Position numbers and translations under genes: made by a program
Source of the DNA: Nocardioides pelophilus
GTDB taxonomy: Bacteria; Actinomycetota; Actinomycetes; Propionibacteriales; Nocardioidaceae
Direction: 5' to 3'
DNA length: 64,000 bases
Assembly: GCF_014180685.1 (NCBI RefSeq)
Contig: NZ_JACEHF010000001.1
Location: forward strand, 1 to 64,000
Notes under the pieces: generated by a model
The model's database searches: none
What the model saw: only the letters and a program-made list of their open reading frames with translations
Told to the model about the DNA's origin: nothing
Shown here: piece after piece, positions 1 to 64,000 of the stretch
Layout: each line of letters opens with the position of its first letter
Position numbering within the stretch: position 1 is the first letter of the stretch

Positions 1-532
1 GGCGGGGACGTCCGAGCGAGGCGGCCAGGTCGGCGTAGCCCACGATGACGGCTTCCAGGCGGTCGATGCCGCTGACGATGTCGGCGAGGGCGGCGACTCC
101 GGCGGCCGTCTCAACCAGGGCCTGCACGCCGACCAGGACGCCGCGGCCGGCCTCCGCCGCGAGCCCGTCGAGCAACCTCTCGACGAAGCCGATGTCGGCT
201 CGCGACTCCACCTTCGGCACCACCACCGAGGCAGCCGGCACGTGGGCCACGACAACCTCGAGGTCACGATGGCACCACGGGGTCCGGGGAGCATTGACCC
301 TGACGGAGATCTGCGGGAGCTGCGGAGAGCCGGCCCAGTCGACCTCAGCGAGGTGGCGGCGGGCACGATCCTTGTCCCCTACGGCGACGGCGTCCTCGAG
401 GTCGATCACCACCTCGTCCGCCGCGGACTCGAGCGCCTTCTGCAGCTTGCGGTCGTCCCCGGCCGGGACGCAGAGCACCGACCGGCGCACCGGAGTCACG
501 GATCCCGTGGGGGCTGCGTTGACTGTAACCAT
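1..532 (-). CDS. CitE-like CoA ester lyase (HpcH/HpaI aldolase family), 3' truncated by window edge
   Basis: The minus-strand frame from ATG at 532 runs open to the window edge (177 codons seen). It begins MVTVNAAPTGS and contains RRSVLCVPAGDDRKLQKAL, VVIDLEDAV, RVNAP, VVPKVES and a VETAAGV segment. These are the metal- and substrate-binding landmarks of the citrate lyase beta / malyl-CoA lyase superfamily. Such enzymes cleave or form C-C bonds in 3-hydroxyacyl-CoA esters such as malyl-CoA, citramalyl-CoA or HMG-CoA; the substrate here is unknown. There is no Shine-Dalgarno, and a TAGATT -10-like box (complement 539-544) lies 6 bp before ATG, so the message may be leaderless. It is divergent from the acyl-CoA dehydrogenase at 603 across a shared operator. 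Confidence 0.85.
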   Translation of the reverse strand, partial: MVTVNAAPTGSVTPVRRSVLCVPAGDDRKLQKALESAADEVVIDLEDAVAVGDKDRARRHLAEVDWAGSPQLPQISVRVNAPRTPWCHRDLEVVVAHVPAASVVVPKVESRADIGFVERLLDGLAAEAGRGVLVGVQALVETAAGVAALADIVSGIDRLEAVIVGYADLAASLGRPR

Positions 533-538
533 TCTTTT

Positions 539-553
539 AATCTACGTTAAACT
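539..553. promoter_or_regulatory. Operator site 1 (AATCT-N5-AGATT type), divergent promoter
   Basis: AATCT-ACGTT-AAACT: left half-site perfect, right half-site matches AGATT at 3 of 5 positions. It sits between the divergent CitE-like and acyl-CoA dehydrogenase genes. Its left half plus one base, read on the minus strand, is the TAGATT -10 candidate for the CitE-like gene. TAAACT (548-553) is a -10 candidate for the rightward gene. It is the weakest of the five related sites in this island. Confidence 0.5.
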
Positions 554-602
554 ATTGAGCCTGAGCAAGCCGGCCGACACCGAGCAAAGGATGGGACCGA
601 CC

Positions 603-1760
603 ATGGCGAACCTCTCGACCGAGGAACAAGAGGTCGTCGCACTGGTGCGCGACTGGATCGACCGCACCGTCCGCGGCAAGGTCCAGGAGCTCGAACACGC
701 CAACGAGTACCCCGAAAAGTGGATCGAGCAGATGAAGGAGCTCGGCATCTACGGCCTCGCCATCCCCGAGCCCTACGGCGAGGTCGCCGTCTCGATGCCC
801 TGCTACGTCCAGGTCACCGCGGAGCTGGCGCGCGGCTGGATGAGCCTGGCCGGCGCCATGGGCGGCCACACCGTCGTCGCGAAGCTGATCCTCGCCTACG
901 GCACGGAGGAACAGAAGCAGTCCTACCTTCCCCGGATGGCGAGCGGCGAGCTGCGAGCGACGATGGCGCTCACCGAGCCCGGAGGCGGCTCGGACCTGCA
1001 GGCGATGACGACCCAGGCCCGCAAGGACGGCGACGACTACGTCGTCAACGGCTCGAAGACCTGGATCAGCAACGCCCGCCGGTCCGGACTGATCGCACTG
1101 CTGGTCAAGACCGACCCCCAGGCGCAGCCGCGACACCAGGGCGTCTCCATCCTCCTGGTCGAGCACGGGCCCGGCCTGGTCGTCTCCCGCGACCTGCCCA
1201 AGCTGGGTTACAAGGGCGTCGAGAGCTGCGAGCTGTCCTTCGACGACTTCCGCACTCCGCGCTCCTCCCTTCTCGGGGCGGCCGAGGGCGAGGGTTTCGC
1301 CCAGATGATGCGCGGGCTCGAGACCGGCCGGCTGCAGGTCGCAGCACGGGCCGTCGGTGTCGCCCAGGCCGCGTTCGACGACGCGCTCGCCTACTCCCAG
1401 GTGCGGGAGAGCTTCGGCAAGCCGATCTGGAAGCACCAGTCGATCGGCAACTACCTGGCCAACATGGCCACCAAGCTGACCGCTGCCCGCCAGCTCGTCC
1501 TATACGCCGCCGAGAAGTACGAATCGGGCGAGCGCTGCGACATGGAGGCAGGGATGGCGAAGCTGTACGCCTCCGAGGTCGGCATGGAGATCGCCCTGGA
1601 CGCCGTGCGGATCCATGGTGGCTACGGCTACTCGACCGAGTACGACGTCGAGCGCTACTTCCGCGACGCGCCGCTCATGATCGTGGGCGAAGGCACCAAC
1701 GAGATCCAGCGCAACGTGATCGCCGGACAGCTGGTCCGGCGCGGCGGCCTCGACCGGTGA
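603..1760 (+). CDS. Acyl-CoA dehydrogenase
   Basis: A 385-aa FAD-dependent acyl-CoA dehydrogenase introducing an alpha,beta double bond in an acyl-CoA; the acyl substrate is not deducible. The full three-domain fold length is present. Landmarks are MALTEPGGGSD (FAD/substrate loop), WISNARR, RESFGKPIWKHQ, the IHGGYGY helix and IVGEGTNEIQ, which carries the Glu that acts as base in MCAD-type enzymes. I chose ATG 603 (MANLSTEEQE); the open frame extends further upstream but that part would be non-homologous and would cross the promoter. The TetR gene follows 34 bp downstream and is probably cotranscribed, so the regulator may control its own synthesis through site 1. Confidence 0.93.
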   Translation: MANLSTEEQEVVALVRDWIDRTVRGKVQELEHANEYPEKWIEQMKELGIYGLAIPEPYGEVAVSMPCYVQVTAELARGWMSLAGAMGGHTVVAKLILAYGTEEQKQSYLPRMASGELRATMALTEPGGGSDLQAMTTQARKDGDDYVVNGSKTWISNARRSGLIALLVKTDPQAQPRHQGVSILLVEHGPGLVVSRDLPKLGYKGVESCELSFDDFRTPRSSLLGAAEGEGFAQMMRGLETGRLQVAARAVGVAQAAFDDALAYSQVRESFGKPIWKHQSIGNYLANMATKLTAARQLVLYAAEKYESGERCDMEAGMAKLYASEVGMEIALDAVRIHGGYGYSTEYDVERYFRDAPLMIVGEGTNEIQRNVIAGQLVRRGGLDR

Positions 1761-1794
1761 CTTCGTGGCCTCGGTCGACGAATAGGATCCCGAC

Positions 1795-2442
1795 ATGGCC
1801 AAGACTTCGAGGAGCCCGGTCCTCGCGACGGCGGACAGCCGCAAGGACCTCGACAAGAAGTCGGCACGCACGCGGGTCCGGATCCTCGACGCGGCGGCGC
1901 GGGTGCTCAGCACCAAGGGCTACGGCGGCCTGCGCCTGAGTGACGTCGCCGAGGTCGCCGAGCTGCAGGCACCGGCGATCTACTACTACTTCCCCTCGCG
2001 TGAGGACCTGATCGAAGAGGTCATGTGGGTCGGCCTCGCCGACATGAGGGCCCACCTGGTCGCCGAGCTCGACAAGGCCCCCGACGACTCCACCGCGATG
2101 GACTGCATCCTCATCGCCGTCGAGGCACACCTGCGCCACGAACTCGAGATCTCCGACTACACGACCGCGGCGATCCGCAACTCCGGGCAGGTGCCGGACA
2201 AGATCCGGGAGCGCCAGCAGGTCGAGGAGAAGAAATACGGCGCGATCTGGCGCGGCCTGGTCGTGCGCGCCGCCGAGGAGGGACAGCTCCGCGAGGACCT
2301 GGACCTCTACGTCGCCCAGATGCTCATCATGGGCACCGTGAACTGGGCGGCCGAGTGGTGGCAGCCCGGTCGGGTGGCCATGGACCGGGTCGTGGCCAAC
2401 GCGCAGTCCTTCATCCGCCACGCACTGGCACCGACCGACTGA
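1795..2442 (+). CDS. TetR/AcrR family regulator, proposed master repressor of the island
   Basis: A 215-aa one-component regulator. The N-terminal helix-turn-helix (about residues 22-68) reads RVRILDAAARVLSTKGYGG, then LSDVAEVAEL and IYYYFPSREDLIEEV, a classical TetR DNA-binding domain. The C-terminal half is helical and Trp-rich (NWAAEWWQPGR), like TetR members that bind acyl-CoA or similar hydrophobic ligands. It is the only regulator among some 28 catabolic genes here, and five matching inverted repeats lie in front of their transcription units. I therefore infer that it binds AATCT-N5-AGATT and is released by a CoA thioester of the pathway substrate. The TetR call is secure; regulon and ligand are inference. 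Confidence 0.93.
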   Translation: MAKTSRSPVLATADSRKDLDKKSARTRVRILDAAARVLSTKGYGGLRLSDVAEVAELQAPAIYYYFPSREDLIEEVMWVGLADMRAHLVAELDKAPDDSTAMDCILIAVEAHLRHELEISDYTTAAIRNSGQVPDKIRERQQVEEKKYGAIWRGLVVRAAEEGQLREDLDLYVAQMLIMGTVNWAAEWWQPGRVAMDRVVANAQSFIRHALAPTD

Positions 2443-2458
2443 CCCCGCCGCCCTGTGG

Positions 2459-3739
2459 TCAGCCAGCTGCGGCTGCGGCCTTCTGCCGTGCCAGCTCGCG
2501 CCGCTTCTCCGCGAACACCAGCGCGTCGGCCCAGCTGCCGCGCTTCATGATCTGCCCGCGGTACTTCATGATCTCCCCCTGGCCGTTGACCGTCAGCGCA
2601 CCGATCAGCCGGTCGCTGCGACGGTAGAGCGCGACCCAGCGCGAGCCGCCGTCCGGGTCGCCGTCGACGAGGAGCACCTCGTCGGCGTCAGGAGAGCCGA
2701 CGAACTGGATCCGCACGTCGTACCAGTCGGACCAGAAGTAGGGCACCGTGCCGTAGGGGCGTGCGTGCTCGGGGTCGAGGGCGTTGCGGGCAGCGGCAGC
2801 GCCCTGCTCGGCCGCCGCGGTCCAGTTCTCCATCCGCTGCCGCTCGCCGAGGAGCGGGTTGACCCAGTTGGCCACGTCGCCGGCGGCGTAGACGCCGGGC
2901 ACCCCGGTCCACAGGTTCTCGTCGCACACGATGCCGTTGTCCAGCGTCAGCCCGGAGCCCGCGAGCCAGCCGACCGACGGAACGACGCCGATGCCGACCA
3001 CGACGAGATCGGCCGGGATCGTGGTGCCGTCCTCGAGGACGACCCGCTCCACGCGGCCGTCGCCCTCGATCGCGCGCACGCCGGTGCCGCAGCGAAGGGT
3101 GGTCCCGTTGCGCTCGTGGAGCGCCGCGATCGCGGCGCCCATCTCGCGGCCGGTGGCTCGGACCAGGGGCGTGGGAAGTGCCTCCACGATGGTCGCCTCG
3201 AGACCGCGCTTGCGGGCGGTCGCGGCGACCTCGGATCCGATGAAACCGGCGCCGACGACTACTGTCCGAGCGCCCGCCTCGAGCGCCTCCCGCACGGCGA
3301 TGGAGTCGTCGAGGGTGCGCAACGCGTGGACGCCGGCCAGGCCCTCGACCCCGGGCAGCATCCGCGGCTGCGCGCCCGTCGCGATCACCAGGGCGTCATA
3401 CGCGACCTCCTCGTCGCCGACCAGCACGACGCGACGATCGGTGTCGAGCCCCGAGGCGGGGACACCGAGACGGAGTTCGACGCCGAGCTCGCACATCGTC
3501 TCCGCGGTGCGGAAGTACGGCGGCGGCGCGAGCCCCTCCCCAGCGACGGCCCTGTCGAGGAACGCCTTGGAGAGCGGCGGCCTGTCGTAGGGCAGGTGCG
3601 GCTCCGCGCCGACCAGCACGATCTCGCCGTCGAACCCGGCCTTGCGCGCGGCCTCCACCGCCCGGAGCCCGGCGAGGGAGGCTCCGACGACGACGAGGCG
3701 CCGCGGCTGGGTCGGGAGCCGGCTCGTGGAGTCGACCAT
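2459..3739 (-). CDS. Ferredoxin reductase, FAD/NAD(P)H-dependent (glutathione-reductase type)
   Basis: A 426-aa flavoprotein of the rubredoxin/putidaredoxin reductase family, which passes electrons from NAD(P)H to a small ferredoxin. Two dinucleotide-binding motifs are visible: LVVVGASLAGLRAVEAARKA near the N-terminus for FAD and VVVGAGFIGSEVAA mid-protein for NAD(P). VYAAGDVAN is the C-terminal FAD motif. ATG 3739 lies 2 bp after the ferredoxin stop; a TTG at 3745, overlapping that stop, is an alternative start. Being directly downstream of the ferredoxin gene, the pair forms a complete electron chain, most likely for the Rieske dioxygenase encoded at 13.1-14.9 kb or for a P450. Confidence 0.92.
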   Translation of the reverse strand: MVDSTSRLPTQPRRLVVVGASLAGLRAVEAARKAGFDGEIVLVGAEPHLPYDRPPLSKAFLDRAVAGEGLAPPPYFRTAETMCELGVELRLGVPASGLDTDRRVVLVGDEEVAYDALVIATGAQPRMLPGVEGLAGVHALRTLDDSIAVREALEAGARTVVVGAGFIGSEVAATARKRGLEATIVEALPTPLVRATGREMGAAIAALHERNGTTLRCGTGVRAIEGDGRVERVVLEDGTTIPADLVVVGIGVVPSVGWLAGSGLTLDNGIVCDENLWTGVPGVYAAGDVANWVNPLLGERQRMENWTAAAEQGAAAARNALDPEHARPYGTVPYFWSDWYDVRIQFVGSPDADEVLLVDGDPDGGSRWVALYRRSDRLIGALTVNGQGEIMKYRGQIMKRGSWADALVFAEKRRELARQKAAAAAG

Positions 3740-3741
3740 CG

Positions 3742-3933
3742 TCAACGCTCGATGCTCAGGGCTTCGGTCGGGCAGCCGGCAACGGCCTCCTCGACGGCCT
3801 GGAGCTCGTCCGGGGCGATGTCCTCCTTGAGCAGCTCGAGGTCACCGTCGTCGTTGACCTCGAAGAAGTCGGGCGCGAGCGACTCGCAGATGCCCAGACC
3901 GGTGCACTTGCCGTAGTCGACGACACACTTCAT
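3742..3933 (-). CDS. [3Fe-4S]-type ferredoxin
   Basis: A 63-aa ferredoxin. Cluster ligands are Cys10, Cys16 and Cys54 (C54 followed by Pro). The position where a 4Fe ferredoxin would have its second Cys (residue 13) is Leu, which predicts a [3Fe-4S] cluster. Acidic patches (NDDGDLELL, EDIAPDE) are typical of actinobacterial P450 ferredoxins. Some actinobacterial Rieske dioxygenases, such as phenanthrene dioxygenase PhdABCD of Nocardioides sp. KP7, also use this ferredoxin type with a reductase of the neighbouring class. That supports assignment to the dioxygenase of this island, but the link is inferred. Confidence 0.93.
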   Translation of the reverse strand: MKCVVDYGKCTGLGICESLAPDFFEVNDDGDLELLKEDIAPDELQAVEEAVAGCPTEALSIER

Positions 3934-3961
3934 AGTTCTCCACCTTCTCTGACTTGTTGAC

Positions 3962-5296
3962 TCAGACGTGCTGGGAGGCCCGGGCCGGAGCGTGCTCGGC
4001 CACGATCTTGCCCACGACGATCTCGGCCGTCTCCGCACACGCGGTCGTCCCCCCGTTGGCGTACTCCTTGACGGCGTCGCCGACGTTCCACAGGCCGGTG
4101 AACGGCGTGTCGTGGGACATGTCGAAGCCGGAGACGGCGCGCTGCGGCGGCCACCCGTCGCGCGTGGTCACCTTGCTGAGGATGCGGGCCTGCTCGTCGA
4201 AGCCCGGGATCGTCTCCCGCAGGTCCTCGAGCAGCAGGGCGTACTCGGCCTCCTCGTCGAAGTCGCCGACCGACGGCTTCGGTACCGCGGTGCCGACGTA
4301 GAGGTGCCAGCCCTCGGGCGCCATCTCCGGGCAGCTGTCGGTGAAGTTGGCGATGTAGGCCAGGCGACGCGAGGTGGCGAAGCTGAGCATCCCGGGGGCC
4401 TCGACCAGCCGCTCCCGGCTGGCGAAGTTGACCGTGATCATCGCCGTGGGGCGGTCGTTGCTCTTGACGGTCTCGCGGAAGTCGGCCGGCACCTCGGCCT
4501 CACCGAGCAGCTCCAGCGTCGCGGCCGGGCCGACGTCGCTCACCACCACCGGGGCGCTGACCGTCGCGCCGCCGGCGAGCACGACGCCCGTGACACGGTC
4601 GCCGTCGAGGAGGATCCGCTCGACCTCGGTCGAGAGGCGGACCTCGCCCCCGTCGCGCTCGATCGCCGCCGCCAGTGCCCTCCAGAGGCCGATCGTGCCC
4701 TCGGGGTGGAAGCCGAACCGCTTGAACGCGCTCTTGCGCGTGAAGTAGGTGAGGAACACCCGCGCCGGCAGGTCCTCCGAGCCGACGGCGAAGACCGACG
4801 CCGCCATGTTGCGGAAGATGCCGTGCACCCCCTCGTTCCTGGTGTACCTCGACACCCAGTCCGCCAGGCTCAGCTCGTCCTCGGGGAGCGCGTCGTCGTC
4901 CTTGCGAGCCGCGCCGATCCCGCTGACCAGCTTGGCGCCCTGACGGGTGAGCTTCTGCAGCAGGAAGCCCCAGCCACCGCCGGTCACGTCCACGTCCTTG
5001 CCCTTGATGCGGTAGAGGATCGGCGGACTGGGCTCGCGGATCTCCCACGGGACGTCGAGCTCGCGGCAGGAGCGCTCGGTGACGCCCCCGCACTCGATGA
5101 CGATCGCGCCGTCGTTGACCTTGAACCCGTCGATCTCGGTCGTCGACGCGCGGCCACCGACCTTGTCGAGCCTCTCGAGGACGAGGGTCCGGTAGCCCTG
5201 GTGCTGCAGGCGAGCGGCGGTGAAGAGCCCGCCGGCGCCGGCGCCGATGACGATGACGTCGTACGTCGCGTCGCCCGTGGGGGTGTGGTCGGTCAT
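3962..5296 (-). CDS. Phytoene-desaturase-like FAD-dependent oxidoreductase
   Basis: A 444-aa flavoprotein. The N-terminal Rossmann motif is VIVIGAGAGGLFTAARLQ, followed by LVLERLDKVGGRAST, the GGR signature of the amine oxidase / phytoene desaturase superfamily. A C-terminal FAD motif (GLWNVGDAVKEYANGG) closes the fold. These enzymes dehydrogenate or isomerise C-C bonds in hydrophobic substrates. Carotenoid neighbours (phytoene synthase, cyclase) are absent, so carotenoid synthesis is unlikely; a role on the pathway substrate, for example ring dehydrogenation, is a guess. ATG 5296 has AGGAGA upstream; GTG 5299 directly before it is the alternative start. Confidence 0.8.
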   Translation of the reverse strand: MTDHTPTGDATYDVIVIGAGAGGLFTAARLQHQGYRTLVLERLDKVGGRASTTEIDGFKVNDGAIVIECGGVTERSCRELDVPWEIREPSPPILYRIKGKDVDVTGGGWGFLLQKLTRQGAKLVSGIGAARKDDDALPEDELSLADWVSRYTRNEGVHGIFRNMAASVFAVGSEDLPARVFLTYFTRKSAFKRFGFHPEGTIGLWRALAAAIERDGGEVRLSTEVERILLDGDRVTGVVLAGGATVSAPVVVSDVGPAATLELLGEAEVPADFRETVKSNDRPTAMITVNFASRERLVEAPGMLSFATSRRLAYIANFTDSCPEMAPEGWHLYVGTAVPKPSVGDFDEEAEYALLLEDLRETIPGFDEQARILSKVTTRDGWPPQRAVSGFDMSHDTPFTGLWNVGDAVKEYANGGTTACAETAEIVVGKIVAEHAPARASQHV

Positions 5297-5311
5297 CACT
5301 GTGTCTCCTGA

Positions 5312-6481
5312 TCAGTACGAGCGCGGCAGGCCGAGGGAGGTCTGCGCGACGAAGTTGAGGACCATCTCCCGGCTGACCGGGGCCGTGCGCATGAGGCGGG
5401 TGACGAACCACAGCTCGGACAGGCCGTACTCGTGGGAGAGGCCGTTGCCGCCGTGGACCTGGATCGCCTGGTCCAGCGCCTTGAGTGCTGCCTCGGCACC
5501 CACGAACTTCGCGATGTTGGCCGCCTCGGCGACCCCGGCGTCACCCTCGTCGTAGAGGACGGCGGCGTGCTGGGTGGCCAGGCGGGCGACCTCGACGTCG
5601 ATGTGCGCGGCTGCGAGCGGGTGCGCGACACCCTGGTGCTGCCCGATCGGGACCGACCAGACCTGGCGGGTCTTCGCGTACTCCGACGCCTTCTCGATCG
5701 CGTAGCGGCCGACACCGGTGGTGATCGCTCCGACCAGGATCCGCTCCGGGTTCAGCGCGGCGAAGACGTGACGCAGCCCCTGCCCGGCCTCACCGACCAG
5801 CGAGTCGGGTCCGACGCGCACGTCGTCGAGGAACACGCTGAACTGCTTGTCCGGGGACACGATCGACGTCGGGATCTTCTGGTAGCTCAGCCCTGGGGCA
5901 TCGGTCGGGACGACGAAGATCGAGAGTCGCTTCTTCTCCGGCGTGGAGAGCTCCTCGTCGCGGGCGACCAGCAGGATCGCGTCGCACTGGTCGACCGCGG
6001 AGATGTAGTACTTCGACCCGCTGATCCGCCACCCGTCGCCGTCTCGGCGGGCCATGGTGGCGACCTCGTGGCTGTTCGAGCCGGCGTCGGGCTCGGTGAG
6101 GCCGAAAGCGATCTTCCGCGTGCCGTCGGCGATGCCCGGGAGCCACTCCTGCTTCAGCTCCTCGGAGGCGTGGGCCGCGAGGACCGACCCGATCATCGCC
6201 GGGGAGATCACCCACACCAGCATCGGCATCCCGTGCGCCGCGAGCTCCTCGACGACGACGACGGCGTCCTGCATGCCACCGCCGCCGCCGCCGTGCTCCT
6301 CGGGCAGGTGGACGCCCAGCAGGCCCGCCTTGCCGAGCTCGCTCCAGAGCTCGGTGACGTCCTCCCCGGCGTGTGATCGCTCGAGGAAGTACTTCTGGTC
6401 GTAGCGGGCGCAGATCTTCGCGACGCTCTCGCGGATGGCGCGGTGGTCCTCGGTGTCGCGGATGAGTCCGGGCACGGTCAC
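5312..6481 (-). CDS. Acyl-CoA dehydrogenase family protein, atypical C-terminus
   Basis: A 389-aa acyl-CoA dehydrogenase. Recognisable are LGVHLPEEHGGGGGGMQD, FGLTEPDAGSNSHEV (FAD loop), QVWSVPIGQHQGVAHPLA and IQVHGGNGLSHEY. The C-terminal segment that normally reads Y/GEGT-EIQ is replaced by LMRTAPVSREMVLNFV, so the catalytic Glu of MCAD-type enzymes is missing. The base may sit elsewhere, or the protein may be a partner subunit or catalyse another reaction. The GTG start at 6481 overlaps the stop of the preceding gene by 4 bp (GTGA), indicating translational coupling to the SnoaL-crotonase fusion. Confidence 0.88.
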   Translation of the reverse strand: MTVPGLIRDTEDHRAIRESVAKICARYDQKYFLERSHAGEDVTELWSELGKAGLLGVHLPEEHGGGGGGMQDAVVVVEELAAHGMPMLVWVISPAMIGSVLAAHASEELKQEWLPGIADGTRKIAFGLTEPDAGSNSHEVATMARRDGDGWRISGSKYYISAVDQCDAILLVARDEELSTPEKKRLSIFVVPTDAPGLSYQKIPTSIVSPDKQFSVFLDDVRVGPDSLVGEAGQGLRHVFAALNPERILVGAITTGVGRYAIEKASEYAKTRQVWSVPIGQHQGVAHPLAAAHIDVEVARLATQHAAVLYDEGDAGVAEAANIAKFVGAEAALKALDQAIQVHGGNGLSHEYGLSELWFVTRLMRTAPVSREMVLNFVAQTSLGLPRSY

Positions 6482-7698
6482 TTCCCTTCGAAGGCGGGGC
6501 GTCGCCGGACGAGGAAGGCCTCGACTGCGGCTCGGGCGTCGTCAGTGCGGCCGGTGGCGGCAAGCGCCTCGATCTCGGCATGCAGCTGCTCGGGCAGGCT
6601 GCGGTCCCAGGACTGGCGCAGCAGCGCGCGCATCTGGGCGAAGGCACGGGTGGGCCCCTCGGCCAGGCCGCGCGCCAGCTCCGCACCGCGCGCCCGGGCC
6701 TCGTCGGTCGGGACGACCTCGTTGACCAGGCCCCAGTCGAGCCCCTCCGCGGCCGTGATCGGCTCGTTGGTGAGGTAGGCCCGCGCGGCGCGGGCGGGAC
6801 CGATCCGCCGGGGCAGGTGCCAGGTGCCGCCACCGTCACCGCTGAGGCCGAGCGCCGCGAACGCGGTCACGAACCGGGTGTCCTCCGCTGCGACGACGAG
6901 GTCGGCGGCGTAGACCAGGCCGAGCCCGCCGCCCACGACCGACCCGTGGGCCACGGTCACGATCGGGGCGTCGAGGCCGGCGAGGACCTCGAGGGCGAGG
7001 TGGAAGGGAGTGACCATCTGGCGCAGTGTGTGACCGAGGTCCGCAGGACCCTCGCGGCCCGGTCGGGCGAAGGCGGCGATGTCGCCGCCCACGGTGAGGT
7101 CTGTGCCGTCGCCGCAGACCAGGACAGCGCGCACGCTGCCGTCACGGGCGATGCGGAGTGCCGCCACGAGGAGCTCGTCGGCGAGCTGCTGGTCGATGGC
7201 GTTGCGAGCGTCGGGACGGTTCAGGCAAAGAGTGGCAACGCCGTCCGCGACCGTCAGTCCCACGGACGTCAAGGGGGCCTCGTCCGCCAGCGCGTCGACG
7301 AAGGCCATCGAGTCCGTAACCTGCGTGAGCCCGGAGATGAGGTCGCCGCGGAACGTGAAGTCGTGGATGAACCACGCATCGACCGGCGCTCCCGCGACAC
7401 GGGACCTGCCCTGGTAGGCGCCGGTCACGTGGAGACGGTCGCCCTCCAGACGGCTGAAGGACTCGGGGACGGGTCGGACCCGCCAGTGCTTGCCGATCAT
7501 GAACCAGACGTCGCGGATCATCGCCGCGGCGCCGTGGTGCTCACCTCCGATGCCGAAGGGGAGCCCGGGCGTGACCCGACCGACGAAGTCCGTGGTGAGC
7601 AACGCCCCGATCGCCGTCTCGTCCCCCACGGCGAGGGCGGCATACAGGCGCTCGACCCGGGCGCGCAGCTGCGGCGTCGACGTCGGCTCGGTGATCAC
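6478..7698 (-). CDS. SnoaL-like domain fused to enoyl-CoA hydratase/isomerase (crotonase)
   Basis: A 406-aa two-domain protein. Residues about 1-145 look like a SnoaL/NTF2-type cone fold (RLYAALAVGDETAIGALL, WFMIGKHW, WFIHDFTFRGDLIS), found in small polyketide cyclases and hydratases. Residues about 150-406 are a crotonase: LCLNRPDARNAID, TVGGDIAAF and VVGGGLGLVYAADLVVAAE. Both Glu residues of classical enoyl-CoA hydratase are replaced, whereas SGDGGGTWHLPR retains the Asp-bearing loop of isomerase-type crotonases such as PaaG. An isomerase role is therefore more likely than hydration. The start is GTG 7698 with no Shine-Dalgarno; a TATATT -10 box ends 7 bp upstream, so the message is probably leaderless. 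Confidence 0.85.
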   Translation of the reverse strand: MITEPTSTPQLRARVERLYAALAVGDETAIGALLTTDFVGRVTPGLPFGIGGEHHGAAAMIRDVWFMIGKHWRVRPVPESFSRLEGDRLHVTGAYQGRSRVAGAPVDAWFIHDFTFRGDLISGLTQVTDSMAFVDALADEAPLTSVGLTVADGVATLCLNRPDARNAIDQQLADELLVAALRIARDGSVRAVLVCGDGTDLTVGGDIAAFARPGREGPADLGHTLRQMVTPFHLALEVLAGLDAPIVTVAHGSVVGGGLGLVYAADLVVAAEDTRFVTAFAALGLSGDGGGTWHLPRRIGPARAARAYLTNEPITAAEGLDWGLVNEVVPTDEARARGAELARGLAEGPTRAFAQMRALLRQSWDRSLPEQLHAEIEALAATGRTDDARAAVEAFLVRRRPAFEGK

Positions 7699-7700
7699 AA

Positions 7701-7715
7701 AATTGAATATAGATT
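7701..7715. promoter_or_regulatory. Operator site 2 overlapping a leaderless-type promoter
   Basis: AATTG-AATAT-AGATT: right half-site perfect, left half 3 of 5. The minus-strand -10 candidate TATATT (complement 7706-7711) lies inside it, and GTG 7698 begins 7 bp after that box, so transcription would start at or next to the start codon. Bound repressor would cover the -10 element of the 7698-2459 operon. Confidence 0.5.
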
Positions 7716-7758
7716 AAATACCGCGAAGATGCCAGAGCGGCGTCCGGTGACCACGCGC

Positions 7759-8949
7759 TCAGCCTCGCTCGTTGCCGACGACGGACACGAAGGAGACACA
7801 CCCGCCCGGGCGCCCACCGAGGTTGTGGGTGAGCGCGAGTCGCGGGTCGGCGAGCTGACGCTGGTCGGCCTCGCCGCGCAGCTGCAGCCATGCCTCGTAG
7901 AGCATCCGCAGGCCACTGGCGCCCACCGGGTGGCCGAAGGACTTCAGGCCGCCGTCGATGTTGACGGGGAGCCGGCCGGCGGCGTCGAAGTCACCGCCCA
8001 GGGCGTCCTTCCAGGCCTGTCCCCGGTCGGCGAAGCCGAGGTCCTCCATGAGGACCAGCTCGGTGGGCGTGAAGCAGTCGTGCACCTCGGCCATCGACAG
8101 CTCCGAGCGCGGGTCGGTGATGCCGGCCTGGGCATAGGCATCCGTTGCGGTGTGCACGACCTCCGGGAACGAGGTGAAGTCGTAGTCGGGGTCGAGCCCG
8201 CCCCGCATCGGACCGGACGCCAGCGACAGCGCCTTCACGAAGATCGGCCGGTCGGTGTAGTCGTAGGCGTCCTCCGCTCGGACGACGAGCGCGGCGGCCG
8301 CGCCGTCGGAGACACCGGAGCAGTCGAAGATGCCGAGCCGACCGGCGACCCGCGGGGCACCGTCGATGGTCTCCCTGGAGACCTCCTTGCGGAACTGCGC
8401 CTTGGGGTTCTGGGCGCCGTTGACATGGTTCTTCCACGCGACGTGGGTCATCGCCTCACGCATGGCGCGCGGGTCGACGCCGTACTTGCTGGTGTAGGCC
8501 GGGTCGAGCAGCGAGAACGCCGCCGGTGCGGTCAACGAGAGCTCGGCAGCGGTGCCGTCGGAGGGCGGGTCGGCCCGGAGGAGCCCGGAGAACCCGGAGT
8601 CCTTGAGCTTCTCCACCCCGACCGCCATCACGCGGTCGTAGGCACCCGACGCGACCGCGTAGCAGGCGTTGCGGAACGACTCCGACCCCGTGGCGCAGTA
8701 GTTTTCCACCCGGGTCACCGGCTTGTAGTCCAGGCCGAGCGGACGGCTCAGGGCCAGCCCCGACTGTCCGGAGTTCAACGTGCCGAGCCAGTAGGCGTCG
8801 ACGTCGTCACGCGCGACGCCGGCCGAGGTGAGGCACTCCCCCACGGCCTCGATCAGGAGGTCGTCGGTGGAGGAATCCCACCGCTCCCCGAACCGGGTGC
8901 ACCCCATGCCGACGATCGCGACGGCGTCCTTGATCCCCTTGCTTGCCAT
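7759..8949 (-). CDS. SCP-x/Ltp-type thiolase
   Basis: A 396-aa thiolase-fold enzyme of the non-decarboxylating lipid-transfer/SCP-x branch. Landmarks are VAIVGMGCTRFGERW, VENYCATGSESFRNA with the nucleophilic Cys, SMAEVHDCFTPTELV, SFGHPVGASGLRM with the catalytic His, and LGGRPGGCVSFV with the second Cys. In steroid catabolism Ltp2 and in ibuprofen catabolism IpfD are related proteins that work with a DUF35 partner to split a side chain from a CoA ester. Here the DUF35-containing gene directly precedes it with a 1-bp overlap (TGATG). That strongly suggests a lyase or thiolase complex acting late in the operon's pathway. Confidence 0.9.
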   Translation of the reverse strand: MASKGIKDAVAIVGMGCTRFGERWDSSTDDLLIEAVGECLTSAGVARDDVDAYWLGTLNSGQSGLALSRPLGLDYKPVTRVENYCATGSESFRNACYAVASGAYDRVMAVGVEKLKDSGFSGLLRADPPSDGTAAELSLTAPAAFSLLDPAYTSKYGVDPRAMREAMTHVAWKNHVNGAQNPKAQFRKEVSRETIDGAPRVAGRLGIFDCSGVSDGAAAALVVRAEDAYDYTDRPIFVKALSLASGPMRGGLDPDYDFTSFPEVVHTATDAYAQAGITDPRSELSMAEVHDCFTPTELVLMEDLGFADRGQAWKDALGGDFDAAGRLPVNIDGGLKSFGHPVGASGLRMLYEAWLQLRGEADQRQLADPRLALTHNLGGRPGGCVSFVSVVGNERG

Positions 8950-10346
8950 CAGCGGACCCGTGCCTTCCAGAAGTAGTTGTGCACGTTCCCGGCGGTGAAC
9001 AACCGCCGGAACACGAGCTCGACCTGCGAACCCACGGCGATGCCGTCCGGATCGGCGTCCGCGACCTCGAGCGTCGTACGGCCACCCCCGGCGAAGTCGA
9101 CGACCACGTCGACCACCGGCGGAGAGGGCGAGAAGGCCAGCCGGTCCACGGTGAACGTGGCGACCGAGCCGCTGAGCTCGGCGCCCGACACCGTCTCCAT
9201 CGCATCAACGGCGCTACAGGCGCGACACACCCGCAGCGGCGGGAGGTGCAGGAAGCCGCACTCGGTGCACCGGCTGCCCGCGAACCCGAACTTCCACTCC
9301 GCGGCGCGCGCCGACGGCGGCCCCGCGGGCCGGTCCGGCTCGGGTCGTCGTGGAAGCTCGCGCTCGAGCAGGCCGCGCCAGGACAGGTACGTCGGGTAGG
9401 GCACCGGGAGGGCACCCTCCAGCTGCGCAGCGACCGGACGGGTGGACCGTCGCGCCGACAGGTGGGCGGTGGTGCGGAGCAGCAGCCCGTCGCACCCGTC
9501 GGTCGCGGACAGCACGAGCACCGTCTCCCCGGGACCGGCGACGTCGAGGACCGCAGCCAGCCCGAGCAGCGGGTCGGCCGCTCCGGAGAAGCCGATGGGG
9601 GAGGTCGTCGAGGACAGGGTCCCCGTGACGAGACTGCCCGCGCGCTTGGTGACGCCGGGGTTGCCACTGGTCACGACGACGTGGTCGGCCGCCGCGAGCC
9701 CGGCCTCCTCGAGCAGCCGGGCCGCGACGGAGCGCACCACGTCGGCGTACCGCTCGAAGCCGAAGCGCTCCTCCCACTGCTCACCGGTGGTCCGGTGCGG
9801 GTCGCGCCAGCGATCGAGCAGCTCGAGGGTCTCGCCGGCGACCCCGAGCACGTCGGCGATCGCCTCGCCCGCACCGAAGTGGACGGCCGCAGCGCCGTCG
9901 CCGCCGGTCCGTTCGTCCAGGGAGACCGGTGGCCTGGTGGCCGCAGCGCCGTCCCCGCCGGTCCGTTCGTCCAGGGAGCCCGGCTTCCCGACGCGCACGT
10001 CGGCAGCGACCACCAGGCCACCGGTCTCCCGGGCGGCGCGGATCCCGGCGAAGGTCGACCGCGCAGACCCGATCAGGTCGGCCGCGGGAACGGCCGAGGG
10101 CAGGCGGAGTGCCGCGTGCACGGCTGCCGCGTTGGTCTTGTCGAGGTACGGCGGGGAGGTGCTCGCCCACCACAGGGATGTCGGCTCGGTGCCGAGGGCT
10201 GCGCGGGCCGCCTCGACCGCCATCGTGGTGGCGTCCTCGTCGAAGGACGCCACCACCCGCCGGCCACGCACGCCGCTGTCGCCCCCCAGCCGGTACGACG
10301 GCAGGTAGGCGCCGTATCCGATCAACCCGACCGCGGGACCGCTCAT
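8949..10346 (-). CDS. Thiolase-like (HMG-CoA synthase-type) domain fused to Zn-ribbon/OB-fold DUF35 protein
   Basis: 465 aa. The N-terminal part (about 1-300) is HMG-CoA-synthase-like (VGLIGYGAYLPSYRL, LWWASTSPPYLDKTNAAA, VLSATDGCDGLLL). By my hand alignment its active-site Cys position is Ala (segment LIGSARSTFAGIRAA), so it is probably not a catalytic condensing enzyme. The C-terminal part has a rubredoxin-like zinc ribbon with paired CxxC motifs (CTEC, CRAC) followed by an OB fold, the DUF35 architecture of ChsH2 and IpfE partners. It is coupled to the SCP-x thiolase downstream and overlaps the upstream thiolase stop by 4 bp. An 18-residue internal duplication (about residues 123-153) is described separately. 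Confidence 0.85.
   Translation of the reverse strand: MSGPAVGLIGYGAYLPSYRLGGDSGVRGRRVVASFDEDATTMAVEAARAALGTEPTSLWWASTSPPYLDKTNAAAVHAALRLPSAVPAADLIGSARSTFAGIRAARETGGLVVAADVRVGKPGSLDERTGGDGAAATRPPVSLDERTGGDGAAAVHFGAGEAIADVLGVAGETLELLDRWRDPHRTTGEQWEERFGFERYADVVRSVAARLLEEAGLAAADHVVVTSGNPGVTKRAGSLVTGTLSSTTSPIGFSGAADPLLGLAAVLDVAGPGETVLVLSATDGCDGLLLRTTAHLSARRSTRPVAAQLEGALPVPYPTYLSWRGLLERELPRRPEPDRPAGPPSARAAEWKFGFAGSRCTECGFLHLPPLRVCRACSAVDAMETVSGAELSGSVATFTVDRLAFSPSPPVVDVVVDFAGGGRTTLEVADADPDGIAVGSQVELVFRRLFTAGNVHNYFWKARVR
9885..9978. repeat. 40-bp direct duplication (9885-9924 / 9939-9978), with an inverted copy at 10008-10030
   Basis: Positions 9885-9924 and 9939-9978 are identical except for one base (54-bp period). 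They encode SLDERTGGDGAAA twice in the DUF35 fusion protein. The 14-bp linker with its flanks (9920-9942) is an inverted copy, 22 of 23 bases, of 10008-10030 in the same gene. Direct copy plus nearby inverted copy is the footprint expected of a template-switching replication error, and 54 bp keeps the frame. Confidence 0.85.
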
Positions 10347-11554
10347 GCGTGCACCCCGCGGAAGAGCGCGGCGATGCCCTGGCCGCCGCCGATGCACATC
10401 GTCTCCAGCGCCAGGCCGCCCTGGCGACGGTCCAGCTCGTGGAGCATCGAGGTGAGGATTCGGACGCCGGTGGCGCCGATGGGGTGCCCGAGGGAGATGC
10501 CGGACCCGTTGACGTTGAGACGATCGTCGACCTCGTCGAGCTCGACCCCCCACCCGGCGAGCACGGCGAGGACCTGCACGGCGAACGCCTCGTTGACCTC
10601 GATCAGGTCGAGGTCGTCGAAGGTGACGCCCGTGCGCGCGAACAGGCGCTGCACGGCGGGGACCGGGCCGATGCCCATGACCGCCGGGTCGCATCCCGCG
10701 GCCGCCCACCCCTCGAACCACGCCAACGGCTCGAGGCCGAGCTCCTCGAGCTTGTCCTCCGCGACGACGAGGCAGGCGGCTGCGGCGTCGTTCTGCTGTG
10801 CGGCGTTGCCGGCGGTCACCGTGCCGCCGGGAGTGAGCGTGCGCAGCCGCGCCAGGGACTCGACGGTGGAGTCGGGCCGCACGCCCTCGTCCCGGTCGAA
10901 GACGACGTCGTCGCCGCGGCGCTGCGGCACCGTCACCGGCACCACCTCCTCGGTGAACGCGCCCGTCTCCCATGCGGCCGCGGCGCGCTGGTGGCTGCGG
11001 GCGGCGAAGGCGTCGGCCTGGTCGCGACCGATGCCGAACTGCTTCGCCAGGTTCTCCGCGGTCTCGATCATGCCGCTGATCGGGCCGAACCGGTCCTCGG
11101 GCTGGGAACGCTCGCGGCCGCGGTCCAGGCGGTCGTAGAGGGTCTGGTTCCCCGAGCGCGAACCCCAGCGGGCGGTGGTGGTGTAGTGCTCGATGTTGCT
11201 CATCGACTCCACACCGCCGGCGATCACCACGTCGGCGGCGCCCGTCTGCACCGTCATCGCCGCGTTGATCACGGCCTGCAGGCCGCCTCCGCAGCGGCGG
11301 TCGACCTGGAAGCCGGGCACCTCGATCGGGAGGCCGGCGGCGAGCGCTGCCCAGCGGCCGATGCACGGCGCCTCGGAGTTGGCGTAGGACTGGGCGAAGG
11401 CCACGTCCTCGACCACGCCGGGGTCGATCCCCGAGCTGTCCACGACAGCCTTGATGATGGAGGCCGCAAGGTCCTCGGCCGGGACCGGGCGGAGCGAGCC
11501 GCCGAAGGTGCCGACGGCGGTCCGCATGGGCTGGACGATGGCGACGCGTCTCAT
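10343..11554 (-). CDS. Acetyl-CoA acyltransferase (thiolase)
   Basis: A 403-aa biosynthetic/degradative type thiolase, which cleaves 3-ketoacyl-CoA with CoA. All catalytic elements are present: FQVDRRCGGGLQAV (nucleophilic Cys), VNGSGISLGHPIGATGVR (His) and METMCIGGGQGIAAL (second Cys). VVIAGGVESMS is also typical. ATG 11554 is the start. The stop overlaps the next gene's ATG by 4 bp. It is likely to release acetyl- or propionyl-CoA in the final steps of the pathway. Confidence 0.94.
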   Translation of the reverse strand: MRRVAIVQPMRTAVGTFGGSLRPVPAEDLAASIIKAVVDSSGIDPGVVEDVAFAQSYANSEAPCIGRWAALAAGLPIEVPGFQVDRRCGGGLQAVINAAMTVQTGAADVVIAGGVESMSNIEHYTTTARWGSRSGNQTLYDRLDRGRERSQPEDRFGPISGMIETAENLAKQFGIGRDQADAFAARSHQRAAAAWETGAFTEEVVPVTVPQRRGDDVVFDRDEGVRPDSTVESLARLRTLTPGGTVTAGNAAQQNDAAAACLVVAEDKLEELGLEPLAWFEGWAAAGCDPAVMGIGPVPAVQRLFARTGVTFDDLDLIEVNEAFAVQVLAVLAGWGVELDEVDDRLNVNGSGISLGHPIGATGVRILTSMLHELDRRQGGLALETMCIGGGQGIAALFRGVHA

Positions 11555-11575
11555 GGTGCTCCTGTCGTTGCGGGC

Positions 11576-12832
11576 TCAGGCCGAGGCGAGCACCCGGTCG
11601 GCGCTCGCCTCCAGCTCGGCCCGGTGGGCGGGGTGCGCGACGGCGATCATCCGCTCGACGCGCTGGGTCAGGGTGGTGCCGCGGAGGTCGGCGACGCCGT
11701 GCTCGGTGACGACCAGGACACCTTCGGCGCGAGGTGTCGACACGGGCCCGGAGAGGGTGCTGACGATCCGGCTGTGGCCGTGGGCCGTCGACGGCAGGGC
11801 GACGATCGGCAACCCCCCGGGCGAACGGGCGGCCCCGCGGAGGAAGTCGACCGCGCCGCCGACCGCACCGACGTAGCGACCACCGGCGACCTCGGCATTG
11901 ACCTGACCGGTCAGGTCGACCTCGATCGCGGAGTTGACGGCCACGAGCTGGTGGGACGTCGCGAGCACCTCGGGGTCGTGGGTGTAGCTGGTGGAGCGCA
12001 GCTGCACGGCAGGGTTGCGGTGTGCCCAGCGGAAGAGGTCGGCAGTGCCACCGAGAAGGCCGCCGACCGCCACCCCCGGGTCGTGGGTCTTCCGCGCCCC
12101 GGTCGCGACGCCCGACTCCACCAGCCGCATCGCGGTGTCGTTGAGGATGCCCGAGTGGATCCCGAGGTCGCGGTGGTCGACGAGCGCCGCCAGGACCGCT
12201 TCGGGCAGGGCGCCGATGCCGAACTGCAGGGTCGCTCCGTCCGGGACGAGACGGGCGACCCGCCGGGCGGTGGCGGCGGTGTCCTCGCCGATCGCCGGGG
12301 TGAGGAGCTGGCCGGGGGTGCGGGACGTGTGGATCGCGGCGGTCCACTGGTCGGCTGTGAGCGTGCGGGCTCCGAAGGTGAACGGCACCTGGTCGTTGAC
12401 CTCGGCGATCACGACCCGGGCGGTGTCGAGCGCTGCGGAGAAGTAGTCGTCGGCCAGGCCCAGGCTGTGCCGACCCTGCTCGTCGGGGGACGAGACCTGC
12501 ACGAGCACCACGTCTGCCTCGAGCGCGCCCTGGCTCAGCAGCGCCGGCAGGGCGGAGTAGTGGACCGGCCACACGTCGAGTCGTCCCGCGGCGTGCAGTG
12601 CTGCGTTGGTGCCGGCACCGCAGTAGGAGTGCACCGACAGCGTCGAGGGCACGGTCCGGGCGGTGACTGCCGACTCCGCGGGGATGCCGACGAAGCAGCG
12701 CAGCGACCCGATCCGATCGGCCTGCTGCACGAGGAGCTCGGTGAGCGTGGCGGGCTCGGCGCAGGCCTGGCCCCACGTGACCGTGTCACCCGGCCGGATG
12801 AGTCCGGCGAGGTCGAGACCCGCAGAGGTCAC
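11576..12832 (-). CDS. Acetyl-CoA hydrolase / CoA-transferase family protein
   Basis: About 418 aa. The sequence has the two-domain layout of class I acetate/4-hydroxybutyrate CoA-transferases (LTELLVQQADRIGSLRCFVG, VSSPDEQGRHSLGLA, LQFGIGALPEAVLAALVDH, GVLVVTEHGVADLRG). It probably moves CoA between a carboxylate and an acyl-CoA, conserving the thioester of the pathway intermediate, though hydrolase activity is possible. GTG 12832 overlaps the upstream stop by 4 bp (GTGA) and is preferred; GTG 12841 would add three residues. It is co-operonic with the Rieske dioxygenase. Confidence 0.88.
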   Translation of the reverse strand: MTSAGLDLAGLIRPGDTVTWGQACAEPATLTELLVQQADRIGSLRCFVGIPAESAVTARTVPSTLSVHSYCGAGTNAALHAAGRLDVWPVHYSALPALLSQGALEADVVLVQVSSPDEQGRHSLGLADDYFSAALDTARVVIAEVNDQVPFTFGARTLTADQWTAAIHTSRTPGQLLTPAIGEDTAATARRVARLVPDGATLQFGIGALPEAVLAALVDHRDLGIHSGILNDTAMRLVESGVATGARKTHDPGVAVGGLLGGTADLFRWAHRNPAVQLRSTSYTHDPEVLATSHQLVAVNSAIEVDLTGQVNAEVAGGRYVGAVGGAVDFLRGAARSPGGLPIVALPSTAHGHSRIVSTLSGPVSTPRAEGVLVVTEHGVADLRGTTLTQRVERMIAVAHPAHRAELEASADRVLASA

Positions 12833-13107
12833 CCACGCCACCGTTCGTGCGAGGGGTCGAGCAGCTGGGTCAGGTGCCCGTCCTCGAGCCAGACGATCGA
12901 CTCGAGCTCGAGCGCGTCGAGGAACCGCACCCGTCCGGTCCGGAGGTCCTCGACCCGCAGCCGCACGGAGTTCCCGCTCTGGTCGAGGCGCACGGACACC
13001 GAGGCGAACTCGCTCTCGACCACGGCTCCGACACCGGGCACCGCGAGCGGTCCGGTCGGCTCCTCGAAGACGACGTCGTGGCGTTGCGGGTCAGGTGTGG
13101 TGGCCAT
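12829..13107 (-). CDS. Small unknown protein, 92 aa, in the dioxygenase operon
   Basis: I do not recognise the family. The protein starts MATTPDPQRHDVVFEEP, has no Cys, no signal peptide and no membrane segment, and is rich in acidic residues and beta-prone stretches (ASVSVRLDQSGNSVRL, ALELESIVWLEDGHL). ATG 13107 overlaps the dioxygenase beta stop by one base, and the stop overlaps the CoA-transferase start. It is therefore a genuine operon member translated in lockstep with its neighbours. An accessory or stabilising role for the dioxygenase is a guess from position only. Confidence 0.75.
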   Translation of the reverse strand: MATTPDPQRHDVVFEEPTGPLAVPGVGAVVESEFASVSVRLDQSGNSVRLRVEDLRTGRVRFLDALELESIVWLEDGHLTQLLDPSHERWRG

Positions 13108-13664
13108 CAGATCAGGAACCCCAGCGTCGGTAGCGGACGCTCGTTGTCGACGAGCACGACCTTCTTGTAGACGAGCCGGATCTGCCCGTCCACCTGGCGG
13201 AGCCGGTAGGTGACCCGCCCGCCCCACAGCTCGTTGCCGCGCGGCCGCGACTCGAGTGCCATGAAATTCGCACCCACCTCGAGGTCGACCCCACCGGCGG
13301 CGTTCTCACGACCGCCGATCAGCTCCACGTTGCCGATGATCCGGCGCAGGTTCGACGGCGGTGCCTGCGCGTAGCGCTTGCCGGTCTTGACCTGCTTCAT
13401 CCGGGTCGAGATCCGGTTGCGGTTGTCGAAGATGACCGAGACCGTGCTGCGCGGGTGGTCGCCCTCGCCGTCGACGGGTACCCAGTAGAGCGCGTCGTTG
13501 GTCCACAGCGCCTCCCAGCCGTCGTAGTCGTTCTCGTCGGCCAACCGGGCTTCCCGGTAGAGGAACTGCTCGACCTCTCGCACCTCCCACCCCTGCGGGA
13601 TGGCGACGAGCTCCCCTGCGTCGGGACGCGGCGGCAGCTCGGTCAGGGCGTTCACGGTCACCAT
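13107..13664 (-). CDS. Aromatic-ring-hydroxylating (Rieske) dioxygenase, beta subunit
   Basis: A 185-aa small subunit with the SnoaL-like cone fold of ring-hydroxylating dioxygenase beta chains. Landmarks are QFLYREARLADENDYDGWEALW, DALYWVPV, VIFDNRNRISTRM and VYKKVVLVDNERPLPTLGFLI at the C-terminus. It packs with the alpha subunit into an alpha3beta3 hexamer and has a structural role. ATG 13664 overlaps the alpha stop by one base. Confidence 0.94.
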   Translation of the reverse strand: MVTVNALTELPPRPDAGELVAIPQGWEVREVEQFLYREARLADENDYDGWEALWTNDALYWVPVDGEGDHPRSTVSVIFDNRNRISTRMKQVKTGKRYAQAPPSNLRRIIGNVELIGGRENAAGGVDLEVGANFMALESRPRGNELWGGRVTYRLRQVDGQIRLVYKKVVLVDNERPLPTLGFLI

Positions 13665-14938
13665 CAGTCCTCGGCCTCCATCAGTGACTTGTAGTGGGTC
13701 CAGAACCCGCGCATGCCGGTCTCGTCCGTCGCGGCACCGATGGTGAAGCCGGCCGCGTCGACGCTCTCCCGACCCAGGCCTCGGCGCACGTCGAGCCACT
13801 CCGGGTCAGCCATCTCGACGCCGCGCTGGTTGCGCTCGTACATCTCGGTGTCGTCGGCCAGCAGCATGCCGGCAGGACCGACCGAGCCGATCGACTGCGA
13901 CACCATCCTCTGGTTGAGCTCGTGCCCACCGGCCATCTGCACCGCGGTGGCGTACTGCACGCACTCCCCCACCGCGACGGGCTGGATGTTGAAGACCTGG
14001 ATCTCGGCGATGAACAGGTTGGGGAAGATCATCACATGGGGCGCACCCTCGATCATCCGTCGCTGGGCGTCGTCGCCGTAGGCCTCGTGCATCGCAGCCA
14101 CGTAGCCGGGGACCCGGTCGGGGGTGGTGCCGAACCAGCGCATCGGCTCGGCGAAGCTGCGGAACTCCGGTCGCAGGTCGTTCTCGCTGTGACCGTCGCC
14201 CAGGTTGCGGGTCACGGCCGTCGAGTTGTCGCTGTAGAGCGCGCCGATCGGGCTGCCGGTGACGCCGAAGATCGAGCCGTGGACGAACTGGGGGTGGTAG
14301 CCGTCGGTCTCGTTCTCGGCGAGGAACTTCCAGTTGGATCGCGTCCGGTGGCGCAGCCACCCGGCGTCGAGCTTTACCTGACCGTCCGGCGAGAGCCCGA
14401 CCAGGCGGTCGATCTCACCCTTGGCGGCACCGAGGTGCTCGTCCAGTGACGGCCCCTCGGCTGCCAGGCTGCCGAAGACGAAGCCGTGGTAGGAGTCCAC
14501 GCGAGCGACCTTGCCCATGCCGAGCTCGAGCTTGTTCTTGCCGCCGTACCCCTTGTTGTAGGGGTAGCCCAGCAGTTCGCCGGTGTTGCGGTAGGTCCAC
14601 CCGTGGTAGGGGCAGCGGAACGAGCTGGAGTTGCCGGCCTTGTCGTCGCACACCTGCAGCCCGCGGTGGGCGCACCGGTTGATCAGGAGGTGCAACTCGC
14701 CGTCCTTGTCGCGGGTCATCACGACGTCCTGGTCGGCGAGTTGCTTGCGCACGTAGTCGTTCGGCTGCGGGACCTCGCTCTCGTGGCCGACGAAGACCCA
14801 GGTTCGGTGCCAGATCTTGCGCAGCTCCTCGGCGAAGATCGACGGGTCGGTGTACAGCGAGCCGTGCACGCGTGCAGGCTGGACGAGCCGGTCGAAGCGG
14901 CTGCCGCCCTCGATCTCGGGGGGGAGCAGAGCAGTCAT
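13664..14938 (-). CDS. Rieske non-heme iron dioxygenase, alpha (catalytic) subunit
   Basis: 424 aa. The Rieske [2Fe-2S] domain has C89-x-H91 and C109-x2-H112 (CAHRG, CPYHGW). The mononuclear iron site is D212-x2-H215-x4-H220 (NETDGYHPQFVH), with a further acidic ligand expected near the C-terminus. The enzyme inserts both atoms of O2 into a substrate, typically forming a cis-dihydrodiol on an aromatic ring. Being sandwiched between an acyl-CoA ligase (4-bp overlap) and CoA-handling enzymes suggests that the substrate is a CoA thioester, as proposed for ibuprofen-CoA dioxygenase IpfAB. Electrons could come from the ferredoxin/reductase pair at 2.5-3.9 kb. Confidence 0.95.
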   Translation of the reverse strand: MTALLPPEIEGGSRFDRLVQPARVHGSLYTDPSIFAEELRKIWHRTWVFVGHESEVPQPNDYVRKQLADQDVVMTRDKDGELHLLINRCAHRGLQVCDDKAGNSSSFRCPYHGWTYRNTGELLGYPYNKGYGGKNKLELGMGKVARVDSYHGFVFGSLAAEGPSLDEHLGAAKGEIDRLVGLSPDGQVKLDAGWLRHRTRSNWKFLAENETDGYHPQFVHGSIFGVTGSPIGALYSDNSTAVTRNLGDGHSENDLRPEFRSFAEPMRWFGTTPDRVPGYVAAMHEAYGDDAQRRMIEGAPHVMIFPNLFIAEIQVFNIQPVAVGECVQYATAVQMAGGHELNQRMVSQSIGSVGPAGMLLADDTEMYERNQRGVEMADPEWLDVRRGLGRESVDAAGFTIGAATDETGMRGFWTHYKSLMEAED

Positions 14939-16713
14939 CGTCGTTCTCCTTCGAGCGGGGCGGGTTGGGCGACCAGCTCGACGAGCCGGAACTTCTGGAC
15001 CTTGCCGGTCGCGGTGGTCGGGAGCTTGAGTGAGTCGAGGAACTCCACGCGCTTGGGCACCTTGAAGCGGGCGAGGTGCTCCTTGGCGTAGGCGATGACG
15101 CCCTCCGCGTCGAGACCGTCTCCGTCCGGGCCTGGGGCACGGACGACCACGGCGCAGCCGATCTCGCCCCACCGGTCGTCGACGACGCCGACGGCGTAGA
15201 CCTGGCTGATGCCGGGGTGGGCTCCGAGGACCTCCTCGACCTCCTTCGGCATCACCAGTTCACCACCGGACTTGTAGACCTCCTTGCTGCGGCCGGTGAG
15301 GACGAGGTAGCCGTCCTCACGCACCCGCCCGAGGTCCCCCGAGTGGAGCCAGACCGTGCCGTCCGGGCCGGCGTGCAGCGCGGCTGCGGTCTCCTCTGGC
15401 TTGGCGTGGTAGCCGAGCATCGTGGTGGGGCCGGACGAGGTGAGCTCGCCCGCCGTGCCGTCCGGCAGCACCTCGCCGCTGAGCGGGTCGACCGTGCGGT
15501 AGACGCACAGCGCGGCCAAGCCGGTGGCACCGTGCTCGCTTCCCGGCACACCCGCCGAGCCGGCCAGCTTCGGCCGGCCCACCGTGGTCGAGGTCAGTGC
15601 CAGCTCGTCCTCCGGAAGGCTGAGCGTCATCGCTCCGCCGCACTCGGTCATCCCGTAGCCGGTGACGATCTCACTGACGCCGAAGTCGCGCTCGACCTGC
15701 TCCCACAGCCACACCGGAGCGGGCGCGGAGCCGCACAGGATCGCGCGCAGGCTGGACAGGTCGGCCTCGTGCCGCGAGGTGCTCTCCACCATGGCCACCG
15801 CCATGGTCGGGACGCACAGCATGTCCGTGGCGCGGTGCTTCTCGACCGCGCCGAGATAGGCCTCGGCGGTGAAGGACGGCAGCATGATGACCGCTCCGCC
15901 GACGTACGTCGCGGACAGGAGGCCCTCCACGTAGCCGAACATGTGGTAGCAGGGCAGCGAGAAGAGGATCCTCCGCCCGTCCTCGTAGGCCCGGGTCAAC
16001 GCCGAGGCGTAGCCGGTCCGGAGCACTGCGTCGTGCGTGACCTGGACGCCCTTGGGGGAGCCGGTGCTACCCGAGGTGTAGAGCAGGTCGGAGATGTCGT
16101 CCGGGCGGTGACCGGGGTCCGCCGATCCCGGGTGCTGCTCCCCGAGCTTGGCGAGCGCGGTGCCGGTGAATGCTCCGGGGCGAGGGGCATCCCCGGGTCG
16201 TTCGACGAGCACGACGTGACGCAGCGCGTCAGGCGCCCGGTCCCCGGCCGGCGGTCGCTCGGGGAAGTCGGGGGTGTCCCAGCCCGGGACGATCTTGTCG
16301 AGCATGCCGGCGTGGTCGAGGTTCTGGAATCCGGCGTTGGTGATCAGCACCGTGCAGTCGGACTGCTTCAGCACGTAGCGCAGCTCGTCGATGCGGTAGA
16401 GGAAGTTGAACGGGATCGCGACCGCTCCTGCCCGGGCGATCGCGAACTTCATCGTGACGAACTCGGCATGGTTGGCCATCAGCAGGCCGACGTGGTCGCC
16501 CTTGCGGACGCCCAGGGTGGCGAGGCCGTCGGCGAGGCACCGAGACTCGGCTGCGACCTCGGCGTAGGAGAGGACGCGTTCGTCCGTGACCACCAGGTCG
16601 CGCTCGGGGAACTGAGCAGCGCAGACGTCGAGCCAGGCGTCGAGAGTCCGCGGGGTCCAGGTGCTGAAGCGCTCCTGCAGGGCAGTGCGGCGCTCGGCGA
16701 TGTCGTAGGTCAC
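14935..16713 (-). CDS. AMP-forming acyl-CoA synthetase/ligase, first gene of the dioxygenase operon
   Basis: A 592-aa ANL superfamily enzyme that activates a carboxylic acid with ATP and CoA. Visible motifs are LLYTSGSTGSPKGV (P-loop), VTGYGMTECGG, WLHSGDLGR and the C-terminal catalytic Lys in TATGKVQKFR. GTG 16713 is chosen because AAGGAGGTG sits 5 bp upstream; the open frame to 16770 would cross the promoter. Promoter and operator lie directly upstream (16731-16770). As first gene of an operon leading into the dioxygenase and DUF35/thiolase genes, it most likely activates the pathway substrate itself. Confidence 0.93.
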   Translation of the reverse strand: MTYDIAERRTALQERFSTWTPRTLDAWLDVCAAQFPERDLVVTDERVLSYAEVAAESRCLADGLATLGVRKGDHVGLLMANHAEFVTMKFAIARAGAVAIPFNFLYRIDELRYVLKQSDCTVLITNAGFQNLDHAGMLDKIVPGWDTPDFPERPPAGDRAPDALRHVVLVERPGDAPRPGAFTGTALAKLGEQHPGSADPGHRPDDISDLLYTSGSTGSPKGVQVTHDAVLRTGYASALTRAYEDGRRILFSLPCYHMFGYVEGLLSATYVGGAVIMLPSFTAEAYLGAVEKHRATDMLCVPTMAVAMVESTSRHEADLSSLRAILCGSAPAPVWLWEQVERDFGVSEIVTGYGMTECGGAMTLSLPEDELALTSTTVGRPKLAGSAGVPGSEHGATGLAALCVYRTVDPLSGEVLPDGTAGELTSSGPTTMLGYHAKPEETAAALHAGPDGTVWLHSGDLGRVREDGYLVLTGRSKEVYKSGGELVMPKEVEEVLGAHPGISQVYAVGVVDDRWGEIGCAVVVRAPGPDGDGLDAEGVIAYAKEHLARFKVPKRVEFLDSLKLPTTATGKVQKFRLVELVAQPAPLEGERR

Positions 16714-16731
16714 GCCGCACCTCCTTTCTTT

Positions 16732-16746
16732 AATCTTGATTAGATT
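16732..16746. promoter_or_regulatory. Operator site 3 (perfect AATCT-N5-AGATT)
   Basis: AATCT-TGATT-AGATT, a perfect inverted repeat that extends to TAATCT/AGATTA (16731-16747). It lies between the dioxygenase operon start and the stop of the upstream ligase gene, and covers the -10 box of the promoter listed next. It is the cleanest copy of the repeated motif. Confidence 0.7.
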
Positions 16747-16770
16747 ATCTGGTCGTGGGGGATCTGACAA
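16742..16770 (-). promoter_or_regulatory. Sigma-70-type promoter of the ligase-dioxygenase operon
   Basis: On the minus strand: TTGTCA (complement 16765-16770), a spacer of exactly 17 bp, and TAATCT (complement 16742-16747), then a leader ending in AAGGAGG before GTG 16713. The -10 lies within operator site 3, which predicts repression by occlusion. Confidence 0.65.
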
Positions 16771-16776
16771 GCTTCG

Positions 16777-18399
16777 TCAGTCGGGTGTGACGTCACGCAG
16801 CGCGCTGGTGCCGACCAGGTCGAGGAGCTTGAACTTCTGGATCTTGCCGGTGGGGGTGGCGGGCAGCTCGCCGGCGACGAACCAACGGCTGGGCACCTTG
16901 TATGGCGAGAGCCGTTCACGGCAGTGGGCGGTCAGCGACTCGACCAGGGCCGCAGGGTCCGCGGCCATGCCCAGCTCTCGCACGTGCACGGCGGCGCCGA
17001 CGACCTCCCCCATCCGCTCGTCCGGGACTCCGAACACCGTTGCGCCGAGGACGGCCGGGTGCTCTGCCAGGCAGGACTCGATGCTGGCGGGAGCGATGTT
17101 CTCGCCGCCCCGGATGATCAGATCCTTGAGCCGACCCGTCAGCGTGATGTAGCCCCGCTCGTCCATCGAGCCCAGGTCCCCGGTGTGCACGAAGCCGTCA
17201 GCGTCGATGGTCCTCGCGGTCGCCTCGGCGTCGTGGAGGTACTCGACCAGCTGCTGGTAGCCACGTGCGCAGATCTCGCCGGCGCGGCCGAGCGGCACCA
17301 CCTCGCCGGTGGCCGGGTCGACGATCTTGACGTCCACCTGGGGAAGGGGGTGACCCACGGTGCCCAGCTTGTCCTCACGTGAGTCACTCGGCCGGGTGGC
17401 GGTCAGCACGGGCGCCAGCTCCGTCTGACCGAAGACGTTCGTGACCGCGGCGCCGAAGGTCTGCTCGGTCGCCTCGATCATCGCGGCGGGTACGTTGGAG
17501 GCCCCACCCAGCGCCACCGCCAGCCGCGGCGCGGGCTCGGACGAGGTCCGCTGCGCCTCCAGCAGTGCCCCGAGCACGGCGGGCACGAAGAAGAGGACCT
17601 CGACGTTCTCGCGGCGCATCGTCTCCAGCACCGGCCCGGGCGCGAACTGCTCGACCAGCACCTCGGTCCCGGCCAGCCACAGCGGGCCGAGGGTGCCGAT
17701 GACGCAGGCCGCGGTGTGGAACATCGGCAGGGGGTTGATGGTCACGGCGCCGGCCGGCATGTCGACGTAGTCCATGGTGAGCTTGGCGACGTTGACCAGC
17801 GAGCGGTGCCGGAGCAGCACACCCTTCGGGTTGCCGGTGGTGCCGGAGGTGTACTGCAGCATGACCGGCAGGTCGGCGTCCGTCGGCGCAGCGGCGAGGA
17901 CTGCACGATCGGGCTCCTCCGCGCGCCACTGATCACGCTCCGAGAGGCTGACCAGCCGCAGGTCCGGCCGGGTCGCGGCGACCTCACGAGCCACCGAGGC
18001 CATGTCGTAGTCCCGGCTGCGGTCGGCGTGCAGCAGGACCGTGCACCGGGAGTGGTCCACGGCGTACTCCAGCTCAGGCTTGCGGAGCACGGGGTTGAGC
18101 GCCACCAGGACCACGCCCGCAAGAGCGGCTCCGTGCTGGATGAGCACCCACTCAGCGACGTTCGGCGCCCAGAGTGCTACGAAGTCACCAGGGGCCGCCA
18201 GCCGCCGCAACCCGGTCGCGATGCGCTGGGCCTCCTCGTGCAGCTCGCCGTAGCTCAGTCGCACCTCGGTCCCGTCGCCGTGCCGGTTGGCCACCAGGGC
18301 CAGGCGGTCGGGGTAGCGGTCGGCCCGGTCGGCGAGCAGACCCGGGATGGTGAGGTCACTCAGCGCCACGCTGTTGTCGGCGGTCAGGTACGAGGTCAT
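16777..18399 (-). CDS. Fatty-acid/acyl-CoA ligase (AMP-binding)
   Basis: A 540-aa ANL enzyme, distinct from the ligase at 14935. Motifs are LQYTSGTTGNPKGVLL, NVFGQTELAPVL, FVHTGDLGSMDERGY, LIIRGGENIAPA and the Lys-bearing TPTGKIQKF. LRKPELEYAVDHSRCTVLLHA and the overall length fit medium/long-chain acyl or aryl ligases. It is probably the last gene of the leftward operon starting at MaoC (21988); it may activate a second acid, such as a released side chain or ring fragment. The 11-bp gap to the preceding crotonase supports cotranscription. Confidence 0.92.
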   Translation of the reverse strand: MTSYLTADNSVALSDLTIPGLLADRADRYPDRLALVANRHGDGTEVRLSYGELHEEAQRIATGLRRLAAPGDFVALWAPNVAEWVLIQHGAALAGVVLVALNPVLRKPELEYAVDHSRCTVLLHADRSRDYDMASVAREVAATRPDLRLVSLSERDQWRAEEPDRAVLAAAPTDADLPVMLQYTSGTTGNPKGVLLRHRSLVNVAKLTMDYVDMPAGAVTINPLPMFHTAACVIGTLGPLWLAGTEVLVEQFAPGPVLETMRRENVEVLFFVPAVLGALLEAQRTSSEPAPRLAVALGGASNVPAAMIEATEQTFGAAVTNVFGQTELAPVLTATRPSDSREDKLGTVGHPLPQVDVKIVDPATGEVVPLGRAGEICARGYQQLVEYLHDAEATARTIDADGFVHTGDLGSMDERGYITLTGRLKDLIIRGGENIAPASIESCLAEHPAVLGATVFGVPDERMGEVVGAAVHVRELGMAADPAALVESLTAHCRERLSPYKVPSRWFVAGELPATPTGKIQKFKLLDLVGTSALRDVTPD

Positions 18400-18410
18400 G
18401 TGCTTCTCTC

Positions 18411-19202
18411 CTAGGGTGTGGCCGGCCCGAATACGGGGCGACGTTTCTCGGCAAATGCGGACACGCCTTCGGCGAAGTCGTCGCTGTCCCAGAGCAGGGT
18501 CTGGTTGCGCACTTCGAGGTCGAGCACGGCAAGCGGGTGACGCGGCTCGCCGGAGAGCATCTGCTTGATGGCGCCGAGAGCGAGCGGCGGCCCGGCGGCG
18601 AGGGTTGCGGCGTCCTCGAGAGCAGCCGCCAGGGCCGTCCCGGGGTCGACGACACGGTCGACGGGACCGATGACCCCGGCTTCGGCACCGCTGATACGAG
18701 AGCCCAGCATCAGCATCTGCCGCGCCCGGGGGGCACCGACGCGAGCAGGCAGCGAGGCGAAGATCCCCATGTCGCCGGCGAGTCCGACTCCGGTGAAGGT
18801 CGTGGCGAGGGTGGCGTCGCTCGCTGCCACCACGCGGTCGCAGGCGAGGGCGAGTGCCACGCCGGCCCCGAAGGCCGGGCCTTCCACCGCCGCGATCACC
18901 GGCTTGGGGGTGTGCCAGAGCGCGCGAATGATCCGCTGCGCCGCCTGGGCCCGCGGGGTGGTCTCGTGCCGCGGCCGGCGCTGCATCGTCGAGATGTCGC
19001 CACCGGAGCAGAACGCGCCCTCCGCCCCGGTGAGGACCACTGCGCGGACCGTGGCGTCACCGTCCGCAGCCTCGATCGCCTCGGCCAGGGCGTAGCGCAG
19101 CGACAGGTCGATCGCGTTGCGCAGGTGCGGCCGGTTCAGCGTGATGACACGGACCGCACCCCGGTCCTCGACCAGAACCGGAATCTCCACCGCGGCGCTC
19201 AC
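18411..19202 (-). CDS. Enoyl-CoA hydratase/isomerase family protein (crotonase 1)
   Basis: A 263-aa crotonase: VITLNRPHLRNAID, FCSGGDISTM (oxyanion hole) and VEGPAFGAGVALALACDRVVAA. Relative to mammalian enoyl-CoA hydratase, both catalytic Glu positions are non-acidic (GAGVALAL and TTFTGVGL). Straight hydration is therefore unlikely, and isomerase or hydrolase chemistry is possible. The GTG 19202 start overlaps the stop of crotonase 2 (GTGA). It is one of three consecutive crotonases that differ in active-site residues. Confidence 0.9.
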   Translation of the reverse strand: MSAAVEIPVLVEDRGAVRVITLNRPHLRNAIDLSLRYALAEAIEAADGDATVRAVVLTGAEGAFCSGGDISTMQRRPRHETTPRAQAAQRIIRALWHTPKPVIAAVEGPAFGAGVALALACDRVVAASDATLATTFTGVGLAGDMGIFASLPARVGAPRARQMLMLGSRISGAEAGVIGPVDRVVDPGTALAAALEDAATLAAGPPLALGAIKQMLSGEPRHPLAVLDLEVRNQTLLWDSDDFAEGVSAFAEKRRPVFGPATP

Positions 19203-20002
19203 CGGCCTTCGTACCTACCGGGCCGGCGCTCGATGACGGCCGCCAGCGCCTCCCGGCTGTCGGCGGTGCCGGACAGCTCGGAGACGACGCGCGCCTCCTC
19301 GGGGAGCCGCTCCGCCACCGTCGAGCCGAGGCCGTCCCAGACCAGACGCTTGGTGGCCGACAGGCCCAGGGGTGGCTGAGCCGCGAGCTCGGCGGCGAGG
19401 GTGTCGACGGCGCCCGCGAGCTCCTGGTCGGGCACCACCCGGGTGACGATGCCCATCCCGAGCGCCTCGGTCGCGGTGAGAGTCGGGTTCGTGAGCAGGA
19501 TGTCCATCGCCCGGCGCAGGCCGACGATGCGCGCCAGGGTCACGGTCGTGCCGGCGTCAGGCGCCATGCCGACGCGGACCGCGCCGGAGAAGAACTTCGA
19601 CCCCTCCGCCGCGACGACCAGGTCGGCCGCGCAGACCAGACCGAACCCGGCCCCGCCCGCGGCGAAGCCCTGCACCTGCGCGATGACGGGGGCCTTGAGC
19701 TGGATCAGCGCGGCAGTCGCGAGCTGCAGCCACGCGGTCGCCTCGCGAAGGTAGGCGGGGAGCTCCTCGCCCTTGCCGGCGAACGTCTTGACGTCGCCGC
19801 CGGCGCAGAAGTTGCGGCCCTCCCCGCTGAGCACGACGACTCGCACGGTCGGCTCGGCGTGGCAGCGCAGGGCGACTTCGTGCAGTGCGCGCAGCAAGTC
19901 GGCGTCGACCGCGTTCGCGACCTCGGGCCGGTTGAGCCGGATCCGGGCGATGCCGTCGGCGAGATCGAGCAGGACCGGTCCTTCGGTGACCAGAGCGGTC
20001 AT
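19199..20002 (-). CDS. Enoyl-CoA isomerase-like crotonase 2
   Basis: 267 aa. IARIRLNRPEVANAVD, FCAGGDVKTFAGKGEELPAY and VQGFAAGGAGFGLVCAADLVVAA define the crotonase fold. Both hydratase Glu positions are substituted, but the GMAPDAGTTVTLARIVG loop has the PDxG Asp characteristic of PaaG/enoyl-CoA delta-isomerases. I therefore favour double-bond isomerisation. ATG 20002 overlaps the stop of crotonase 3. Confidence 0.9.
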   Translation of the reverse strand: MTALVTEGPVLLDLADGIARIRLNRPEVANAVDADLLRALHEVALRCHAEPTVRVVVLSGEGRNFCAGGDVKTFAGKGEELPAYLREATAWLQLATAALIQLKAPVIAQVQGFAAGGAGFGLVCAADLVVAAEGSKFFSGAVRVGMAPDAGTTVTLARIVGLRRAMDILLTNPTLTATEALGMGIVTRVVPDQELAGAVDTLAAELAAQPPLGLSATKRLVWDGLGSTVAERLPEEARVVSELSGTADSREALAAVIERRPGRYEGR

Positions 20003-20790
20003 GACGTGCCTTCCTTCCGGTCGGCGAAGGCCGACACGCTGGTGCCGCCGGCGTCGCCGGCGATGTGGTCAACGACGGCGTCCAGCTCGAGATCCAGACC
20101 CTTCTCGACGTCGGTGGTCAGTCCGTCGCGGACCAGCCGCTTGATGGTCTGCACCGCATCCGGACGACGGTCGGCGAGCTTCCGGGCAAAGGCGGCGACG
20201 GCCTCGTCGAACGTGTCCGCGGGGAACGACCGGTAGGCCAGCCCCCAGGCCACGGCGTCGGCGCCCGAGAGCCGGTCCCCGGAGAGGAGCAGGGCGGTCG
20301 CACGCTGGCGACCGACCAAGCGCGGCAGCCGCTGTGACCCGCCTCCGCCGGGCACCATGCCAAAGTTCACGTGGTTGTCGGAGATCCGCGCGTCGTCGCG
20401 CACCAGCACGATGTCACTGGCCTGCATCAGCTCGAACCCACCCGCCATGGCGACTCCCTCCACGGCTGCGATCACCGGCTGCGGGATCTCGCTCACCGCA
20501 GCGCACGCGTCGCGGAAGGCGGCGAAGAGGGTGCGCAGCGCTTCCCGGCCCACCGAGCGGAGTCGCTGCACCTCCTCGAAGTCCCCGCCTGCGCAGAAGT
20601 TCCCTCCGGCGCCACGGACCACCACGACCCGAACCTCGGCCGACGCCCCGACGTGGCGCAGTGCCTGCTCGAGCGCCGCGGCCAGCGCGGTGGTCACCGC
20701 ATTTATGGCGCCTGGCCGATCAAGGGTCAAGGTGGCGATACCGGCGGAGATGTCGATGGTGACCGGCGTGGGCCCGTCCGCGGCCTTCAC
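19999..20790 (-). CDS. Enoyl-CoA hydratase-like crotonase 3
   Basis: 263 aa. [30 protein letters not shown] and [21 protein letters not shown]. Of the three crotonases in a row, this one keeps the first catalytic Glu (GGFELM), while the second position is His in [20 protein letters not shown]. It is the best candidate for a hydratase in this operon. It is coupled by 4-bp overlaps to the SDR before it and crotonase 2 after it. Confidence 0.9.
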
Positions 20791-21539
20791 ATGCCCCTCC
20801 CGCCGGAGACCTCGAGCACGGCACCGGTCATGTAGCTGGACAGGTCGGAGGCGAGGAAGGCCACCACGTTGGCGATCTCCTCGGGCTCCCCGGCACGCCG
20901 CATGGGGATAGTGGCCTCGGTGGCGGCATACGCCTCCGGGGTCATCGCCTCCGTCATCGGGGTGCGGATCAGGCCGGGCTGGATCGCGTTGACGCGGACG
21001 CCGTGGTGCGCCAGCTCCTTGGCAGCCGCCTTGGTCATGCCGACGATGCCGGCCTTGGCGGCGCTGTAGTTGGTCTGACCTGGGTTCCCGACCTTCCCGG
21101 ACATCGAGGAGATGTTGATGATGCTCCCGCCCTTGGCGTCGCGCATGACCTCGCTGGCTGCACGGATGCCGAGCCAGGTGCCCTGGAGGTGGACCGTGAT
21201 GACGGCCTGGAAGTTCTCGAGGGTCATCTTCCGCAGCGAGGCGTCCCGGGTGATGCCGGCGTTGTTCACCAGCACGTCGAGCCCACCGTGCTCGGCGACG
21301 GCACCGTCGACCAGGTCGGCCACGCTCTTCTCAGAGGTGACGTCGCAGGCCACGCCGCGCGCCGCTGGACCGAGGCGCGTCGCCGCGGCTACCGCTCTGT
21401 CACCGTCGAGGTCGGCGATCGTGACCTTCGCTCCCTGGTCGACGAGCACCGTGGCGATGGCGAGGCCGATGCCCTGGGCGGCACCGGTCACGATCGCGCG
21501 TCGACCCTCCAGCAGCCTCCCGCTGCCAGCGGCGCTCAT
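20787..21539 (-). CDS. SDR-family 3-hydroxyacyl-CoA dehydrogenase / FabG-like reductase
   Basis: 250 aa: [11 protein letters not shown] (cofactor loop), ADLDGDRA (an acidic residue after beta-2 suggests NAD), [39 protein letters not shown] with the catalytic Ser-Tyr-Lys, and the C-terminal [12 protein letters not shown]. It oxidises a 3-hydroxyacyl-CoA to 3-keto or the reverse. ATG 21539 overlaps the MaoC stop by 4 bp; the frame is open further upstream, but that part overlaps the MaoC gene and is rejected. Confidence 0.92.
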
Positions 21540-21988
21540 GCGACGTACCTGATGATCGACTGGACCACGGCGGCCGGCTTCTCCGCCCCCTCGACCTCGA
21601 TCACTGTCTCGAAGACAGCCTGCACTGCACCGTCGAGCGGAATCACCTTGAGCACCTTCGCAGCGACCCGCACCTTGCTGCCCACCCGCACGGGCGCGAC
21701 GAAGCGCACCTTGTCCAGCCCGTAGTTGACCGCCATCGTCACGTCGTCCACGCGGTAGAGCTGGTTGAGCAGGGGCGGCAGCAGCGAGAGCGTGAGGAAC
21801 CCGTGCGCGATCGTCGCGCCGAACGGTCCGCCGGCGGCCCGCTCGGCATCCACGTGGATCCACTGGTGGTCGCCCGTGGCGTCCGCGAACGCGTTGATGC
21901 GGGGCTGGTCGACCTCGATCCAGTCCGAGGCCCCGAGAACGTCGCCCTGCGCACCCGCGAACTCAGCGATCCCACCGTAGACCTTCAT
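21536..21988 (-). CDS. MaoC-like (R)-specific enoyl-CoA hydratase
   Basis: A 150-aa hot-dog protein with the hydratase-2 motif: [17 protein letters not shown] (catalytic Asp and His) and [18 protein letters not shown]. It hydrates trans-2-enoyl-CoA to (R)-3-hydroxyacyl-CoA, which would feed the co-operonic SDR. ATG 21988 has GGAGGGCGG upstream. It is first in the leftward operon MaoC-SDR-three crotonases-ligase, behind operator site 4. Confidence 0.92.
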
Positions 21989-22006
21989 GCATCCGCCCTC
22001 CGTGTG

Positions 22007-22031
22007 TAGATTTTCAAATCTAAAGTAGATT
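22007..22031. promoter_or_regulatory. Operator site 4 (two overlapping palindromes) between MaoC and thiolase
   Basis: AATCT-AAAGT-AGATT at 22017-22031 is a perfect match to the shared motif. It overlaps a second perfect palindrome, TAGATTT-tc-AAATCTA (22007-22022). The half-sites also read TAGATT on both strands (22026-22031 plus; complement 22017-22022), plausible -10 boxes for the divergent thiolase and MaoC genes. The double site could bind two repressor dimers. Confidence 0.7.
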
Positions 22032-22088
22032 ATGTTGCAACACCGTTCCCGTCAACGTTCGCCCGCGCGCCCGACCCAGGAGGAACCC

Positions 22089-23243
22089 ATGTCCGAGGCC
22101 TATATCGTCGAAGCAGTCCGCACACCGGTCGGACGCCGCAACGGCGGCCTCGCCGCCACCCATCCCGCCGACCTAGCCGCCCACCCGCTGCAGGCGCTGG
22201 TGGACCGCACCGGCGTCGACCCGGCGGCGATCGAGGACGTCGTGCTCGGGTGCCTGGACAACATTGGCGCGCAGGCCGGCGACATCGCCCGCACCGCTGC
22301 CCTCGCGGCGGGCTTCCCCGAGTCCGTCCCCGGCGTGACCATCGACCGACAATGCGGGTCGGCCCAGCAGGCCGTGAGCTTCGCCGCGATGGGCGTCGCG
22401 AGCGGCTACCAGGACCTCGTCATCGCCGGCGGCGTCCAGAAGATGAGTCAGTTCCCGATCCTCAGCGCCTTCGGCGCCGGCGAACCCTTCGGCTCCACGG
22501 ACCCCTGGTCGGGCTCGGAGGGCTGGAGCCAGCGCTACGGCGACCAGGCGATCTCGCAGTTCCGCGGCGCCGAGATGATGGCCGAGCACTGGAAGCTCAC
22601 CCGCGACGACTGCGAGGAGTGGGCCTACCAAAGCCACCAGCGTGCACTCGCTGCGATCGACGCCGGTCACTTCGAGCGCGAGATCGCGCCGTACGCCGGC
22701 ATCTCGACCGACGAGGGCCCGCGGCGCGACACCAGCCGCGAGAAGATGGCGGGGCTGAAGACGCTCGTCCCCGGCGGCGTGCTGACCGCCGCCGTCGCCT
22801 CCCAGATCTCCGACGGTGCCGCCGCCCTCCTGATCGCCTCGGAGCAGGCGGTCAAGGACCACAACCTGACGCCGCGCGCACGGATCCACCACGTCTCCGT
22901 CCGCGGCGACGACCCGGTGATGATGCTGTCCGCACCGATCCGCGCCACCCAGCACGCCCTGAAGAAGGTCGACATGAGCATTGACGACATCGACGTGGTG
23001 GAGATCAACGAGGCGTTCGCCCCCGTGGTGCTCGCCTGGAACCGCGAGCTTGGCGCCGATCCGGCCAAGGTCAACCCCAACGGGGGCGCCATCGCCCTGG
23101 GTCACCCGATCGGCTGCACCGGAGCGCGCCTGATGACCTCGCTCCTGCACGAGCTCGAGCGCACCGGCGGACGTTTCGGCCTGCAGACGATGTGCGAGGG
23201 CGGCGGTCAGGCCAACGTGACAATCATCGAGCGGTTGGGCTGA
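22089..23243 (+). CDS. Acetyl-CoA acetyltransferase (thiolase)
   Basis: A 384-aa thiolase with a complete active site: VTIDRQCGSAQQAV (Cys), NPNGGAIALGHPIGCTGAR (His) and QTMCEGGGQAN (Cys). ATG 22089 is preceded by AGGAGG at good spacing; the longer open frame starts within the promoter and is rejected. It is expressed divergently from the MaoC operon and is followed after 7 bp by an acyl-CoA dehydrogenase. The two supply the first and last steps of a beta-oxidation round. Confidence 0.94.
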   Translation: MSEAYIVEAVRTPVGRRNGGLAATHPADLAAHPLQALVDRTGVDPAAIEDVVLGCLDNIGAQAGDIARTAALAAGFPESVPGVTIDRQCGSAQQAVSFAAMGVASGYQDLVIAGGVQKMSQFPILSAFGAGEPFGSTDPWSGSEGWSQRYGDQAISQFRGAEMMAEHWKLTRDDCEEWAYQSHQRALAAIDAGHFEREIAPYAGISTDEGPRRDTSREKMAGLKTLVPGGVLTAAVASQISDGAAALLIASEQAVKDHNLTPRARIHHVSVRGDDPVMMLSAPIRATQHALKKVDMSIDDIDVVEINEAFAPVVLAWNRELGADPAKVNPNGGAIALGHPIGCTGARLMTSLLHELERTGGRFGLQTMCEGGGQANVTIIERLG

Positions 23244-23250
23244 GACGGTC

Positions 23251-24408
23251 ATGGAGCGCACGCTGTACGACGACGACCACGAGGCCTACCGGCAGACCGT
23301 GCGGGAGTTCCTGGTCCGCGAGGTCGTCCCGCACAAGGACCAGTGGGACGACGACCGGTGGATCCCCCGTGAGGTCTTCCGGGCTGCCGCCGAGGCGGGC
23401 CTCTACGGCCTGCAGGTCCCCGAGGAGTACGGCGGCAGCGGGGTCGACGACTACCGGTTCCGCCTGGTGGTGGGCGAGGAGGTCGCCCGGGTCAACGCGA
23501 TCTCGTTCAGCGTGACGCTCGGGCTGCAGGACGACCTCTTCCTCGCCTATCTCCTGGGCCGGGCGAACGATGAGCAGAAACAGCGCTGGCTGCCCGGCTT
23601 CGCCGCGGGTGAGCTCATCGGCGCGCTGGCGATGACGGAGCCGGGGACCGGCAGCGACCTGCAGGGCATCCGCACGTCCGCACGCCGGGACGGCGACCAC
23701 TGGGTCGTCAACGGCCAGAAGACGTTCATCTCGAGCGGGATCATGGCTGACCTGGTGGTGCTCGCGGTCCGCACCGACCCGGACGGCGGCTCGAACGGGT
23801 TCAGCCTGCTCATGGTCGAGGCCGACTCGACACCGGGGTTCGAGCGTGGGCGCAAGCTCGACAAGATCGGCCTGCCGGCCCAGGACACCGCGGAGCTCTT
23901 CTTCACCGACGCCCGCGTCCCTGCGGCCAACCTGCTCGGCGAGGAGGGTCAGGGCCTGAAGTACCTGATGAGCCACCTGCCCCGAGAGCGCCTGGGTGTC
24001 GCCAACCAGTCCATCACGACGGCGCGCGCCATCCTCGACCAGACCGTCGCGTACCTCAAGGACCGGACCGCCTTCGGAAAGCGCCTCGTCGACTTCCAGA
24101 ACACGAGGTTCGCGCTGGCGGAGATGGCCACCGAGCTAGACGTGGCTCAGACTTACGTGGACGCCTCGGTCCTGGCCTACAACGCGGGCACCTTGACGCC
24201 CGTGGAGGCGGCGAAGGGCAAGTGGTACGTCAGTGAGCTGCAGAAGCGGGTCATCGACCAGTGCCTGCAGCTGCACGGCGGCTACGGGTTCATGCGCGAG
24301 TACGCGGTGGGCAAGGCCTACGTCGACACCCGGGTCCAGACGATCTACGGCGGCACCACGGAGATCATGAAGGAGATCATCGGCCGCGACATCGCGGGCG
24401 GGCGTTGA
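23251..24408 (+). CDS. Acyl-CoA dehydrogenase (long-chain type)
   Basis: 385 aa. The N-terminal VREFLVREVVPHKDQWDDD, LAMTEPGTGSDLQGIRTSA (FAD loop), FISSGIMADLVVL, FLKD-like dimer region KDRTAFGKRL and C-terminal IYGGTTEIMKEIIGRDI are all typical. The MCAD Glu position is Gly (YGGT), but LPRERLGVANQS carries the Glu used instead by LCAD/isovaleryl-type enzymes. Long or branched substrates are therefore likely. It closely resembles the enzyme at 40877. Cotranscribed with the thiolase upstream. Confidence 0.93.
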   Translation: MERTLYDDDHEAYRQTVREFLVREVVPHKDQWDDDRWIPREVFRAAAEAGLYGLQVPEEYGGSGVDDYRFRLVVGEEVARVNAISFSVTLGLQDDLFLAYLLGRANDEQKQRWLPGFAAGELIGALAMTEPGTGSDLQGIRTSARRDGDHWVVNGQKTFISSGIMADLVVLAVRTDPDGGSNGFSLLMVEADSTPGFERGRKLDKIGLPAQDTAELFFTDARVPAANLLGEEGQGLKYLMSHLPRERLGVANQSITTARAILDQTVAYLKDRTAFGKRLVDFQNTRFALAEMATELDVAQTYVDASVLAYNAGTLTPVEAAKGKWYVSELQKRVIDQCLQLHGGYGFMREYAVGKAYVDTRVQTIYGGTTEIMKEIIGRDIAGGR

Positions 24409-24693
24409 CGACATGTCCTGGTGCGCGTCCCCCGCTTCTCACCTTACATCGCGCGCCACACCACGACGTACCGGAGACCCCATGAGGACCGCCCGTCCGT
24501 CCAGCACGCTCGAGGCCCTGACCGAGGTCCTCGACCGACGGTCCAGCTGCCGCGGGTTCACCCGCGAGCCGGTCGACCCGTTGACGCTGCGACGCCTCTT
24601 CGAGGTGGCGCAGCGCACCCCCTCGTGGTGCAACTCCCAGGCGTGGCAGGTCCACCTGCTTTCCGGCACGGGCCTGGCCGCTCTGAGCGAGCG

Positions 24694-24699
24694 GCTAGT
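24694..24699. repeat. Target-site duplication, left copy (GCTAGT)
   Basis: GCTAGT at 24694-24699 is repeated at 25806-25811 directly outside the two IS ends. Confidence 0.9.
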
Positions 24700-25805
24700 T
24701 GTGATGCCCAGGCACGTTGTGCGATTGGGTACGGCGCAGCTGTAGATGGGTGAAGGCCTCCCGCGGTGGAGTGGAGCTGTCTAGAAACCGCTCCGCCACA
24801 AGGAGGCCTTCATGTCCCACGCTAACGCTGCGCTCACCCCACGGCACAGGCTGCGTCTGGCTCGGTTGATCGTCGAGGAGTGCTGGCCAACGTCGCGGGC
24901 CGCAGAGTTCTACAACGTGTCCTGGCGCACGGCCGACAAATGGGCCCAGCGCTACCGGGCTGCGGGGCCGGCCGGGATGAACGACCGGTCCTCGGCCCGG
25001 CACACCCAGCACGCCAAGACTCCTCAGCCAGTGGTCCGCAAGATCGTGCACCTGCGCTGGAAGCAGCGTCTGGGACCGGTCCAGATCGGTGCCCGGCTCG
25101 GCGTGCCGCCCTCGACCGTGCACGCGGTCCTGGTCCGCTGCCGACTCAACCGGCTGTCCTATACCGACCGAGTCACCGGCGAACCAGCTCGCCGCTACGA
25201 ACGCTCGCGCCCCGGCGAGCTGCTCCACGTCGACACCACCAAGTTCGGCAACATCCCCGACGGCGGCGGATGGCGCTACCTCGGCAAGCAGCAGGGCCAT
25301 CGCAACCGACAGGCCACCCGCGATCGCACCGGGATCAAGTCCCGCAAGTACCACCCCAAGATCGGCACCTGCTTCGTGCACACCGTGATCGATGACTACA
25401 CCCGACTGGCCTACGCCGAGTGCCACGACGACGAGCTCGCCGTCACCGCGGTCGGGGTGCTCTACCGCGCCGTGGCCTGGTTCGCCGAACACGGCGTGAG
25501 CGTCGAGCGAGTCCTCTCCGACAACGGATCGGCCTACAAGTCGGTGCTGTGGCGCGACACCTGCACCGAGCTCGGCATCACCATGAAGAAGACCCGGCCC
25601 TACCGGCCCCAGACCAACGGCAAGGTCGAACGCCTCCACCGCACCCTGGCCGACGGCTGGGCCTACCGACGCCTCTACAACTCCGAGAACGCCCGACGAG
25701 CAGCCCTGGCAGGATGGCTCCACCAGTACAACCACCACCGGCCCCACTCAGCCCTCGGCGGCCAACCACCCATCACCCGGTTGGACAACCTGGCTGGGCA
25801 TCACA
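24700..25805 (+). mobile_element. IS481-family insertion sequence, 1106 bp, complete
   Basis: The terminal inverted repeats begin TGTGATGCCCA. Left 24700-24721 and right 25784-25805 match at 19 of 22 positions. A 6-bp duplication GCTAGT flanks the element. It carries one transposase gene (24812-25810). The element sits inside the nitroreductase gene, in the same orientation. Confidence 0.93.
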
Positions 25806-25810
25806 GCTAG
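24812..25810 (+). CDS. IS481-family transposase (DDE)
   Basis: 332 aa. The N-terminal HTH (RLARLIVEECWPTSRAAEFY, WRTADKWAQRYR) is followed by a second HTH-like segment (IGARLGVPPSTVHAVLVRC) and an integrase-core DDE domain: LLHVDTTKFG (first D), RVLSDNGSAYKS (second D) and TNGKVERLHRTLADGW (E). ATG 24812 has AGGAGG upstream. The last codons are AGC TAG, where only the A belongs to the element. The GC and the stop TAG come from the target-site duplication, so the element has no stop codon of its own in this frame. Confidence 0.95.
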   Translation: MSHANAALTPRHRLRLARLIVEECWPTSRAAEFYNVSWRTADKWAQRYRAAGPAGMNDRSSARHTQHAKTPQPVVRKIVHLRWKQRLGPVQIGARLGVPPSTVHAVLVRCRLNRLSYTDRVTGEPARRYERSRPGELLHVDTTKFGNIPDGGGWRYLGKQQGHRNRQATRDRTGIKSRKYHPKIGTCFVHTVIDDYTRLAYAECHDDELAVTAVGVLYRAVAWFAEHGVSVERVLSDNGSAYKSVLWRDTCTELGITMKKTRPYRPQTNGKVERLHRTLADGWAYRRLYNSENARRAALAGWLHQYNHHRPHSALGGQPPITRLDNLAGHHS

Positions 25811-25811
25811 T
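25806..25811. repeat. Target-site duplication, right copy (GCTAGT)
   Basis: Second copy of the 6-bp duplication; it supplies the transposase stop codon TAG. Confidence 0.9.
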
Positions 25812-26278
25812 GGCCCGGGTGCTGTCCGGCCCGGAGACCCCGGACAGCCCCGGTCCCGAGCGCTACGAGGGGGTGTACGCCGAGCGGCGGCGCAGCTGCG
25901 GCATGGCCCTGTACGACGCTGTCGGCGTCGCACGGGAAGACCATGACGGCCACTCGCCCCAGATGCTGGAGATCGTCCGCTTCTTCGGCGCCCCGCACGT
26001 CGCGGTGATCACCAGCCCCAAGACGCTGGGTACCGACGGCGTAATGGACTGCGGCGCCTACGTCGCCAACCTGCTCAACCTCGCCGAGGCCTACGACCTC
26101 GGTGCGATCGCCCAGGGTGCGATCGGCATGTACGCCGATGCGGTGCGGGAGCACTTCGTGATCGCCGAGGACCGCGACGTGGTGTGCGCCGTGTCCTTGG
26201 GACACGCGGACCCCGACCACCCGGCCAACACCTTCCGCACGGATCGTGAGGAGATCGACCGGGTCGTCCAGGGTCTGC

Positions 26279-26301
26279 CTGCCTGAGGCCTGCCCAGGCA
26301 G
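26279..26301. terminator. Possible bidirectional hairpin between convergent genes
   Basis: CTGCCTG at 26279-26285 pairs with CAGGCAG at 26295-26301 across a 9-base loop, between the converging nitroreductase and SDR genes. There is no T-tract, so a terminator role is tentative. Confidence 0.3.
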
Positions 26302-26308
26302 TCACCCG

Positions 26309-27172
26309 TCACCCGACCGGGTTGACGCCGATCGTGACCTCGGACAGGTCAGAGATCTCCGACCACCGAGCGGAGACCTCCCGCAGGCTGGGCGGCTCCG
26401 GGAACGTCACCCCAGCGTTCTGGAACTGGGCCACGCGGTAGGTCTGCCCGCCGCCGACGACGAACACCGAGCCGGACTCGGCGCACTCCTCGGTGAGCAG
26501 GTACGTCACGACCGGGGCCACGAAGGCCGGCGGCAGCTTGTCGAGGAGCTCCGAGGGTGCTACGTCCTCCGTCATCCGGGTCGCGGCCATCGGCGCGATC
26601 GCGTTGACCTGGACTCCGTCGCGGGCACCCTCGATCGCCAGGGTGTGAGTCAGACCCACCAGACCGGCCTTGGCCGCGCCGTAGTTGGCCTGGCCGAAGT
26701 TGCCGAAGAGCCCGCTGGTGGAGGTGGCCATCACGATCCGGCCGAAGCCCTGGGCGCGGAAGTGCGGCCAGACCGCCTTGGACATGTGGTAGCTGCCGTC
26801 GAGATGCACGGACTGCAGGAGCTTCCATGCGTCGGTGGTCATCTTCGAGAACGACATGTCGCGCAGGATCCCGGCGTTGTTGACCAGGCCGTGCAGGGCA
26901 CCGTAGGCCCCGACAGCCGTAGCCACGATCGCCGCTGCCCCCTCCTCGGTCGCCACACTGTCGTAGTTGGCGACAGCGTCGCCACCGGCGGCTCGAATTT
27001 CCGCGACAACCTCGTCCGCCATCGCGGTGCCGGCACCACTTCCGTCCCGTCCGCCGCCGAGGTCGTTGACCACGACCTTGGCGCCAACGCTGGCCAGGAA
27101 GAGGGCGTACTCACGTCCCAGGCCACCCCCGGCTCCCGTGACGATGACGACCTGACCTTCGACTCCAGCCAT
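26309..27172 (-). CDS. SDR-family dehydrogenase, (3R)-hydroxyacyl-CoA dehydrogenase-like
   Basis: A 287-aa SDR resembling the dehydrogenase domain of peroxisomal multifunctional enzyme type 2. Landmarks are [66 protein letters not shown] and ANYGAAKAGLVG with the catalytic Tyr and Lys. It would oxidise (R)-3-hydroxyacyl-CoA, matching the MaoC hydratase of this island. ATG 27172 follows GGGGAGAAC. It is divergent from the MBL gene across operator site 5. Confidence 0.92.
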   Translation of the reverse strand: MAGVEGQVVIVTGAGGGLGREYALFLASVGAKVVVNDLGGGRDGSGAGTAMADEVVAEIRAAGGDAVANYDSVATEEGAAAIVATAVGAYGALHGLVNNAGILRDMSFSKMTTDAWKLLQSVHLDGSYHMSKAVWPHFRAQGFGRIVMATSTSGLFGNFGQANYGAAKAGLVGLTHTLAIEGARDGVQVNAIAPMAATRMTEDVAPSELLDKLPPAFVAPVVTYLLTEECAESGSVFVVGGGQTYRVAQFQNAGVTFPEPPSLREVSARWSEISDLSEVTIGVNPVG

Positions 27173-27195
27173 GTTCTCCCCTAAGGTAGTCTCGA

Positions 27196-27210
27196 AATCT
27201 AATTCAGATT
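27196..27210. promoter_or_regulatory. Operator site 5 (perfect AATCT-N5-AGATT)
   Basis: AATCT-AATTC-AGATT, perfect half-sites, in the 49-bp gap between the divergent SDR (27172) and MBL (27222) genes. TAGATT on the minus strand (complement 27196-27201) is a -10 candidate for the SDR gene. Confidence 0.7.
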
Positions 27211-27221
27211 AAGAATAGGTC

Positions 27222-28226
27222 ATGATCGAACACCTCAGCGACCGTCTCGTCCGGATCGAGCTCCCCCTCCCCCTCCAGGGACTCAGCAGTGTCAACTGCT
27301 ACGTCGTGCTGGGCGACGCGGAGACCGTCCTCGTCGATCCCGGCTGGTCCTCTCCCGAGACCGAGACCGCCCTGCGGAGCGGCTTGGACGAGCTCGGACT
27401 GTCCCCGAGCGACATCAGTCGGATCCTCACCAGCCACCATCACTGGGACCACTACACCCAAGGCCTCGCATGGCAGGAGCGCCACGACATCCCCGTCCAC
27501 CTCGGCCGTGGTGACGACCGCAGCATCCACGCCTGGTTCGACCTTGAGGGGGCGTTCCCGAGACAGGTCGAGCTGCTCCGCGCCGCCGGCGCGGGCGCGC
27601 TCGCCGACGAGATCGCGGGCCTGCCCGCCACTATCCACGAGCAGGACATGGACTTCGGCCTGCCGGCGGCCTGGCTGGACGACGACGACGTGATCGAATG
27701 CGGCGGTGTGAACATCCACGTGATTGCCACGCCTGGCCACACCCGCGGGCACGTCTGCTTCGAGATCCCCGAGGAGGGCCTGCTGCTGACTGGAGACCAC
27801 GTCCTGCCTCGCATCTCCCCGTCCATCGCCTACGAGCGCGAGCCGGACGCCCTGTCCCTGATCAGCTACCTGTCGTCCCTGCGCCTGGTCGCAGAGCGCC
27901 CTGACTTGCGCATGTTGCCGGCACACGGCCCGGCCGACCTCGCAGTCGGCAGCTCCCGAACCCGTGCGCTCGAGCTGCTCGAGCACCACGGCACGCGGTT
28001 GGACGTCATCACGTCCCTGGTCCGTCATGGCCGTTCGACCGCCCACGAGGTGGCCGACGCGATGACCTGGACGCGCCACCACCGTCGGCTGCGCGAGCTC
28101 GATCCCGTGCACCGGATGACCGCGGTGCTCGAGACCGAGGCACACCTGGTGCTGCTTGCTCGCCAGGACCGACTCCGTCGAACGACGATGGACGGCGTCG
28201 ACCACTACCTCGACCACCAGCACTGA
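27222..28226 (+). CDS. Metallo-beta-lactamase-fold hydrolase
   Basis: 334 aa. The HxHxDH metal motif is H72-x-H74-x-D76-H77 (TSHHHWDHYTQG), followed by TPGHTRGHVCF (metal His), LLTGDHVLPRISPS (bridging Asp) and PAHGP (last His). This set places it with glyoxalase II/thioesterase-type MBL enzymes. A CoA thioester or lactone hydrolase role fits the operon, which continues 23 bp later with an acyl-CoA carboxyltransferase. A C-terminal winged-helix-like tail (TAHEVADAMTWTRHHRRLRE) is like that of LACTB2-type proteins. Confidence 0.9.
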   Translation: MIEHLSDRLVRIELPLPLQGLSSVNCYVVLGDAETVLVDPGWSSPETETALRSGLDELGLSPSDISRILTSHHHWDHYTQGLAWQERHDIPVHLGRGDDRSIHAWFDLEGAFPRQVELLRAAGAGALADEIAGLPATIHEQDMDFGLPAAWLDDDDVIECGGVNIHVIATPGHTRGHVCFEIPEEGLLLTGDHVLPRISPSIAYEREPDALSLISYLSSLRLVAERPDLRMLPAHGPADLAVGSSRTRALELLEHHGTRLDVITSLVRHGRSTAHEVADAMTWTRHHRRLRELDPVHRMTAVLETEAHLVLLARQDRLRRTTMDGVDHYLDHQH

Positions 28227-28249
28227 TCGCCCAACACGTCGGAGGAAGC

Positions 28250-29815
28250 ATGCTTTCTGGTCCGCGGTCGCCTCACCACCAGACCCAGCTCGACGTCGCG
28301 CTCGCGAGCGTCCACGACGACTCCCGCGCGGAGGCTGTCGCACGGCAGCACGCTCGGGGCAAGCAGACGGCGCGCGAGCGCATCGCGCAGCTGACCGACC
28401 CTGACAGTTTCCACGAGATCGGGGCACTCGCCCGACCGGCGGAGCCCGGTCCGGGCGGGCAACCGATCCCCGCGGACGGACTGGTCACGGGGACCGCCCG
28501 GATCGATGGTCGCCCGGTCGTGGTGCTGGCCAGTGACTACACCGCGGCAGGCGGTAGCAACGGCCTCATCGGCAACGCGAAGATGCGCCGGTGCTGGGAG
28601 ATCGCTGCGACCCGCGGGATCCCAGTGGTGATGCTGTTCGATGGTGGTGGCCATCGGATCAGCGAGGGACTCGACGCACGCGAGTTCGCGGGCGGGTTCG
28701 ACATTCAGGAGCTCCAGACGCGACTCTCGGGATGGGTGCCGATGGTGGCAGCCATCCTTGGCCCGGGGTACGGGCAACCCACCCTCGCTGCCGCGCTGTG
28801 CGACTACGTCGTCGCTGTCCGGGGGATTGCCAGCGTCGGGATGGCCCCTCCGGCGCTCGTCCGGGCGGCCACCGGGGAGGACGTCGACTCCGAGCAGCTC
28901 AGCAGTCCGGACGCCCAGGCGTCGTACGGCACCATTGACCTGGCGGTAGACACCGAGGAGGAGGCGCTCGACCACCTGCGCTGGTACCTCTCCTTCCTGC
29001 CCCTGAACGCGGATGCCCCGTTGCCGGTGGCTGTCGCCGCACCACCGGACCGGCATGCGGCCGCGACACTGGACGAGACGGTGCCGGCCGATCTTCGGGT
29101 CGGTTACGACATGTACGACGTCCTGGACGGCCTCCTGGACGAGGACTCGGACCTGGAGCTGAAGTCGGTTTTCGCCCCGAACTTGATCACGATGCTCGGC
29201 CGGATCGAGGGGTGTGTCGTCGGCGTGGTCGCCAGCCAGCCCGCGGTCAAGGCCGGGATGCTCGACGCTCCGGCGGCCGACAAGGCGGCGCACTTCATCT
29301 CGCTATGCGACGCCTTTGGCATCCCGGTGCTGGTCATCATGGACCTGCCCGGCCTCGCTGTCGGGGAGGAGGCCGAGCGGAGCGGACTGGCCCGAAGCAG
29401 TGCACGACTGTCTGCGGAGCTCGGTGCGGCGACGGTCCCGATGTTCACCGTCGTCGCTCGGAAGGGTTATGGCGGCGGCTACGTCATCCTTTCTGGCGGC
29501 CGGACGTTCAACCCCGAGTTGGTGGTGGCCTGGCCGCATGCCGAGACCGCGGTCATGGCGGTGGAGACAGCGATCGAGCTGGTTTACGGTCGCGAGGTGG
29601 CCTCGGCGCCTGACCCGGACGGCCGTCGCGCCGAGCTCACCGAGGGCTTCCGTGGCGGTATCGGCGCCCTGCGGGGCGCGGAAGGGTTCGGCTTCGACGC
29701 GGTGATCCGGCCGAGCGAGACGCGGGGGTGGCTCGCCGACCTGCTGCCCGACCTCCCCCGCCACGGCCAGATGCAGGTGCTCACTCCCCGTCGGCATGCC
29801 GTAGCACCTCTCTGA
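28250..29815 (+). CDS. Acyl-CoA carboxylase carboxyltransferase subunit (PccB/AccD-like)
   Basis: 521 aa with tandem crotonase-like carboxyltransferase domains. The N-terminal HARGKQTARERIAQLTDPDS is followed by the first domain (VLASDYTAAGGSNGLIGNAK, MLFDGGGHRISEG). The second domain runs from FAPNLITMLGRIEG to KGYGGGYVILSG. It resembles propionyl-CoA carboxylase beta chains. No biotin carboxylase/BCCP subunit is encoded nearby, so it either borrows one from elsewhere or acts as a decarboxylase or transcarboxylase. GGAGGAAGC precedes ATG 28250. Cotranscribed with the MBL hydrolase. Confidence 0.9.
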   Translation: MLSGPRSPHHQTQLDVALASVHDDSRAEAVARQHARGKQTARERIAQLTDPDSFHEIGALARPAEPGPGGQPIPADGLVTGTARIDGRPVVVLASDYTAAGGSNGLIGNAKMRRCWEIAATRGIPVVMLFDGGGHRISEGLDAREFAGGFDIQELQTRLSGWVPMVAAILGPGYGQPTLAAALCDYVVAVRGIASVGMAPPALVRAATGEDVDSEQLSSPDAQASYGTIDLAVDTEEEALDHLRWYLSFLPLNADAPLPVAVAAPPDRHAAATLDETVPADLRVGYDMYDVLDGLLDEDSDLELKSVFAPNLITMLGRIEGCVVGVVASQPAVKAGMLDAPAADKAAHFISLCDAFGIPVLVIMDLPGLAVGEEAERSGLARSSARLSAELGAATVPMFTVVARKGYGGGYVILSGGRTFNPELVVAWPHAETAVMAVETAIELVYGREVASAPDPDGRRAELTEGFRGGIGALRGAEGFGFDAVIRPSETRGWLADLLPDLPRHGQMQVLTPRRHAVAPL

Positions 29816-29822
29816 CCTAGCT

Positions 29823-29934
29823 TCCGACCGGGGCGGTTTCGCCTACGTCGCGTTCGTCGTCGACGTCTTCTACCAGCGGATTCTGGACTGGCAGATCCCG
29901 GCCAACCGGCGCACCGACCTGGTCCTGACCCCTC
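29823..29934 (+). pseudogene. IS3-family transposase (OrfB) fragment
   Basis: The plus-strand frame from 29823 reads SDRGGFAYVAFVVDVFYQR then ILDWQIPANRRTDLVL. This is the DDE-core strand of IS3-family OrfB proteins around the first catalytic Asp (FVVDVF). Nothing upstream or downstream continues the gene, so it is a scar of an old insertion just after the carboxyltransferase gene. Confidence 0.75.
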
Positions 29935-29952
29935 TACGGATCAGACGGTTCA

Positions 29953-30675
29953 CTAGTGACGGGGAAAGGAGGGTTTGGAGGACCCGGGAGATGTAGTGCT
30001 TACGCCTGGGATGAGCAGGGTGGATAGGGTGGTCGTTGTCGAACAGCCCACCCCAACCCGTTCGCCACCCAAGCGTGCATTGAGCCACTGAAGAGCCAGA
30101 GGTGCGCCGGTGAGCGCCAGACTGACATGGTCGCTAACTAGGTCGCGGACATATTTTACCCGCGCGCCCCGCTTGCACCACTTAGCGACAGTTTCGGCGG
30201 CATCAGCCTCTGGTACGAGTTCGTCCAATACAGCTTGATAAACTAGAACTGGTGCCATCGGCGTCCCCCTACGGAGCGCCATAGCCTTTAGGCCTTTCTC
30301 GACCGGGGGGAGCGCAAGGAGTCGGCTGTACGGAATCGTTAGGTATCTATTCATATTCAGCAGGGGATATAATGCTAAGTTGGACACCACGCATCTCGAG
30401 TCGCCGGAAGCCAGCAAGCGGCGTCCGGCTGGCGTGAGATGCTTCTTGAATGACGGCTTGATGATTGGGTTCCCTCGAATAATTCCCGGTAGCGTCGAAG
30501 GCAGGAAGCCTGCGAAAGGTCCTCCGTTTAGCGCTGCAAGGATCTTATCGGGGCGAGACACGAAACCTCCTACCGCAATCCCGGTGATGTTCAGCTCAGG
30601 CGCATAGCTCGGCTGCGCGATAGCAGCAGATCCGGTACCAAACGAGCCTCCGGAATAACCCCAAGCCGCTACCGG
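29953..30675 (-). pseudogene. Secretory lipase (LIP family), 5'-truncated, lower GC
   Basis: The minus-strand frame from about 30675 to the stop at 29953 encodes PVAAWGYSGGSFGTGSAAIA (nucleophile elbow GYSGG), GGFVSRPDKILAALNGGPFA, VLVYQAVLDELVPEADA (catalytic Asp) and LVSDHVSLALTG (catalytic His). These are the C-terminal two thirds of an extracellular triacylglycerol lipase. The N-terminus with its signal peptide is missing: homology begins exactly where the mce gene ends. Base composition is visibly more AT-rich than the neighbours (for example around 30340-30380), suggesting foreign origin. The last 35 or so residues are low-complexity and may be out of frame. Confidence 0.82.
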
Positions 30676-31886
30676 TGTGCGTACGTGGTGTTGACCGTGA
30701 GCAGCCCTCGCAGGATCCCGCCGTTCGCATCTCGCATGCTCACGATCGAGCGGGTGTTCACCACGAAGGCCCCCAGGTCGGGCAGGTATCGGAGCAGCAT
30801 CGCGGTGACCGGGTCCAAGCGCGCAGTCGTCCGCTCCGCGACCGGGAGGGCGGCCCGGAGGTCGTCCACGACGGGGCGCAGCTCGGCGACCAACGGGGAG
30901 GCCCGGCGCACCAGAGGCCGAGCGACTTCCACGGTGGTGCTCAGTCGCTGGACCGTGCTGTCGACACGCTCCAGAGCGTCGGGCAACACAGCTGTGGCGT
31001 CCTGGACATCGCGCAAGGTCGGGTCGAGCTGACGGGTCAGCCGGCTAACAGCGCGGGTGGAAGCCGTGAGCTGGCGCGCGAGTGCAGGCAGCTCGGACAA
31101 GCTCGCGTCGAGGCTTTCAGACTCGCCCGACATCGAGCTCAACGTGCTGCTGAGCGCCCCGGCGAGAGCATTCAGCCGGGCATCGTCCTCCCCGACCGCC
31201 GAAGAGATCTGAGCGACGGCCGAGACGAGCGTCCGAAGCGAGGTGCGTCGCTCGTCGAGCTCGCGGAGAACAGGCGCCAGATCCTCCGTGAGACCTGTCG
31301 CCTCCTGCAGCCCGGCCGGAAGGTGCTCGTCGGCGTCCGTGAGTGCCGCGTCGGCCTCCGCGAGGAGCTTCGTCAGCGCCGTCCTCGCGCCGTCGTCCAA
31401 GTGACCCAGCACTTCGTCGAGCTGCACCGGACGCTCCGTGTTGGTGACGGGCAGCGTCGTGCCCTCCTCGACCTCTTCGGCGGGCGGCCCACCGGGATCG
31501 ATCTCGACGTACATCTCGTTGAGCGGGCTCTTGGGACGGAGGACGAGCGTGGCGTTCTCGTACACAGGGTGTCCCGGCTCGAGGGTCATCTCCAACTCGG
31601 CCCGACCCTGGTCGTTCACCCGAGCGTCGGTGATCTGGCCCACGATCACGCCGTACATCCGGACCTCCTGGCCGTTGCCCGGCGCGACGCCCGGCACGGC
31701 CTCGAACTCCGCAGCGAACTCGAACTTGTCCGCCCACGGCGCGGTGAACCGTTGATTGGTGAGCACCCACGTGCCGGCGATCGTGGCCACCACGACGAGT
31801 GCGACCATCACGACGACGTTCTTCTTCAGCCCTGGCTCGGTGCGAACTCGCTCCCAGTTTCGCCTCAGTCGTGCGCGCGCGCTCAT
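30669..31886 (-). CDS. MCE-family (MlaD) lipid-transport protein, fifth of cluster 1
   Basis: 405 aa. A basic N-terminus is followed by one membrane anchor (VVVMVALVVVATIAGTWVL), the MCE beta domain about residues 45-125 (FAAEFEAVPGVAPGNGQEVR, VGQITDARV), and a long helical region with Leu/Ala heptads. Such proteins assemble into the periplasm- or wall-spanning channel of Mce transporters. The last residues (VNTTYAHR) and the stop TAG lie at the edge of the lipase fragment. The 3' end has therefore probably been replaced, and a sixth MCE gene may have been lost. Confidence 0.9.
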   Translation of the reverse strand: MSARARLRRNWERVRTEPGLKKNVVVMVALVVVATIAGTWVLTNQRFTAPWADKFEFAAEFEAVPGVAPGNGQEVRMYGVIVGQITDARVNDQGRAELEMTLEPGHPVYENATLVLRPKSPLNEMYVEIDPGGPPAEEVEEGTTLPVTNTERPVQLDEVLGHLDDGARTALTKLLAEADAALTDADEHLPAGLQEATGLTEDLAPVLRELDERRTSLRTLVSAVAQISSAVGEDDARLNALAGALSSTLSSMSGESESLDASLSELPALARQLTASTRAVSRLTRQLDPTLRDVQDATAVLPDALERVDSTVQRLSTTVEVARPLVRRASPLVAELRPVVDDLRAALPVAERTTARLDPVTAMLLRYLPDLGAFVVNTRSIVSMRDANGGILRGLLTVNTTYAHR

Positions 31887-33292
31887 CGATGCCCTCCAGC
31901 AAGCAGGTCGTCCAGCAGGTCGTTGAGCGAAGGTGTTCCAGGCGCCGACGGTGCCCCGTCGTGCGGTGGCACGGTCTCGACAGGCTCGGGAAGGTAGAAG
32001 GCGGCTGTCAGAATCTTGAACATCTGCTCGATCGAGATGGGGGTGCCACCGATGCTGCTGCTGCCGACCCCCGGCTGGAACGAGATCGCGTGGCCGTTGT
32101 TGTCGACCATCCCCGTCGCACGGTCCAGGTTGGCGAACATGTAGGCAAGCTCCTGGTAGAGCGGCTCGTCGGTCTCGCTCATCGAGTACGGGCCCTTGCC
32201 GTGGTAGTCGCTGCGAAGCCAGGGCACGAGCTCGCGGTTCACCCGGTCGATGACGGGCCCCCCGATGTCCGTGACCACGTGGTCGGCGCTGATCGCCGTC
32301 GGCACGAGGTCATCGAGCAGGGGCCGGGCCGACTGGATCAGACCGCGCAGGTCGGCGACGAGTGGTCGGCTATCCCAGATCACGGGCTGAGCGGTGTCCA
32401 GAGTGGTACGGAGCTGCCTCACGAGGGGCCTGGTCTCGGCGGAGACCTCACGCAAGGTCGTGAGGGTACGTCCCAGGTCGTGCAGACCCGCCTCCGTGGC
32501 CGGCAGCGTCTCGGGCAGCTCGGCGATCGCTGCCGCGAGCTCCGGGGAACGGCGTCCCAGAACTGACATCACGACCGCAAGATCGCCGAGGATCGCGTCG
32601 AGACGGTCATCGGCCGGCAGCGCCCGGGCCGTGTTCTCGAGTCCGGACACGATTGACCTGAGGTCATGGTGTGGTCGCTCCCCGCGCGTCGCCCTCAGGA
32701 CGTCAGCCGCCGGAGCCAAGGTGTCCGGTGCCGTCTCCAAAAGACGCCGCAGCGCGCGCCGTCCGGTGCGTTCCAAGGAACTCTCCAGCTCTCCGGTCGC
32801 GACCTGCATGCCCTTAAGAGCCGCGGGCTGCAGTGCACGCGCCACCTTGTCCAGCTCGACGGGAACAGCCGTACGGCTGCTGGGGATCGATCGTGCCTCG
32901 AAAGCACCAGGATCGCCTCCGGGCTCGAGATCCACGAAGTAGGAACCACCGAGCAGCGTGGTGGGCCGGATGGTGGCGGAGGGCTCGCTGCCCAGCGAGT
33001 CGAGGACGTCGTCCTCTACCTTGAGCGTGACCACCGCGCCGTCGCCGTCCTTCTCGACCGCGGTGACCTTGCCGACGACCACGTAAGCGACCTTGACCCG
33101 GCTGACGTCGGGGCGGAGTTTGTAGGCGCGATCGAAGTGAACCTCAATCGTGGAGCCCGGCATAAGCATCGACCCGATCCGGTCCTTGCTGAACAAGCCG
33201 ACAGCCGCGAGAACGGTGACGACGACCAGCACCACGCCGAGCCGGGCAGACGTGCTGGGTGCGAAGGCGCGAAGCGCGCTGGCCGGTCTCAT
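31883..33292 (-). CDS. MCE-family lipid-transport protein, fourth of cluster 1
   Basis: 469 aa with a membrane anchor near residues 18-36 (LGVVLVVVTVLAAVGLF), MCE domain about 46-125 (IEVHFDRAYKLRPDVSRVKV, VGKVTAVEKDGDGA, GGSYFVDLEPGG) and an alpha-helical channel segment. The end is rich in Pro/Gly. The start codon overlaps the stop of the preceding mce gene by 4 bp, as throughout this operon. Confidence 0.92.
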   Translation of the reverse strand: MRPASALRAFAPSTSARLGVVLVVVTVLAAVGLFSKDRIGSMLMPGSTIEVHFDRAYKLRPDVSRVKVAYVVVGKVTAVEKDGDGAVVTLKVEDDVLDSLGSEPSATIRPTTLLGGSYFVDLEPGGDPGAFEARSIPSSRTAVPVELDKVARALQPAALKGMQVATGELESSLERTGRRALRRLLETAPDTLAPAADVLRATRGERPHHDLRSIVSGLENTARALPADDRLDAILGDLAVVMSVLGRRSPELAAAIAELPETLPATEAGLHDLGRTLTTLREVSAETRPLVRQLRTTLDTAQPVIWDSRPLVADLRGLIQSARPLLDDLVPTAISADHVVTDIGGPVIDRVNRELVPWLRSDYHGKGPYSMSETDEPLYQELAYMFANLDRATGMVDNNGHAISFQPGVGSSSIGGTPISIEQMFKILTAAFYLPEPVETVPPHDGAPSAPGTPSLNDLLDDLLAGGHR

Positions 33293-34584
33293 GGAACCAC
33301 CTGGAGATCGTTCGTCCGGTGCTGCGGGGCCTCACCGGGATCGGGGTACGCCTCGCGCTGGAGCAAGGGGCTATCGATGGGCAGATTGCCGATGATGTTT
33401 TCGGCGCTGACGACGGGATAGATCCGGAGCCAGTGCCCCGAAGCATCGCCCTGGGACAGGGCGTCGGCGGCGTTCTGGAAGAACAGAAGAGCCTCTGGGG
33501 CGTAGGGCGCCAAGGTCATCAACGGAGCTCGACCTCGGGATACAGCGGTTCCGAACTGGGCGACCAGCGGACGCGCGTTTGCGAGGGTGCCGGTCAGTCT
33601 GGAGACCGCCGGGTCGGCCACCTCCACGACACCGGGTACCGCCTCGAGTGGTTCGACGGACTCGCGGAGCAGCCCACGGGTGTCGGGCATTGCCGTTGCG
33701 AGGGCACGAGCACCGGGACGCAACCGGATGGCCGCGGTCTTAGTGTCAGCCAAGGGGCCGTCGAGGTCGACGAGCGCTCGGCGGACCTCGCGAAGGGTGG
33801 AAGGCGCCTTGAGCAAGACCTGTCCGAGCGGCTCTTGCTCGTCGGTCCCGATCGCTTCGACCGTCGTGGCCAGCTGCTCGGTCATTGAAGCGAGCTCCTG
33901 CTCCTGCTGGTCCAGCGACGAGGCCACCGACTCGGCCGTCACCAGGATCTGGGTCAGATCTGATCCGTCATCGACCGCGAGAGCGTCCGAGACGACGCCG
34001 AGATCGGTGAGAGTGCTGTCGAGCCCGTCGAGCCCGTCCTGGAGGTCCTCGCCACGGCCGACGAGGCCCCCTCCCGTCTGCCGGAGTGTCGCTTGGAGGG
34101 CTGTCCGGGTCTTCGAGTCGAGAGCCCCGAGGACATCGTCCAGCTCGACCGCCTCGGTCGTGCGACTCAGGGGGATCGTGTCCTCGATCGCTCCGGCGTC
34201 TTCGGAGCCGGGGTCCAGGTCAACGTACTTCTGACCGAGTGCGGAGCGGGACCGGATGGTCGCCTCGGCGTCGGCGTAGACCGCACGCCCGTCGTCGAGT
34301 CGCATGTTGACGACCGGCTTGCCGTCGACGAGCTCGATGCTGTCGACGTACCCGGACCTGACATTCGCGATCCTCACGTCGTCGCCTGCACGGAGCGCGC
34401 CGGTGGTCTTGAACTGGGCAGCCACCTCGCTTCGTTCGACGCCGGGCACGTAGTCGGGCATGCCGTTTTGGGCGGTCAGCGCGAATGCCGTCACGGCTAC
34501 CGCCGCGACCAGGCTCACCAACCCGACCCTGAGGGAGCGGGTCCTCGCGCGCTCCCGGCGCGCCACTGCGGACATCTCAGGCAC
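33289..34584 (-). CDS. MCE-family lipid-transport protein, third of cluster 1
   Basis: 431 aa. An Arg-rich N-terminus, anchor LRVGLVSLVAAVAVTAFAL, MCE domain about 50-130 (VAAQFKTTGALRAGDDVRIA, SGYVDSIELVDGK, LGQKYVDLDPGS), then Leu-rich helices. Its start lies 8 bp inside the preceding gene's 3' end. This is typical of an Mce channel subunit; substrate unknown. Confidence 0.92.
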   Translation of the reverse strand: MPEMSAVARRERARTRSLRVGLVSLVAAVAVTAFALTAQNGMPDYVPGVERSEVAAQFKTTGALRAGDDVRIANVRSGYVDSIELVDGKPVVNMRLDDGRAVYADAEATIRSRSALGQKYVDLDPGSEDAGAIEDTIPLSRTTEAVELDDVLGALDSKTRTALQATLRQTGGGLVGRGEDLQDGLDGLDSTLTDLGVVSDALAVDDGSDLTQILVTAESVASSLDQQEQELASMTEQLATTVEAIGTDEQEPLGQVLLKAPSTLREVRRALVDLDGPLADTKTAAIRLRPGARALATAMPDTRGLLRESVEPLEAVPGVVEVADPAVSRLTGTLANARPLVAQFGTAVSRGRAPLMTLAPYAPEALLFFQNAADALSQGDASGHWLRIYPVVSAENIIGNLPIDSPLLQREAYPDPGEAPQHRTNDLQVVP

Positions 34585-36013
34585 CTCCGAGCAGGAACTG
34601 GAGAGCGCGCGCCTCTTGACGCGGCTCGAGACCGGTCACTCCGCCGGTGCGGTCGGTTCGTGGGGACAGCAGGGAATCGACGAGGTTGTTGACGTCGTCA
34701 TCCAGTCCGGACAAGAGCGGTGGGCTGTCTTGAGGAGCCAGAGGCTGGCGCGGGTCGTCCGTGCCGTCAGTCGGGGCAGCGTCGCCCGTCGTCGGGGTCG
34801 TGGTGGGGATCCCGTTGGGCAGCAAGCCAGTGACCGAGTACTCGGAGAGGACGAACGCTGCGCGGAAGTAGTGCGACAACCCGTCCCGCCCGTTGGTGGT
34901 CAACGCCCAGCCGCGGACGAACTCCATCACTGACGTGAGATCGCTCGTCAGCGTCCGGGTGATGGGGTCGAGAGCCTCGACATCGTCGCGGAGCGCGGGA
35001 GTGTTCTGCCGCAACAGCCTCGCGATCGGGAGAGCTTCCGCAACCAGCGCCTGCGCCTTCTCGAGGACCGGGTTGGCCGAGGCCAGTGCGGGGTCCGCAG
35101 CGTCGGCGAACCGCAGCAGTTCGGCGCTGATGGCTTCGAGGTTGCGCGTTGTGGGACGCAGTGCCGCAAGAGTGGGGGCGGCGGCGTCAGCGGTGCCCTG
35201 CAGGTTGCCGAGCGTCCGGGTCGCGGCCCGAAGCGTGTCGGGAAGCTCCTCCAGCATGGAGCGGAACGCCGCCTCGTTGACCTCGGTCTGCTGCAGCACC
35301 GCGGTGGTGGCGGCGACCAGCCTGTCGAGCTGTCGCCCGTCGTCGACAGCGATCCCGGACGCGACCTTGGCGAAGGAAGCCACCAACGAACCGAGTTCCT
35401 CGTTCTGCCGGCTCAGGACACTGGCGAGCTTTCGGGTGTCGCCCAGCGCGGGCGCAAGGGCGGCGATCAGTCGTTGCACGTCATCGCCGTTGCCGTCCAT
35501 CCCGGTACCCAGGGTCCCGATGAGTGCCGCAAGTGATGCGGATGTCGGGTCGTCCAATGAACCGAGGACCTCGTCGAGAGCGACGCTCGAACCCGTCTGC
35601 TCGAGGTCGAGCCGGCTTCCGTCGGCGAGGACGGGAGCACCCTCGCTACCTCGGTCGAGCTCGAGATAGCGCTCGCCGAGGAGGGTGACGGGACGAATGG
35701 TCAGCCGAGCATCGGCGTGGACCGGCAACGCCTCCTTCTCCAGCTCGATGGTCACTTCGGTCGAGTCGTCCTGGAGGCGCATCGAGACGACCTGGCCAAC
35801 CTTGACCCCACCGAGTCTTACGTCGTTGCCCTCGAGGAGGGGGCTCGCGTCGGTAAAGCTCGCTCGAAGCATGAGACGGGTGTCCGGGCCTGCGACGAGG
35901 AGGCTGCCCGTGACGAAGAGTCCCAGCACCACGAGAACAGAGATGACGACGACCAGTCGTACCCGAGCGGCGGCGGGCGCCATTCGCTGGCCAGACGCGA
36001 CGTGCGCACTCAC
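34577..36013 (-). CDS. MCE-family lipid-transport protein, second of cluster 1
   Basis: 478 aa with anchor LVVVISVLVVLGLFVTGSLL, MCE domain about 45-130 (LMLRASFTDASPLLEGNDVR, VGQVVSMRLQDDST, LGERYLELDRGS), an extended helical domain, and a Thr/Pro-rich tail (TTTPTTGDAAPTDGTDD) that is probably disordered. The 4-bp overlap with the preceding mce gene supports one transcript. Confidence 0.92.
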   Translation of the reverse strand: MSAHVASGQRMAPAAARVRLVVVISVLVVLGLFVTGSLLVAGPDTRLMLRASFTDASPLLEGNDVRLGGVKVGQVVSMRLQDDSTEVTIELEKEALPVHADARLTIRPVTLLGERYLELDRGSEGAPVLADGSRLDLEQTGSSVALDEVLGSLDDPTSASLAALIGTLGTGMDGNGDDVQRLIAALAPALGDTRKLASVLSRQNEELGSLVASFAKVASGIAVDDGRQLDRLVAATTAVLQQTEVNEAAFRSMLEELPDTLRAATRTLGNLQGTADAAAPTLAALRPTTRNLEAISAELLRFADAADPALASANPVLEKAQALVAEALPIARLLRQNTPALRDDVEALDPITRTLTSDLTSVMEFVRGWALTTNGRDGLSHYFRAAFVLSEYSVTGLLPNGIPTTTPTTGDAAPTDGTDDPRQPLAPQDSPPLLSGLDDDVNNLVDSLLSPRTDRTGGVTGLEPRQEARALQFLLGGA

Positions 36014-37251
36014 TCCATCTCACCTCCGTTCGCGTCGGTCCAGGACTGCCCCACGACTTCACCGGGCGCGGGATACGGGTCATGGGTTACGCCTGGGGGC
36101 ACGACTCCGGGGTTCTCGTTGAACGAGGTCGGGCCCACTTCGGTGAAGATCCGCGCGAAGTTCCCGTTGGCGTCGTAGTTGGAGAACGCTGATGACCAGG
36201 TGCTCACGAAACCCGCGATCTCCGGGGTATAAGGACGAAGGAACCTCACCGGTTCCTCGAGATCCTCCGTGGCCGTGGTGAGTCCCGGAACTGTCACGCT
36301 GAGGGACTCGAGAAGACCCGGTGCCACACCGAGCAGCCGAGACAGACTCTCGAGAGCGGGGCGCAGGTCCGAGGCGAAGGGTCGGAGGTCCCGCAGGAGC
36401 GGCGCGACGTCCTTGGCTACAGGAGTCAGGCTCTTCGTCGCGGGCGCCAGGTCGGCCAGGAGGGGCTCCACCTCGTCAACCGTCCCGGGCACGAGACGGA
36501 GGGTCTGGTCCGCCTGCTCGAGCGTCGGCGGCAGGGCCGTGAGTGCCGTGCGGAGGTCCTCCCGGTTCTGCGAGATCTGGTCGACGAGGGCACTCGTCGA
36601 GGAGACGATGGCGTCGAGTTCGCCATCGCGAGCAGCCATGACGCCGAGCATCTCGTCGAGGCGCTGCGCAAGGTGCTTGATAGCCGGACCGTCGGTTCCG
36701 AGCGCGAGCATCAGCTGGCCGAGCTCATCGAGGGCAGGACCGCCCGCCTCGATGGTTCCGTCCAGGTCGCGCGCCCGGTCGTCGAGAACCTGCTCGAGGT
36801 TGCCAAGCAGCCCTTGGATCTCGCGGCGGGTCTGCGGGTCAAGACTGTTCAGGATGTCGTCGATCTCGACCGCGCTCGGCATCCGTCCCACGATCATCCC
36901 GCCGTCCGGGATCTCCGGGTTCTTCTCCGGACCGTCGGTGACCTCGACCTGACGCTCGCTCAGCACGGCCTTCCAGCCGACAACCACCTGGGCGCCGTCG
37001 TGCAGTGGTGCGACGTCCTCGTCGAGCGACAGCGTGAGCTGTGCCTTGCCGTCATGCACTTCGATGGCTTCCACCGTTCCGGCCTGGAACCCGTTGACCT
37101 GCACGGGTGCTCCCTCGACCACGCTGGTCGCCGAGTCGAGAACCACTTTGACCTCGTACCCGGAGCTCTGGCTCAGCCCGAGCACCCCGGCACCAGAGAT
37201 GAGCGCGACCGCCGACACCGCCGGGGCGAGCGATCGAAGATTCGTCAACAT
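36010..37251 (-). CDS. MCE-family lipid-transport protein, first of cluster 1
   Basis: 413 aa. A short N-terminus with anchor about residues 8-26 (APAVSAVALISGAGVLGL), MCE domain about 32-115 (KVVLDSATSVVEGAPVQVNG, AGTVEAIEVHDGK, LSERQVEVTDGPE) and long helices ending in a Pro-rich tail. It lies only 3 bp after the ATPase gene. It heads the five-gene MCE block of this cluster. Confidence 0.92.
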   Translation of the reverse strand: MLTNLRSLAPAVSAVALISGAGVLGLSQSSGYEVKVVLDSATSVVEGAPVQVNGFQAGTVEAIEVHDGKAQLTLSLDEDVAPLHDGAQVVVGWKAVLSERQVEVTDGPEKNPEIPDGGMIVGRMPSAVEIDDILNSLDPQTRREIQGLLGNLEQVLDDRARDLDGTIEAGGPALDELGQLMLALGTDGPAIKHLAQRLDEMLGVMAARDGELDAIVSSTSALVDQISQNREDLRTALTALPPTLEQADQTLRLVPGTVDEVEPLLADLAPATKSLTPVAKDVAPLLRDLRPFASDLRPALESLSRLLGVAPGLLESLSVTVPGLTTATEDLEEPVRFLRPYTPEIAGFVSTWSSAFSNYDANGNFARIFTEVGPTSFNENPGVVPPGVTHDPYPAPGEVVGQSWTDANGGEME

Positions 37252-37254
37252 CGA

Positions 37255-38142
37255 TCAGTCCATCCCGAGCGGACCGGCGGACTCACCGCTGAGGAACTGG
37301 CGGACGAACGGGTCGTCGTGCTCGAAAGCTTCCTCGGCGGGACCGTAGTGTACGGTCTGGCCCTTCCAGATCAGGCCCACGTAGTCGGAGACCTTGCGCG
37401 CCGTTCGGATGTCGTGGGTCACCAGCAGGTAGGTGCCGCCGTGCTGGGCGTGCATCTCGAGGATCACGTCGTTCAGGAGACTGGTACGCACCGGGTCCAG
37501 ACCCGAGTCCGGCTCGTCGAAGAACACGATCCGCGGTTCCATCACCATCGCCCGCGCGAACCCCGCGCGCTTCCGCATTCCCCCGGAGACCTCGTTCGGG
37601 TGCTTGTGCAGCGACCGCTCGAGACCGACCTCCGTCAGTCGCGCCATCACGATGTCACGGATCTCGTCCTCGGACTTGTCCGTGTGCTTCCGCAGCGGGA
37701 AGGCCGTGTTGTCAAACAGGTTCATCGACCCGAACAGGGCGCCGTCCTGGAACAGGACCCCCATGTTCTTCCGGATCTCGTATCGGTCGTGCTCACTCAT
37801 CTTCCACAAGTCCTGGCCGAAGACGAGCACCTCGCCGTCATCCGGCTCGAGCAGGCCGACGAGGTGCTTGATCAGGACGGACTTCCCCGTGCCCGAGGGA
37901 CCGAGCACCGTCGTGATGGCGTCGTCCTGGAAGTTCAGGTCAAGTCCCTGCAGCACCTTGAAGTCGCCGAACGCCTTGTGGACTCCCCTGACCTCCATGC
38001 TGTGCGGCGTGCCATCGGCTGCCAGGGTCCCGTCGTCGCCGAACGCGGCGCGCTGACCGTCGGTGTCACGGTCCGAAATCGGGGCACCCGCGGCGGGAGA
38101 AGAGTCGCGGCTGGACCCGATGATGGAGGCGAGGCTGGACAT
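37255..38142 (-). CDS. Mce ABC transporter ATP-binding protein (MlaF/Mkl type)
   Basis: 295 aa. After a 50-residue variable N-terminus comes an ABC ATPase domain: Walker A LGPSGTGKS, Q-loop VLFQDGALFGSMN, signature EVSGGMRKRAGFARA, Walker B IVFFDEPDSGLDP and H-loop LLVTHDIR. The GMRKR signature variant is that of MlaF/Mkl ATPases. ATG 38142 has AGGAGA upstream. In most actinobacteria the Mce ATPase is encoded away from mce operons; here it sits between the permeases and the MCE genes. Confidence 0.94.
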   Translation of the reverse strand: MSSLASIIGSSRDSSPAAGAPISDRDTDGQRAAFGDDGTLAADGTPHSMEVRGVHKAFGDFKVLQGLDLNFQDDAITTVLGPSGTGKSVLIKHLVGLLEPDDGEVLVFGQDLWKMSEHDRYEIRKNMGVLFQDGALFGSMNLFDNTAFPLRKHTDKSEDEIRDIVMARLTEVGLERSLHKHPNEVSGGMRKRAGFARAMVMEPRIVFFDEPDSGLDPVRTSLLNDVILEMHAQHGGTYLLVTHDIRTARKVSDYVGLIWKGQTVHYGPAEEAFEHDDPFVRQFLSGESAGPLGMD

Positions 38143-38204
38143 AGAGGTCTCCTGTGATGGATAAGGTGTTCGTAAAGTTGATGACGAGCGACGCGCGAAG
38201 GGTG

Positions 38205-39044
38205 CTAATTGGCGACCGGGGCGTTGGGACTGAGTCCCCAGAAGAGTTGGGTCGTGAACACACCGAGCACATGGATGACGACCATGTTGATCATCATCGA
38301 TTTCGCGGTCGCCCGGCCTACGCCCACGGGTCCGCCGCTGGCGTTGAAGCCGTAGTAGCAGCCGACGAAGACGACCGCTGTGCCGAAGCTCAGGACCTTG
38401 ATCTGGGAGTACAGGAAGTCCAGCGGGTTCTGGTAGAGCCAGAAGATGTACAGATAGCCACCGGGCGAGACACCACCGAGCTGGACGACGGTGACCAGGT
38501 ACATCGTCACGTACATGACGGCCAGGCCCACGGTGTACAGCATCGGGATCGCGATCCACGCCGCGAGGACTCGCGTGCCGACCAGGTACGCCTTGGCCTT
38601 GATGCCCATCACTTCAAGCGCGTCGATCTCGTCAGAGATCCGCATCGACCCTAGCTCGGCAACCAAGCCGCAGCCGACCTTGGCGGCGAAGATGTAGCCC
38701 CACATGTAGGGCGACATCTCCCGCAGACTGCACCATGCGTTGAAGATGCCCGAGTAGAGCGGCGCCCCGATCTGTCGCAGGGTGTAGCTGGCCTCAAGAC
38801 CGCACACCGTTCCCATGACGCCCTGCATCGCCCAGATGATGAGTCCGCTCGTGAGGATGAGGACACCGGCCTGGTGGAGGACCTCGGTGCTGTAGAGCCG
38901 CACGTCGCGGAAGGACCGGACGACGCTGCCGGAGAATCGGACGATGTCACCGGCAGTAGTCAAGCCTGCATTGAGTCCGGACGCTGCCCTGTTGAGGGGA
39001 CGTGGCCCACTCTTGGCATCGGGCCGCTGGGGAGCAAGTGTCAT
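38205..39044 (-). CDS. YrbE/MlaE-type ABC permease B
   Basis: A 279-aa integral membrane protein with the MlaE fold. Several hydrophobic segments are evident (VLILTSGLIIWAMQGVMGTV; AWIAIPMLYTVGLAVMYVTM), as is the conserved EIDALEVMGIKA coupling helix and C-terminal ASGGPVGVGRATAKSMMINM. ATG 39044 (MTLAPQRP) is chosen; the frame extends upstream into the other permease gene. It pairs with permease A to form the transmembrane core of the Mce system. Confidence 0.94.
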   Translation of the reverse strand: MTLAPQRPDAKSGPRPLNRAASGLNAGLTTAGDIVRFSGSVVRSFRDVRLYSTEVLHQAGVLILTSGLIIWAMQGVMGTVCGLEASYTLRQIGAPLYSGIFNAWCSLREMSPYMWGYIFAAKVGCGLVAELGSMRISDEIDALEVMGIKAKAYLVGTRVLAAWIAIPMLYTVGLAVMYVTMYLVTVVQLGGVSPGGYLYIFWLYQNPLDFLYSQIKVLSFGTAVVFVGCYYGFNASGGPVGVGRATAKSMMINMVVIHVLGVFTTQLFWGLSPNAPVAN

Positions 39045-39054
39045 GACGCGCCTC

Positions 39055-39912
39055 TTACCTGTAGACCTGGATCTCGGGGGCGAGGCCGAGCAGGATCGTC
39101 GTGAAGATGAAGTTGAAGGACCAGATGGCGGCAAACGCGATCACGACCGCCTGGTTGACGGCGCGTCCGACACCGGCGGGTCCGCCGCTGGCGTGAAAGC
39201 CCTTGTAGCAACAAACGACGCTGATGATCAGCCCGAAGATCGTGGTCTTGGCGACGCTGGCCCAGATGTCGGTCGTGGTGGCGTTGGCGAAGAAGTTTGC
39301 GGTGAACGCCGCGCTCGAGGCGCCCACCATCAGCGCTGCCAGGTAGCCGCCAAGAACTCCGAAGGCGAGTGCCACCAGATCCATCAGGCCCGTCATGATG
39401 GTAACGGCGATGATCCGCGGAAGGATCAGGACACGCACCGGGTCGAGGCCGAGCACCTCCATCGCGTCGATCTCCTCGCGGATGCGTCGCGCGCCGAGGT
39501 CAGCGGTGATGGCGGTACCAACGACGCCAGCCACGACCATCGCGTTGATCCAGGGGGCGAACTCACGGACCGACGCCATCACGAAGAACGAGCCGAGGCG
39601 CTCCGGGATGCCGAAGAGAAGGTACAGGTTGCCGGCCTGCAGCCCAGGCGCGCCGAATCCGAATGCCATGCAGGAGACGGCCATCGGCAACCAGCAGAGC
39701 CGCAACGTGTCGAACATCTGGTCACGAACATCGCCCCAGTAGCCGATCGGCTGGCGGACAGCTGACGCGGTGACACGGCCGAGGAGCTGGGCCATCTCAC
39801 CCATCTGGACGAACGGTCCCTGTATCGACCGCAACGCTCGACGCGCAGCAGGACTCGAGCCCGCGCGCTCTGCCGCGGCCGGCGAAGGACGGGTCGAGGA
39901 CGCGGTCGTCAT
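39055..39912 (-). CDS. YrbE/MlaE-type ABC permease A, first gene of mce cluster 1
   Basis: 285 aa with the MlaE fold: QMGEMAQLLGRVTASAVRQP, several membrane segments, REEIDAMEVLGLDPVRVLIL coupling helix, and ASGGPAGVGRAVNQAVV near the C-terminus. ATG 39912 (MTTASSTRP) follows GGGGGAG; a GTG at 39951 is a less likely start. The next permease gene is 10 bp downstream. Confidence 0.93.
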   Translation of the reverse strand: MTTASSTRPSPAAAERAGSSPAARRALRSIQGPFVQMGEMAQLLGRVTASAVRQPIGYWGDVRDQMFDTLRLCWLPMAVSCMAFGFGAPGLQAGNLYLLFGIPERLGSFFVMASVREFAPWINAMVVAGVVGTAITADLGARRIREEIDAMEVLGLDPVRVLILPRIIAVTIMTGLMDLVALAFGVLGGYLAALMVGASSAAFTANFFANATTTDIWASVAKTTIFGLIISVVCCYKGFHASGGPAGVGRAVNQAVVIAFAAIWSFNFIFTTILLGLAPEIQVYR

Positions 39913-40302
39913 CGACTCCCCCGAGCGCACTCTTGTTTCGCCACCGGACACTCCGTTTCTTCGATTGGCGGCCAGGATGAGACCGTCATCACTTCAGTTC
40001 CGGCAGGCTCGCAGCCTGCGTCACGGGCGTTCTCGGGAGTGCAGCACAAGATCCCGGTCGCCATTTGTACGGCGCGTCGAAGCCCGCTCGGGTTAGCGGT
40101 ACGCGCGAGCATGAGCAGTCCGCCCGCGGTCACGCAGCCATACGACGTGGCCGAGGGTGACCCTCCGCCGTCCACCCGAAGAACAGTTGTGTGCACGACA
40201 CAAGGGCGAGCCGGAAGTTCGTGGTGCCGTCAGTGGTCCAAGGTCGACACAGGGTGGCAGCGTCTCCTCACCTCAGGCTCCATCACTCAGGAGGATGCCA
40301 CC
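39913..40302. other. Divergent intergenic region, mce operon / small membrane protein
   Basis: 390 bp without a convincing gene. It must hold the promoter of the leftward mce operon and of the rightward 77-aa gene. I see no inverted repeat matching the AATCT-N5-AGATT sites and no clear -35/-10 pair. Confidence 0.5.
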
Positions 40303-40536
40303 ATGGCTGACCTGCTTACCGCCTTCGTGCCGCTGTTCGCGTTCATGCTGATTCCCGTGTGGATCCCGATCGTGGCACATGTCGGCGGCGCGATCGTTGA
40401 TCGACTGGCGCGGCCCGACATGTCGGCAACCGCGCGGGCCGTCGAAGCGGCCAAGACCCGTTCGGCCGATCTCCGCGCCATGCCTCGCCACGTCCCTCGG
40501 CACCGATTCGAACCCGTCGACGTCGTCGCGGCCTAG
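40303..40536 (+). CDS. Small single-span membrane protein, 77 aa, unknown function
   Basis: ATG 40303 follows CAGGAGG at good spacing. The N-terminus (LLTAFVPLFAFMLIPVWIPI) forms one membrane segment, followed by a basic, Arg/His-rich cytoplasmic-type tail (MSATARAVEAAKTRSADLRA). I do not recognise a family. Good ribosome binding site and hydrophobicity support translation. It stands alone between the mce operon and the acyl-CoA dehydrogenase. Confidence 0.6.
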   Translation: MADLLTAFVPLFAFMLIPVWIPIVAHVGGAIVDRLARPDMSATARAVEAAKTRSADLRAMPRHVPRHRFEPVDVVAA

Positions 40537-40876
40537 TAAGACGAGCGTCGCACTCCACGGACAGCCCGGGGGGTCACCATGGAGGACCGCCACCCTTCGA
40601 CAGCTGCGACCACTCGGCTCTCCGCTCGCCTGTACCTCATGTCAGGCTGAGGCGTCGGTCGAGGCGGCTGACCTCTCGCTCTGATATGGAGCGACCTGCT
40701 GTCACCAGGCAGAATGAGGACCCGGTTCACCCCGTCGACCCGGCTTCCGCGCGCTGATCGTTCGGGCTGTCGCCAACGCTGGGACGCTCATGGATTGTGC
40801 GCGAAGCACGGTTGGAGCGGCGTCCCGTGGACTCTCGCACGAATCGCAAGCGGCCAAGACCAAATAGGCTCGCAGC
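40537..40876. other. Intergenic region, no gene seen
   Basis: 340 bp upstream of an acyl-CoA dehydrogenase gene. No frame with a plausible ribosome binding site or family resemblance. It presumably contains the promoter for the gene at 40877. Confidence 0.5.
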
Positions 40877-42022
40877 ATGAAGCGTGACATCTACAACGAG
40901 GACCACGAGGCGTTCCGCGAGTCGGCACGCACCTGGATCGAGCGGTCCGTCACCCCGAACGCGGAGAAGTACATCCAGGAGAAGTCGCTGCCGCGCGAGT
41001 TCTGGCTCGAGGCCGGCGCCCAGGGCATGCTCGGCCTCGCCATCCCCGATGAGTATGGCGGCGCCGGGGCCGACGACTTCCGCTTCAACGCGGTCCTCAC
41101 CGAGGAGATGGCGAAGGTCGGCGCGTGGATGCCGACCTGCGTGGGCATCCACGCCGACATCACCGCGCCGTACATCGTCGAGCTCGGCACCGAGGAGCAG
41201 AAGCAGCGGTGGCTCCCGGGCGTGGCCGCGGGCGAGATCCTGCTCGGCATCGGCATGACCGAGCCGTCCGGTGGGTCCGACCTCGCCGCGCTGAAGACCA
41301 CCGCCGTCCGTGACGGCGACGCGTGGGTCATCAACGGCTCGAAGACCTTCATCACCAACGGCTACTCCGGCGACCTGATCATCACCGCCGCGCGCACCGA
41401 CCCGGAGAAGGGCCCGAAGGGCATCACCTTGTTCGCGCTCGAGGCGACCATGGAGGGCTTCGGTCGCGGCCGCAAGCTCGACAAGGTCGGCATGGAGGAG
41501 TCCGACACCTCCGAGCTGTTCTTCGAGAACGTGCGGGTGACCGACGCCGAGATCGTCGGCGAGCTCAACATGGGCTTCGTCCACATGATGCAGAAGCTGC
41601 CGCAGGAGCGGATCGCCTGTGCCATCGCCAACACCCACCACGCCAAGCAGATCCTCGGCGAGACGATCCAGTACGCCAAGGACCGGCAGGCGTTCGGCCA
41701 GTCGATCGGGCGCTTCCAGCACATCAAGTTCCTGCTCGCCGAGCTGGTCACCCAGGTCGAGGTGTGCGAGGCCTACATGGACAAGTGCGTGCAGGCGCAC
41801 ACCGATGGTGAGCTCACCGCGGTCGAGGCCGCCAAGGCCAAGTGGTGGTCCTCGCAGATGCAGAACGAGGTCATCGACCACTGCGTGCAGATCCACGGTG
41901 GCTACGGCTACATGAACGAGTACCGCGTTGCCCGCGCCTGGCGGGATGCCCGGGTGACCAAGATCTGGGCCGGCTCCAACGAGATCATGAAGGAGCTCAT
42001 CGGGCGCGAGCTCGGCTTCTGA
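40877..42022 (+). CDS. Acyl-CoA dehydrogenase, long-chain (FadE) type
   Basis: 381 aa. Starts MKRDIYNEDHEAFRESAR; LGLAIPDEYGGAGADDFRF, GIGMTEPSGGSDLAALKT (FAD loop), FITNGYSGDLIITAA, KDRQAFGQSIGRFQ, IHGGYGYMNEYRVAR and C-terminal IWAGSNEIMKELIGREL. As in the enzyme at 23251, the C-terminal MCAD Glu is absent, and LPQERIACAIA supplies the LCAD-type Glu. The two are likely paralogues. It is a stand-alone gene without the island's operator, so perhaps a housekeeping beta-oxidation enzyme. Confidence 0.94.
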   Translation: MKRDIYNEDHEAFRESARTWIERSVTPNAEKYIQEKSLPREFWLEAGAQGMLGLAIPDEYGGAGADDFRFNAVLTEEMAKVGAWMPTCVGIHADITAPYIVELGTEEQKQRWLPGVAAGEILLGIGMTEPSGGSDLAALKTTAVRDGDAWVINGSKTFITNGYSGDLIITAARTDPEKGPKGITLFALEATMEGFGRGRKLDKVGMEESDTSELFFENVRVTDAEIVGELNMGFVHMMQKLPQERIACAIANTHHAKQILGETIQYAKDRQAFGQSIGRFQHIKFLLAELVTQVEVCEAYMDKCVQAHTDGELTAVEAAKAKWWSSQMQNEVIDHCVQIHGGYGYMNEYRVARAWRDARVTKIWAGSNEIMKELIGRELGF

Positions 42023-42070
42023 AACTTCGTCGCCCTCGCCCCGCGCCGCAAACCCCGCCACGCGAGCCTG

Positions 42071-42098
42071 TGAACCGCCCCGGTGTGTCCGGAGACTG
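42071..42098. repeat. Solitary IS3/IS6110-type terminal inverted repeat
   Basis: The 28 bases starting TGAACCGCCCCGG and ending TGTCCGGAGACTG match the published IS6110 terminal repeat, as I recall it, at about 25 of 28 positions. No matching second end or transposase is nearby, so it is a remnant of an IS3-family element. Confidence 0.6.
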
Positions 42099-42106
42099 CT
42101 ACTAGC

Positions 42107-42270
42107 CGGTGGCGCCGACCTCAAATCCGTGATGGACCCGCATGGGCCACTCCCAAATCCAAACCACGCAGAAATTCCTGCACACCCTTGCCCGACACGA
42201 CCGACCAACGCAACCTCGACGCCCTCACCCGCATCCAGAAGAAAGGACCCGTGACTCAGGTATGCACACC
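42107..42270 (+). pseudogene. Tyrosine recombinase/integrase C-terminal remnant, frameshifted
   Basis: Read across frames, the sequence gives GGADLKSVMD, then MGHSQIQTTQKFLHTL, then PDTTDQRNLDALTRIQKK. This is the C-terminus of phage-type integrases (the GHS-x-TT-Y region, with Phe at the catalytic Tyr position here). At least two frameshifts and the missing N-terminal two thirds show it is dead. It adjoins the solitary IS end. Confidence 0.7.
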
Positions 42271-42296
42271 CGCGGAACCGCAAGCATCCGGTGGTC

Positions 42297-43778
42297 TCAG
42301 TGTTGTTGTCCAGGCGGAGCCCCCGTCAGGGGCTGGAATTGCACGGGAAGGCCGTCCGCGGGCACCGGGAGCGAGGTGTTATCCCAGCGGACCCGATAGT
42401 TGTCGGGCACCGTCCAACGATAGTTCAACAGCATCTCGTGCAGGATCGCCTTGACCTCCAGGGTCCCGAAGTGCAGTCCGATGCATTTGTGAACGCCGCC
42501 GCCGAAGGGGATCCAGGCGTTTCGATGGGACTTGTCCTCCTGGCGCGCGGGGCCGAACCTGTTCGGGTCGAACGTGTCTGGCTGGGTCCAGCAGGCGTGG
42601 TCGAAGTGGTTTACTGCAGCGGCGACAGCGACCAGCGTGCCCGCAGGGACGTGGTGTCCTTGGACCTCAGTGTCTTTCACTGTCTTGCGCATCACCAACG
42701 GCACGGGGGCCACTAGGCGCAGCGTCTCCCTGATCACCAGGTCGAGGGTGGTCAGTCCTTCGAGGGCGTCGATGTCGACGGCCTTTCCGAGGGCGAGTGA
42801 CTCGCGCCGGGCGGCTTCTTGCCACTGGGGGTGTTTGGCCAGGAAGTAGGCGGCCGCGGCGGTGGTGATGGTGGAGGTGTCGTGCGCGGCCATCATGAGG
42901 AAGATCATGTGATTGATGATGTCCTCGTCGCTGAAGCTCTCGCCGTCGGCGGTGGTCGCCTGGCATAGACCAGCGAACAGGTCGTCGCCTCCTCCAGCCC
43001 GCGTCGCGGGGAGGTGCTTGTGGAAGTAGTCCTCGAGCACCCTGCGGCCCTTGACGCCGGCCCGGAAGCGGGTGCCGGGAATTGGCAGACGGACGATGGA
43101 GCTGGCCGCGCGGACGGTTGCGACGAAGGCCTCGTTGATGGCTCTCGTGTCCCCGCCGCCGCGGCCTCCCATGAACACCTCGGTGGCGATGTCCAATGTG
43201 AGGTCCTTCAGGAGCGGGTAGAGCCGCACGGGGCCGTCGCTCGACCAGGAAGCAACGCCCTCCCGTGCCTGCGGCGCGACCTGGTTCACGTAACCAGCGA
43301 GCCGGTCCCGGGTGAAGGCTTCCTGCATGATCCGGCGGTGCATGAGGTGCTCATCGAAGCTCATTAGCATCAGGCCGCGATGGAAGAACTTGTCGATCAG
43401 GAAGGTCCATCCGTCCTGGGAGAAGGCCTTGTCGGAGTTCGCGAGCACCGACTGAGTCGCCGAAGGTCCGGCCACGACCACCATTCGTGTGCCGAACGCG
43501 CCCATCCAGGAGACCGGACCGAGGCGAGCGTACCGGTCCCGACCCAACTGGGCGCCGAATCGGATGTAGTCCACCGTGTGACCCAGGAGCGGCCACCCCT
43601 TGTCGCCCTCGACCGGTCGCAGCCCGCTGCCCCGTGGTGGTTCGGCCAAGGGTCGGGTGGGCCATCGGTGCGTGAGGTCCAGTAGCACCTCGTCCACCTT
43701 CCGAGGCGCCGGGAGCATCAGGAGGGAGGAGCAGCGGTCGCGCAGCGCCTTCCGGGGCCTGAGGAGAAGCGGGCTCAC
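42297..43778 (-). CDS. Cytochrome P450
   Basis: 493 aa. I-helix oxygen-activation motif MMAAHDTSTIT, K-helix ETLRL (ExxR) and heme loop FGGGVHKCIGLHF with the axial Cys at about residue 433. The PLLGHTVDYIRFGAQLGRDRY start and overall length place it with the longer bacterial P450s. It hydroxylates a hydrophobic substrate using ferredoxin electrons; the substrate is unknown. GTG 43778 has AAGGAAG upstream and overlaps the SDR stop by 4 bp (GTGA). Third gene of the P450-SDR-P450 operon. Confidence 0.94.
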   Translation of the reverse strand: MSPLLLRPRKALRDRCSSLLMLPAPRKVDEVLLDLTHRWPTRPLAEPPRGSGLRPVEGDKGWPLLGHTVDYIRFGAQLGRDRYARLGPVSWMGAFGTRMVVVAGPSATQSVLANSDKAFSQDGWTFLIDKFFHRGLMLMSFDEHLMHRRIMQEAFTRDRLAGYVNQVAPQAREGVASWSSDGPVRLYPLLKDLTLDIATEVFMGGRGGGDTRAINEAFVATVRAASSIVRLPIPGTRFRAGVKGRRVLEDYFHKHLPATRAGGGDDLFAGLCQATTADGESFSDEDIINHMIFLMMAAHDTSTITTAAAAYFLAKHPQWQEAARRESLALGKAVDIDALEGLTTLDLVIRETLRLVAPVPLVMRKTVKDTEVQGHHVPAGTLVAVAAAVNHFDHACWTQPDTFDPNRFGPARQEDKSHRNAWIPFGGGVHKCIGLHFGTLEVKAILHEMLLNYRWTVPDNYRVRWDNTSLPVPADGLPVQFQPLTGAPPGQQH

Positions 43779-44563
43779 GGGATCTTCCTTTGTGATCGGG
43801 TTGCTCTCAGGACTTCCGGGCGCGGTTTTCGTAGGCCATGCGCTCGGCTTGGTCGGCGGAGACCAGATGTTCCTGACCGAGACCCGGTGAGGTAGGCACG
43901 GGGTCGCGGTCTCTGCAGGAGCGAGGCGATTGCGTCGGCGACCTCTTCGGGCTCGGCGTTGCGTAGACCTCTCGGTCCGGCGATTCCGGTGACCAGCGTC
44001 GATGGTGGTGACGGGGGTAGCACCAACGAGACCTCGACGCCGCTGGTGCGGTGCTCGAGGCGGACCGCTTCGGTGAAGCCGATCACCGCCGCCTTGGTCG
44101 CGCAGTAGGTGGCGGCTCCGGGAACGAACGTTTCGCCGGCCATCGACGCAACGTTGATGATGTGGCCGCCATGTCGCGGCAACATCGACTCCAATGCGAG
44201 CTTCGTGCCCGTGATGACACCGTGAACGTTGATGTCGACCATGCGGCGAGCCACGTCGTCGGGTTCCTCCAGGGTTGGTCCGACGGGCATGATCGCGGCG
44301 TTGTTGATCAGCGCGTACGGCGTTCCGAGTCGGTCGGTCACCGTCGCGTAGAACGCACGGAACGACGCCGGGTCCGTCACGTCCAACCTGGCGGCGACCT
44401 CAATCCCGAGCTCGTCGGCCGCTGTGAGCACCCGCGACTCGTCGATGTCGCCGATGCTCACCTTGGCGCCGAGCGCGATGAGTCTCTTGGCGGTGGCGTA
44501 TCCGATGCCCCGTCCGCCGCCGGTGATGATGACAACCCGGTCGCGAAGTGATGTGGCTGTCAC
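43775..44563 (-). CDS. SDR-family oxidoreductase, C-terminus probably frameshifted
   Basis: 262 aa as read. VVIITGGGRGIGYATAKRLI, SIGDIDESRV, LINNAAIMPVGPTLEEP, HIINVASMAGETFVPGAATY and the catalytic YCATK identify a classical SDR. After LLQRPRPR the frame continues into a basic, Ser-rich tail unlike SDR C-termini, while another frame over the same DNA reads GQEHLVSADQAERMAYENRA and stops at 43807, like genuine SDR ends. A deletion with frameshift near 43895 is likely. GTG 44563 has GAGAGGAAA upstream and overlaps the P450 stop (GTGA). Confidence 0.83.
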   Translation of the reverse strand: MTATSLRDRVVIITGGGRGIGYATAKRLIALGAKVSIGDIDESRVLTAADELGIEVAARLDVTDPASFRAFYATVTDRLGTPYALINNAAIMPVGPTLEEPDDVARRMVDINVHGVITGTKLALESMLPRHGGHIINVASMAGETFVPGAATYCATKAAVIGFTEAVRLEHRTSGVEVSLVLPPSPPSTLVTGIAGPRGLRNAEPEEVADAIASLLQRPRPRAYLTGSRSGTSGLRRPSRAHGLRKPRPEVLRATRSQRKIP

Positions 44564-45771
44564 CGATTTCCTCTCGCGGACGCATCGACGGGAGTCCTGG
44601 TCCAAGTGATGGGGATTGAGGCGTAGCCGCGGACCGGCCCCGAGCGGAGCCGGGTCGCGGCAGCGAGGTCGACGTCCCAGTCAGGCCATCGACGCAGAAT
44701 GGTGGCGAGCGCGGCCGCGGCTTCCATGCGGGCAAGGGCTGCGCCCAGGCAGAAGTGGATCCCACGACCGAAGGCGACCTGGTGGTCCGGCTTGCGGTCG
44801 ATGTCGAACACGTCGGCTGAGGGGAAGGCGCGTTCGTCGCGGTTGGCCGAGCCAAACAGCAGAAGCACGGTCGCTCCTTCGATCATGGTCTGCCCGTGCA
44901 GCCTCACCTCGCGGGTGAGGGTTCGGGAAAGGCCCTGGACGGGAGAGTCGTAGCGCAGCAGCTCCTCGACCGCCGGAGCGATGAGGGTTGCGTCCTCGGC
45001 CATCCTGCGACGGGCCTCGGGATGCTCTGCGAGGACGACAGCACTGTTGCCCAGCAGGTTGGTGGTCGTCTCATGACCGGCCACCAGCAAGAGCAGGCAG
45101 AAGCCGAGGAGCTCCTCTTCAGTGAGCCGCTCGCCGTTGACCTCGGCCTGAACAAGCGCAGAGATCAAGTCCTCACGTGGTCTCCTGCGTCGATCGGTCA
45201 GGAACTCGGCGAAGTAGTCATACAGCGAAGCGGCGGCCGCGAGCCCCGGGCCGGCCATGTCGAGCAACGGGTTGGCCTGGACCAGCGTGCTGGACCAGAT
45301 CCGGAACTGGTCGCGGTCGGATCGCGGCACGCCGAGGAGATCGGCGATCACCATGGCCGGCAGCGGCCCGGCGAAGTCCTGGACGAAGTCGCACCCTGCC
45401 AGGTCCGCGAACGGCTCCACCAGCTCGTCGGCGGCCTCGTGAACCGTTGCGGCCAGGCCGGCGATCCGGCGGGCGGTGAAGACTCTGCTGACCAGCGACC
45501 GCATCTCAGTGTGCCGGGGCGGGTCCATCATGATCATCATCGGCAAGAACAACTCGGTCATGTCCACCGCCGAGCGCGTGGGGAAGATCCCGCGGGCCGA
45601 TGAGTAGGTCCCCACATCGAGCAGGGCTGCCTCGACGTCGCTGTACCTGCTCAACACCCACGTGTTGCTGTTCTCCGCCCGGTAGAGCGGGCACCGCTCT
45701 CTCAACACCTCGTACACCGGGTACGGGTCCTGATGCACGGCTGGATCGAACGGGTCGTAGAGCTCCACCAT
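44560..45771 (-). CDS. Cytochrome P450
   Basis: 403 aa, typical soluble actinobacterial P450 length. I-helix LLLVAGHETTTNLLGN, K-helix EELLRYDSPVQ, and heme loop FGRGIHFCLGAALARME with axial Cys near residue 341. It starts at ATG 45771 and is first in the operon with the SDR and a second P450. The divergent TetR-MMPL pair shares its promoter region, so the oxidations may serve synthesis or modification of a molecule exported by MMPL. Substrate unknown. Confidence 0.95.
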   Translation of the reverse strand: MVELYDPFDPAVHQDPYPVYEVLRERCPLYRAENSNTWVLSRYSDVEAALLDVGTYSSARGIFPTRSAVDMTELFLPMMIMMDPPRHTEMRSLVSRVFTARRIAGLAATVHEAADELVEPFADLAGCDFVQDFAGPLPAMVIADLLGVPRSDRDQFRIWSSTLVQANPLLDMAGPGLAAAASLYDYFAEFLTDRRRRPREDLISALVQAEVNGERLTEEELLGFCLLLLVAGHETTTNLLGNSAVVLAEHPEARRRMAEDATLIAPAVEELLRYDSPVQGLSRTLTREVRLHGQTMIEGATVLLLFGSANRDERAFPSADVFDIDRKPDHQVAFGRGIHFCLGAALARMEAAAALATILRRWPDWDVDLAAATRLRSGPVRGYASIPITWTRTPVDASARGNR

Positions 45772-45814
45772 GGCTGGGCCCCTTCCGCGAGCGCCGGATG
45801 GTATTGGACCACGG

Positions 45815-45864
45815 AGTTAGACTGTTAGTCTAGACTCACAGGTTATAGCCTCACGGGTTATAGC
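45815..45864. promoter_or_regulatory. Operator region between P450 operon and TetR-MMPL
   Basis: Contains the perfect palindrome AGTCTAGACT (45827-45836), part of a larger imperfect inverted repeat GAGTTAGACT...AGTCTAGACTC. Two direct repeats GGTTATAGC (45841-45849 and 45856-45864) lie between it and the TetR start. It is the likely binding site of the adjacent TetR regulator. Confidence 0.6.
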
Positions 45865-45878
45865 GACAGGAGACCGCC

Positions 45879-46481
45879 GTGCGCCGTGTTCCCGCCCAGA
45901 TCGCCGCTCGACTGCCGGCCGCTGCCGAACTGTTCGCAGATCGCGGCCTTGAGGACACCAAGGTCGAGGACATCGCCTCCGCAACCGGAGTGCCGAAGGC
46001 GACGCTCTACTACTACTTCGCGGGCAAGGAAGAGATCCTGGCGTTCCTTTTCCAAGACGCGCTTCAACAGATGGCCGACGAGGTCACCATGGCAGTGCAG
46101 GCACCGGACTCGGCGGCGACCCGGTTGACCGCGGTCGTCCAAGCGCAGTTGCGGGTAATGGCTGATCAGCCCGCTGTGTGCCGAGCCCTCGTGGGAAACC
46201 TCGGCCGGGCCGGTCGCATCCCCGAGATCGCAACCGCCATCACCGAGGCCTACTACACACCGGTGCAACATCTTCTCGAGGAGGGCGTACGCGACGGGTC
46301 GCTCCGAGCGACCGAGGACCCTGTCACGACAGCGATGGTCTTGTTCGGCGCCGTCACCATGAGTGCCCTGTCATACCTAGCCACTGACCGGCCACTCAGC
46401 CCCGAGAGTTTGAGCCCCTCCATCCTCACCGTGGTCCTCGACGGGCTCCTACCCCCCGATTCGGCCCCACAAGAGTCCTGA
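45879..46481 (+). CDS. TetR/AcrR family regulator
   Basis: 200 aa. The N-terminal HTH (RLPAAAELFADRGLEDTKVE, IASATGVPKATLYYYFAGKE) is a classical TetR domain; the C-terminal half is helical. GTG 45879 follows ACAGGAGA. The stop TGA overlaps the MMPL ATG by one base, so regulator and transporter are co-translated. It probably represses both itself/MMPL and the divergent P450 operon through the palindrome at 45827. Confidence 0.94.
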   Translation: MRRVPAQIAARLPAAAELFADRGLEDTKVEDIASATGVPKATLYYYFAGKEEILAFLFQDALQQMADEVTMAVQAPDSAATRLTAVVQAQLRVMADQPAVCRALVGNLGRAGRIPEIATAITEAYYTPVQHLLEEGVRDGSLRATEDPVTTAMVLFGAVTMSALSYLATDRPLSPESLSPSILTVVLDGLLPPDSAPQES

Positions 46482-49400
46482 TGAGACCGCAACGCGGTTC
46501 AAGCCAACGCAAGACCTGGACAGCCGCCGCACCGGGCCGCCTGGCCCGACTCTGCTCAGCCGGAATTCGCTTCCCGCGGCTGGTGGTCCTCGGCTGGCTG
46601 ATCGCGGCTGTCGCAGTAACGGTTGCGGTGCCATCGCTCCCGTCGGTGGTGGAGCGCAGCGGTTCGGCGTTTCTGCCGGAGGACGCCCCCACGCTGAACA
46701 CGTTGCATCGGATGGATGAGGCGTTCGGGTCGGGGCGCACCGAATCGTTCGTCTACGTCGTGTTCAGCAATAGCGACGGTCTGCGCGCGGCTGATGTCCG
46801 GGCCTACCGGGAGCTGGTGCGGGCGCTGCATGCGGACGAGGAGCGGGTCTCTGACGTGCAGCACTTCGTCGGCAACAAGGACGCTCGGCGACAGTTGGTC
46901 AGCGACGACGGCGAGGCCGCCTACATGGTGGTCGGGTTGACCAGTGGCGTGGGATCACCGGGCTCGGAGCGAGACGTGCACTGGCTGCGGGACGAGGTCG
47001 CCCAGCTGTCGGTGCCGCCTGGCACCGCCACGAACGTGACTGGTGACCCGGCGATGATCACGGACCTGACGACGGAGGTCAATGCCGCTTCGGTGAGGAT
47101 CACTGTGATCTCGGCTCTGCTGCTGATCATGATCCTGCTGATCATCTACCGCCGGCTCACCACCGTGCTGATCACCGTGGTGACGATCGGGGTGGCGCTG
47201 GCCTGCGCTCGCGGGGTGCTCGCCTGGGCGGGTGAGCAGGGCCTGGCGCTGTCGACCTACACCGATGCGTTCGTCACCGCGATCGTGCTGGGCGCCGGCA
47301 CCGACTACTGCGTGTTTCTGATCAGCCGGTTCCGGGAGGCCTACGGACGAACAGACGACCCCCTGGCAGCAGTTCAGGAGTCCGCCACCAAGGTGGGCCC
47401 AGCGTTGCTGGCCTCGGCCGGGACCGTCATCGTGGCCGCCTCGTGCCTGGGGTTCACCAAGCTCGCGATCTTCTCCACCACCGGTCCCCCGATGGCGATC
47501 TGTGTCGCGGTCACCGTCGCGGTGAGCCTGACCTTCACGCCTGCGTTGATGGTCTGGTTCGGGCCACGGATCGGTCCCGCGCGGGCGCCGGCGCCGACCT
47601 CAGCGTGGTCCCGGGTCGGCCAGTTGGTGGCGCGGCGACCCGCTCGCGTGCTCCTGGTCGGCACTGCTGTGCTGGTGGCGCTGGCCGCGTTCTTGCCCAC
47701 CATGGTGATCTCCTATGACCAGCGCAACTCCCAGCCCGAGGGCACGCCGAGCAACCAAGGGCTGGAGGTGTTGGAGGAGCACTACCCCCGCAACGAGACC
47801 CTGCCCGACTACCTGCTGGTGGAATCGCCCCGGGACATGCGCAACCCCAAGGATCTGGCCGTGCTCAACGAGCTCAGCCGCCAAGTAGCCAAGGTAGACG
47901 GGGTCACGGGGGTGCGCAGCATCACCCAGCCCGCCGGGAAGCCGCTCAAGCCGGCCTCGATCGCCCGGCAGCTCAAGAGATTCGCCGACGGGCTCGGCCG
48001 TGCCAGCGACGGTCTGGAGGAAGGACAACCCGGGCTGGAACGTCTCTCCTCGGGCAGCACCCAGCTGGCCGATGCGATCGACCAGGTCGCCGGCGGCGCC
48101 GACCGTGCGCGCGACGGCGTCGATAGACTGGTGGATGGAACCACCGACCTCGCCGGGGGGCTCGGTCGAGCTGCGGAGAACACGGAGGGCGCGGCACAGG
48201 GCGCACGCCGACTCCAAAGGGGCGCTGCGACCTTGGCGACAGGGCTCCAGACTGCGCACGACCAAGTCAGCGTCGCCGTGGGCGGGATAGGCATGATCGT
48301 CCAGGCGCTCAATCGGGATCTGCTCTGCACCGCTGACCCGGTCTGTCGTCGAGCGCGCGAAGGGCTAGCTGAGATCCACCGCGGCCTGAAGGACGAACTG
48401 CTTCCCGGCTTGCAGAAGGCAGCGGACGGCGCAGCACGCATCGCGAGCGGTCAAGGCCGCCTGGCCGGGGGCCTTGACCGCCTCGCGGCCGGGTTGGAGC
48501 AGGCCCAACGCGGTGCTGACCGGATCGCCGGCGGACAGCGACTCCTGCGCACCAGGCTGGGACAGATGGCCGACGGTACCTCGCAGATCGCCGACAACGC
48601 CGACGCCTTCGCGCCGGGCATCGAAGAGCTCATCGACCAGACCAGCCGGCTCACCGAGAGCTTGCGTCGCTCGGAGTCCTACCTGAACACAGTGAATCGC
48701 CAGGCCGACAGCCCAGAGGCCGGAGGCTTCTACCTGCCTGCCAATGCCCTGCGAGCCGAACGGTTCGCCTACGCGCGTGAAGTGTTCCTGAGCCCCGACG
48801 GGCGCGTGGCACGAATCCAGGTCACCGGCGACACCGACCCACTGAGCCCGGACGGGCTACGCCGCTTCGAGGAAGTGCAGGAGACGGCCGAAACCGCGCT
48901 CGACCAGACGCGCCTGGCCGATGCCACCGTCAGCGGCACCGGCGCCGCCGGTCTCGGCGCCGACCTGAACCGCTACCTGCTCGACGACGCCAAGCTCGTC
49001 CTGATGGCAGTGCTCCTGGTCGTCCTCCTCGTCCTCATCATCACCCTGAGGTCACTCGCCGCCCCCTTGTACCTGCTCGTCTCGGTGGCTCTGTCCTGCG
49101 CGGCAGCACTCGGCCTAACCACCCTGGTCTTCCAGAGCCTCCTCGGCCACGACATCCAGTTCGCCGTACCCGTGATCACCTTCGTGCTACTCGTAGCCGT
49201 CGGCGCCGACTACAACATCTTGCTGATGAGCCGCATGCGCGAGAACGGCACCACCCTGACCCGCGCCAAAGTTGCCGAAGCCGTCACCCTCACCGGCCCA
49301 GTGATCACCTCCGCAGGCATCATCTTCGCCAGCACCTTCATCGCCATCCTCACCTCACCAGTCATCACTCTCGCCCAGACCGGCTTCGCCGTCGCCACCG

Positions 49401-49543
49401 GACTGCTGCTCGACACCTTCGTGGTCCGCAGCCTCATCGTCCCCGCCTGCGCCGCACTCCTCGAGAACCACAACTGGTGGCCGGCCTCCGCGACCCGGCG
49501 CCGCGGATCAACCACGACGGCACCATCCCCTGCAGCGTCCTGA
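46481..49543 (+). CDS. MMPL-family RND transporter
   Basis: A 1020-aa inner-membrane transporter. The first membrane segment (LVVLGWLIAAVAVTVAVPSL) is followed by a porter loop (SAFLPEDAPTLNTL), a first block of membrane helices about residues 205-420 with GAGTDYCVFLISRFREA (energy-coupling Asp/Tyr motif), and a large loop about 500-760 of coiled-coil-like repeats (LADAIDQVAGGADRARDGVD). A second helix block follows with VGADYNILLMSRMREN. MmpL proteins export lipids or siderophores to the cell surface. The extended coiled loop recalls the MmpL subgroup with a large second periplasmic domain. Confidence 0.94.
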   Translation: MRPQRGSSQRKTWTAAAPGRLARLCSAGIRFPRLVVLGWLIAAVAVTVAVPSLPSVVERSGSAFLPEDAPTLNTLHRMDEAFGSGRTESFVYVVFSNSDGLRAADVRAYRELVRALHADEERVSDVQHFVGNKDARRQLVSDDGEAAYMVVGLTSGVGSPGSERDVHWLRDEVAQLSVPPGTATNVTGDPAMITDLTTEVNAASVRITVISALLLIMILLIIYRRLTTVLITVVTIGVALACARGVLAWAGEQGLALSTYTDAFVTAIVLGAGTDYCVFLISRFREAYGRTDDPLAAVQESATKVGPALLASAGTVIVAASCLGFTKLAIFSTTGPPMAICVAVTVAVSLTFTPALMVWFGPRIGPARAPAPTSAWSRVGQLVARRPARVLLVGTAVLVALAAFLPTMVISYDQRNSQPEGTPSNQGLEVLEEHYPRNETLPDYLLVESPRDMRNPKDLAVLNELSRQVAKVDGVTGVRSITQPAGKPLKPASIARQLKRFADGLGRASDGLEEGQPGLERLSSGSTQLADAIDQVAGGADRARDGVDRLVDGTTDLAGGLGRAAENTEGAAQGARRLQRGAATLATGLQTAHDQVSVAVGGIGMIVQALNRDLLCTADPVCRRAREGLAEIHRGLKDELLPGLQKAADGAARIASGQGRLAGGLDRLAAGLEQAQRGADRIAGGQRLLRTRLGQMADGTSQIADNADAFAPGIEELIDQTSRLTESLRRSESYLNTVNRQADSPEAGGFYLPANALRAERFAYAREVFLSPDGRVARIQVTGDTDPLSPDGLRRFEEVQETAETALDQTRLADATVSGTGAAGLGADLNRYLLDDAKLVLMAVLLVVLLVLIITLRSLAAPLYLLVSVALSCAAALGLTTLVFQSLLGHDIQFAVPVITFVLLVAVGADYNILLMSRMRENGTTLTRAKVAEAVTLTGPVITSAGIIFASTFIAILTSPVITLAQTGFAVATGLLLDTFVVRSLIVPACAALLENHNWWPASATRRRGSTTTAPSPAAS

Positions 49544-49955
49544 CCCCGGCCCGAAGCCCGAGCCCGGCACTTCCGGGTAGTCGAGCACGACTGCGACAAG
49601 AGAGGTTCTTCAAACTGATCGGGATGAGACGTCGTCGCCGGCTCCAGCCCGGGTGGAACACCAGAACGAGGAGGTCCCATCGCGAGGCGGACCTGTCATG
49701 AGCCACAGCGAGGGGCGCAGTCCCCGCGGTGGGCATGCTTCTGATCAAGCCATTGCTGTGGGCCAGGGTCGGCGCCGGCATCCACCCGGCATCCGCTGGA
49801 CAGGTCCGGGCCTTGACACCCCGAGGGATCAGGCGATTCAGGAGTCACAACGAGCGCCGAGTGACCGGCGCAAACCTGTCAGCCAGCGCCAGGCCAGCCA
49901 CGTTGAAGACCTACATGCGGTTCAGTGGCTGACATAGACAATCTTGTCGAGATTT
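49544..49955. other. Intergenic stretch, no supported gene
   Basis: 412 bp between the MMPL stop and the end of the leftward TetR gene. Short frames exist but none has a ribosome binding site or recognisable sequence. Possibly decayed DNA. Confidence 0.5.
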
Positions 49956-50558
49956 CTACGACCTGAGTCCGAGGTACCTCAGCGCTACTTCAGTGATCTG
50001 GCGGCCCGTGGTGTTCATGTCGGCGTTCGGGAGGGCAAGGTGGCTCACGGTGAGCCGAACCAGCGCATCGGCAGCGTCATCGACGTCCGTCCGGTCGAGC
50101 TCGGGAAAGCTCTCCATGAACCACCCGACGAGCACCTCCGTGGATCGTTCGAGTAGCGTGAACGAGGTAGTCAGGAGGGGCAGGACGCCGAGCGGTTGAT
50201 CCGTCGCGTCACGATGTGAGATCAAGACCGCCTTCAGCAGGGGGCTTCGCTCAGCCTCGGTGAGCGTGAACTGGACAGCGGCGGAGATGCCGGCGGCCGC
50301 GTCGGATCTGTGGCGTTCCAGTTCGAGGTGGATCCCTGCCAGAAATCTGTCGGCCTCGCGCAGCAACAATGCGTCGCCCAGACTGGCCTTGTCACCGAAA
50401 ACCTTGTAGAGCAGCGCCCTCGACGCGCCGGCGCGCTCGGCGATCTCGCTCATCCGGACCTTGTCCCAGCCCTTGGCGACTGCGAGCTCATACGCCGATT
50501 CGAGGATCAAGCCGCGGACGTGCCGTCGATAGGACTCTCGGACGCTCGGACGATCCAC
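49956..50558 (-). CDS. TetR/AcrR family regulator
   Basis: 200 aa with N-terminal HTH (GLILESAYELAVAKGWDKVR, MSEIAERAGASRALLYKVFG) and a helical ligand domain. It is divergent from the BtrH-like/transglutaminase operon. A perfect 6-3-6 palindrome lies 37 bp upstream of its start (50595-50609) and is the likely operator for autoregulation and control of the neighbouring genes. Confidence 0.94.
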   Translation of the reverse strand: MDRPSVRESYRRHVRGLILESAYELAVAKGWDKVRMSEIAERAGASRALLYKVFGDKASLGDALLLREADRFLAGIHLELERHRSDAAAGISAAVQFTLTEAERSPLLKAVLISHRDATDQPLGVLPLLTTSFTLLERSTEVLVGWFMESFPELDRTDVDDAADALVRLTVSHLALPNADMNTTGRQITEVALRYLGLRS

Positions 50559-50594
50559 CCGAACAGCGTAATGGATCCTGTTTCATTCATGACG

Positions 50595-50609
50595 TCTGTC
50601 ACGGACAGA
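50595..50609. promoter_or_regulatory. Palindromic operator TCTGTC-ACG-GACAGA
   Basis: Perfect 15-bp inverted repeat in the 199-bp divergent region between the TetR gene and the BtrH-like gene; candidate binding site for the TetR at 49956. Confidence 0.6.
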
Positions 50610-50686
50610 GTCGCTGGCCACGATCGCGAATCACCGGGGGCGCACGGGCACGCAACGTCGAGGGGGTACAGAATTCCAATGCCGTC

Positions 50687-50692
50687 TACAAT
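50687..50692 (+). promoter_or_regulatory. -10 box candidate TACAAT for the BtrH-like operon
   Basis: TACAAT matches five of six consensus bases, 65 bp before ATG 50758. No good -35 hexamer is visible at 17 bp spacing. Confidence 0.4.
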
Positions 50693-50757
50693 GAAGGCAC
50701 TGAGCACCGTATTGTTGCGGTGCGTTGCCAACTCGGTCGACAGCATGGGGGAACGAG

Positions 50758-51840
50758 ATGACGTCCGCACGTGGCTCGACCATCACGCCCTATCCGCATC
50801 GGATGGGCGGTCACTGCGGGTCAGGTGCCTTGCGTGACTTGATGCACTGGGCTGGATTGGGGTGGGGCGAACCTCCAAGCGAGGGCATGGTCTTCGCGCT
50901 GGGAGGGGCGCTCGACATCGCCTATGCACGTACCGGCGAGATGGTGCCACCGATCTATCTCGTCGGCCGAGGAGGCGATCTCGAGGTCGATCTGCCGAAG
51001 CGGCTCGGAGCAACGGTCTCGATGCATTCCACAGATGATGCCGACCTCGGCTGGACCTGGGTGCGCGACCGCATCGACGACGGCCAGCCGGTCATGGTGT
51101 GGGGGGACATCGGCGAACTCCCCTACCTCCGCGTCCGCCTGCAGATGAGCCGTCACGACATCGTGATCATCGGGTACGACAACGACCGCCGGATCGCGTT
51201 CGTCGTCGACAACGACCGCGAGGAAGTCCAAGAGGTCCCCTACGACGCATTGGCACGCGCACGTGCATCAACGTCCTTCCCCGTGCCGACCAGGCACACC
51301 CTCTACGACATCGCCTGGCCCGCCGCCGTGCCTCCGCTCCAAGAGGTCGCCGGAGAGGCCTTCGCTCAGGCAGCCGCGACCATGCGCGGCTCGTCCGGCT
51401 CCGTCATCGCAGCTGTCGACACTGGCATGGTGGGGGCCAGGGGTCTCGAAGCGGCGCAACTGTTCGCCTCTGACATCCTGACCTGGCGCCAGCTTTTCGC
51501 CAACGACGAGCTCCACGTCGTGCTGCTCGGGCTGGGAGCCTTCATCGAGAAAGCCGGCACCGGAGGGGGCCTGTTCCGGCGGCTCCTGGCGAGCGGTTCC
51601 GCGGAGATCGCCGAGCACCTAGGTAGTCGCGACGTGAACCACCTGGCGACGGCAGCCAGGAACTGCGCGCGGGCATGGACCGAGGTGGCGCACCTGGCCT
51701 GGAGCAAGGATTGCTCCGTCGATGAGCGGTGGAGGGACGCCGGCTCTGCGGCCCAGGCGTTGCCGGGCTTGGAGTCAGCGTTGGCGGATGCGTTGGACGC
51801 CGCCGCGCTCTCGTTGCAACGGGCGAGGTTGTCGCGGTGA
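50758..51840 (+). CDS. BtrH N-terminal domain / DUF4872 protein
   Basis: 360 aa. Residues about 10-140 carry the BtrH_N signature: HRMGGHCGSGALRDLMHWAG with a probable catalytic Cys, WGEPPSEGMVFALGGALDIA, PVMVWGDIGELPY and IIGYDNDRRIAFVVDND. The rest resembles DUF4872, a mostly helical domain. BtrH of butirosin synthesis transfers an acyl group onto an amine, so an acyl- or aminoacyl-transferase is plausible, but no biosynthetic cluster surrounds it. ATG 50758 follows GGGGGAAC. It overlaps the transglutaminase-like gene by 4 bp (GTGA). Confidence 0.8.
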   Translation: MTSARGSTITPYPHRMGGHCGSGALRDLMHWAGLGWGEPPSEGMVFALGGALDIAYARTGEMVPPIYLVGRGGDLEVDLPKRLGATVSMHSTDDADLGWTWVRDRIDDGQPVMVWGDIGELPYLRVRLQMSRHDIVIIGYDNDRRIAFVVDNDREEVQEVPYDALARARASTSFPVPTRHTLYDIAWPAAVPPLQEVAGEAFAQAAATMRGSSGSVIAAVDTGMVGARGLEAAQLFASDILTWRQLFANDELHVVLLGLGAFIEKAGTGGGLFRRLLASGSAEIAEHLGSRDVNHLATAARNCARAWTEVAHLAWSKDCSVDERWRDAGSAAQALPGLESALADALDAAALSLQRARLSR

Positions 51841-52496
51841 CCCTTCCGCCACCTGAAAGCATCCAGCCAAGCGCGTACGTCGACAGCGATCATCCGGCGG
51901 TCGTCGATTTCGCCCGCTCGGTGACCTCGGGCGCGTCCGATGACCGCGAACGCGCAAGTCGGCTGTTCGCTGCCGTGCGGGACCGCCTCCGCTACGACCC
52001 GTACAGCCTCTCGGCAGATCCCGGCCAGTACCGCGCGAGCGCCATCCTGACCTCAGAGTCGGCGTGGTGCGTCCCGAAGGCCGTCGCATTGGCGGCGGCG
52101 GCGCGCGCGGTCGAGATCCCTGCGATGTTGGGCTTCTCCGATGTTCGCAACCACCTTTCCAGTCCCAAGCTCCTCACGTTGATGGGCACGGACCTGTTCG
52201 TCTACCACGGCTGGGTACAGATGTACGTCGGGGGTCAGTGGCGCAAAGCCTCACCGGCGTTCAACAGCGAACTGTGCCAACGGTTCGGCGTCACACCACT
52301 CGAGTTCGACGGCACGAAGGACGCCCTCCTGCACCAGTACGACGGCGCAGGCCGCAGGCACATGGAGTACGTGCGAGAGCGAGGCGTCTTCGCCGACCTC
52401 CCCTTCACCGAAGTCATGGAAGCCCTTCGGGCGACCTATGGGGGCATGCTCTACCCAAGGGGCGAGGATGACACCTTCTCCCCCGTCGAAGGCTGA
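51837..52496 (+). CDS. Transglutaminase-like (papain-fold) domain protein
   Basis: 219 aa. SAWCVPKAVALAAAARAVEI contains the expected nucleophilic Cys, and VYHGWVQMYVGGQWRKASPA the His. The Asp normally found after the His is replaced by the ASPAFN segment. Members are cysteine peptidases or amide transferases. GTG 51837 overlaps the BtrH-like stop, implying 1:1 synthesis and a joint function, perhaps processing of an amide or peptide product. No signal peptide, so cytoplasmic. Confidence 0.82.
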   Translation: MTLPPPESIQPSAYVDSDHPAVVDFARSVTSGASDDRERASRLFAAVRDRLRYDPYSLSADPGQYRASAILTSESAWCVPKAVALAAAARAVEIPAMLGFSDVRNHLSSPKLLTLMGTDLFVYHGWVQMYVGGQWRKASPAFNSELCQRFGVTPLEFDGTKDALLHQYDGAGRRHMEYVRERGVFADLPFTEVMEALRATYGGMLYPRGEDDTFSPVEG

Positions 52497-52522
52497 CACC
52501 ACGCCCCCGCGGAGGTTGCGTT

Positions 52523-53341
52523 CTACACCTCCGGCGGCGATGGTTCGCTGGGTTCTGCGGGCCTCAACCGAACGGGCGGACCCTCGCCGCGCACCCGCTC
52601 CAACATGCCCACGATTGCCTCGAAGAGTCGGCGCGTGCCCTCACTGGCCGCCTCGTGCACTGAGCCACCCCCGCGAAGATCATCCAGGTCGACCGGCGGG
52701 CCGATCTCGATCAGCACTCGCGGACGGCGCAAGGGGTGCGGACGCTTGCTGTAGGCCGGCAGCAGTTCCTGCGCTCCCCACTGAGCCACCGGGAGAAGCG
52801 GCGCGCCCGACTCCAAGGCCAAACGCGCTGCGCCGTTCTTCATAGCCATGGGCCATCCATCGTCGGCCTTCGTAATCGACCCCTCGGGATAGACCAGGAC
52901 CACTCGGCCGCTGCGGACGGCGGCGAGTGCAGCGTCGTACCCCTGACGACCTTCCTCACGATCGACCGCGATATGACCAGCCGACCGGAACCACCAGCCA
53001 ACTAGCCGACGATCGAAGAGGGCCGACTTGGCGAGAAACGCCGGGACACGGCGCTGGGCCAGGACCATCTCACTCAGCAACAGCGGGTCGACGTGCGAGA
53101 CGTGATTAGCAGCAAGGATCACGCCGCCGGACCCGGGTAGCAGCTCCGTACCTCTCCAATCTCGTCGCCGCACCACCACGAGTATTGGCTTGATCACGGT
53201 GATCGCCACCCACCACGGCACGCCACGACGTTCCTTGTCACGCCCATGGGGACCATGCGCAGCCACGGCCTTCCGGGACCGGACGGAATCACCATGGACC
53301 AGCATGAGCAGATCATAGACATACTCCGATGTAATGTTCAC
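52523..53341 (-). CDS. 1-acyl-sn-glycerol-3-phosphate acyltransferase (PlsC family)
   Basis: 272 aa. The acyltransferase motifs are NHVSHVDPLL (HX4D), a central hydrophobic stretch, VYPEGSITK (motif III, Glu-Gly) and LLPVAQWGAQ (motif IV Pro). It transfers an acyl group to lysophosphatidate or a related lipid acceptor at the membrane. Start uncertain: GTG 53341 or ATG 53305. It converges on the transglutaminase-like gene and is divergent from the PaaI thioesterase gene. Confidence 0.9.
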   Translation of the reverse strand: MNITSEYVYDLLMLVHGDSVRSRKAVAAHGPHGRDKERRGVPWWVAITVIKPILVVVRRRDWRGTELLPGSGGVILAANHVSHVDPLLLSEMVLAQRRVPAFLAKSALFDRRLVGWWFRSAGHIAVDREEGRQGYDAALAAVRSGRVVLVYPEGSITKADDGWPMAMKNGAARLALESGAPLLPVAQWGAQELLPAYSKRPHPLRRPRVLIEIGPPVDLDDLRGGGSVHEAASEGTRRLFEAIVGMLERVRGEGPPVRLRPAEPSEPSPPEV

Positions 53342-53531
53342 CTCGTTGACAAACCTGACCCTTCTGTCTCACATTGGCCCTGTCCGCTCGCCCCCTGGTC
53401 CGACGTGCTCTGGAGCAGGATCGACGTGCCGGATCGGGTGATGAGGATGCGTCCGCTGGTTCTTACCGGACCACGTTCGACGGGCGGTCTTCTGCCTCGC
53501 TCGCAACCACTACCGACGAGGATGACAACCA

Positions 53532-54071
53532 GTGCCTGACCTTCCCCAGCAGCAGTGCCTCCTCCCAGGCTCGACAAGTGCGAACGGCACGGACCTCGAC
53601 AGCTGGGTTCGCCTCATGAAGGACACCTCGCCGGCAGCCGAAGGCGAGCTCCTCCCTCCGCACTCCGCTACATGCGCCGGGTGCGGACCCGACAACCCTG
53701 CTGGCCTAGGGCTTCGCGTCGAAAACTCGGCAGCCGGTGTCCGCGCGGTCCACCGCTTCGACGATCGCCAGACTGGCGCACCCGGGATCGCGCACGGAGG
53801 CTTGGTCGCGGCGGCGTTCGACGACCTGTTCGGATTCTTGCTCTACAGCGTGGGACAACTTGCCGTCACCCGGTCCCTCACCGTGGAATACCTCCGACCA
53901 GTCCGGCTCCACCAGGACTACGTGTTCACGGCTTCGATCAACGATCGATCTGGGCGACGACTCCACGTCGCCGCACAAGTGGATGCACCGGACGGCACCG
54001 TTCACGGAACAGCCAAGGCAACCTTCGTGACCGTCGATCGCTCGCACTTCTCGCCCCCGCCGGCCCCATGA
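53532..54071 (+). CDS. PaaI-type hot-dog thioesterase
   Basis: Up to 179 aa. SATCAGCGPDNPAGLGLRVE (a CxxC lead-in common in this family), APGIAHGGLVAAAFDDLFGF (hot-dog helix with HGG-x8-D) and LTVEYLRPVRLHQDYVFTAS (beta strands) identify an acyl-CoA thioesterase. The start is uncertain (GTG 53532, or ATG 53616 near MKDTSPAAEGE). The stop overlaps the P450 ATG by 4 bp, so hydrolysis of a thioester and hydroxylation are probably successive steps. Confidence 0.87.
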   Translation: MPDLPQQQCLLPGSTSANGTDLDSWVRLMKDTSPAAEGELLPPHSATCAGCGPDNPAGLGLRVENSAAGVRAVHRFDDRQTGAPGIAHGGLVAAAFDDLFGFLLYSVGQLAVTRSLTVEYLRPVRLHQDYVFTASINDRSGRRLHVAAQVDAPDGTVHGTAKATFVTVDRSHFSPPPAP

Positions 54072-55273
54072 GCGAGACCGACCAGCTGCTTGCATCCGTG
54101 CTTCTGGACGACCACGGCGCTGCCGGTCCTTACCGGGGTTACGACAGGATCCGTACCACGGCCCCCGTCCTCATCGCTTCCAGGGGAACCGTGGTCCTCT
54201 CCAGTTGGCGCGCCTGCACTCAGGCACTTCGCGACCCGCGCCTCGGCAAAGCCGACGAGTCACTCGGGTTTCAACTCAACCCCGTGCCGCCAGAGCTCCA
54301 ACAGACCACGCTGTCCCGCCTGCGTCGCACCATGCTCTTCCAGAACCCGCCCCACCACACGCGCCTCCGCCGACTCGTCTCGGACGTCTTCACGCCGCGG
54401 CACGTAGCGGATCTGGAGGCGCGGGTCGCGTCCACGACAGACACGCTGCTCGACCAGATCGAGGAGAGGCAGGGCTGTGACATCGTGGCAGACCTTGCCC
54501 TGCCGCTGCCGGTAGCGGTGATCGGGGACCTGCTCGGAGTTCCTTCAGCCGACCGACTTGTCGCCGCACCTCTGGTTCGTCATCTCCTCATCCCTCTCGA
54601 GCCTGCTGCGGACGTCGCCGGCATGCAAGCCGCCGCACGTGCAGAGTCGCAACTAGCGGACTACTTCGGCGACCTACTGAACGAGAAGCGCAGGCGTCCG
54701 ACAAACGACCTCCTGTCGCGCTTGGCCGCGAATCGTGACACAGGCGCACTCGACCAAGAGGAATGCGTCGGCACCGCGATGCTGCTCTTCGCCGCAGGGT
54801 TCGAGACAACGACCAACCTCATCGCCAACGGAACCGCAGCGCTCCTTGACCATCCCGACCAGGCTGACCGCTGGCGGCGCAACCCTGATCTCTCGCTCAC
54901 GGCGATCGATGAACTGCTCCGATTCGATGCGCCCATCCAGACCGATGGCCGAACCGCGATGGAGGCAACCGACCTTGACGGTGTCCCCATCGCACCCGGA
55001 ACTATGGTGCTGCTCCTCATCGGCGCCGCCAACCGTGACCCCGCACGGTTCGAAGATCCCCACCGACTCGATCTAGGCCGACCCGACAGCGGATCGCTCG
55101 CGTTCGGTGCCGGGATCCACTACTGCCTGGGCGCTCCTCTCGCACGGCTCGAGGGCCGATTGCTCTTCCCGCGCTTGCTCGCCCGCTTCCCCGCCCTGCG
55201 GGCGAGCGCGCCGGCACGATGGCGCCCCGGCCTCACCTTCCGCGGGCTGCTGGAGCTGCCCGTCGCGACGTGA
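54068..55273 (+). CDS. Cytochrome P450
   Basis: 401 aa. I-helix LLFAAGFETTTNLIAN (Gly-Phe in place of the usual Gly-His), K-helix DELLRFDAPIQ and heme loop FGAGIHYCLGAPLARLEG with the axial Cys near residue 353. ATG 54068 overlaps the thioesterase stop; the longer open frame reaching back to 53555 is a shadow of the thioesterase gene. It lacks a ferredoxin gene nearby. Confidence 0.94.
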   Translation: MSETDQLLASVLLDDHGAAGPYRGYDRIRTTAPVLIASRGTVVLSSWRACTQALRDPRLGKADESLGFQLNPVPPELQQTTLSRLRRTMLFQNPPHHTRLRRLVSDVFTPRHVADLEARVASTTDTLLDQIEERQGCDIVADLALPLPVAVIGDLLGVPSADRLVAAPLVRHLLIPLEPAADVAGMQAAARAESQLADYFGDLLNEKRRRPTNDLLSRLAANRDTGALDQEECVGTAMLLFAAGFETTTNLIANGTAALLDHPDQADRWRRNPDLSLTAIDELLRFDAPIQTDGRTAMEATDLDGVPIAPGTMVLLLIGAANRDPARFEDPHRLDLGRPDSGSLAFGAGIHYCLGAPLARLEGRLLFPRLLARFPALRASAPARWRPGLTFRGLLELPVAT

Positions 55274-55430
55274 TCACTTGACGGCCCCAAAGGACCAGCG
55301 GCCTGGAGGCGAGTGCCCGAAGATCATCAGAGAGCTCGGGGAGTCCGACAACCGAACCACTCGGGCTCTGACGCCGGGACGCCTGCACGCGCGCACGGTC
55401 GGGGTGTTCTCCGGGGCGGTGGAGGCGGCG

Positions 55431-55925
55431 ATGACGAAGATCCAGGCGGCCAGCTGGACCGAGCAGCAGTCGATGCGCCCTGCTCAGCAGCCGTATCGCC
55501 GTCCCCAGGAACGCGCCCCGCGAGCTCGAGGGTCCGCGGCCGGCCGCATCGCTCGACCAGAAGAGCAGAGCTTGCTCGACCGAGCCCTCGACCAGAGCAC
55601 CGGCGGCGGTCAGAGCGAGCTCTTCCACCGGCTGATCGACGACCAGCGCGTCCCCGACGAGGCGCGGATCATCAACGCCCTCTCCGACGTCTCCGCCTCA
55701 CCTCTGGTGACGGTCCGCGACCGGTCCGCGACCCGGGGCCCCGGGAAGGTCCAGCTCGATAACGCCGCGTTGGTTGGCCCGACCGCCAACCTCGCGCTAC
55801 CGGCGATGGAACCGGCCACCTACGTGTCGCATCTGCTCTCGCTGGGCCTGGTCGAGCAGGGACCGGAGCACGCCTCGATGAAGCAGGACTACGAGATCGT
55901 GATGGCCGAGACCAACGTCCTCTAG
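55431..55925 (+). pseudogene. Abi-alpha-like (DUF4393) protein, probably decayed
   Basis: A 164-aa frame. The stretch SLLDRALDQST, ELFHRLIDDQRVPDEARIIN, ALSDVSASPLVTV, AALVGPTANLALPAMEP and LLSLGLVEQGPEHASMKQDY matches Abi-alpha/DUF4393 proteins. The N-terminal third looks unrelated and basic, and the C-terminus ends at a TAG that is followed in the same frame by a second TAG and then by a DUF445 remnant. I read it as a decayed gene, though a short functional protein cannot be excluded. Confidence 0.6.
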
Positions 55926-55937
55926 CAGCTGCGCTAG

Positions 55938-56780
55938 CCGCTGGTCCAGGCGATCGCACCTATCACGCCCGAGCTCGCCGAGCAGATCCGCCCCGGTCTG
56001 TGGGACTCGCTGCCCGAGGCCGGCCGCCGCGCGATCCAGGCACGCGTGCTCAGCCAGGCGCCGAAGGTGGGCGAACGCCTGATGAAGGAGATTCGCAGCG
56101 ACCTCAGACGCTACGTCGACGTCCAGTTCCTCGCGGTCACGACGCAGATTCGCAACAAGGACAAGCTCAACGACCTGCTGCGGTCGCTCAGCACCGACGC
56201 GACGGCGTTCGTGCGCCGCAGCGGCATCTGCTTCGGGTTCGGCATCGGCCTGGTCGAGATGGTCCCGCGTTGGGCGTCTTCCACTAGCCGTGGATCATGC
56301 CGGCGATCGGCTTCGGCGTCGTCAGCGACAACATCGCGCTCAACATGCCCTTCCGGCCGCTCGAACCCACGCGCTACATCGGCTGTTCACCTTACAGGGG
56401 AGCAGTGGCGACAAACTCGACTCCCCGATCTCTAAGGAGGTGAGCTCGGTGATCGATGCCCAGACGGGCCTCGCCACCCCACTGGTGTCGCTCGTGATCG
56501 GCAGCACCCGCTACCGCGAGATGAAGGAGACCGCTGCGCAGCTGGGGATCGACCGGCTGCCCGACACCCCGGCGACGCGCAGAACTACACCATGAGAGCG
56601 TCATCGATCTCGAGGGCACAATCGTGGAGAAGGTGGGCCAGCTCGACAACGTCGAGTACGACTCGATCCTGCCGATGATCTCCGTCGGCGCCGTCCTCGC
56701 GGCCGGTCTTCAAGGAAGACGAGCAGCGGCGGCATCGTCGGCGGATCCAGGTCCAGGTCATCGAGCACTTCGGCCACTGA
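55938..56780 (+). pseudogene. DUF445-family membrane protein, multiply frameshifted
   Basis: In pieces: LAEQIRPGLWDSLPEAGRRA, VGERLMKEIRSDLRRYVDVQ and RSGICFGFGIGLVEMVP in one frame; then MPAIGFGVVSDNIALNMPFR in another; then SGDKLDSPISKEVSSVIDAQ and VSLVIGSTRYREMKE; finally IVEKVGQLDNVEYDSILPMI. Order and content follow DUF445 (YheB-like) proteins along their length, but at least three frameshifts and premature stops break the gene. Confidence 0.72.
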
Positions 56781-56815
56781 GGTGACCTATCTGTGCTCCG
56801 ACCCTGGCAGTGGCC

Positions 56816-57346
56816 TCACACAGGCTTGAGGCCAGCGATCTTCCAGCCGTCGTCCGCTGGAGCCATGGTGACTTCGACCCGACTGCCTGAAACAGACTGC
56901 CTGCCGCGGGTCGTGGTGGTCTGGGTCAAGAACACCAGTACGACGACCCGGTCGCGGTCACCGCGCACGACTCCGGCAGCGGTGACTTCGGCCACGGTGC
57001 TGATCTTCCGAGCTCGGGCCTCTGGTCTCACCACGTCCTCGAGAATGGTGCCGTAATCTTCGGCGAAGTCCCCGGTGGTCTGGGCCAACGCGTGCTCAAG
57101 GTCGTCGTCGAGCGTCGAGCTCTCGTAGCTCAGCAGCTCAGGAACCCGCTCTTCGGCCGAACTGAGGGCTTCGCTTCGAGCGTCGGCGTCTGCCTCGGCC
57201 CGATGCGCTTGCATCCCCAGGAATGCGGCACCGCCCATCGATGCGACGAGCAAGCCAGCGGCCACGAACCGTCCTTTGCCAACCCATCGCGGCACCGCGG
57301 AGGCGGCGCCTCCGGGCATGTTCTCCTCGTCCGTAGCGTCGCTCAT
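56816..57346 (-). CDS. Mce-associated membrane protein (Mas), second copy
   Basis: 176 aa. An acidic N-terminus is followed by one membrane segment (GRFVAAGLLVASMGGAAFLG), a short helix, then an NTF2-like extracellular domain (EHALAQTTGDFAEDYGTILE, VVLVFLTQTTTT, DGWKIAGLKPV). These small proteins end most actinobacterial mce operons and are thought to stabilise the transporter. ATG 57346 overlaps the preceding stop by 4 bp. Confidence 0.87.
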   Translation of the reverse strand: MSDATDEENMPGGAASAVPRWVGKGRFVAAGLLVASMGGAAFLGMQAHRAEADADARSEALSSAEERVPELLSYESSTLDDDLEHALAQTTGDFAEDYGTILEDVVRPEARARKISTVAEVTAAGVVRGDRDRVVVLVFLTQTTTTRGRQSVSGSRVEVTMAPADDGWKIAGLKPV

Positions 57347-57834
57347 GCCACGAACTCCAATCCGGAAATCAGCCATCGACCGTCCATCTTCACGAGGTCC
57401 ACCTTGAGCCGGTAGTTCCGAGGTTCGGCCTTGTCGGTGTCTTTGTTCTGCACCGTGCCAGAAGCAGCGACGATGACCGACGCCTTGTCGTCGGTCAGGG
57501 TGACAACACCGGTCGAGACTGCCTCCCCGGTTGCCTTGACCTTGCTGTCGGCGAGGACCTGCTGCAATCGCTTGATCTGACTCTCCAGTTCGGCATGGAA
57601 GTCACCGGTGGCGCCGTCGAGAAGTCGTTCGATGTCCTCGTCGGCGGTCGAGCCGCTGATTCCGACGAGTTGCTCTACCTGGGTAACGGCCGCTGCCGAG
57701 GCCGCGCGCTCGTCTGCCTCATTGCTGCGCACCTCTCGCCATGACATCCCCCGCTCCACCGAGAAGGCCAGCAGCCCCAAGACGACCAAGCCGACGGCGA
57801 TCGTTGTCCATGACGGGCGAACCGGCCGCTTCAT
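57343..57834 (-). CDS. Mce-associated membrane protein (Mas), first copy
   Basis: 163 aa with membrane segment TIAVGLVVLGLLAFSV and an NTF2-like domain (IERLLDGATGDFHAELESQI, ASVIVAASGTVQNKDTDKAE, YRLKVDLVKMDGRWLISGLE). It resembles its downstream neighbour in layout. ATG 57834 overlaps the mceF stop (ATGA). Confidence 0.88.
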   Translation of the reverse strand: MKRPVRPSWTTIAVGLVVLGLLAFSVERGMSWREVRSNEADERAASAAAVTQVEQLVGISGSTADEDIERLLDGATGDFHAELESQIKRLQQVLADSKVKATGEAVSTGVVTLTDDKASVIVAASGTVQNKDTDKAEPRNYRLKVDLVKMDGRWLISGLEFVA

Positions 57835-59183
57835 CGCGCCGCCAGTGGTGCTAGGACCAGGATTTTCCACAGATCGCCCTCGTCATAGTCGCTGGCGTCA
57901 GCAGAAGGGTCCACGGATCCGTCCTCGTTGCCCACGGCTAGGTCGTAGGCCACCGTCCCACTGGAATCGGGCCACACTCCCCCGCGGAAGCTGAGACCGC
58001 ACGAGCTCGGCAGCGGGCCGCGAGCCGGCGACTGCGGGCACGGCAGGTTGCGCGCCCCGCGCACCGCCGTCGAGTCCGCCGGCGCGATCTCGCAGTGCGC
58101 CAACCTATTGACGTCTCGGGTCGTGGCGACGGACGGGCTGCGGCGCTGCTCGGGAGGCAAGTATCCGCTCTGGCAGGTCGGCGGATCGTTCAGAGCCGCG
58201 CGAAGGTCGAGCTGAACGTCACCTAAGCCGGCTCGCGGGTTGACCGCTGACTGCAGTCGTGCGACGAGCGAGGGATAGAGCACCAGGATCTGCCGAACGT
58301 TTGGTAGATAGGCGTTCAAGACCTGTGCGTTGGTCGTGAGGTTAGCCAGCATCATCGGCAGCACCGGCTGCAGGTCAGCGACCGTTGCCGTCGCCGCGTC
58401 GAGTCCGCCCGGAGCGTTTCGCAGGAGCTCCCTCAAGTCCGCGGTGTCGCTCGCGGAGAGCGTGGCGGTGACGTCGTTGAGGGCGTCGGCATAGGACCTG
58501 GTCCGCGGGCCGATCGCCACCTGGGTGTTGAGGACGGGTTGGAGGGAGGCGATTAGCGACGTCGTCGCATCGATCTGGATCTGTGCCTCCGTTAACAGCT
58601 TCCCCGACGAGTCGATCAACTCCCGGAGATCGGGGCCGCTCCCTCCAAGCCCCTCGTTGACCTGGTCGAGGACGGCCTTCGTCTCCTTGCGAGGAACCGA
58701 CTCAAGCAGCCGGTTGACCGAGTCGAGGACCGGTGTGATCTGCGGCATCTCGCTCGCCCGCTCCTGCGGGATGGTCGCTCCGTCCGAAAGTAGGCCGCCA
58801 CCGTCGGCGGCGCCGCCGTCGCCGACAGGGACGCCCTCGGAATCGACGAGGTCGACGTATTGCTCACCGATGGCCGAGGTGCTGTGCAGCTCGGCCGACA
58901 CGTCTGCCGGAATGTCTGTCCCGTTGTCGATCCGGAGAGTGGCGACAGCACCCTCGGCGGTGACGTCGAGGTTGGACACGACACCTACCTCGACCCCGCG
59001 GTACGTGACAGCAGCTCGAGGATAGAGACCGCTGGCGTCCTTGAAGTCGACGGTCACGTCGTAGACACCGATGCCGACCATCGCTGGCACACGTGCGTAG
59101 TGGATGAAGGCAAGCCCGAGTGCCGCCACGGAAACAACAGCGAAGATTCTCAGCTGGCGCTTGATCAGAGGAGTGAGCAACAT
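57831..59183 (-). CDS. mceF: MCE-family protein MceF
   Basis: 450 aa: anchor LRIFAVVSVAALGLAFIHYA, MCE domain about residues 40-120 (YDVTVDFKDASGLYPRAAVT, RGVEVGVVSNLDV, IGEQYVDLVDSE), helical channel region, and a C-terminal globular part with several Cys (CQSGYLPPEQRR, LAHCEIAP, CPQSP). This is typical of MceF as last MCE gene before the Mas genes. ATG 59183 (MLLTPLIKRQ) chosen. Confidence 0.9.
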   Translation of the reverse strand: MLLTPLIKRQLRIFAVVSVAALGLAFIHYARVPAMVGIGVYDVTVDFKDASGLYPRAAVTYRGVEVGVVSNLDVTAEGAVATLRIDNGTDIPADVSAELHSTSAIGEQYVDLVDSEGVPVGDGGAADGGGLLSDGATIPQERASEMPQITPVLDSVNRLLESVPRKETKAVLDQVNEGLGGSGPDLRELIDSSGKLLTEAQIQIDATTSLIASLQPVLNTQVAIGPRTRSYADALNDVTATLSASDTADLRELLRNAPGGLDAATATVADLQPVLPMMLANLTTNAQVLNAYLPNVRQILVLYPSLVARLQSAVNPRAGLGDVQLDLRAALNDPPTCQSGYLPPEQRRSPSVATTRDVNRLAHCEIAPADSTAVRGARNLPCPQSPARGPLPSSCGLSFRGGVWPDSSGTVAYDLAVGNEDGSVDPSADASDYDEGDLWKILVLAPLAAR

Positions 59184-59193
59184 CCGGGTAGTC

Positions 59194-60384
59194 CTAACAG
59201 AGTCCGAGGAGCTGGAGCATGCACGCGTCGTCCGGCTCGTCGGGCGCGGGAGCAGTGGGGTCTTCGCCACCGGTGTCGTCACCCCGCCCAGTCGGCTGGT
59301 CCTCCGGATCGACCACCAACGGATCCTCGAGCGGATCCCCTGCCTGCAAGGCGGGTGGGATACCTCCTAGCCAGACGTCTGCGAGACCCGTGGCGCCGAG
59401 GTCCAGGGTGGCGAAGAGGTTCGCGTAGTCACCGCGGAGGATTTCCGTGGTCGTCATGGCCGGGAATGGAATGGTGATCGCGATCTTCAGGGCCTCCGGC
59501 AGAGATTCGCTCACCTTTCCGATGTTGGTCAGGATCGGCCCGAGCGAGTCGAGGTTGGCAAGCAATGCAGGCTCGCTCTTCTGGATCACCCGGACGGCGC
59601 GATCCCCAGCGAGGCCGGCGCGCGTCAGCGCTTCCACCAACCGCGCTCTCTCGTCCTCCAGGACCTTCAGACCTGGGGCGATCCGATCGATGGCGGTGGC
59701 GATCGAATGCCGATCGTCGCGCAGGCCCGCGCTCAGGTCGTTGAGGGACTCCAGCGCCGACACGATCTCGCCGCGATTGGCGTCGAGCACCGCGAGAAGG
59801 TCGTTCGCCCTCCGGATGAGGCCTCTGGTGTCGGGAACCTTGTCGCGCAGCGCGGTGGACAGCTCTCCGGTGATGGTGCTGATCTGGGAGAGCCCACCAT
59901 TGTTCAGCAGGAGGGCGACCGCGCCCAGTACCTGCTCCGTGGCGGGATACGTCCCCGTCTGCTCCACTCCGATCACGTCGCCATCGGACAGCGCTTCCCG
60001 GTTGGCGAAGGCGCGCGATTCCGCCGCCGACGATACTTCGACGTACTGGGCGCCGAGCAGGGTCTTCTGTCCGATGGAGAACACGGCGTCGACGGGCAGG
60101 CGAACACTGTCGAGCAGGTGGAGGTGGACGACCGCCTCCCATCCGTCGACCTCGATCGCGCCGACAGTGCCGATCACCACGTTGTCCTTCTGCACCGTGG
60201 AGTTGGGGACCAGGTTCTCGATCTGGTCGAAGTGCACCTCGATCGTGTAGCCGTCGTCCCCTACAGCCACCTGGCCCGGGAGCGTGTTGTCGTTCGGCTG
60301 GATCGCGCATGCAGATCCGAGGACGGTCACCATGGACCACACGGCGATCCAGCGGCATCCCTTCATCACCAGATCCGTCCTCAT
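59194..60384 (-). CDS. mceE: MCE-family lipoprotein MceE (LprK-like)
   Basis: 396 aa. The signal sequence GCRWIAVWSMVTVLGSAC ends in a lipobox (LGSAC) with lipidated Cys near residue 26, the hallmark of MceE. MCE domain about 46-125 (YTIEVHFDQIENLVPNSTVQ, IGTVGAIEVDGWEAV, LGAQYVEVSSA). A Pro/Asp-rich tail ends with Cys residues (DDACMLQLLGLC). ATG 60384 shares one base with the mceD stop. Confidence 0.93.
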   Translation of the reverse strand: MRTDLVMKGCRWIAVWSMVTVLGSACAIQPNDNTLPGQVAVGDDGYTIEVHFDQIENLVPNSTVQKDNVVIGTVGAIEVDGWEAVVHLHLLDSVRLPVDAVFSIGQKTLLGAQYVEVSSAAESRAFANREALSDGDVIGVEQTGTYPATEQVLGAVALLLNNGGLSQISTITGELSTALRDKVPDTRGLIRRANDLLAVLDANRGEIVSALESLNDLSAGLRDDRHSIATAIDRIAPGLKVLEDERARLVEALTRAGLAGDRAVRVIQKSEPALLANLDSLGPILTNIGKVSESLPEALKIAITIPFPAMTTTEILRGDYANLFATLDLGATGLADVWLGGIPPALQAGDPLEDPLVVDPEDQPTGRGDDTGGEDPTAPAPDEPDDACMLQLLGLC

Positions 60385-61469
60385 CACGAGGTTCCCCCGA
60401 CTCCGGTGACACCGAGCAGGCCGAGCAGCGGCTGCAGCGCGGTGGTGCACTGCTCACTGGTTCCGCCCGCCCCGAGGATCGCGCCGCAGACCACCTCTGC
60501 GACGTTGTCGAGGCCGGACAACGTCGCACGGCCGGTGATGGCCTGGTCCTGGACGGTGTTGCTCAGCCCGATGATGGGGAAGGGCGCGACGTGAAGGATC
60601 CCCGCGAGTTCGTTGGACCGATCGGCCAAGGTTGCGGCGAGAACGTTGAGGTCGGTGACCGCGTTCCGGATCCGCCCGCGATGCCGATCGAAGTAGTCTT
60701 CGACGACATTCAGGACCGACGCGAGGTCTCGTAGAGCGCCGCCGAGATCGGAGCGGTTGGCGGCCAGGACACCGCTGACGTCGTCGAGCTCGGACGTGAA
60801 GCCACGCAAGGCCGCATCGTTCAGCGCGAGGTTCTTCGTGAAGCTGTTCAGATTCTCGATCGTGCTGAACAGGTCGGATCGACCGTCTGAAAGGGCAGTT
60901 GCGGCGTCTTGGAGCTCGGTGATGGCTCGGCGCAGGTCGATGGACCTGCCGTTGTCCAGCCCTCGCTGGATCGCGACGATGGCGTCGGCGAGCGGGCCCC
61001 GCCTCGCGCCCCGCTGCGGCCCGAGTGTCGTTGCGAGATCGGTCAGCTGTTGTTTGACGTCATCGAAGGTCACCGGCACTGCGGTCCTGCCGAGCTCAAT
61101 GGTGGCGCCGTCCTTCAGCTTCGGCCCACCGGTGTAGACAGGCTCGAACTGCACGAACCGACCACTCACCAGGCTCGGCGAGACGATGGCGGCGCGCGCG
61201 TCTGCCGGGAGTGGTTGGTCGGAGTCGACCGTCATCGTCACGTAGACGCCCTCGGACTTGTTCTCGATAGCGGTGATCTCACCGACGCTGACCCCCAGCA
61301 CCTTCACCTCGTCACCGACGTTCAGGCCTTCGGCACTGGAGAAGTAGGCGTGAACCGTCGTTGCACTCGCATCGCGATTCCACGCGAGGGCGCCGAGGAT
61401 CACCGCGGCAACGACCACCAGGGTGATGACGCGGCGCACGCTCAGGAACTGACCTCGGAAGAAGTTCAT
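60384..61469 (-). CDS. mceD: MCE-family protein MceD
   Basis: 361 aa. Anchor RRVITLVVVAAVILGALAW, MCE domain about 36-115 (VHAYFSSAEGLNVGDEVKVL, VGEITAIENKSEG, SGRFVQFEPVY) and helical channel segment ending near ILGAGGTSEQCTTALQPLLG. ATG 61469 overlaps the mceC stop by 4 bp; the longer frame upstream is rejected. Confidence 0.91.
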   Translation of the reverse strand: MNFFRGQFLSVRRVITLVVVAAVILGALAWNRDASATTVHAYFSSAEGLNVGDEVKVLGVSVGEITAIENKSEGVYVTMTVDSDQPLPADARAAIVSPSLVSGRFVQFEPVYTGGPKLKDGATIELGRTAVPVTFDDVKQQLTDLATTLGPQRGARRGPLADAIVAIQRGLDNGRSIDLRRAITELQDAATALSDGRSDLFSTIENLNSFTKNLALNDAALRGFTSELDDVSGVLAANRSDLGGALRDLASVLNVVEDYFDRHRGRIRNAVTDLNVLAATLADRSNELAGILHVAPFPIIGLSNTVQDQAITGRATLSGLDNVAEVVCGAILGAGGTSEQCTTALQPLLGLLGVTGVGGTS

Positions 61470-62458
61470 CGCATGACCCCGGACAGGATGGGTGCCAATG
61501 TGGTCGGCGACGTGAGGTTCTGGATATAGGCATCGAACCATGGTCCGGTTGCGACGGCCTCGTTGAATCCGGTGGCGTAGCCCAGCAGGCCGGTGATGGT
61601 CGCTTTGAGGTTCACCCGGTTGCGATTGAGAGTCGCGACCACTCCATCCAGCTCGTCGAGCGCCGGACCCAGCACGTCGTCGGTGTCCTCGAGCAGAACG
61701 CGAAGCTGCTGCGACAGCTCGCGAGCGCCAGCAAGAAGACTGATCACGACCTGTTGGCGCCGGTCGAGCTCGGCGAGCAGCGAGCGACCGGCGCCGAGCA
61801 GCGCTGCAATCTGTCGGTCACGACTGGCGAGGACTGCTGTGACATCGCTCGCGCGAGCAACCAGTGAACGCAGCTCTTCGTCATTCGACGAGACCGCCTG
61901 CGACAACGAGCTGATGCCGTCCAGCGCAGGGCCAAGGTCCGGGCTGGCAGCTCTGAGGCTGTTCGACGCCTGCTCGAGCGCGGCCGCAAGTTGTTGCTTG
62001 TCGATCTCGGCGGTGGTCTCTGTGAGCTGGTTGAGGGCGCTGGTGAGGTTGTACGGCGCGGACGTGCGATCCACGGGGATGGTGTCGCCGGCTTCCAGGA
62101 CGCCTGAACCGCGCGACTCGAGTTCCACCGCAGCTCGGCCGAGCAGGGTGACGGTGATGATCTGCGCTTCGGTGCGCTCGCCGAGCTTGATGGAGTCGTC
62201 GGTGATGACCAGGTCGGCGACAACGTGATCGACTTCGATGGCGACGTTGCGCACCTTGCCTACCTCGGCGCCGGAGATCAGCACCGAGTCGCCTTCCTTC
62301 AAGCCCCCGGCCTCGGCGAACTCCACGCTGATGACACCTCGATTTCCGACGAGCGGCAGGGAGTTGAAGTTCATCGCCGCAAGGACGACCAGCACCAGCG
62401 CCAAGGTGCCGACGAGGCCGCGCAGCGCAAGGCGATCAGGACTCAGATTCCGGCTCAT
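61466..62458 (-). CDS. mceC: MCE-family protein MceC
   Basis: 330 aa. Anchor RGLVGTLALVLVVLAAMNF, MCE domain about 42-120 (ISVEFAEAGGLKEGDSVLIS, VGKVRNVAIEVDHV, LGRAAVELESRG), then helices. It ends TTLAPILSGVMR. 4-bp overlaps on both sides. Confidence 0.91.
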   Translation of the reverse strand: MSRNLSPDRLALRGLVGTLALVLVVLAAMNFNSLPLVGNRGVISVEFAEAGGLKEGDSVLISGAEVGKVRNVAIEVDHVVADLVITDDSIKLGERTEAQIITVTLLGRAAVELESRGSGVLEAGDTIPVDRTSAPYNLTSALNQLTETTAEIDKQQLAAALEQASNSLRAASPDLGPALDGISSLSQAVSSNDEELRSLVARASDVTAVLASRDRQIAALLGAGRSLLAELDRRQQVVISLLAGARELSQQLRVLLEDTDDVLGPALDELDGVVATLNRNRVNLKATITGLLGYATGFNEAVATGPWFDAYIQNLTSPTTLAPILSGVMR

Positions 62459-63501
62459 CGCTTGCACCTCGGCGCGTCGGAGTAGATCCACGGGGTAAGT
62501 AGTGCCTGGTTGTCCGTGATCCCGGTCTCGACGCGGACGCCGCAGAGGAAGAAGTTGAAGAAGTTGCCATAAGAGGCGGTGTTCTGGAGTTTGCGGTAGT
62601 GAAGGGGGAGCTTCTTCAGCACGGTCTCGAGGGTTGAGGAGTTGAGGTTGATGCCTCGCGCGGTCGTCCGCAAGGCTTGGAGATCGGACCGTAGGTCGCC
62701 CCGCACGCGAGCGACGAGGGTCGAGGTCCGATCGGCGAAGCCGGTGAGCCGGGCTGCGGCGTCGAGGATCTGAGTGTCCTGCTTGTCGAGACCTGCGAGA
62801 AGCGCAGCGAGCCTGTCGATCAACAGTCCCACTGTGTCCTTTCGTGCGTCGAGCGTGCCAAGGACACTGTTGAGGTTGCCGATCACCTGCCCGATCAACA
62901 CCTCCCGGTCACCGATGGCGGTGGTGAAGGAAGCGACGTGGTCCACGAGGTTTGCGACCGAAGACTCCTGGCCCTGGAGCACCTGGACGAGCTGACCGGA
63001 CAGCTCGTTGACCTGGCTGGGGTTGAGCCCGGCGAAGAGTGGCTTGAAGCCGTTGAGCAGGGTGTCGAGGTCGAGCGCCGACTCCGTGTGCTCGGCCGGA
63101 ATGGTGCCGCCAACCGGTAACGACTCACTCCTGGACGATGGGTCGTCGCTGCTGCGGGAAAGCTGGAGAATGCGGTCGCCGATAAGGTTCCGGTACTGGA
63201 TTGTCGCATTGGTGTCGGTCGTGAGCTGGTGGCTGCTGCCGACTTCAAAGGTCACCATGACGGTGTTATCCGACCGGACATCGATTTCGGTGACCTTGCC
63301 GACGTCGACTCCTGCGATGCGGACTTCGTCTCCCACGGTCAGCCCGGAGACATCGTTGAACACCGCCCGATAGGTGTCGCGTTCGCCGGGTCGTATTTCC
63401 CCTGTCACTAGCGCGACCCACACGGTGAACAGTGCGGCGACCGTGAGGAACGCCCCGAACTTGATGAGGTCTCGACGCTCTTGATGCTTTTGCCTGCTCA
63501 T
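62455..63501 (-). CDS. mceB: MCE-family protein MceB
   Basis: 348 aa. Anchor FGAFLTVAALFTVWVALVTG, MCE domain about 40-120 (YRAVFNDVSGLTVGDEVRIA, VGKVTEIDVRSDNT, IGDRILQLSRSSD). The C-terminal NFFLCGVRVETGITDNQALL is the conserved end of MceB proteins. ATG 63501 overlaps the mceA stop. Confidence 0.92.
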   Translation of the reverse strand: MSRQKHQERRDLIKFGAFLTVAALFTVWVALVTGEIRPGERDTYRAVFNDVSGLTVGDEVRIAGVDVGKVTEIDVRSDNTVMVTFEVGSSHQLTTDTNATIQYRNLIGDRILQLSRSSDDPSSRSESLPVGGTIPAEHTESALDLDTLLNGFKPLFAGLNPSQVNELSGQLVQVLQGQESSVANLVDHVASFTTAIGDREVLIGQVIGNLNSVLGTLDARKDTVGLLIDRLAALLAGLDKQDTQILDAAARLTGFADRTSTLVARVRGDLRSDLQALRTTARGINLNSSTLETVLKKLPLHYRKLQNTASYGNFFNFFLCGVRVETGITDNQALLTPWIYSDAPRCKR

Positions 63502-64000
63502 TGCAGCTGAGTTCCTCCTCTGATCAGGCCGAGCAGGGTGTCCAGGACTGCCTGGTCCGGCGTGGGCTGAGGACCGACGTACGGGTTCGCGCCCGCGTGG
63601 AAGGCTGGCGGTGGCTGTTGCGCTTCAGTCTCGGTGACGTAGGGAAGCCCGTAGCACGCGGGCCCGCGGTCGTCGCCCACCTCGGGCAGGTTCTCGGGGT
63701 ACGTGTAGGGATCGCGTCCCGGGACGACGCGGGTAATGGTGGTGATGCCAGGATGTGTGCCGCCCACCGCATCTTCGGCGAGCTTGTTCGCCGAGGCCAG
63801 GCCGAGGACGATGCACGGCAGCTCCGGCGAGTAGCGGTCAAGGACGCGCGTGACCGGTTCGAGCAACCGCAGGCTGGTGACCAGTCCCTTCTCCGAGTTG
63901 CGTAGCAGGGTGTCGGCCTCGTCGCTGAAGCCGACCAGGCTCCGCTCGAGCGCCCGGAGGGAGGCCTGTTGTCGCACGAGCGTGAGGGACACGGTGCCTG
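63498..64000 (-). CDS. mceA: MCE-family protein MceA, C-terminal part (5' end outside window)
   Basis: 167 codons of the 3' end are visible and the frame is open to the window edge. The segment has the MceA tail: LLRNSEKGLVTSLRLLEPVT, YSPELPCIVLGL (conserved Cys) and VPGRDPYTYPENLPEVGDDR followed by GPACYGLP. Permease genes yrbEA/B are expected just beyond the right edge. Confidence 0.9.
   Translation of the reverse strand, partial: GTVSLTLVRQQASLRALERSLVGFSDEADTLLRNSEKGLVTSLRLLEPVTRVLDRYSPELPCIVLGLASANKLAEDAVGGTHPGITTITRVVPGRDPYTYPENLPEVGDDRGPACYGLPYVTETEAQQPPPAFHAGANPYVGPQPTPDQAVLDTLLGLIRGGTQLQ

Follow-up and report, generated by a model that had tools for sequence, protein, structure and literature searches.

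The ipf system (ipfABDEF; Rhizorhabdus wittichii MPO218, pIBU218) combines Rieske alpha and beta subunits with a CoA ligase and with a thiolase-fold protein plus DUF35, and all of these have counterparts in the locus described here. It differs in that IpfD has the motif YDAF and no nucleophilic Cys, while the corresponding thiolase of the locus (H) has HDCF and the Cys; no HMG-CoA-synthase-like (HMGS-like) domain, crotonases or SDR1 dehydrogenase were found beside IpfD; and the DUF35 is separate in Ipf but fused to an HMGS-like domain in the locus. PhlABC-like complexes share with the locus a thiolase with nucleophilic Cys, an HMGS-like protein and DUF35, the HMGS Cys being lost as in PhlA, but in the locus the HMGS-like and DUF35 parts are one polypeptide and stand within a catabolic gene set.

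The paa hybrid pathway resembles the locus in CoA ligation, an oxygenase, a PaaG-like crotonase, and the logic of beta-oxidation and thiolase. In contrast, the oxygenase of the locus is of the Rieske type rather than a PaaABCE epoxidase, and no PaaZ-like gene is present among the genes examined in the window (the whole 64-kb stretch of DNA analysed). The steroid aldolases Ltp2-ChsH2 and Sal-Shy likewise have a thiolase fold with a DUF35 partner, but carry YDHF or YDCY where H has HDCF and the Cys, and in Sal a Gly occupies the nucleophile position (as given in a part of PMC12329534). No description of the present cluster was found among the papers that literature searches listed. It is taken here, with moderate confidence, as a catabolic regulon under TetR control, in which a hydrophobic acid carrying a ring is broken down in CoA-thioester form by Rieske oxygenation, crotonases and thiolases.

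Gene content, operator-like sites and conservation

Gene content, conservation, motif states and common operator-like sites are read directly from the DNA. The eight tightly coupled genes that the sequence-only reading placed at 7759-16713 are all intact ORFs on the minus strand, in the order and at the positions claimed, with overlaps of 1 or 4 bases between neighbours and a single exception, a 21-base gap (starts as listed). Its family calls stand for the ligase, Rieske alpha and beta, the CoA-transferase and two thiolases (Pfam/NCBIfam), but its label "thiolase-like/DUF35" for protein G is rejected, G being HMGS-like by family search, alignment and fold search. The arrangement is not a chance one, because orthologues of alpha (67-92% identity) are found across many actinobacteria, mostly with similar gene neighbourhoods. 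The eight-gene operon is the middle part of a larger unit of about 26 genes; gene order and the common operator-like sites extend this unit to about 0.5-29.8 kb, and 7759-16713 is therefore too narrow. The features are as follows (protein queries for Rieske beta and the CoA-transferase carried one additional N-terminal codon in the searches).

538..554 (.) operator-like site upstream of ACAD3; 2 mismatches
603..1760 (+) acyl-CoA dehydrogenase ACAD3; Pfam/NCBIfam family search
1795..2442 (+) TetR1, likely repressor of the regulon; PF00440; orthologue in 16/29 actinobacterial loci
2459..3739 (-) ferredoxin reductase (Pyr_redox_2 + Reductase_C); family search; start at the ATG downstream of the listed ORF's TTG
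3742..3933 (-) 63-aa single-cluster ferredoxin, not Rieske-type; PF13370
3962..5299 (-) CrtI/amine-oxidase-like FAD oxidoreductase; family searches; 12/29 loci
5312..6481 (-) acyl-CoA dehydrogenase ACAD1; Pfam
6478..7698 (-) SnoaL-like domain + crotonase fusion; PF00378; SnoaL_2 match under its cut-off
7700..7716 (.) weak operator-like site upstream of SnoaL-crotonase; 3 mismatches; 2-mismatch site there in L033, L057 and L069
7759..8949 (-) H, SCP2-type thiolase with intact Cys/HDCF/GHPVGASG; PRK06157, 617 bits, cut-off 403
8949..10346 (-) G, HMG-CoA-synthase-like without catalytic Cys + DUF35 (zinc ribbon + OB fold); family searches, alignment, fold model
10343..11554 (-) thiolase F, PRK06205 subfamily; 662.7 bits, cut-off 551
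11576..12832 (-) acetyl-CoA hydrolase/CoA-transferase family (AcetylCoA_hyd_C); PF13336; alternative GTG start 12841; 12/29 actinobacterial loci
12829..13107 (-) D92, 92-aa protein, no Pfam family; linked to actinobacterial Rieske alpha/beta genes
13107..13664 (-) Rieske dioxygenase beta; PF00866 (Ring_hydroxyl_B); 46% to IpfB
13664..14938 (-) Rieske dioxygenase alpha; PF00355/PF00848 (Rieske + Ring_hydroxyl_A); CAHRG, CPYHGW, DGYHx4H, LLADD
14935..16713 (-) lig1, AMP-dependent acyl-CoA ligase, GTG start; PF00501/PF13193; 29% to IpfF
16731..16747 (.) operator-like site upstream of lig1, 17 bp from the gene; 0 mismatches
16777..18399 (-) lig2, second acyl-CoA ligase; family search
18411..19202 (-) ECHa, crotonase; top family oxepin-CoA hydrolase alternative type, 210.2 bits, cut-off 300
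19199..20002 (-) ECHb, PaaG-like crotonase; family search; Asp149 invariant, neither canonical Glu
19999..20790 (-) ECHc, crotonase; invariant Glu120, Asp138 and His140, with His in place of the second canonical Glu
20787..21539 (-) SDR1, FabG-like dehydrogenase; family searches
21536..21988 (-) MaoC-like dehydratase; PF01575
22016..22032 (.) operator-like site, MaoC/thiolase intergenic; 1 mismatch
22089..23243 (+) thiolase, PRK07801; 666.5 bits, cut-off 591
23251..24408 (+) acyl-CoA dehydrogenase ACAD2; family search
26309..27172 (-) SDR2, SDR-family dehydrogenase; family search; 15/29 loci
27195..27211 (.) operator-like site, SDR2/MBL intergenic; 1 mismatch
27222..28226 (+) MBL-fold hydrolase; PF00753
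28250..29815 (+) acyl-CoA carboxylase beta subunit, propionyl-CoA-carboxylase-like (PCC-like); PF01039; solved PCC/ACC beta chains matched

Four operator-like copies of the palindrome TAATCT-N5-AGATTA precede six transcription units of the regulon. The pattern was derived from the window itself, and against a Markov background that ignores AT-rich promoters it is observed five times in the window (0.06 expected), four of the five directly preceding genes of the set, and 38 times in 33 actinobacterial loci (1.2 expected; two of the 38, in L025 and L034, overlap another match). In related actinobacterial loci it recurs ahead of the matching genes, and in 11 of the 33 it lies 7-32 bp upstream of lig1. 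It is not conserved in the proteobacterial loci (2 matches across 13 loci), is not enriched at Ipf-type loci and, at up to 2 mismatches, does not precede the mce and P450 genes of the window. The co-conserved TetR1 is likely the repressor of the regulon and would pair with these sites, and the approximately 26 adjacent genes of this soil actinobacterium are apparently co-regulated.

Loci were selected by alpha, with identity thresholds of 45% and 40%, and genes were counted in the 29 of the 33 actinobacterial loci that are at least 20 kb long. Alpha and beta are present in all 29, D92 in 28, ECHb in 27, ECHc in 26, ECHa, G and H in 23 each, thiolase F in 22 and lig1 in 20. G and H thus lie outside the constant core. 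In the 13 proteobacterial loci the counts are 13 for alpha, 13 for beta and 11 for ECHb. The absences are upper bounds, because most loci stop about 10 kb from alpha, and the counts are not independent, because the loci are related (the alpha sequences of L023 and L024 are identical and those of L096 and L100 close, all four being counted separately). At the five Ipf-type loci, ECHa, ECHb, ECHc, SDR1 and the HMGS-like-DUF35 protein were not found at an identity of at least 40%.

Motif states of the oxygenase, thiolase and crotonases

The closest characterised relatives found for alpha and beta are IpfA (42%) and IpfB (46%), and a CoA ligase adjoins them, as expected from the earlier proposal of an Ipf-like dioxygenase and ligase. 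In a quick tree, with branch order unsettled, alpha lies beside the IpfA branch and other Ipf-type branches, but not within them, in a clade of its own with 51 sampled sequences (support 99). Alpha carries a Rieske motif and an iron-ligand motif (CAHRG, CPYHGW, DGYHx4H and LLADD), and its beta partner is encoded alongside. The 63-aa ferredoxin has a similar counterpart in Rhodococcus PD630.

D92 has no significant Pfam match, and searches of solved structures and of folds gave matches at chance level only. Its genes adjoin those of Rieske alpha and beta in 24 of 26 genome matches, and together with the atypical crotonases it is the steadiest companion of the oxygenase. Diverged homologues are present at two Ipf-type loci, those of DK17 and Streptomyces. 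Judged by sequence and gene neighbourhood, D92 founds a protein family not described before, which is associated with Rieske dioxygenases.

The nucleophilic Cys, HDCF and GHPxGASG are kept in 26/26 sequences of H and its orthologues, a count that omits eight weakly matching rows (24-29% identity, other locus types), none with Cys at that column. In contrast, IpfD and four Ipf-type relatives (5/5) are without the nucleophilic Cys and have an aldolase-like YDxF. H is 29% identical to IpfD over 214 aa only, and lig1 is 29% identical to IpfF. Because its set of thiolase residues is complete, the chemistry of H should be thiolysis (retro-Claisen) rather than an Ltp2-like retro-aldol reaction; aldolase chemistry for H is rejected (thiolase residues in 26/26 against 0/5 in the Ipf type). 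The earlier suggestion of Ipf-like side-chain removal by an SCP-x thiolase and DUF35 is not supported, since H has the thiolase residues and IpfD does not. A Cys one column beyond the nucleophile position was seen in a weak H match, L051.

G scores 99.9 bits against PRK04262 (HMG-CoA-synthase), under the cut-off of 244, and also has a ChsH2-type zinc ribbon/OB fold. The HMGS catalytic Cys, at a column placed by alignment, is absent from G in 30/30 sequences, and by this residue state the HMGS-like domain is catalytically dead. The fold model (pLDDT 82.2) has 6esq_I, 9skh, 5mg5/5m3k and 9vbo as top structure matches, and is nearest to the archaeal complex, PhlA and MucABC. PhlA also is without the HMGS catalytic Cys, and the nucleophile of PhlC is Cys88, according to a part of PMC6392133.

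ECHb has an invariant Asp149 (41/41) and is missing both canonical Glu residues; His140 of ECHc (28/28) and Asp144 of ECHa (25/25) are likewise invariant. ECHb and ECHa are PaaG-like, and ECHb is kept in proteobacterial loci as well. No crotonase reached the cut-off of any ring-opening hydrolase family among the best 25 matches listed. CoA activation followed by rearrangement of a ring epoxide and hydrolytic cleavage by PaaG/PaaZ has precedent (in a part of PMC13186573).

Ring-cleavage genes

Six ring-cleavage dioxygenase queries gave no match in the window, which supports the earlier remark that no such enzyme is visible. Near the cluster such matches are rare, being found in two of the 42 window-type loci (out of 47) that are at least 12 kb long. 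At L052 a BphC homologue lies about 7 kb from alpha. Matches were obtained in 3/5 Ipf-type loci, which is no fair comparison, because the queries were drawn from these loci; the intradiol query was the longest suitable frame of L106, a putative intradiol dioxygenase. Elsewhere, mhp-like (meta-cleavage) genes lie on the same contig at about 86-108 kb, a BphC homologue on contig C46, which may be the steroid enzyme HsaC, and a partial intradiol match on C328. With these candidates elsewhere in the genome, the ring product could go to a catechol route. A search for HpaD in four genomes gave no match and is weakly informative. The paa genes are separate: both genome matches to PF05138 (PaaA/PaaC) are on contig C307 and not on the window's contig, and phenylacetate degraded by the paa route was not kept as a substrate.

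Proposed pathway and alternatives

The substrate class, regiochemistry, mode of ring opening and order of steps given here are inferred, as is the pairing of TetR1 with the operator-like sites. The ligase would form the CoA thioester of the ring acid, and the Rieske dioxygenase, with its own ferredoxin and reductase, would dioxygenate the substituted carbon and its neighbour, like IpfAB; only the Ipf analogy suggests that its substrate is a CoA thioester. Oxidation, rearrangement and hydrolysis of the dearomatised ring would then fall, in place of a ring-cleavage dioxygenase, to an SDR and to crotonases whose active sites are altered, first among them the PaaG-like ECHb. Acyl-CoA dehydrogenases, crotonases, SDR2 and thiolases would shorten the chain, with H, on a PhlA/PhlB-like scaffold formed by the dead HMGS-DUF35 protein, thiolysing a bulky beta-keto thioester. 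Propionyl-CoA is suggested among the products, because a PCC-like subunit stands behind one operator-like site. The claim that the operon runs the Ipf logic throughout is not borne out: the enzymes after the oxygenase (crotonases, SDR1, HMGS-like-DUF35) are of another kind, so that the ring is probably opened differently from the ibuprofen route, and the analogy extends to the first steps only. Among actinobacteria, Rhodococcus DK17 and Streptomyces NBC_00564 have operons that do resemble ipf, and these differ from that of the window.

An ipf-like pathway, in which a dioxygenated arylalkanoyl-CoA loses its side chain through H and DUF35 to give a catechol that is cleaved elsewhere, is unlikely. 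The affinity of alpha and beta to IpfA and IpfB, the presence of ligase and DUF35 and the meta-cleavage genes on the same contig would suit it, as would propionyl-CoA release, which agrees with the PCC-like subunit encoded behind an operator-like site (in MPO218, disrupting a propionyl-CoA carboxylase gene by insertion reduces growth on ibuprofen, according to a part of PMC9195938). However, H has the residues of a thiolase and not of an aldolase, the scheme leaves the conserved crotonases, SDR and acyl-CoA dehydrogenases superfluous, and ring-cleavage genes seldom adjoin the cluster. It is very improbable that the cluster is biosynthetic, with G and H acylating a ring like PhlABC and the Rieske enzyme tailoring the product: the fold of G and the residue states of G and H match such complexes, but the cluster is set among genes for acyl-CoA dehydrogenases, crotonases, thiolases and ligases that have an operator pattern in common, no scaffold-making synthase is present among the window genes examined, and G and H are not constant members of the loci.

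It is doubtful, too, that an aromatic or only partly aromatic terpenoid or steroid-like lipid is degraded, with the Rieske enzyme acting late, on a ring acid left by P450 and beta-oxidation; this departs from the preferred reading mainly in the substrate named. The window has P450 genes and two mce operons, which encode lipid importers; an M. avium plasmid has an mce operon and a P450 close to the cluster, and a Pseudonocardia plasmid has a P450 and SCP2; among others, terpenoid oxygenases are weakly matched by the window P450s, far under cut-offs. Against this, no operator-like site of up to 2 mismatches precedes the mce and P450 genes, and the proteobacterial loci carry different ABC transporter genes in place of mce.

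Within the preferred reading of a CoA-thioester regulon, the locus might, with low probability, represent a further aerobic, CoA-dependent ring opening. In it the Rieske enzyme would convert an aroyl- or arylalkanoyl-CoA to the 1,2-cis-diol, which would pass to SDR1 and then to ring hydrolysis by a crotonase; alpha, beta and ECHb would be the module, and D92 would be an accessory protein of a new kind for Rieske dioxygenases. The BenD step is decarboxylating; here the thioester would block decarboxylation, and the ipso hydroxyl rearomatisation. SDR1 would oxidise the other hydroxyl, the second one, and so give a cyclic beta-keto thioester, whose ring ECHb or ECHc would hydrolyse in the manner of BadI, which hydrolyses the ring of 2-ketocyclohexanecarboxyl-CoA. 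The module, usually with an adjoining SDR, would be common to actinobacteria and proteobacteria. In the box pathway, as in paa, aerobic opening of the CoA-bound aromatic ring follows di-iron epoxidation. If true, CoA ring opening that is based on a Rieske enzyme and does without a ring-cleavage dioxygenase would stand beside this as a further solution, and would explain the role of the unassigned Rieske/crotonase clusters of Mycobacterium, Rhodococcus, Nocardia, Streptomyces, Bradyrhizobium and Xanthobacter. In genome screens for drug degradation, a simple residue test tells ipf-like operons from look-alikes, and the predicted repressor-operator pair gives a handle for finding the inducer.

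The probable catabolic unit and its oxygenase

The eight genes singled out in the sequence-only reading are intact, and their place and order are as described there:

7759-16713, minus strand: ligase lig1, Rieske alpha, Rieske beta, D92, CoA-transferase, thiolase F, G, H
12829-13107: D92, a 92-aa protein
8949-10346: G, gene 7
7759-8949: H, SCP2-type thiolase

The enzyme classes assigned to them were borne out by Pfam and NCBIfam, with a revision for gene 7. This gene had been read as thiolase-like/DUF35; the DUF35 part stands, and the thiolase-like part is replaced by an HMG-CoA-synthase-like domain. By Pfam/NCBIfam, alignment, structure model and fold search, G is an archaeal-type domain of this kind, joined in one protein to a ChsH2-type zinc ribbon and OB fold. 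At about 9885-9981, G carries an 18-aa (54-bp) in-frame tandem duplication, absent from 29 other sequences and falling in a low-confidence stretch of the structure model, which is either a recent change or an assembly error.

The unit extends beyond these genes. On the same strand, a second ligase, three crotonases, an SDR and a MaoC protein are encoded upstream, and a SnoaL-crotonase, an acyl-CoA dehydrogenase, a CrtI-like FAD enzyme, a 63-aa ferredoxin and a ferredoxin reductase downstream. An IS481-like transposase lies within the regulon region (24812-25810).

The reference for the ibuprofen upper pathway (Ipf) was plasmid pIBU218 of strain MPO218, on which IpfD and IpfE were assigned from gene order, the IpfA and IpfF accessions being confirmed by PMC11347016. 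The alpha subunit, whose nearest named relatives are from Nocardioides, is 42% identical to IpfA, and the beta subunit 46% identical to IpfB. When 100 alpha subunits were placed in a quick tree, the 51 rows of the window's type formed a single branch (SH-aLRT 99), next to Ipf-type rows (MPO218, DK17, Streptomyces NBC_00564, Paraburkholderia BN5 and Chelativorans) and two uncultured lineages; all 58 rows are jointly supported at 99, the branching order inside being not resolved. These identities and this placement suggest that the oxygenase step may well resemble that of IpfAB. Operons on Rhodococcus DK17 pDK3 (L097:9997-15391) and in Streptomyces NBC_00564 (L103:7947-11763) look ipf-like and encode an IpfD-type (YDPF) protein; genes annotated for homoprotocatechuate-like lower steps lie near both.

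Thiolase, HMGS-DUF35 protein and crotonases

The cysteine, HDCF and GHPxGASG are present in H of the window and all 25 orthologues (26/26), whereas IpfD and four Ipf-type relatives have YDxF and lack both the nucleophilic cysteine and the GHP motif. Under the residue rules of a steroid aldolase paper (PMC12329534), HDCF with the cysteine denotes the thiolase state, in contrast to the aldolase state (YDHF or YDCY without the nucleophilic cysteine). Because H has the former residues, its chemistry should be thiolysis. Of the ipf-like logic originally proposed, the oxygenase step may well be retained on the alpha/beta identities and the alpha tree, but the following step is not, the residues of H being thiolase-type and those of IpfD not.

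The HMG-CoA synthase cysteine is absent from G in all 30 sequences. According to PMC6392133, PhlA likewise lacks it and PhlC retains its cysteine; therefore, G and H are built like PhlABC, except that the A and B parts are fused in G. The four zinc-ribbon cysteines of G are retained in 26 of the 30 sequences and lost in the four proteobacterial copies.

The crotonases ECHa, ECHb and ECHc (18411-20790) have invariant yet non-standard active sites. ECHb has Asp149 (41/41) and neither catalytic Glu, ECHc has Glu120, Asp138 and His140 (28/28), and ECHa has Asp144 (25/25), as judged at what we take to be the canonical Glu positions, located through alignments.

Among the solved relatives of ECHb
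enoyl-CoA hydratase, 149 bits
named enoyl-CoA hydratase/carnithine racemase, 148 bits
1,2-epoxyphenylacetyl-CoA isomerase, 115 bits
4-chlorobenzoyl-CoA dehalogenase, 109 bits

Conserved gene set, D92 and the palindrome

Alpha and beta occur in all 29 actinobacterial loci that reach 20 kb, D92 in 28, ECHb in 27, ECHc in 26, ECHa, G and H in 23 each, thiolase F in 22, lig1 in 20, SDR1 (20787-21539) in 17, and an orthologue (at least 45% identity) of the regulator TetR1 (1795-2442) in 16. ECHb is present in 11 of 13 proteobacterial loci, and an SDR adjoins alpha, beta and ECHb in 10 of the 13 (two from annotations); several also have an alpha/beta-hydrolase or a CaiB-type CoA-transferase. A G homologue occurs in Xanthobacter and Azorhizobium as well. 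Plasmid pP7a of a Mycobacterium avium sputum isolate carries a Rieske cluster of the window's type, neighboured by an mce operon, a P450 and an SCP2 gene.

D92 represents an undescribed small-protein family. No significant Pfam match was obtained for 29 members, and D92 has no relative among solved structures and no significant match in the fold search. Its structure model (pLDDT 76.6) has five strands and three helices. A profile built from copies beside Rieske genes, searched against 296 whole actinobacterial genomes, gave 26 matches (E ≤ 1e-6) in 20 genomes, the window included; two of them lie side by side in a single frame (G180), and another has a stop (G331). Alpha and beta genes both lie within about 1.5 kb of 24 of the 26 (window 12829-13107; loci L119-L144), and the family also occurs within the Ipf-like operons of DK17 and Streptomyces. 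From this linkage, D92 probably serves actinobacterial Rieske dioxygenases as an accessory or regulatory subunit.

The palindrome TAATCT-N5-AGATTA has five matches in the window at no more than two mismatches, against 0.06 expected, and four are immediately 5' of genes of the set.

Operator-like sites
5' of lig1
between MaoC and thiolase
between SDR2 (26309-27172) and the MBL protein
5' of ACAD3 (603-1760), which is followed by the TetR gene

The fifth, at 49939, has no such gene behind it. The 33 actinobacterial loci of the window's type have 38 matches, spread over 21 loci, against 1.2 expected under a first-order Markov model. In 11 loci the palindrome lies 7-32 bp 5' of lig1, whose starts were estimated from tblastn; in others it is 5' of SDR or SnoaL-crotonase genes, and in two Rhodococcus plasmids 5' of the ferredoxin gene by annotated starts. 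As controls, five Ipf-type loci have one match against 0.4 expected, and bare counts, without expectation, are four across 32 further Rieske loci (500 kb) and two in 13 proteobacterial loci of the window's type (250 kb). We infer that TetR1 binds this palindrome.

Ring cleavage and the possible substrate

As the sequence-only reading had it, no ring-cleavage dioxygenase is seen in the window with six queries. Of the 42 loci of the window's type that span 12 kb or more, two have a match to these queries; one match is cut by the locus edge, and the other lies about 7 kb from alpha. Ring-cleavage enzymes are encoded elsewhere in the same genome, and mhp-like hydroxyphenylpropionate meta-cleavage genes lie on the window's contig at about 86-108 kb. 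We take the cluster to encode a CoA-thioester catabolic route, the first stage of which would proceed as in ipf and the subsequent stage as in paa, with ring opening and then beta-oxidation. Every enzyme family of the cluster is known already, D92 excepted; the combination of enzymes and its regulon was not found described in the open-licence PMC literature searched, as represented mostly by titles and abstract openings.

3' of the MBL gene, behind an operator-like site, lies a gene for a carboxylase subunit that closely resembles propionyl-CoA carboxylase beta. This gene is a weak hint at propionyl-CoA, and therefore perhaps at a methyl-branched substrate. A second weak hint, at a greasy substrate, comes from two mce operons and P450 genes in the window.

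Mce and P450 genes
30669-39951: first mce set (MlaD proteins, MlaE, ABC genes)
57831-63501: second mce set (MlaD proteins)
42297-43778, 44560-45771, 53555-55273: P450 genes

Elsewhere in the window, a frame at 29953-30561 aligns with no more than the end portion of the secretory lipase (LIP) family profile and is possibly a truncated gene, and an Abi_alpha (abortive infection) domain protein is encoded at 55107-55925.
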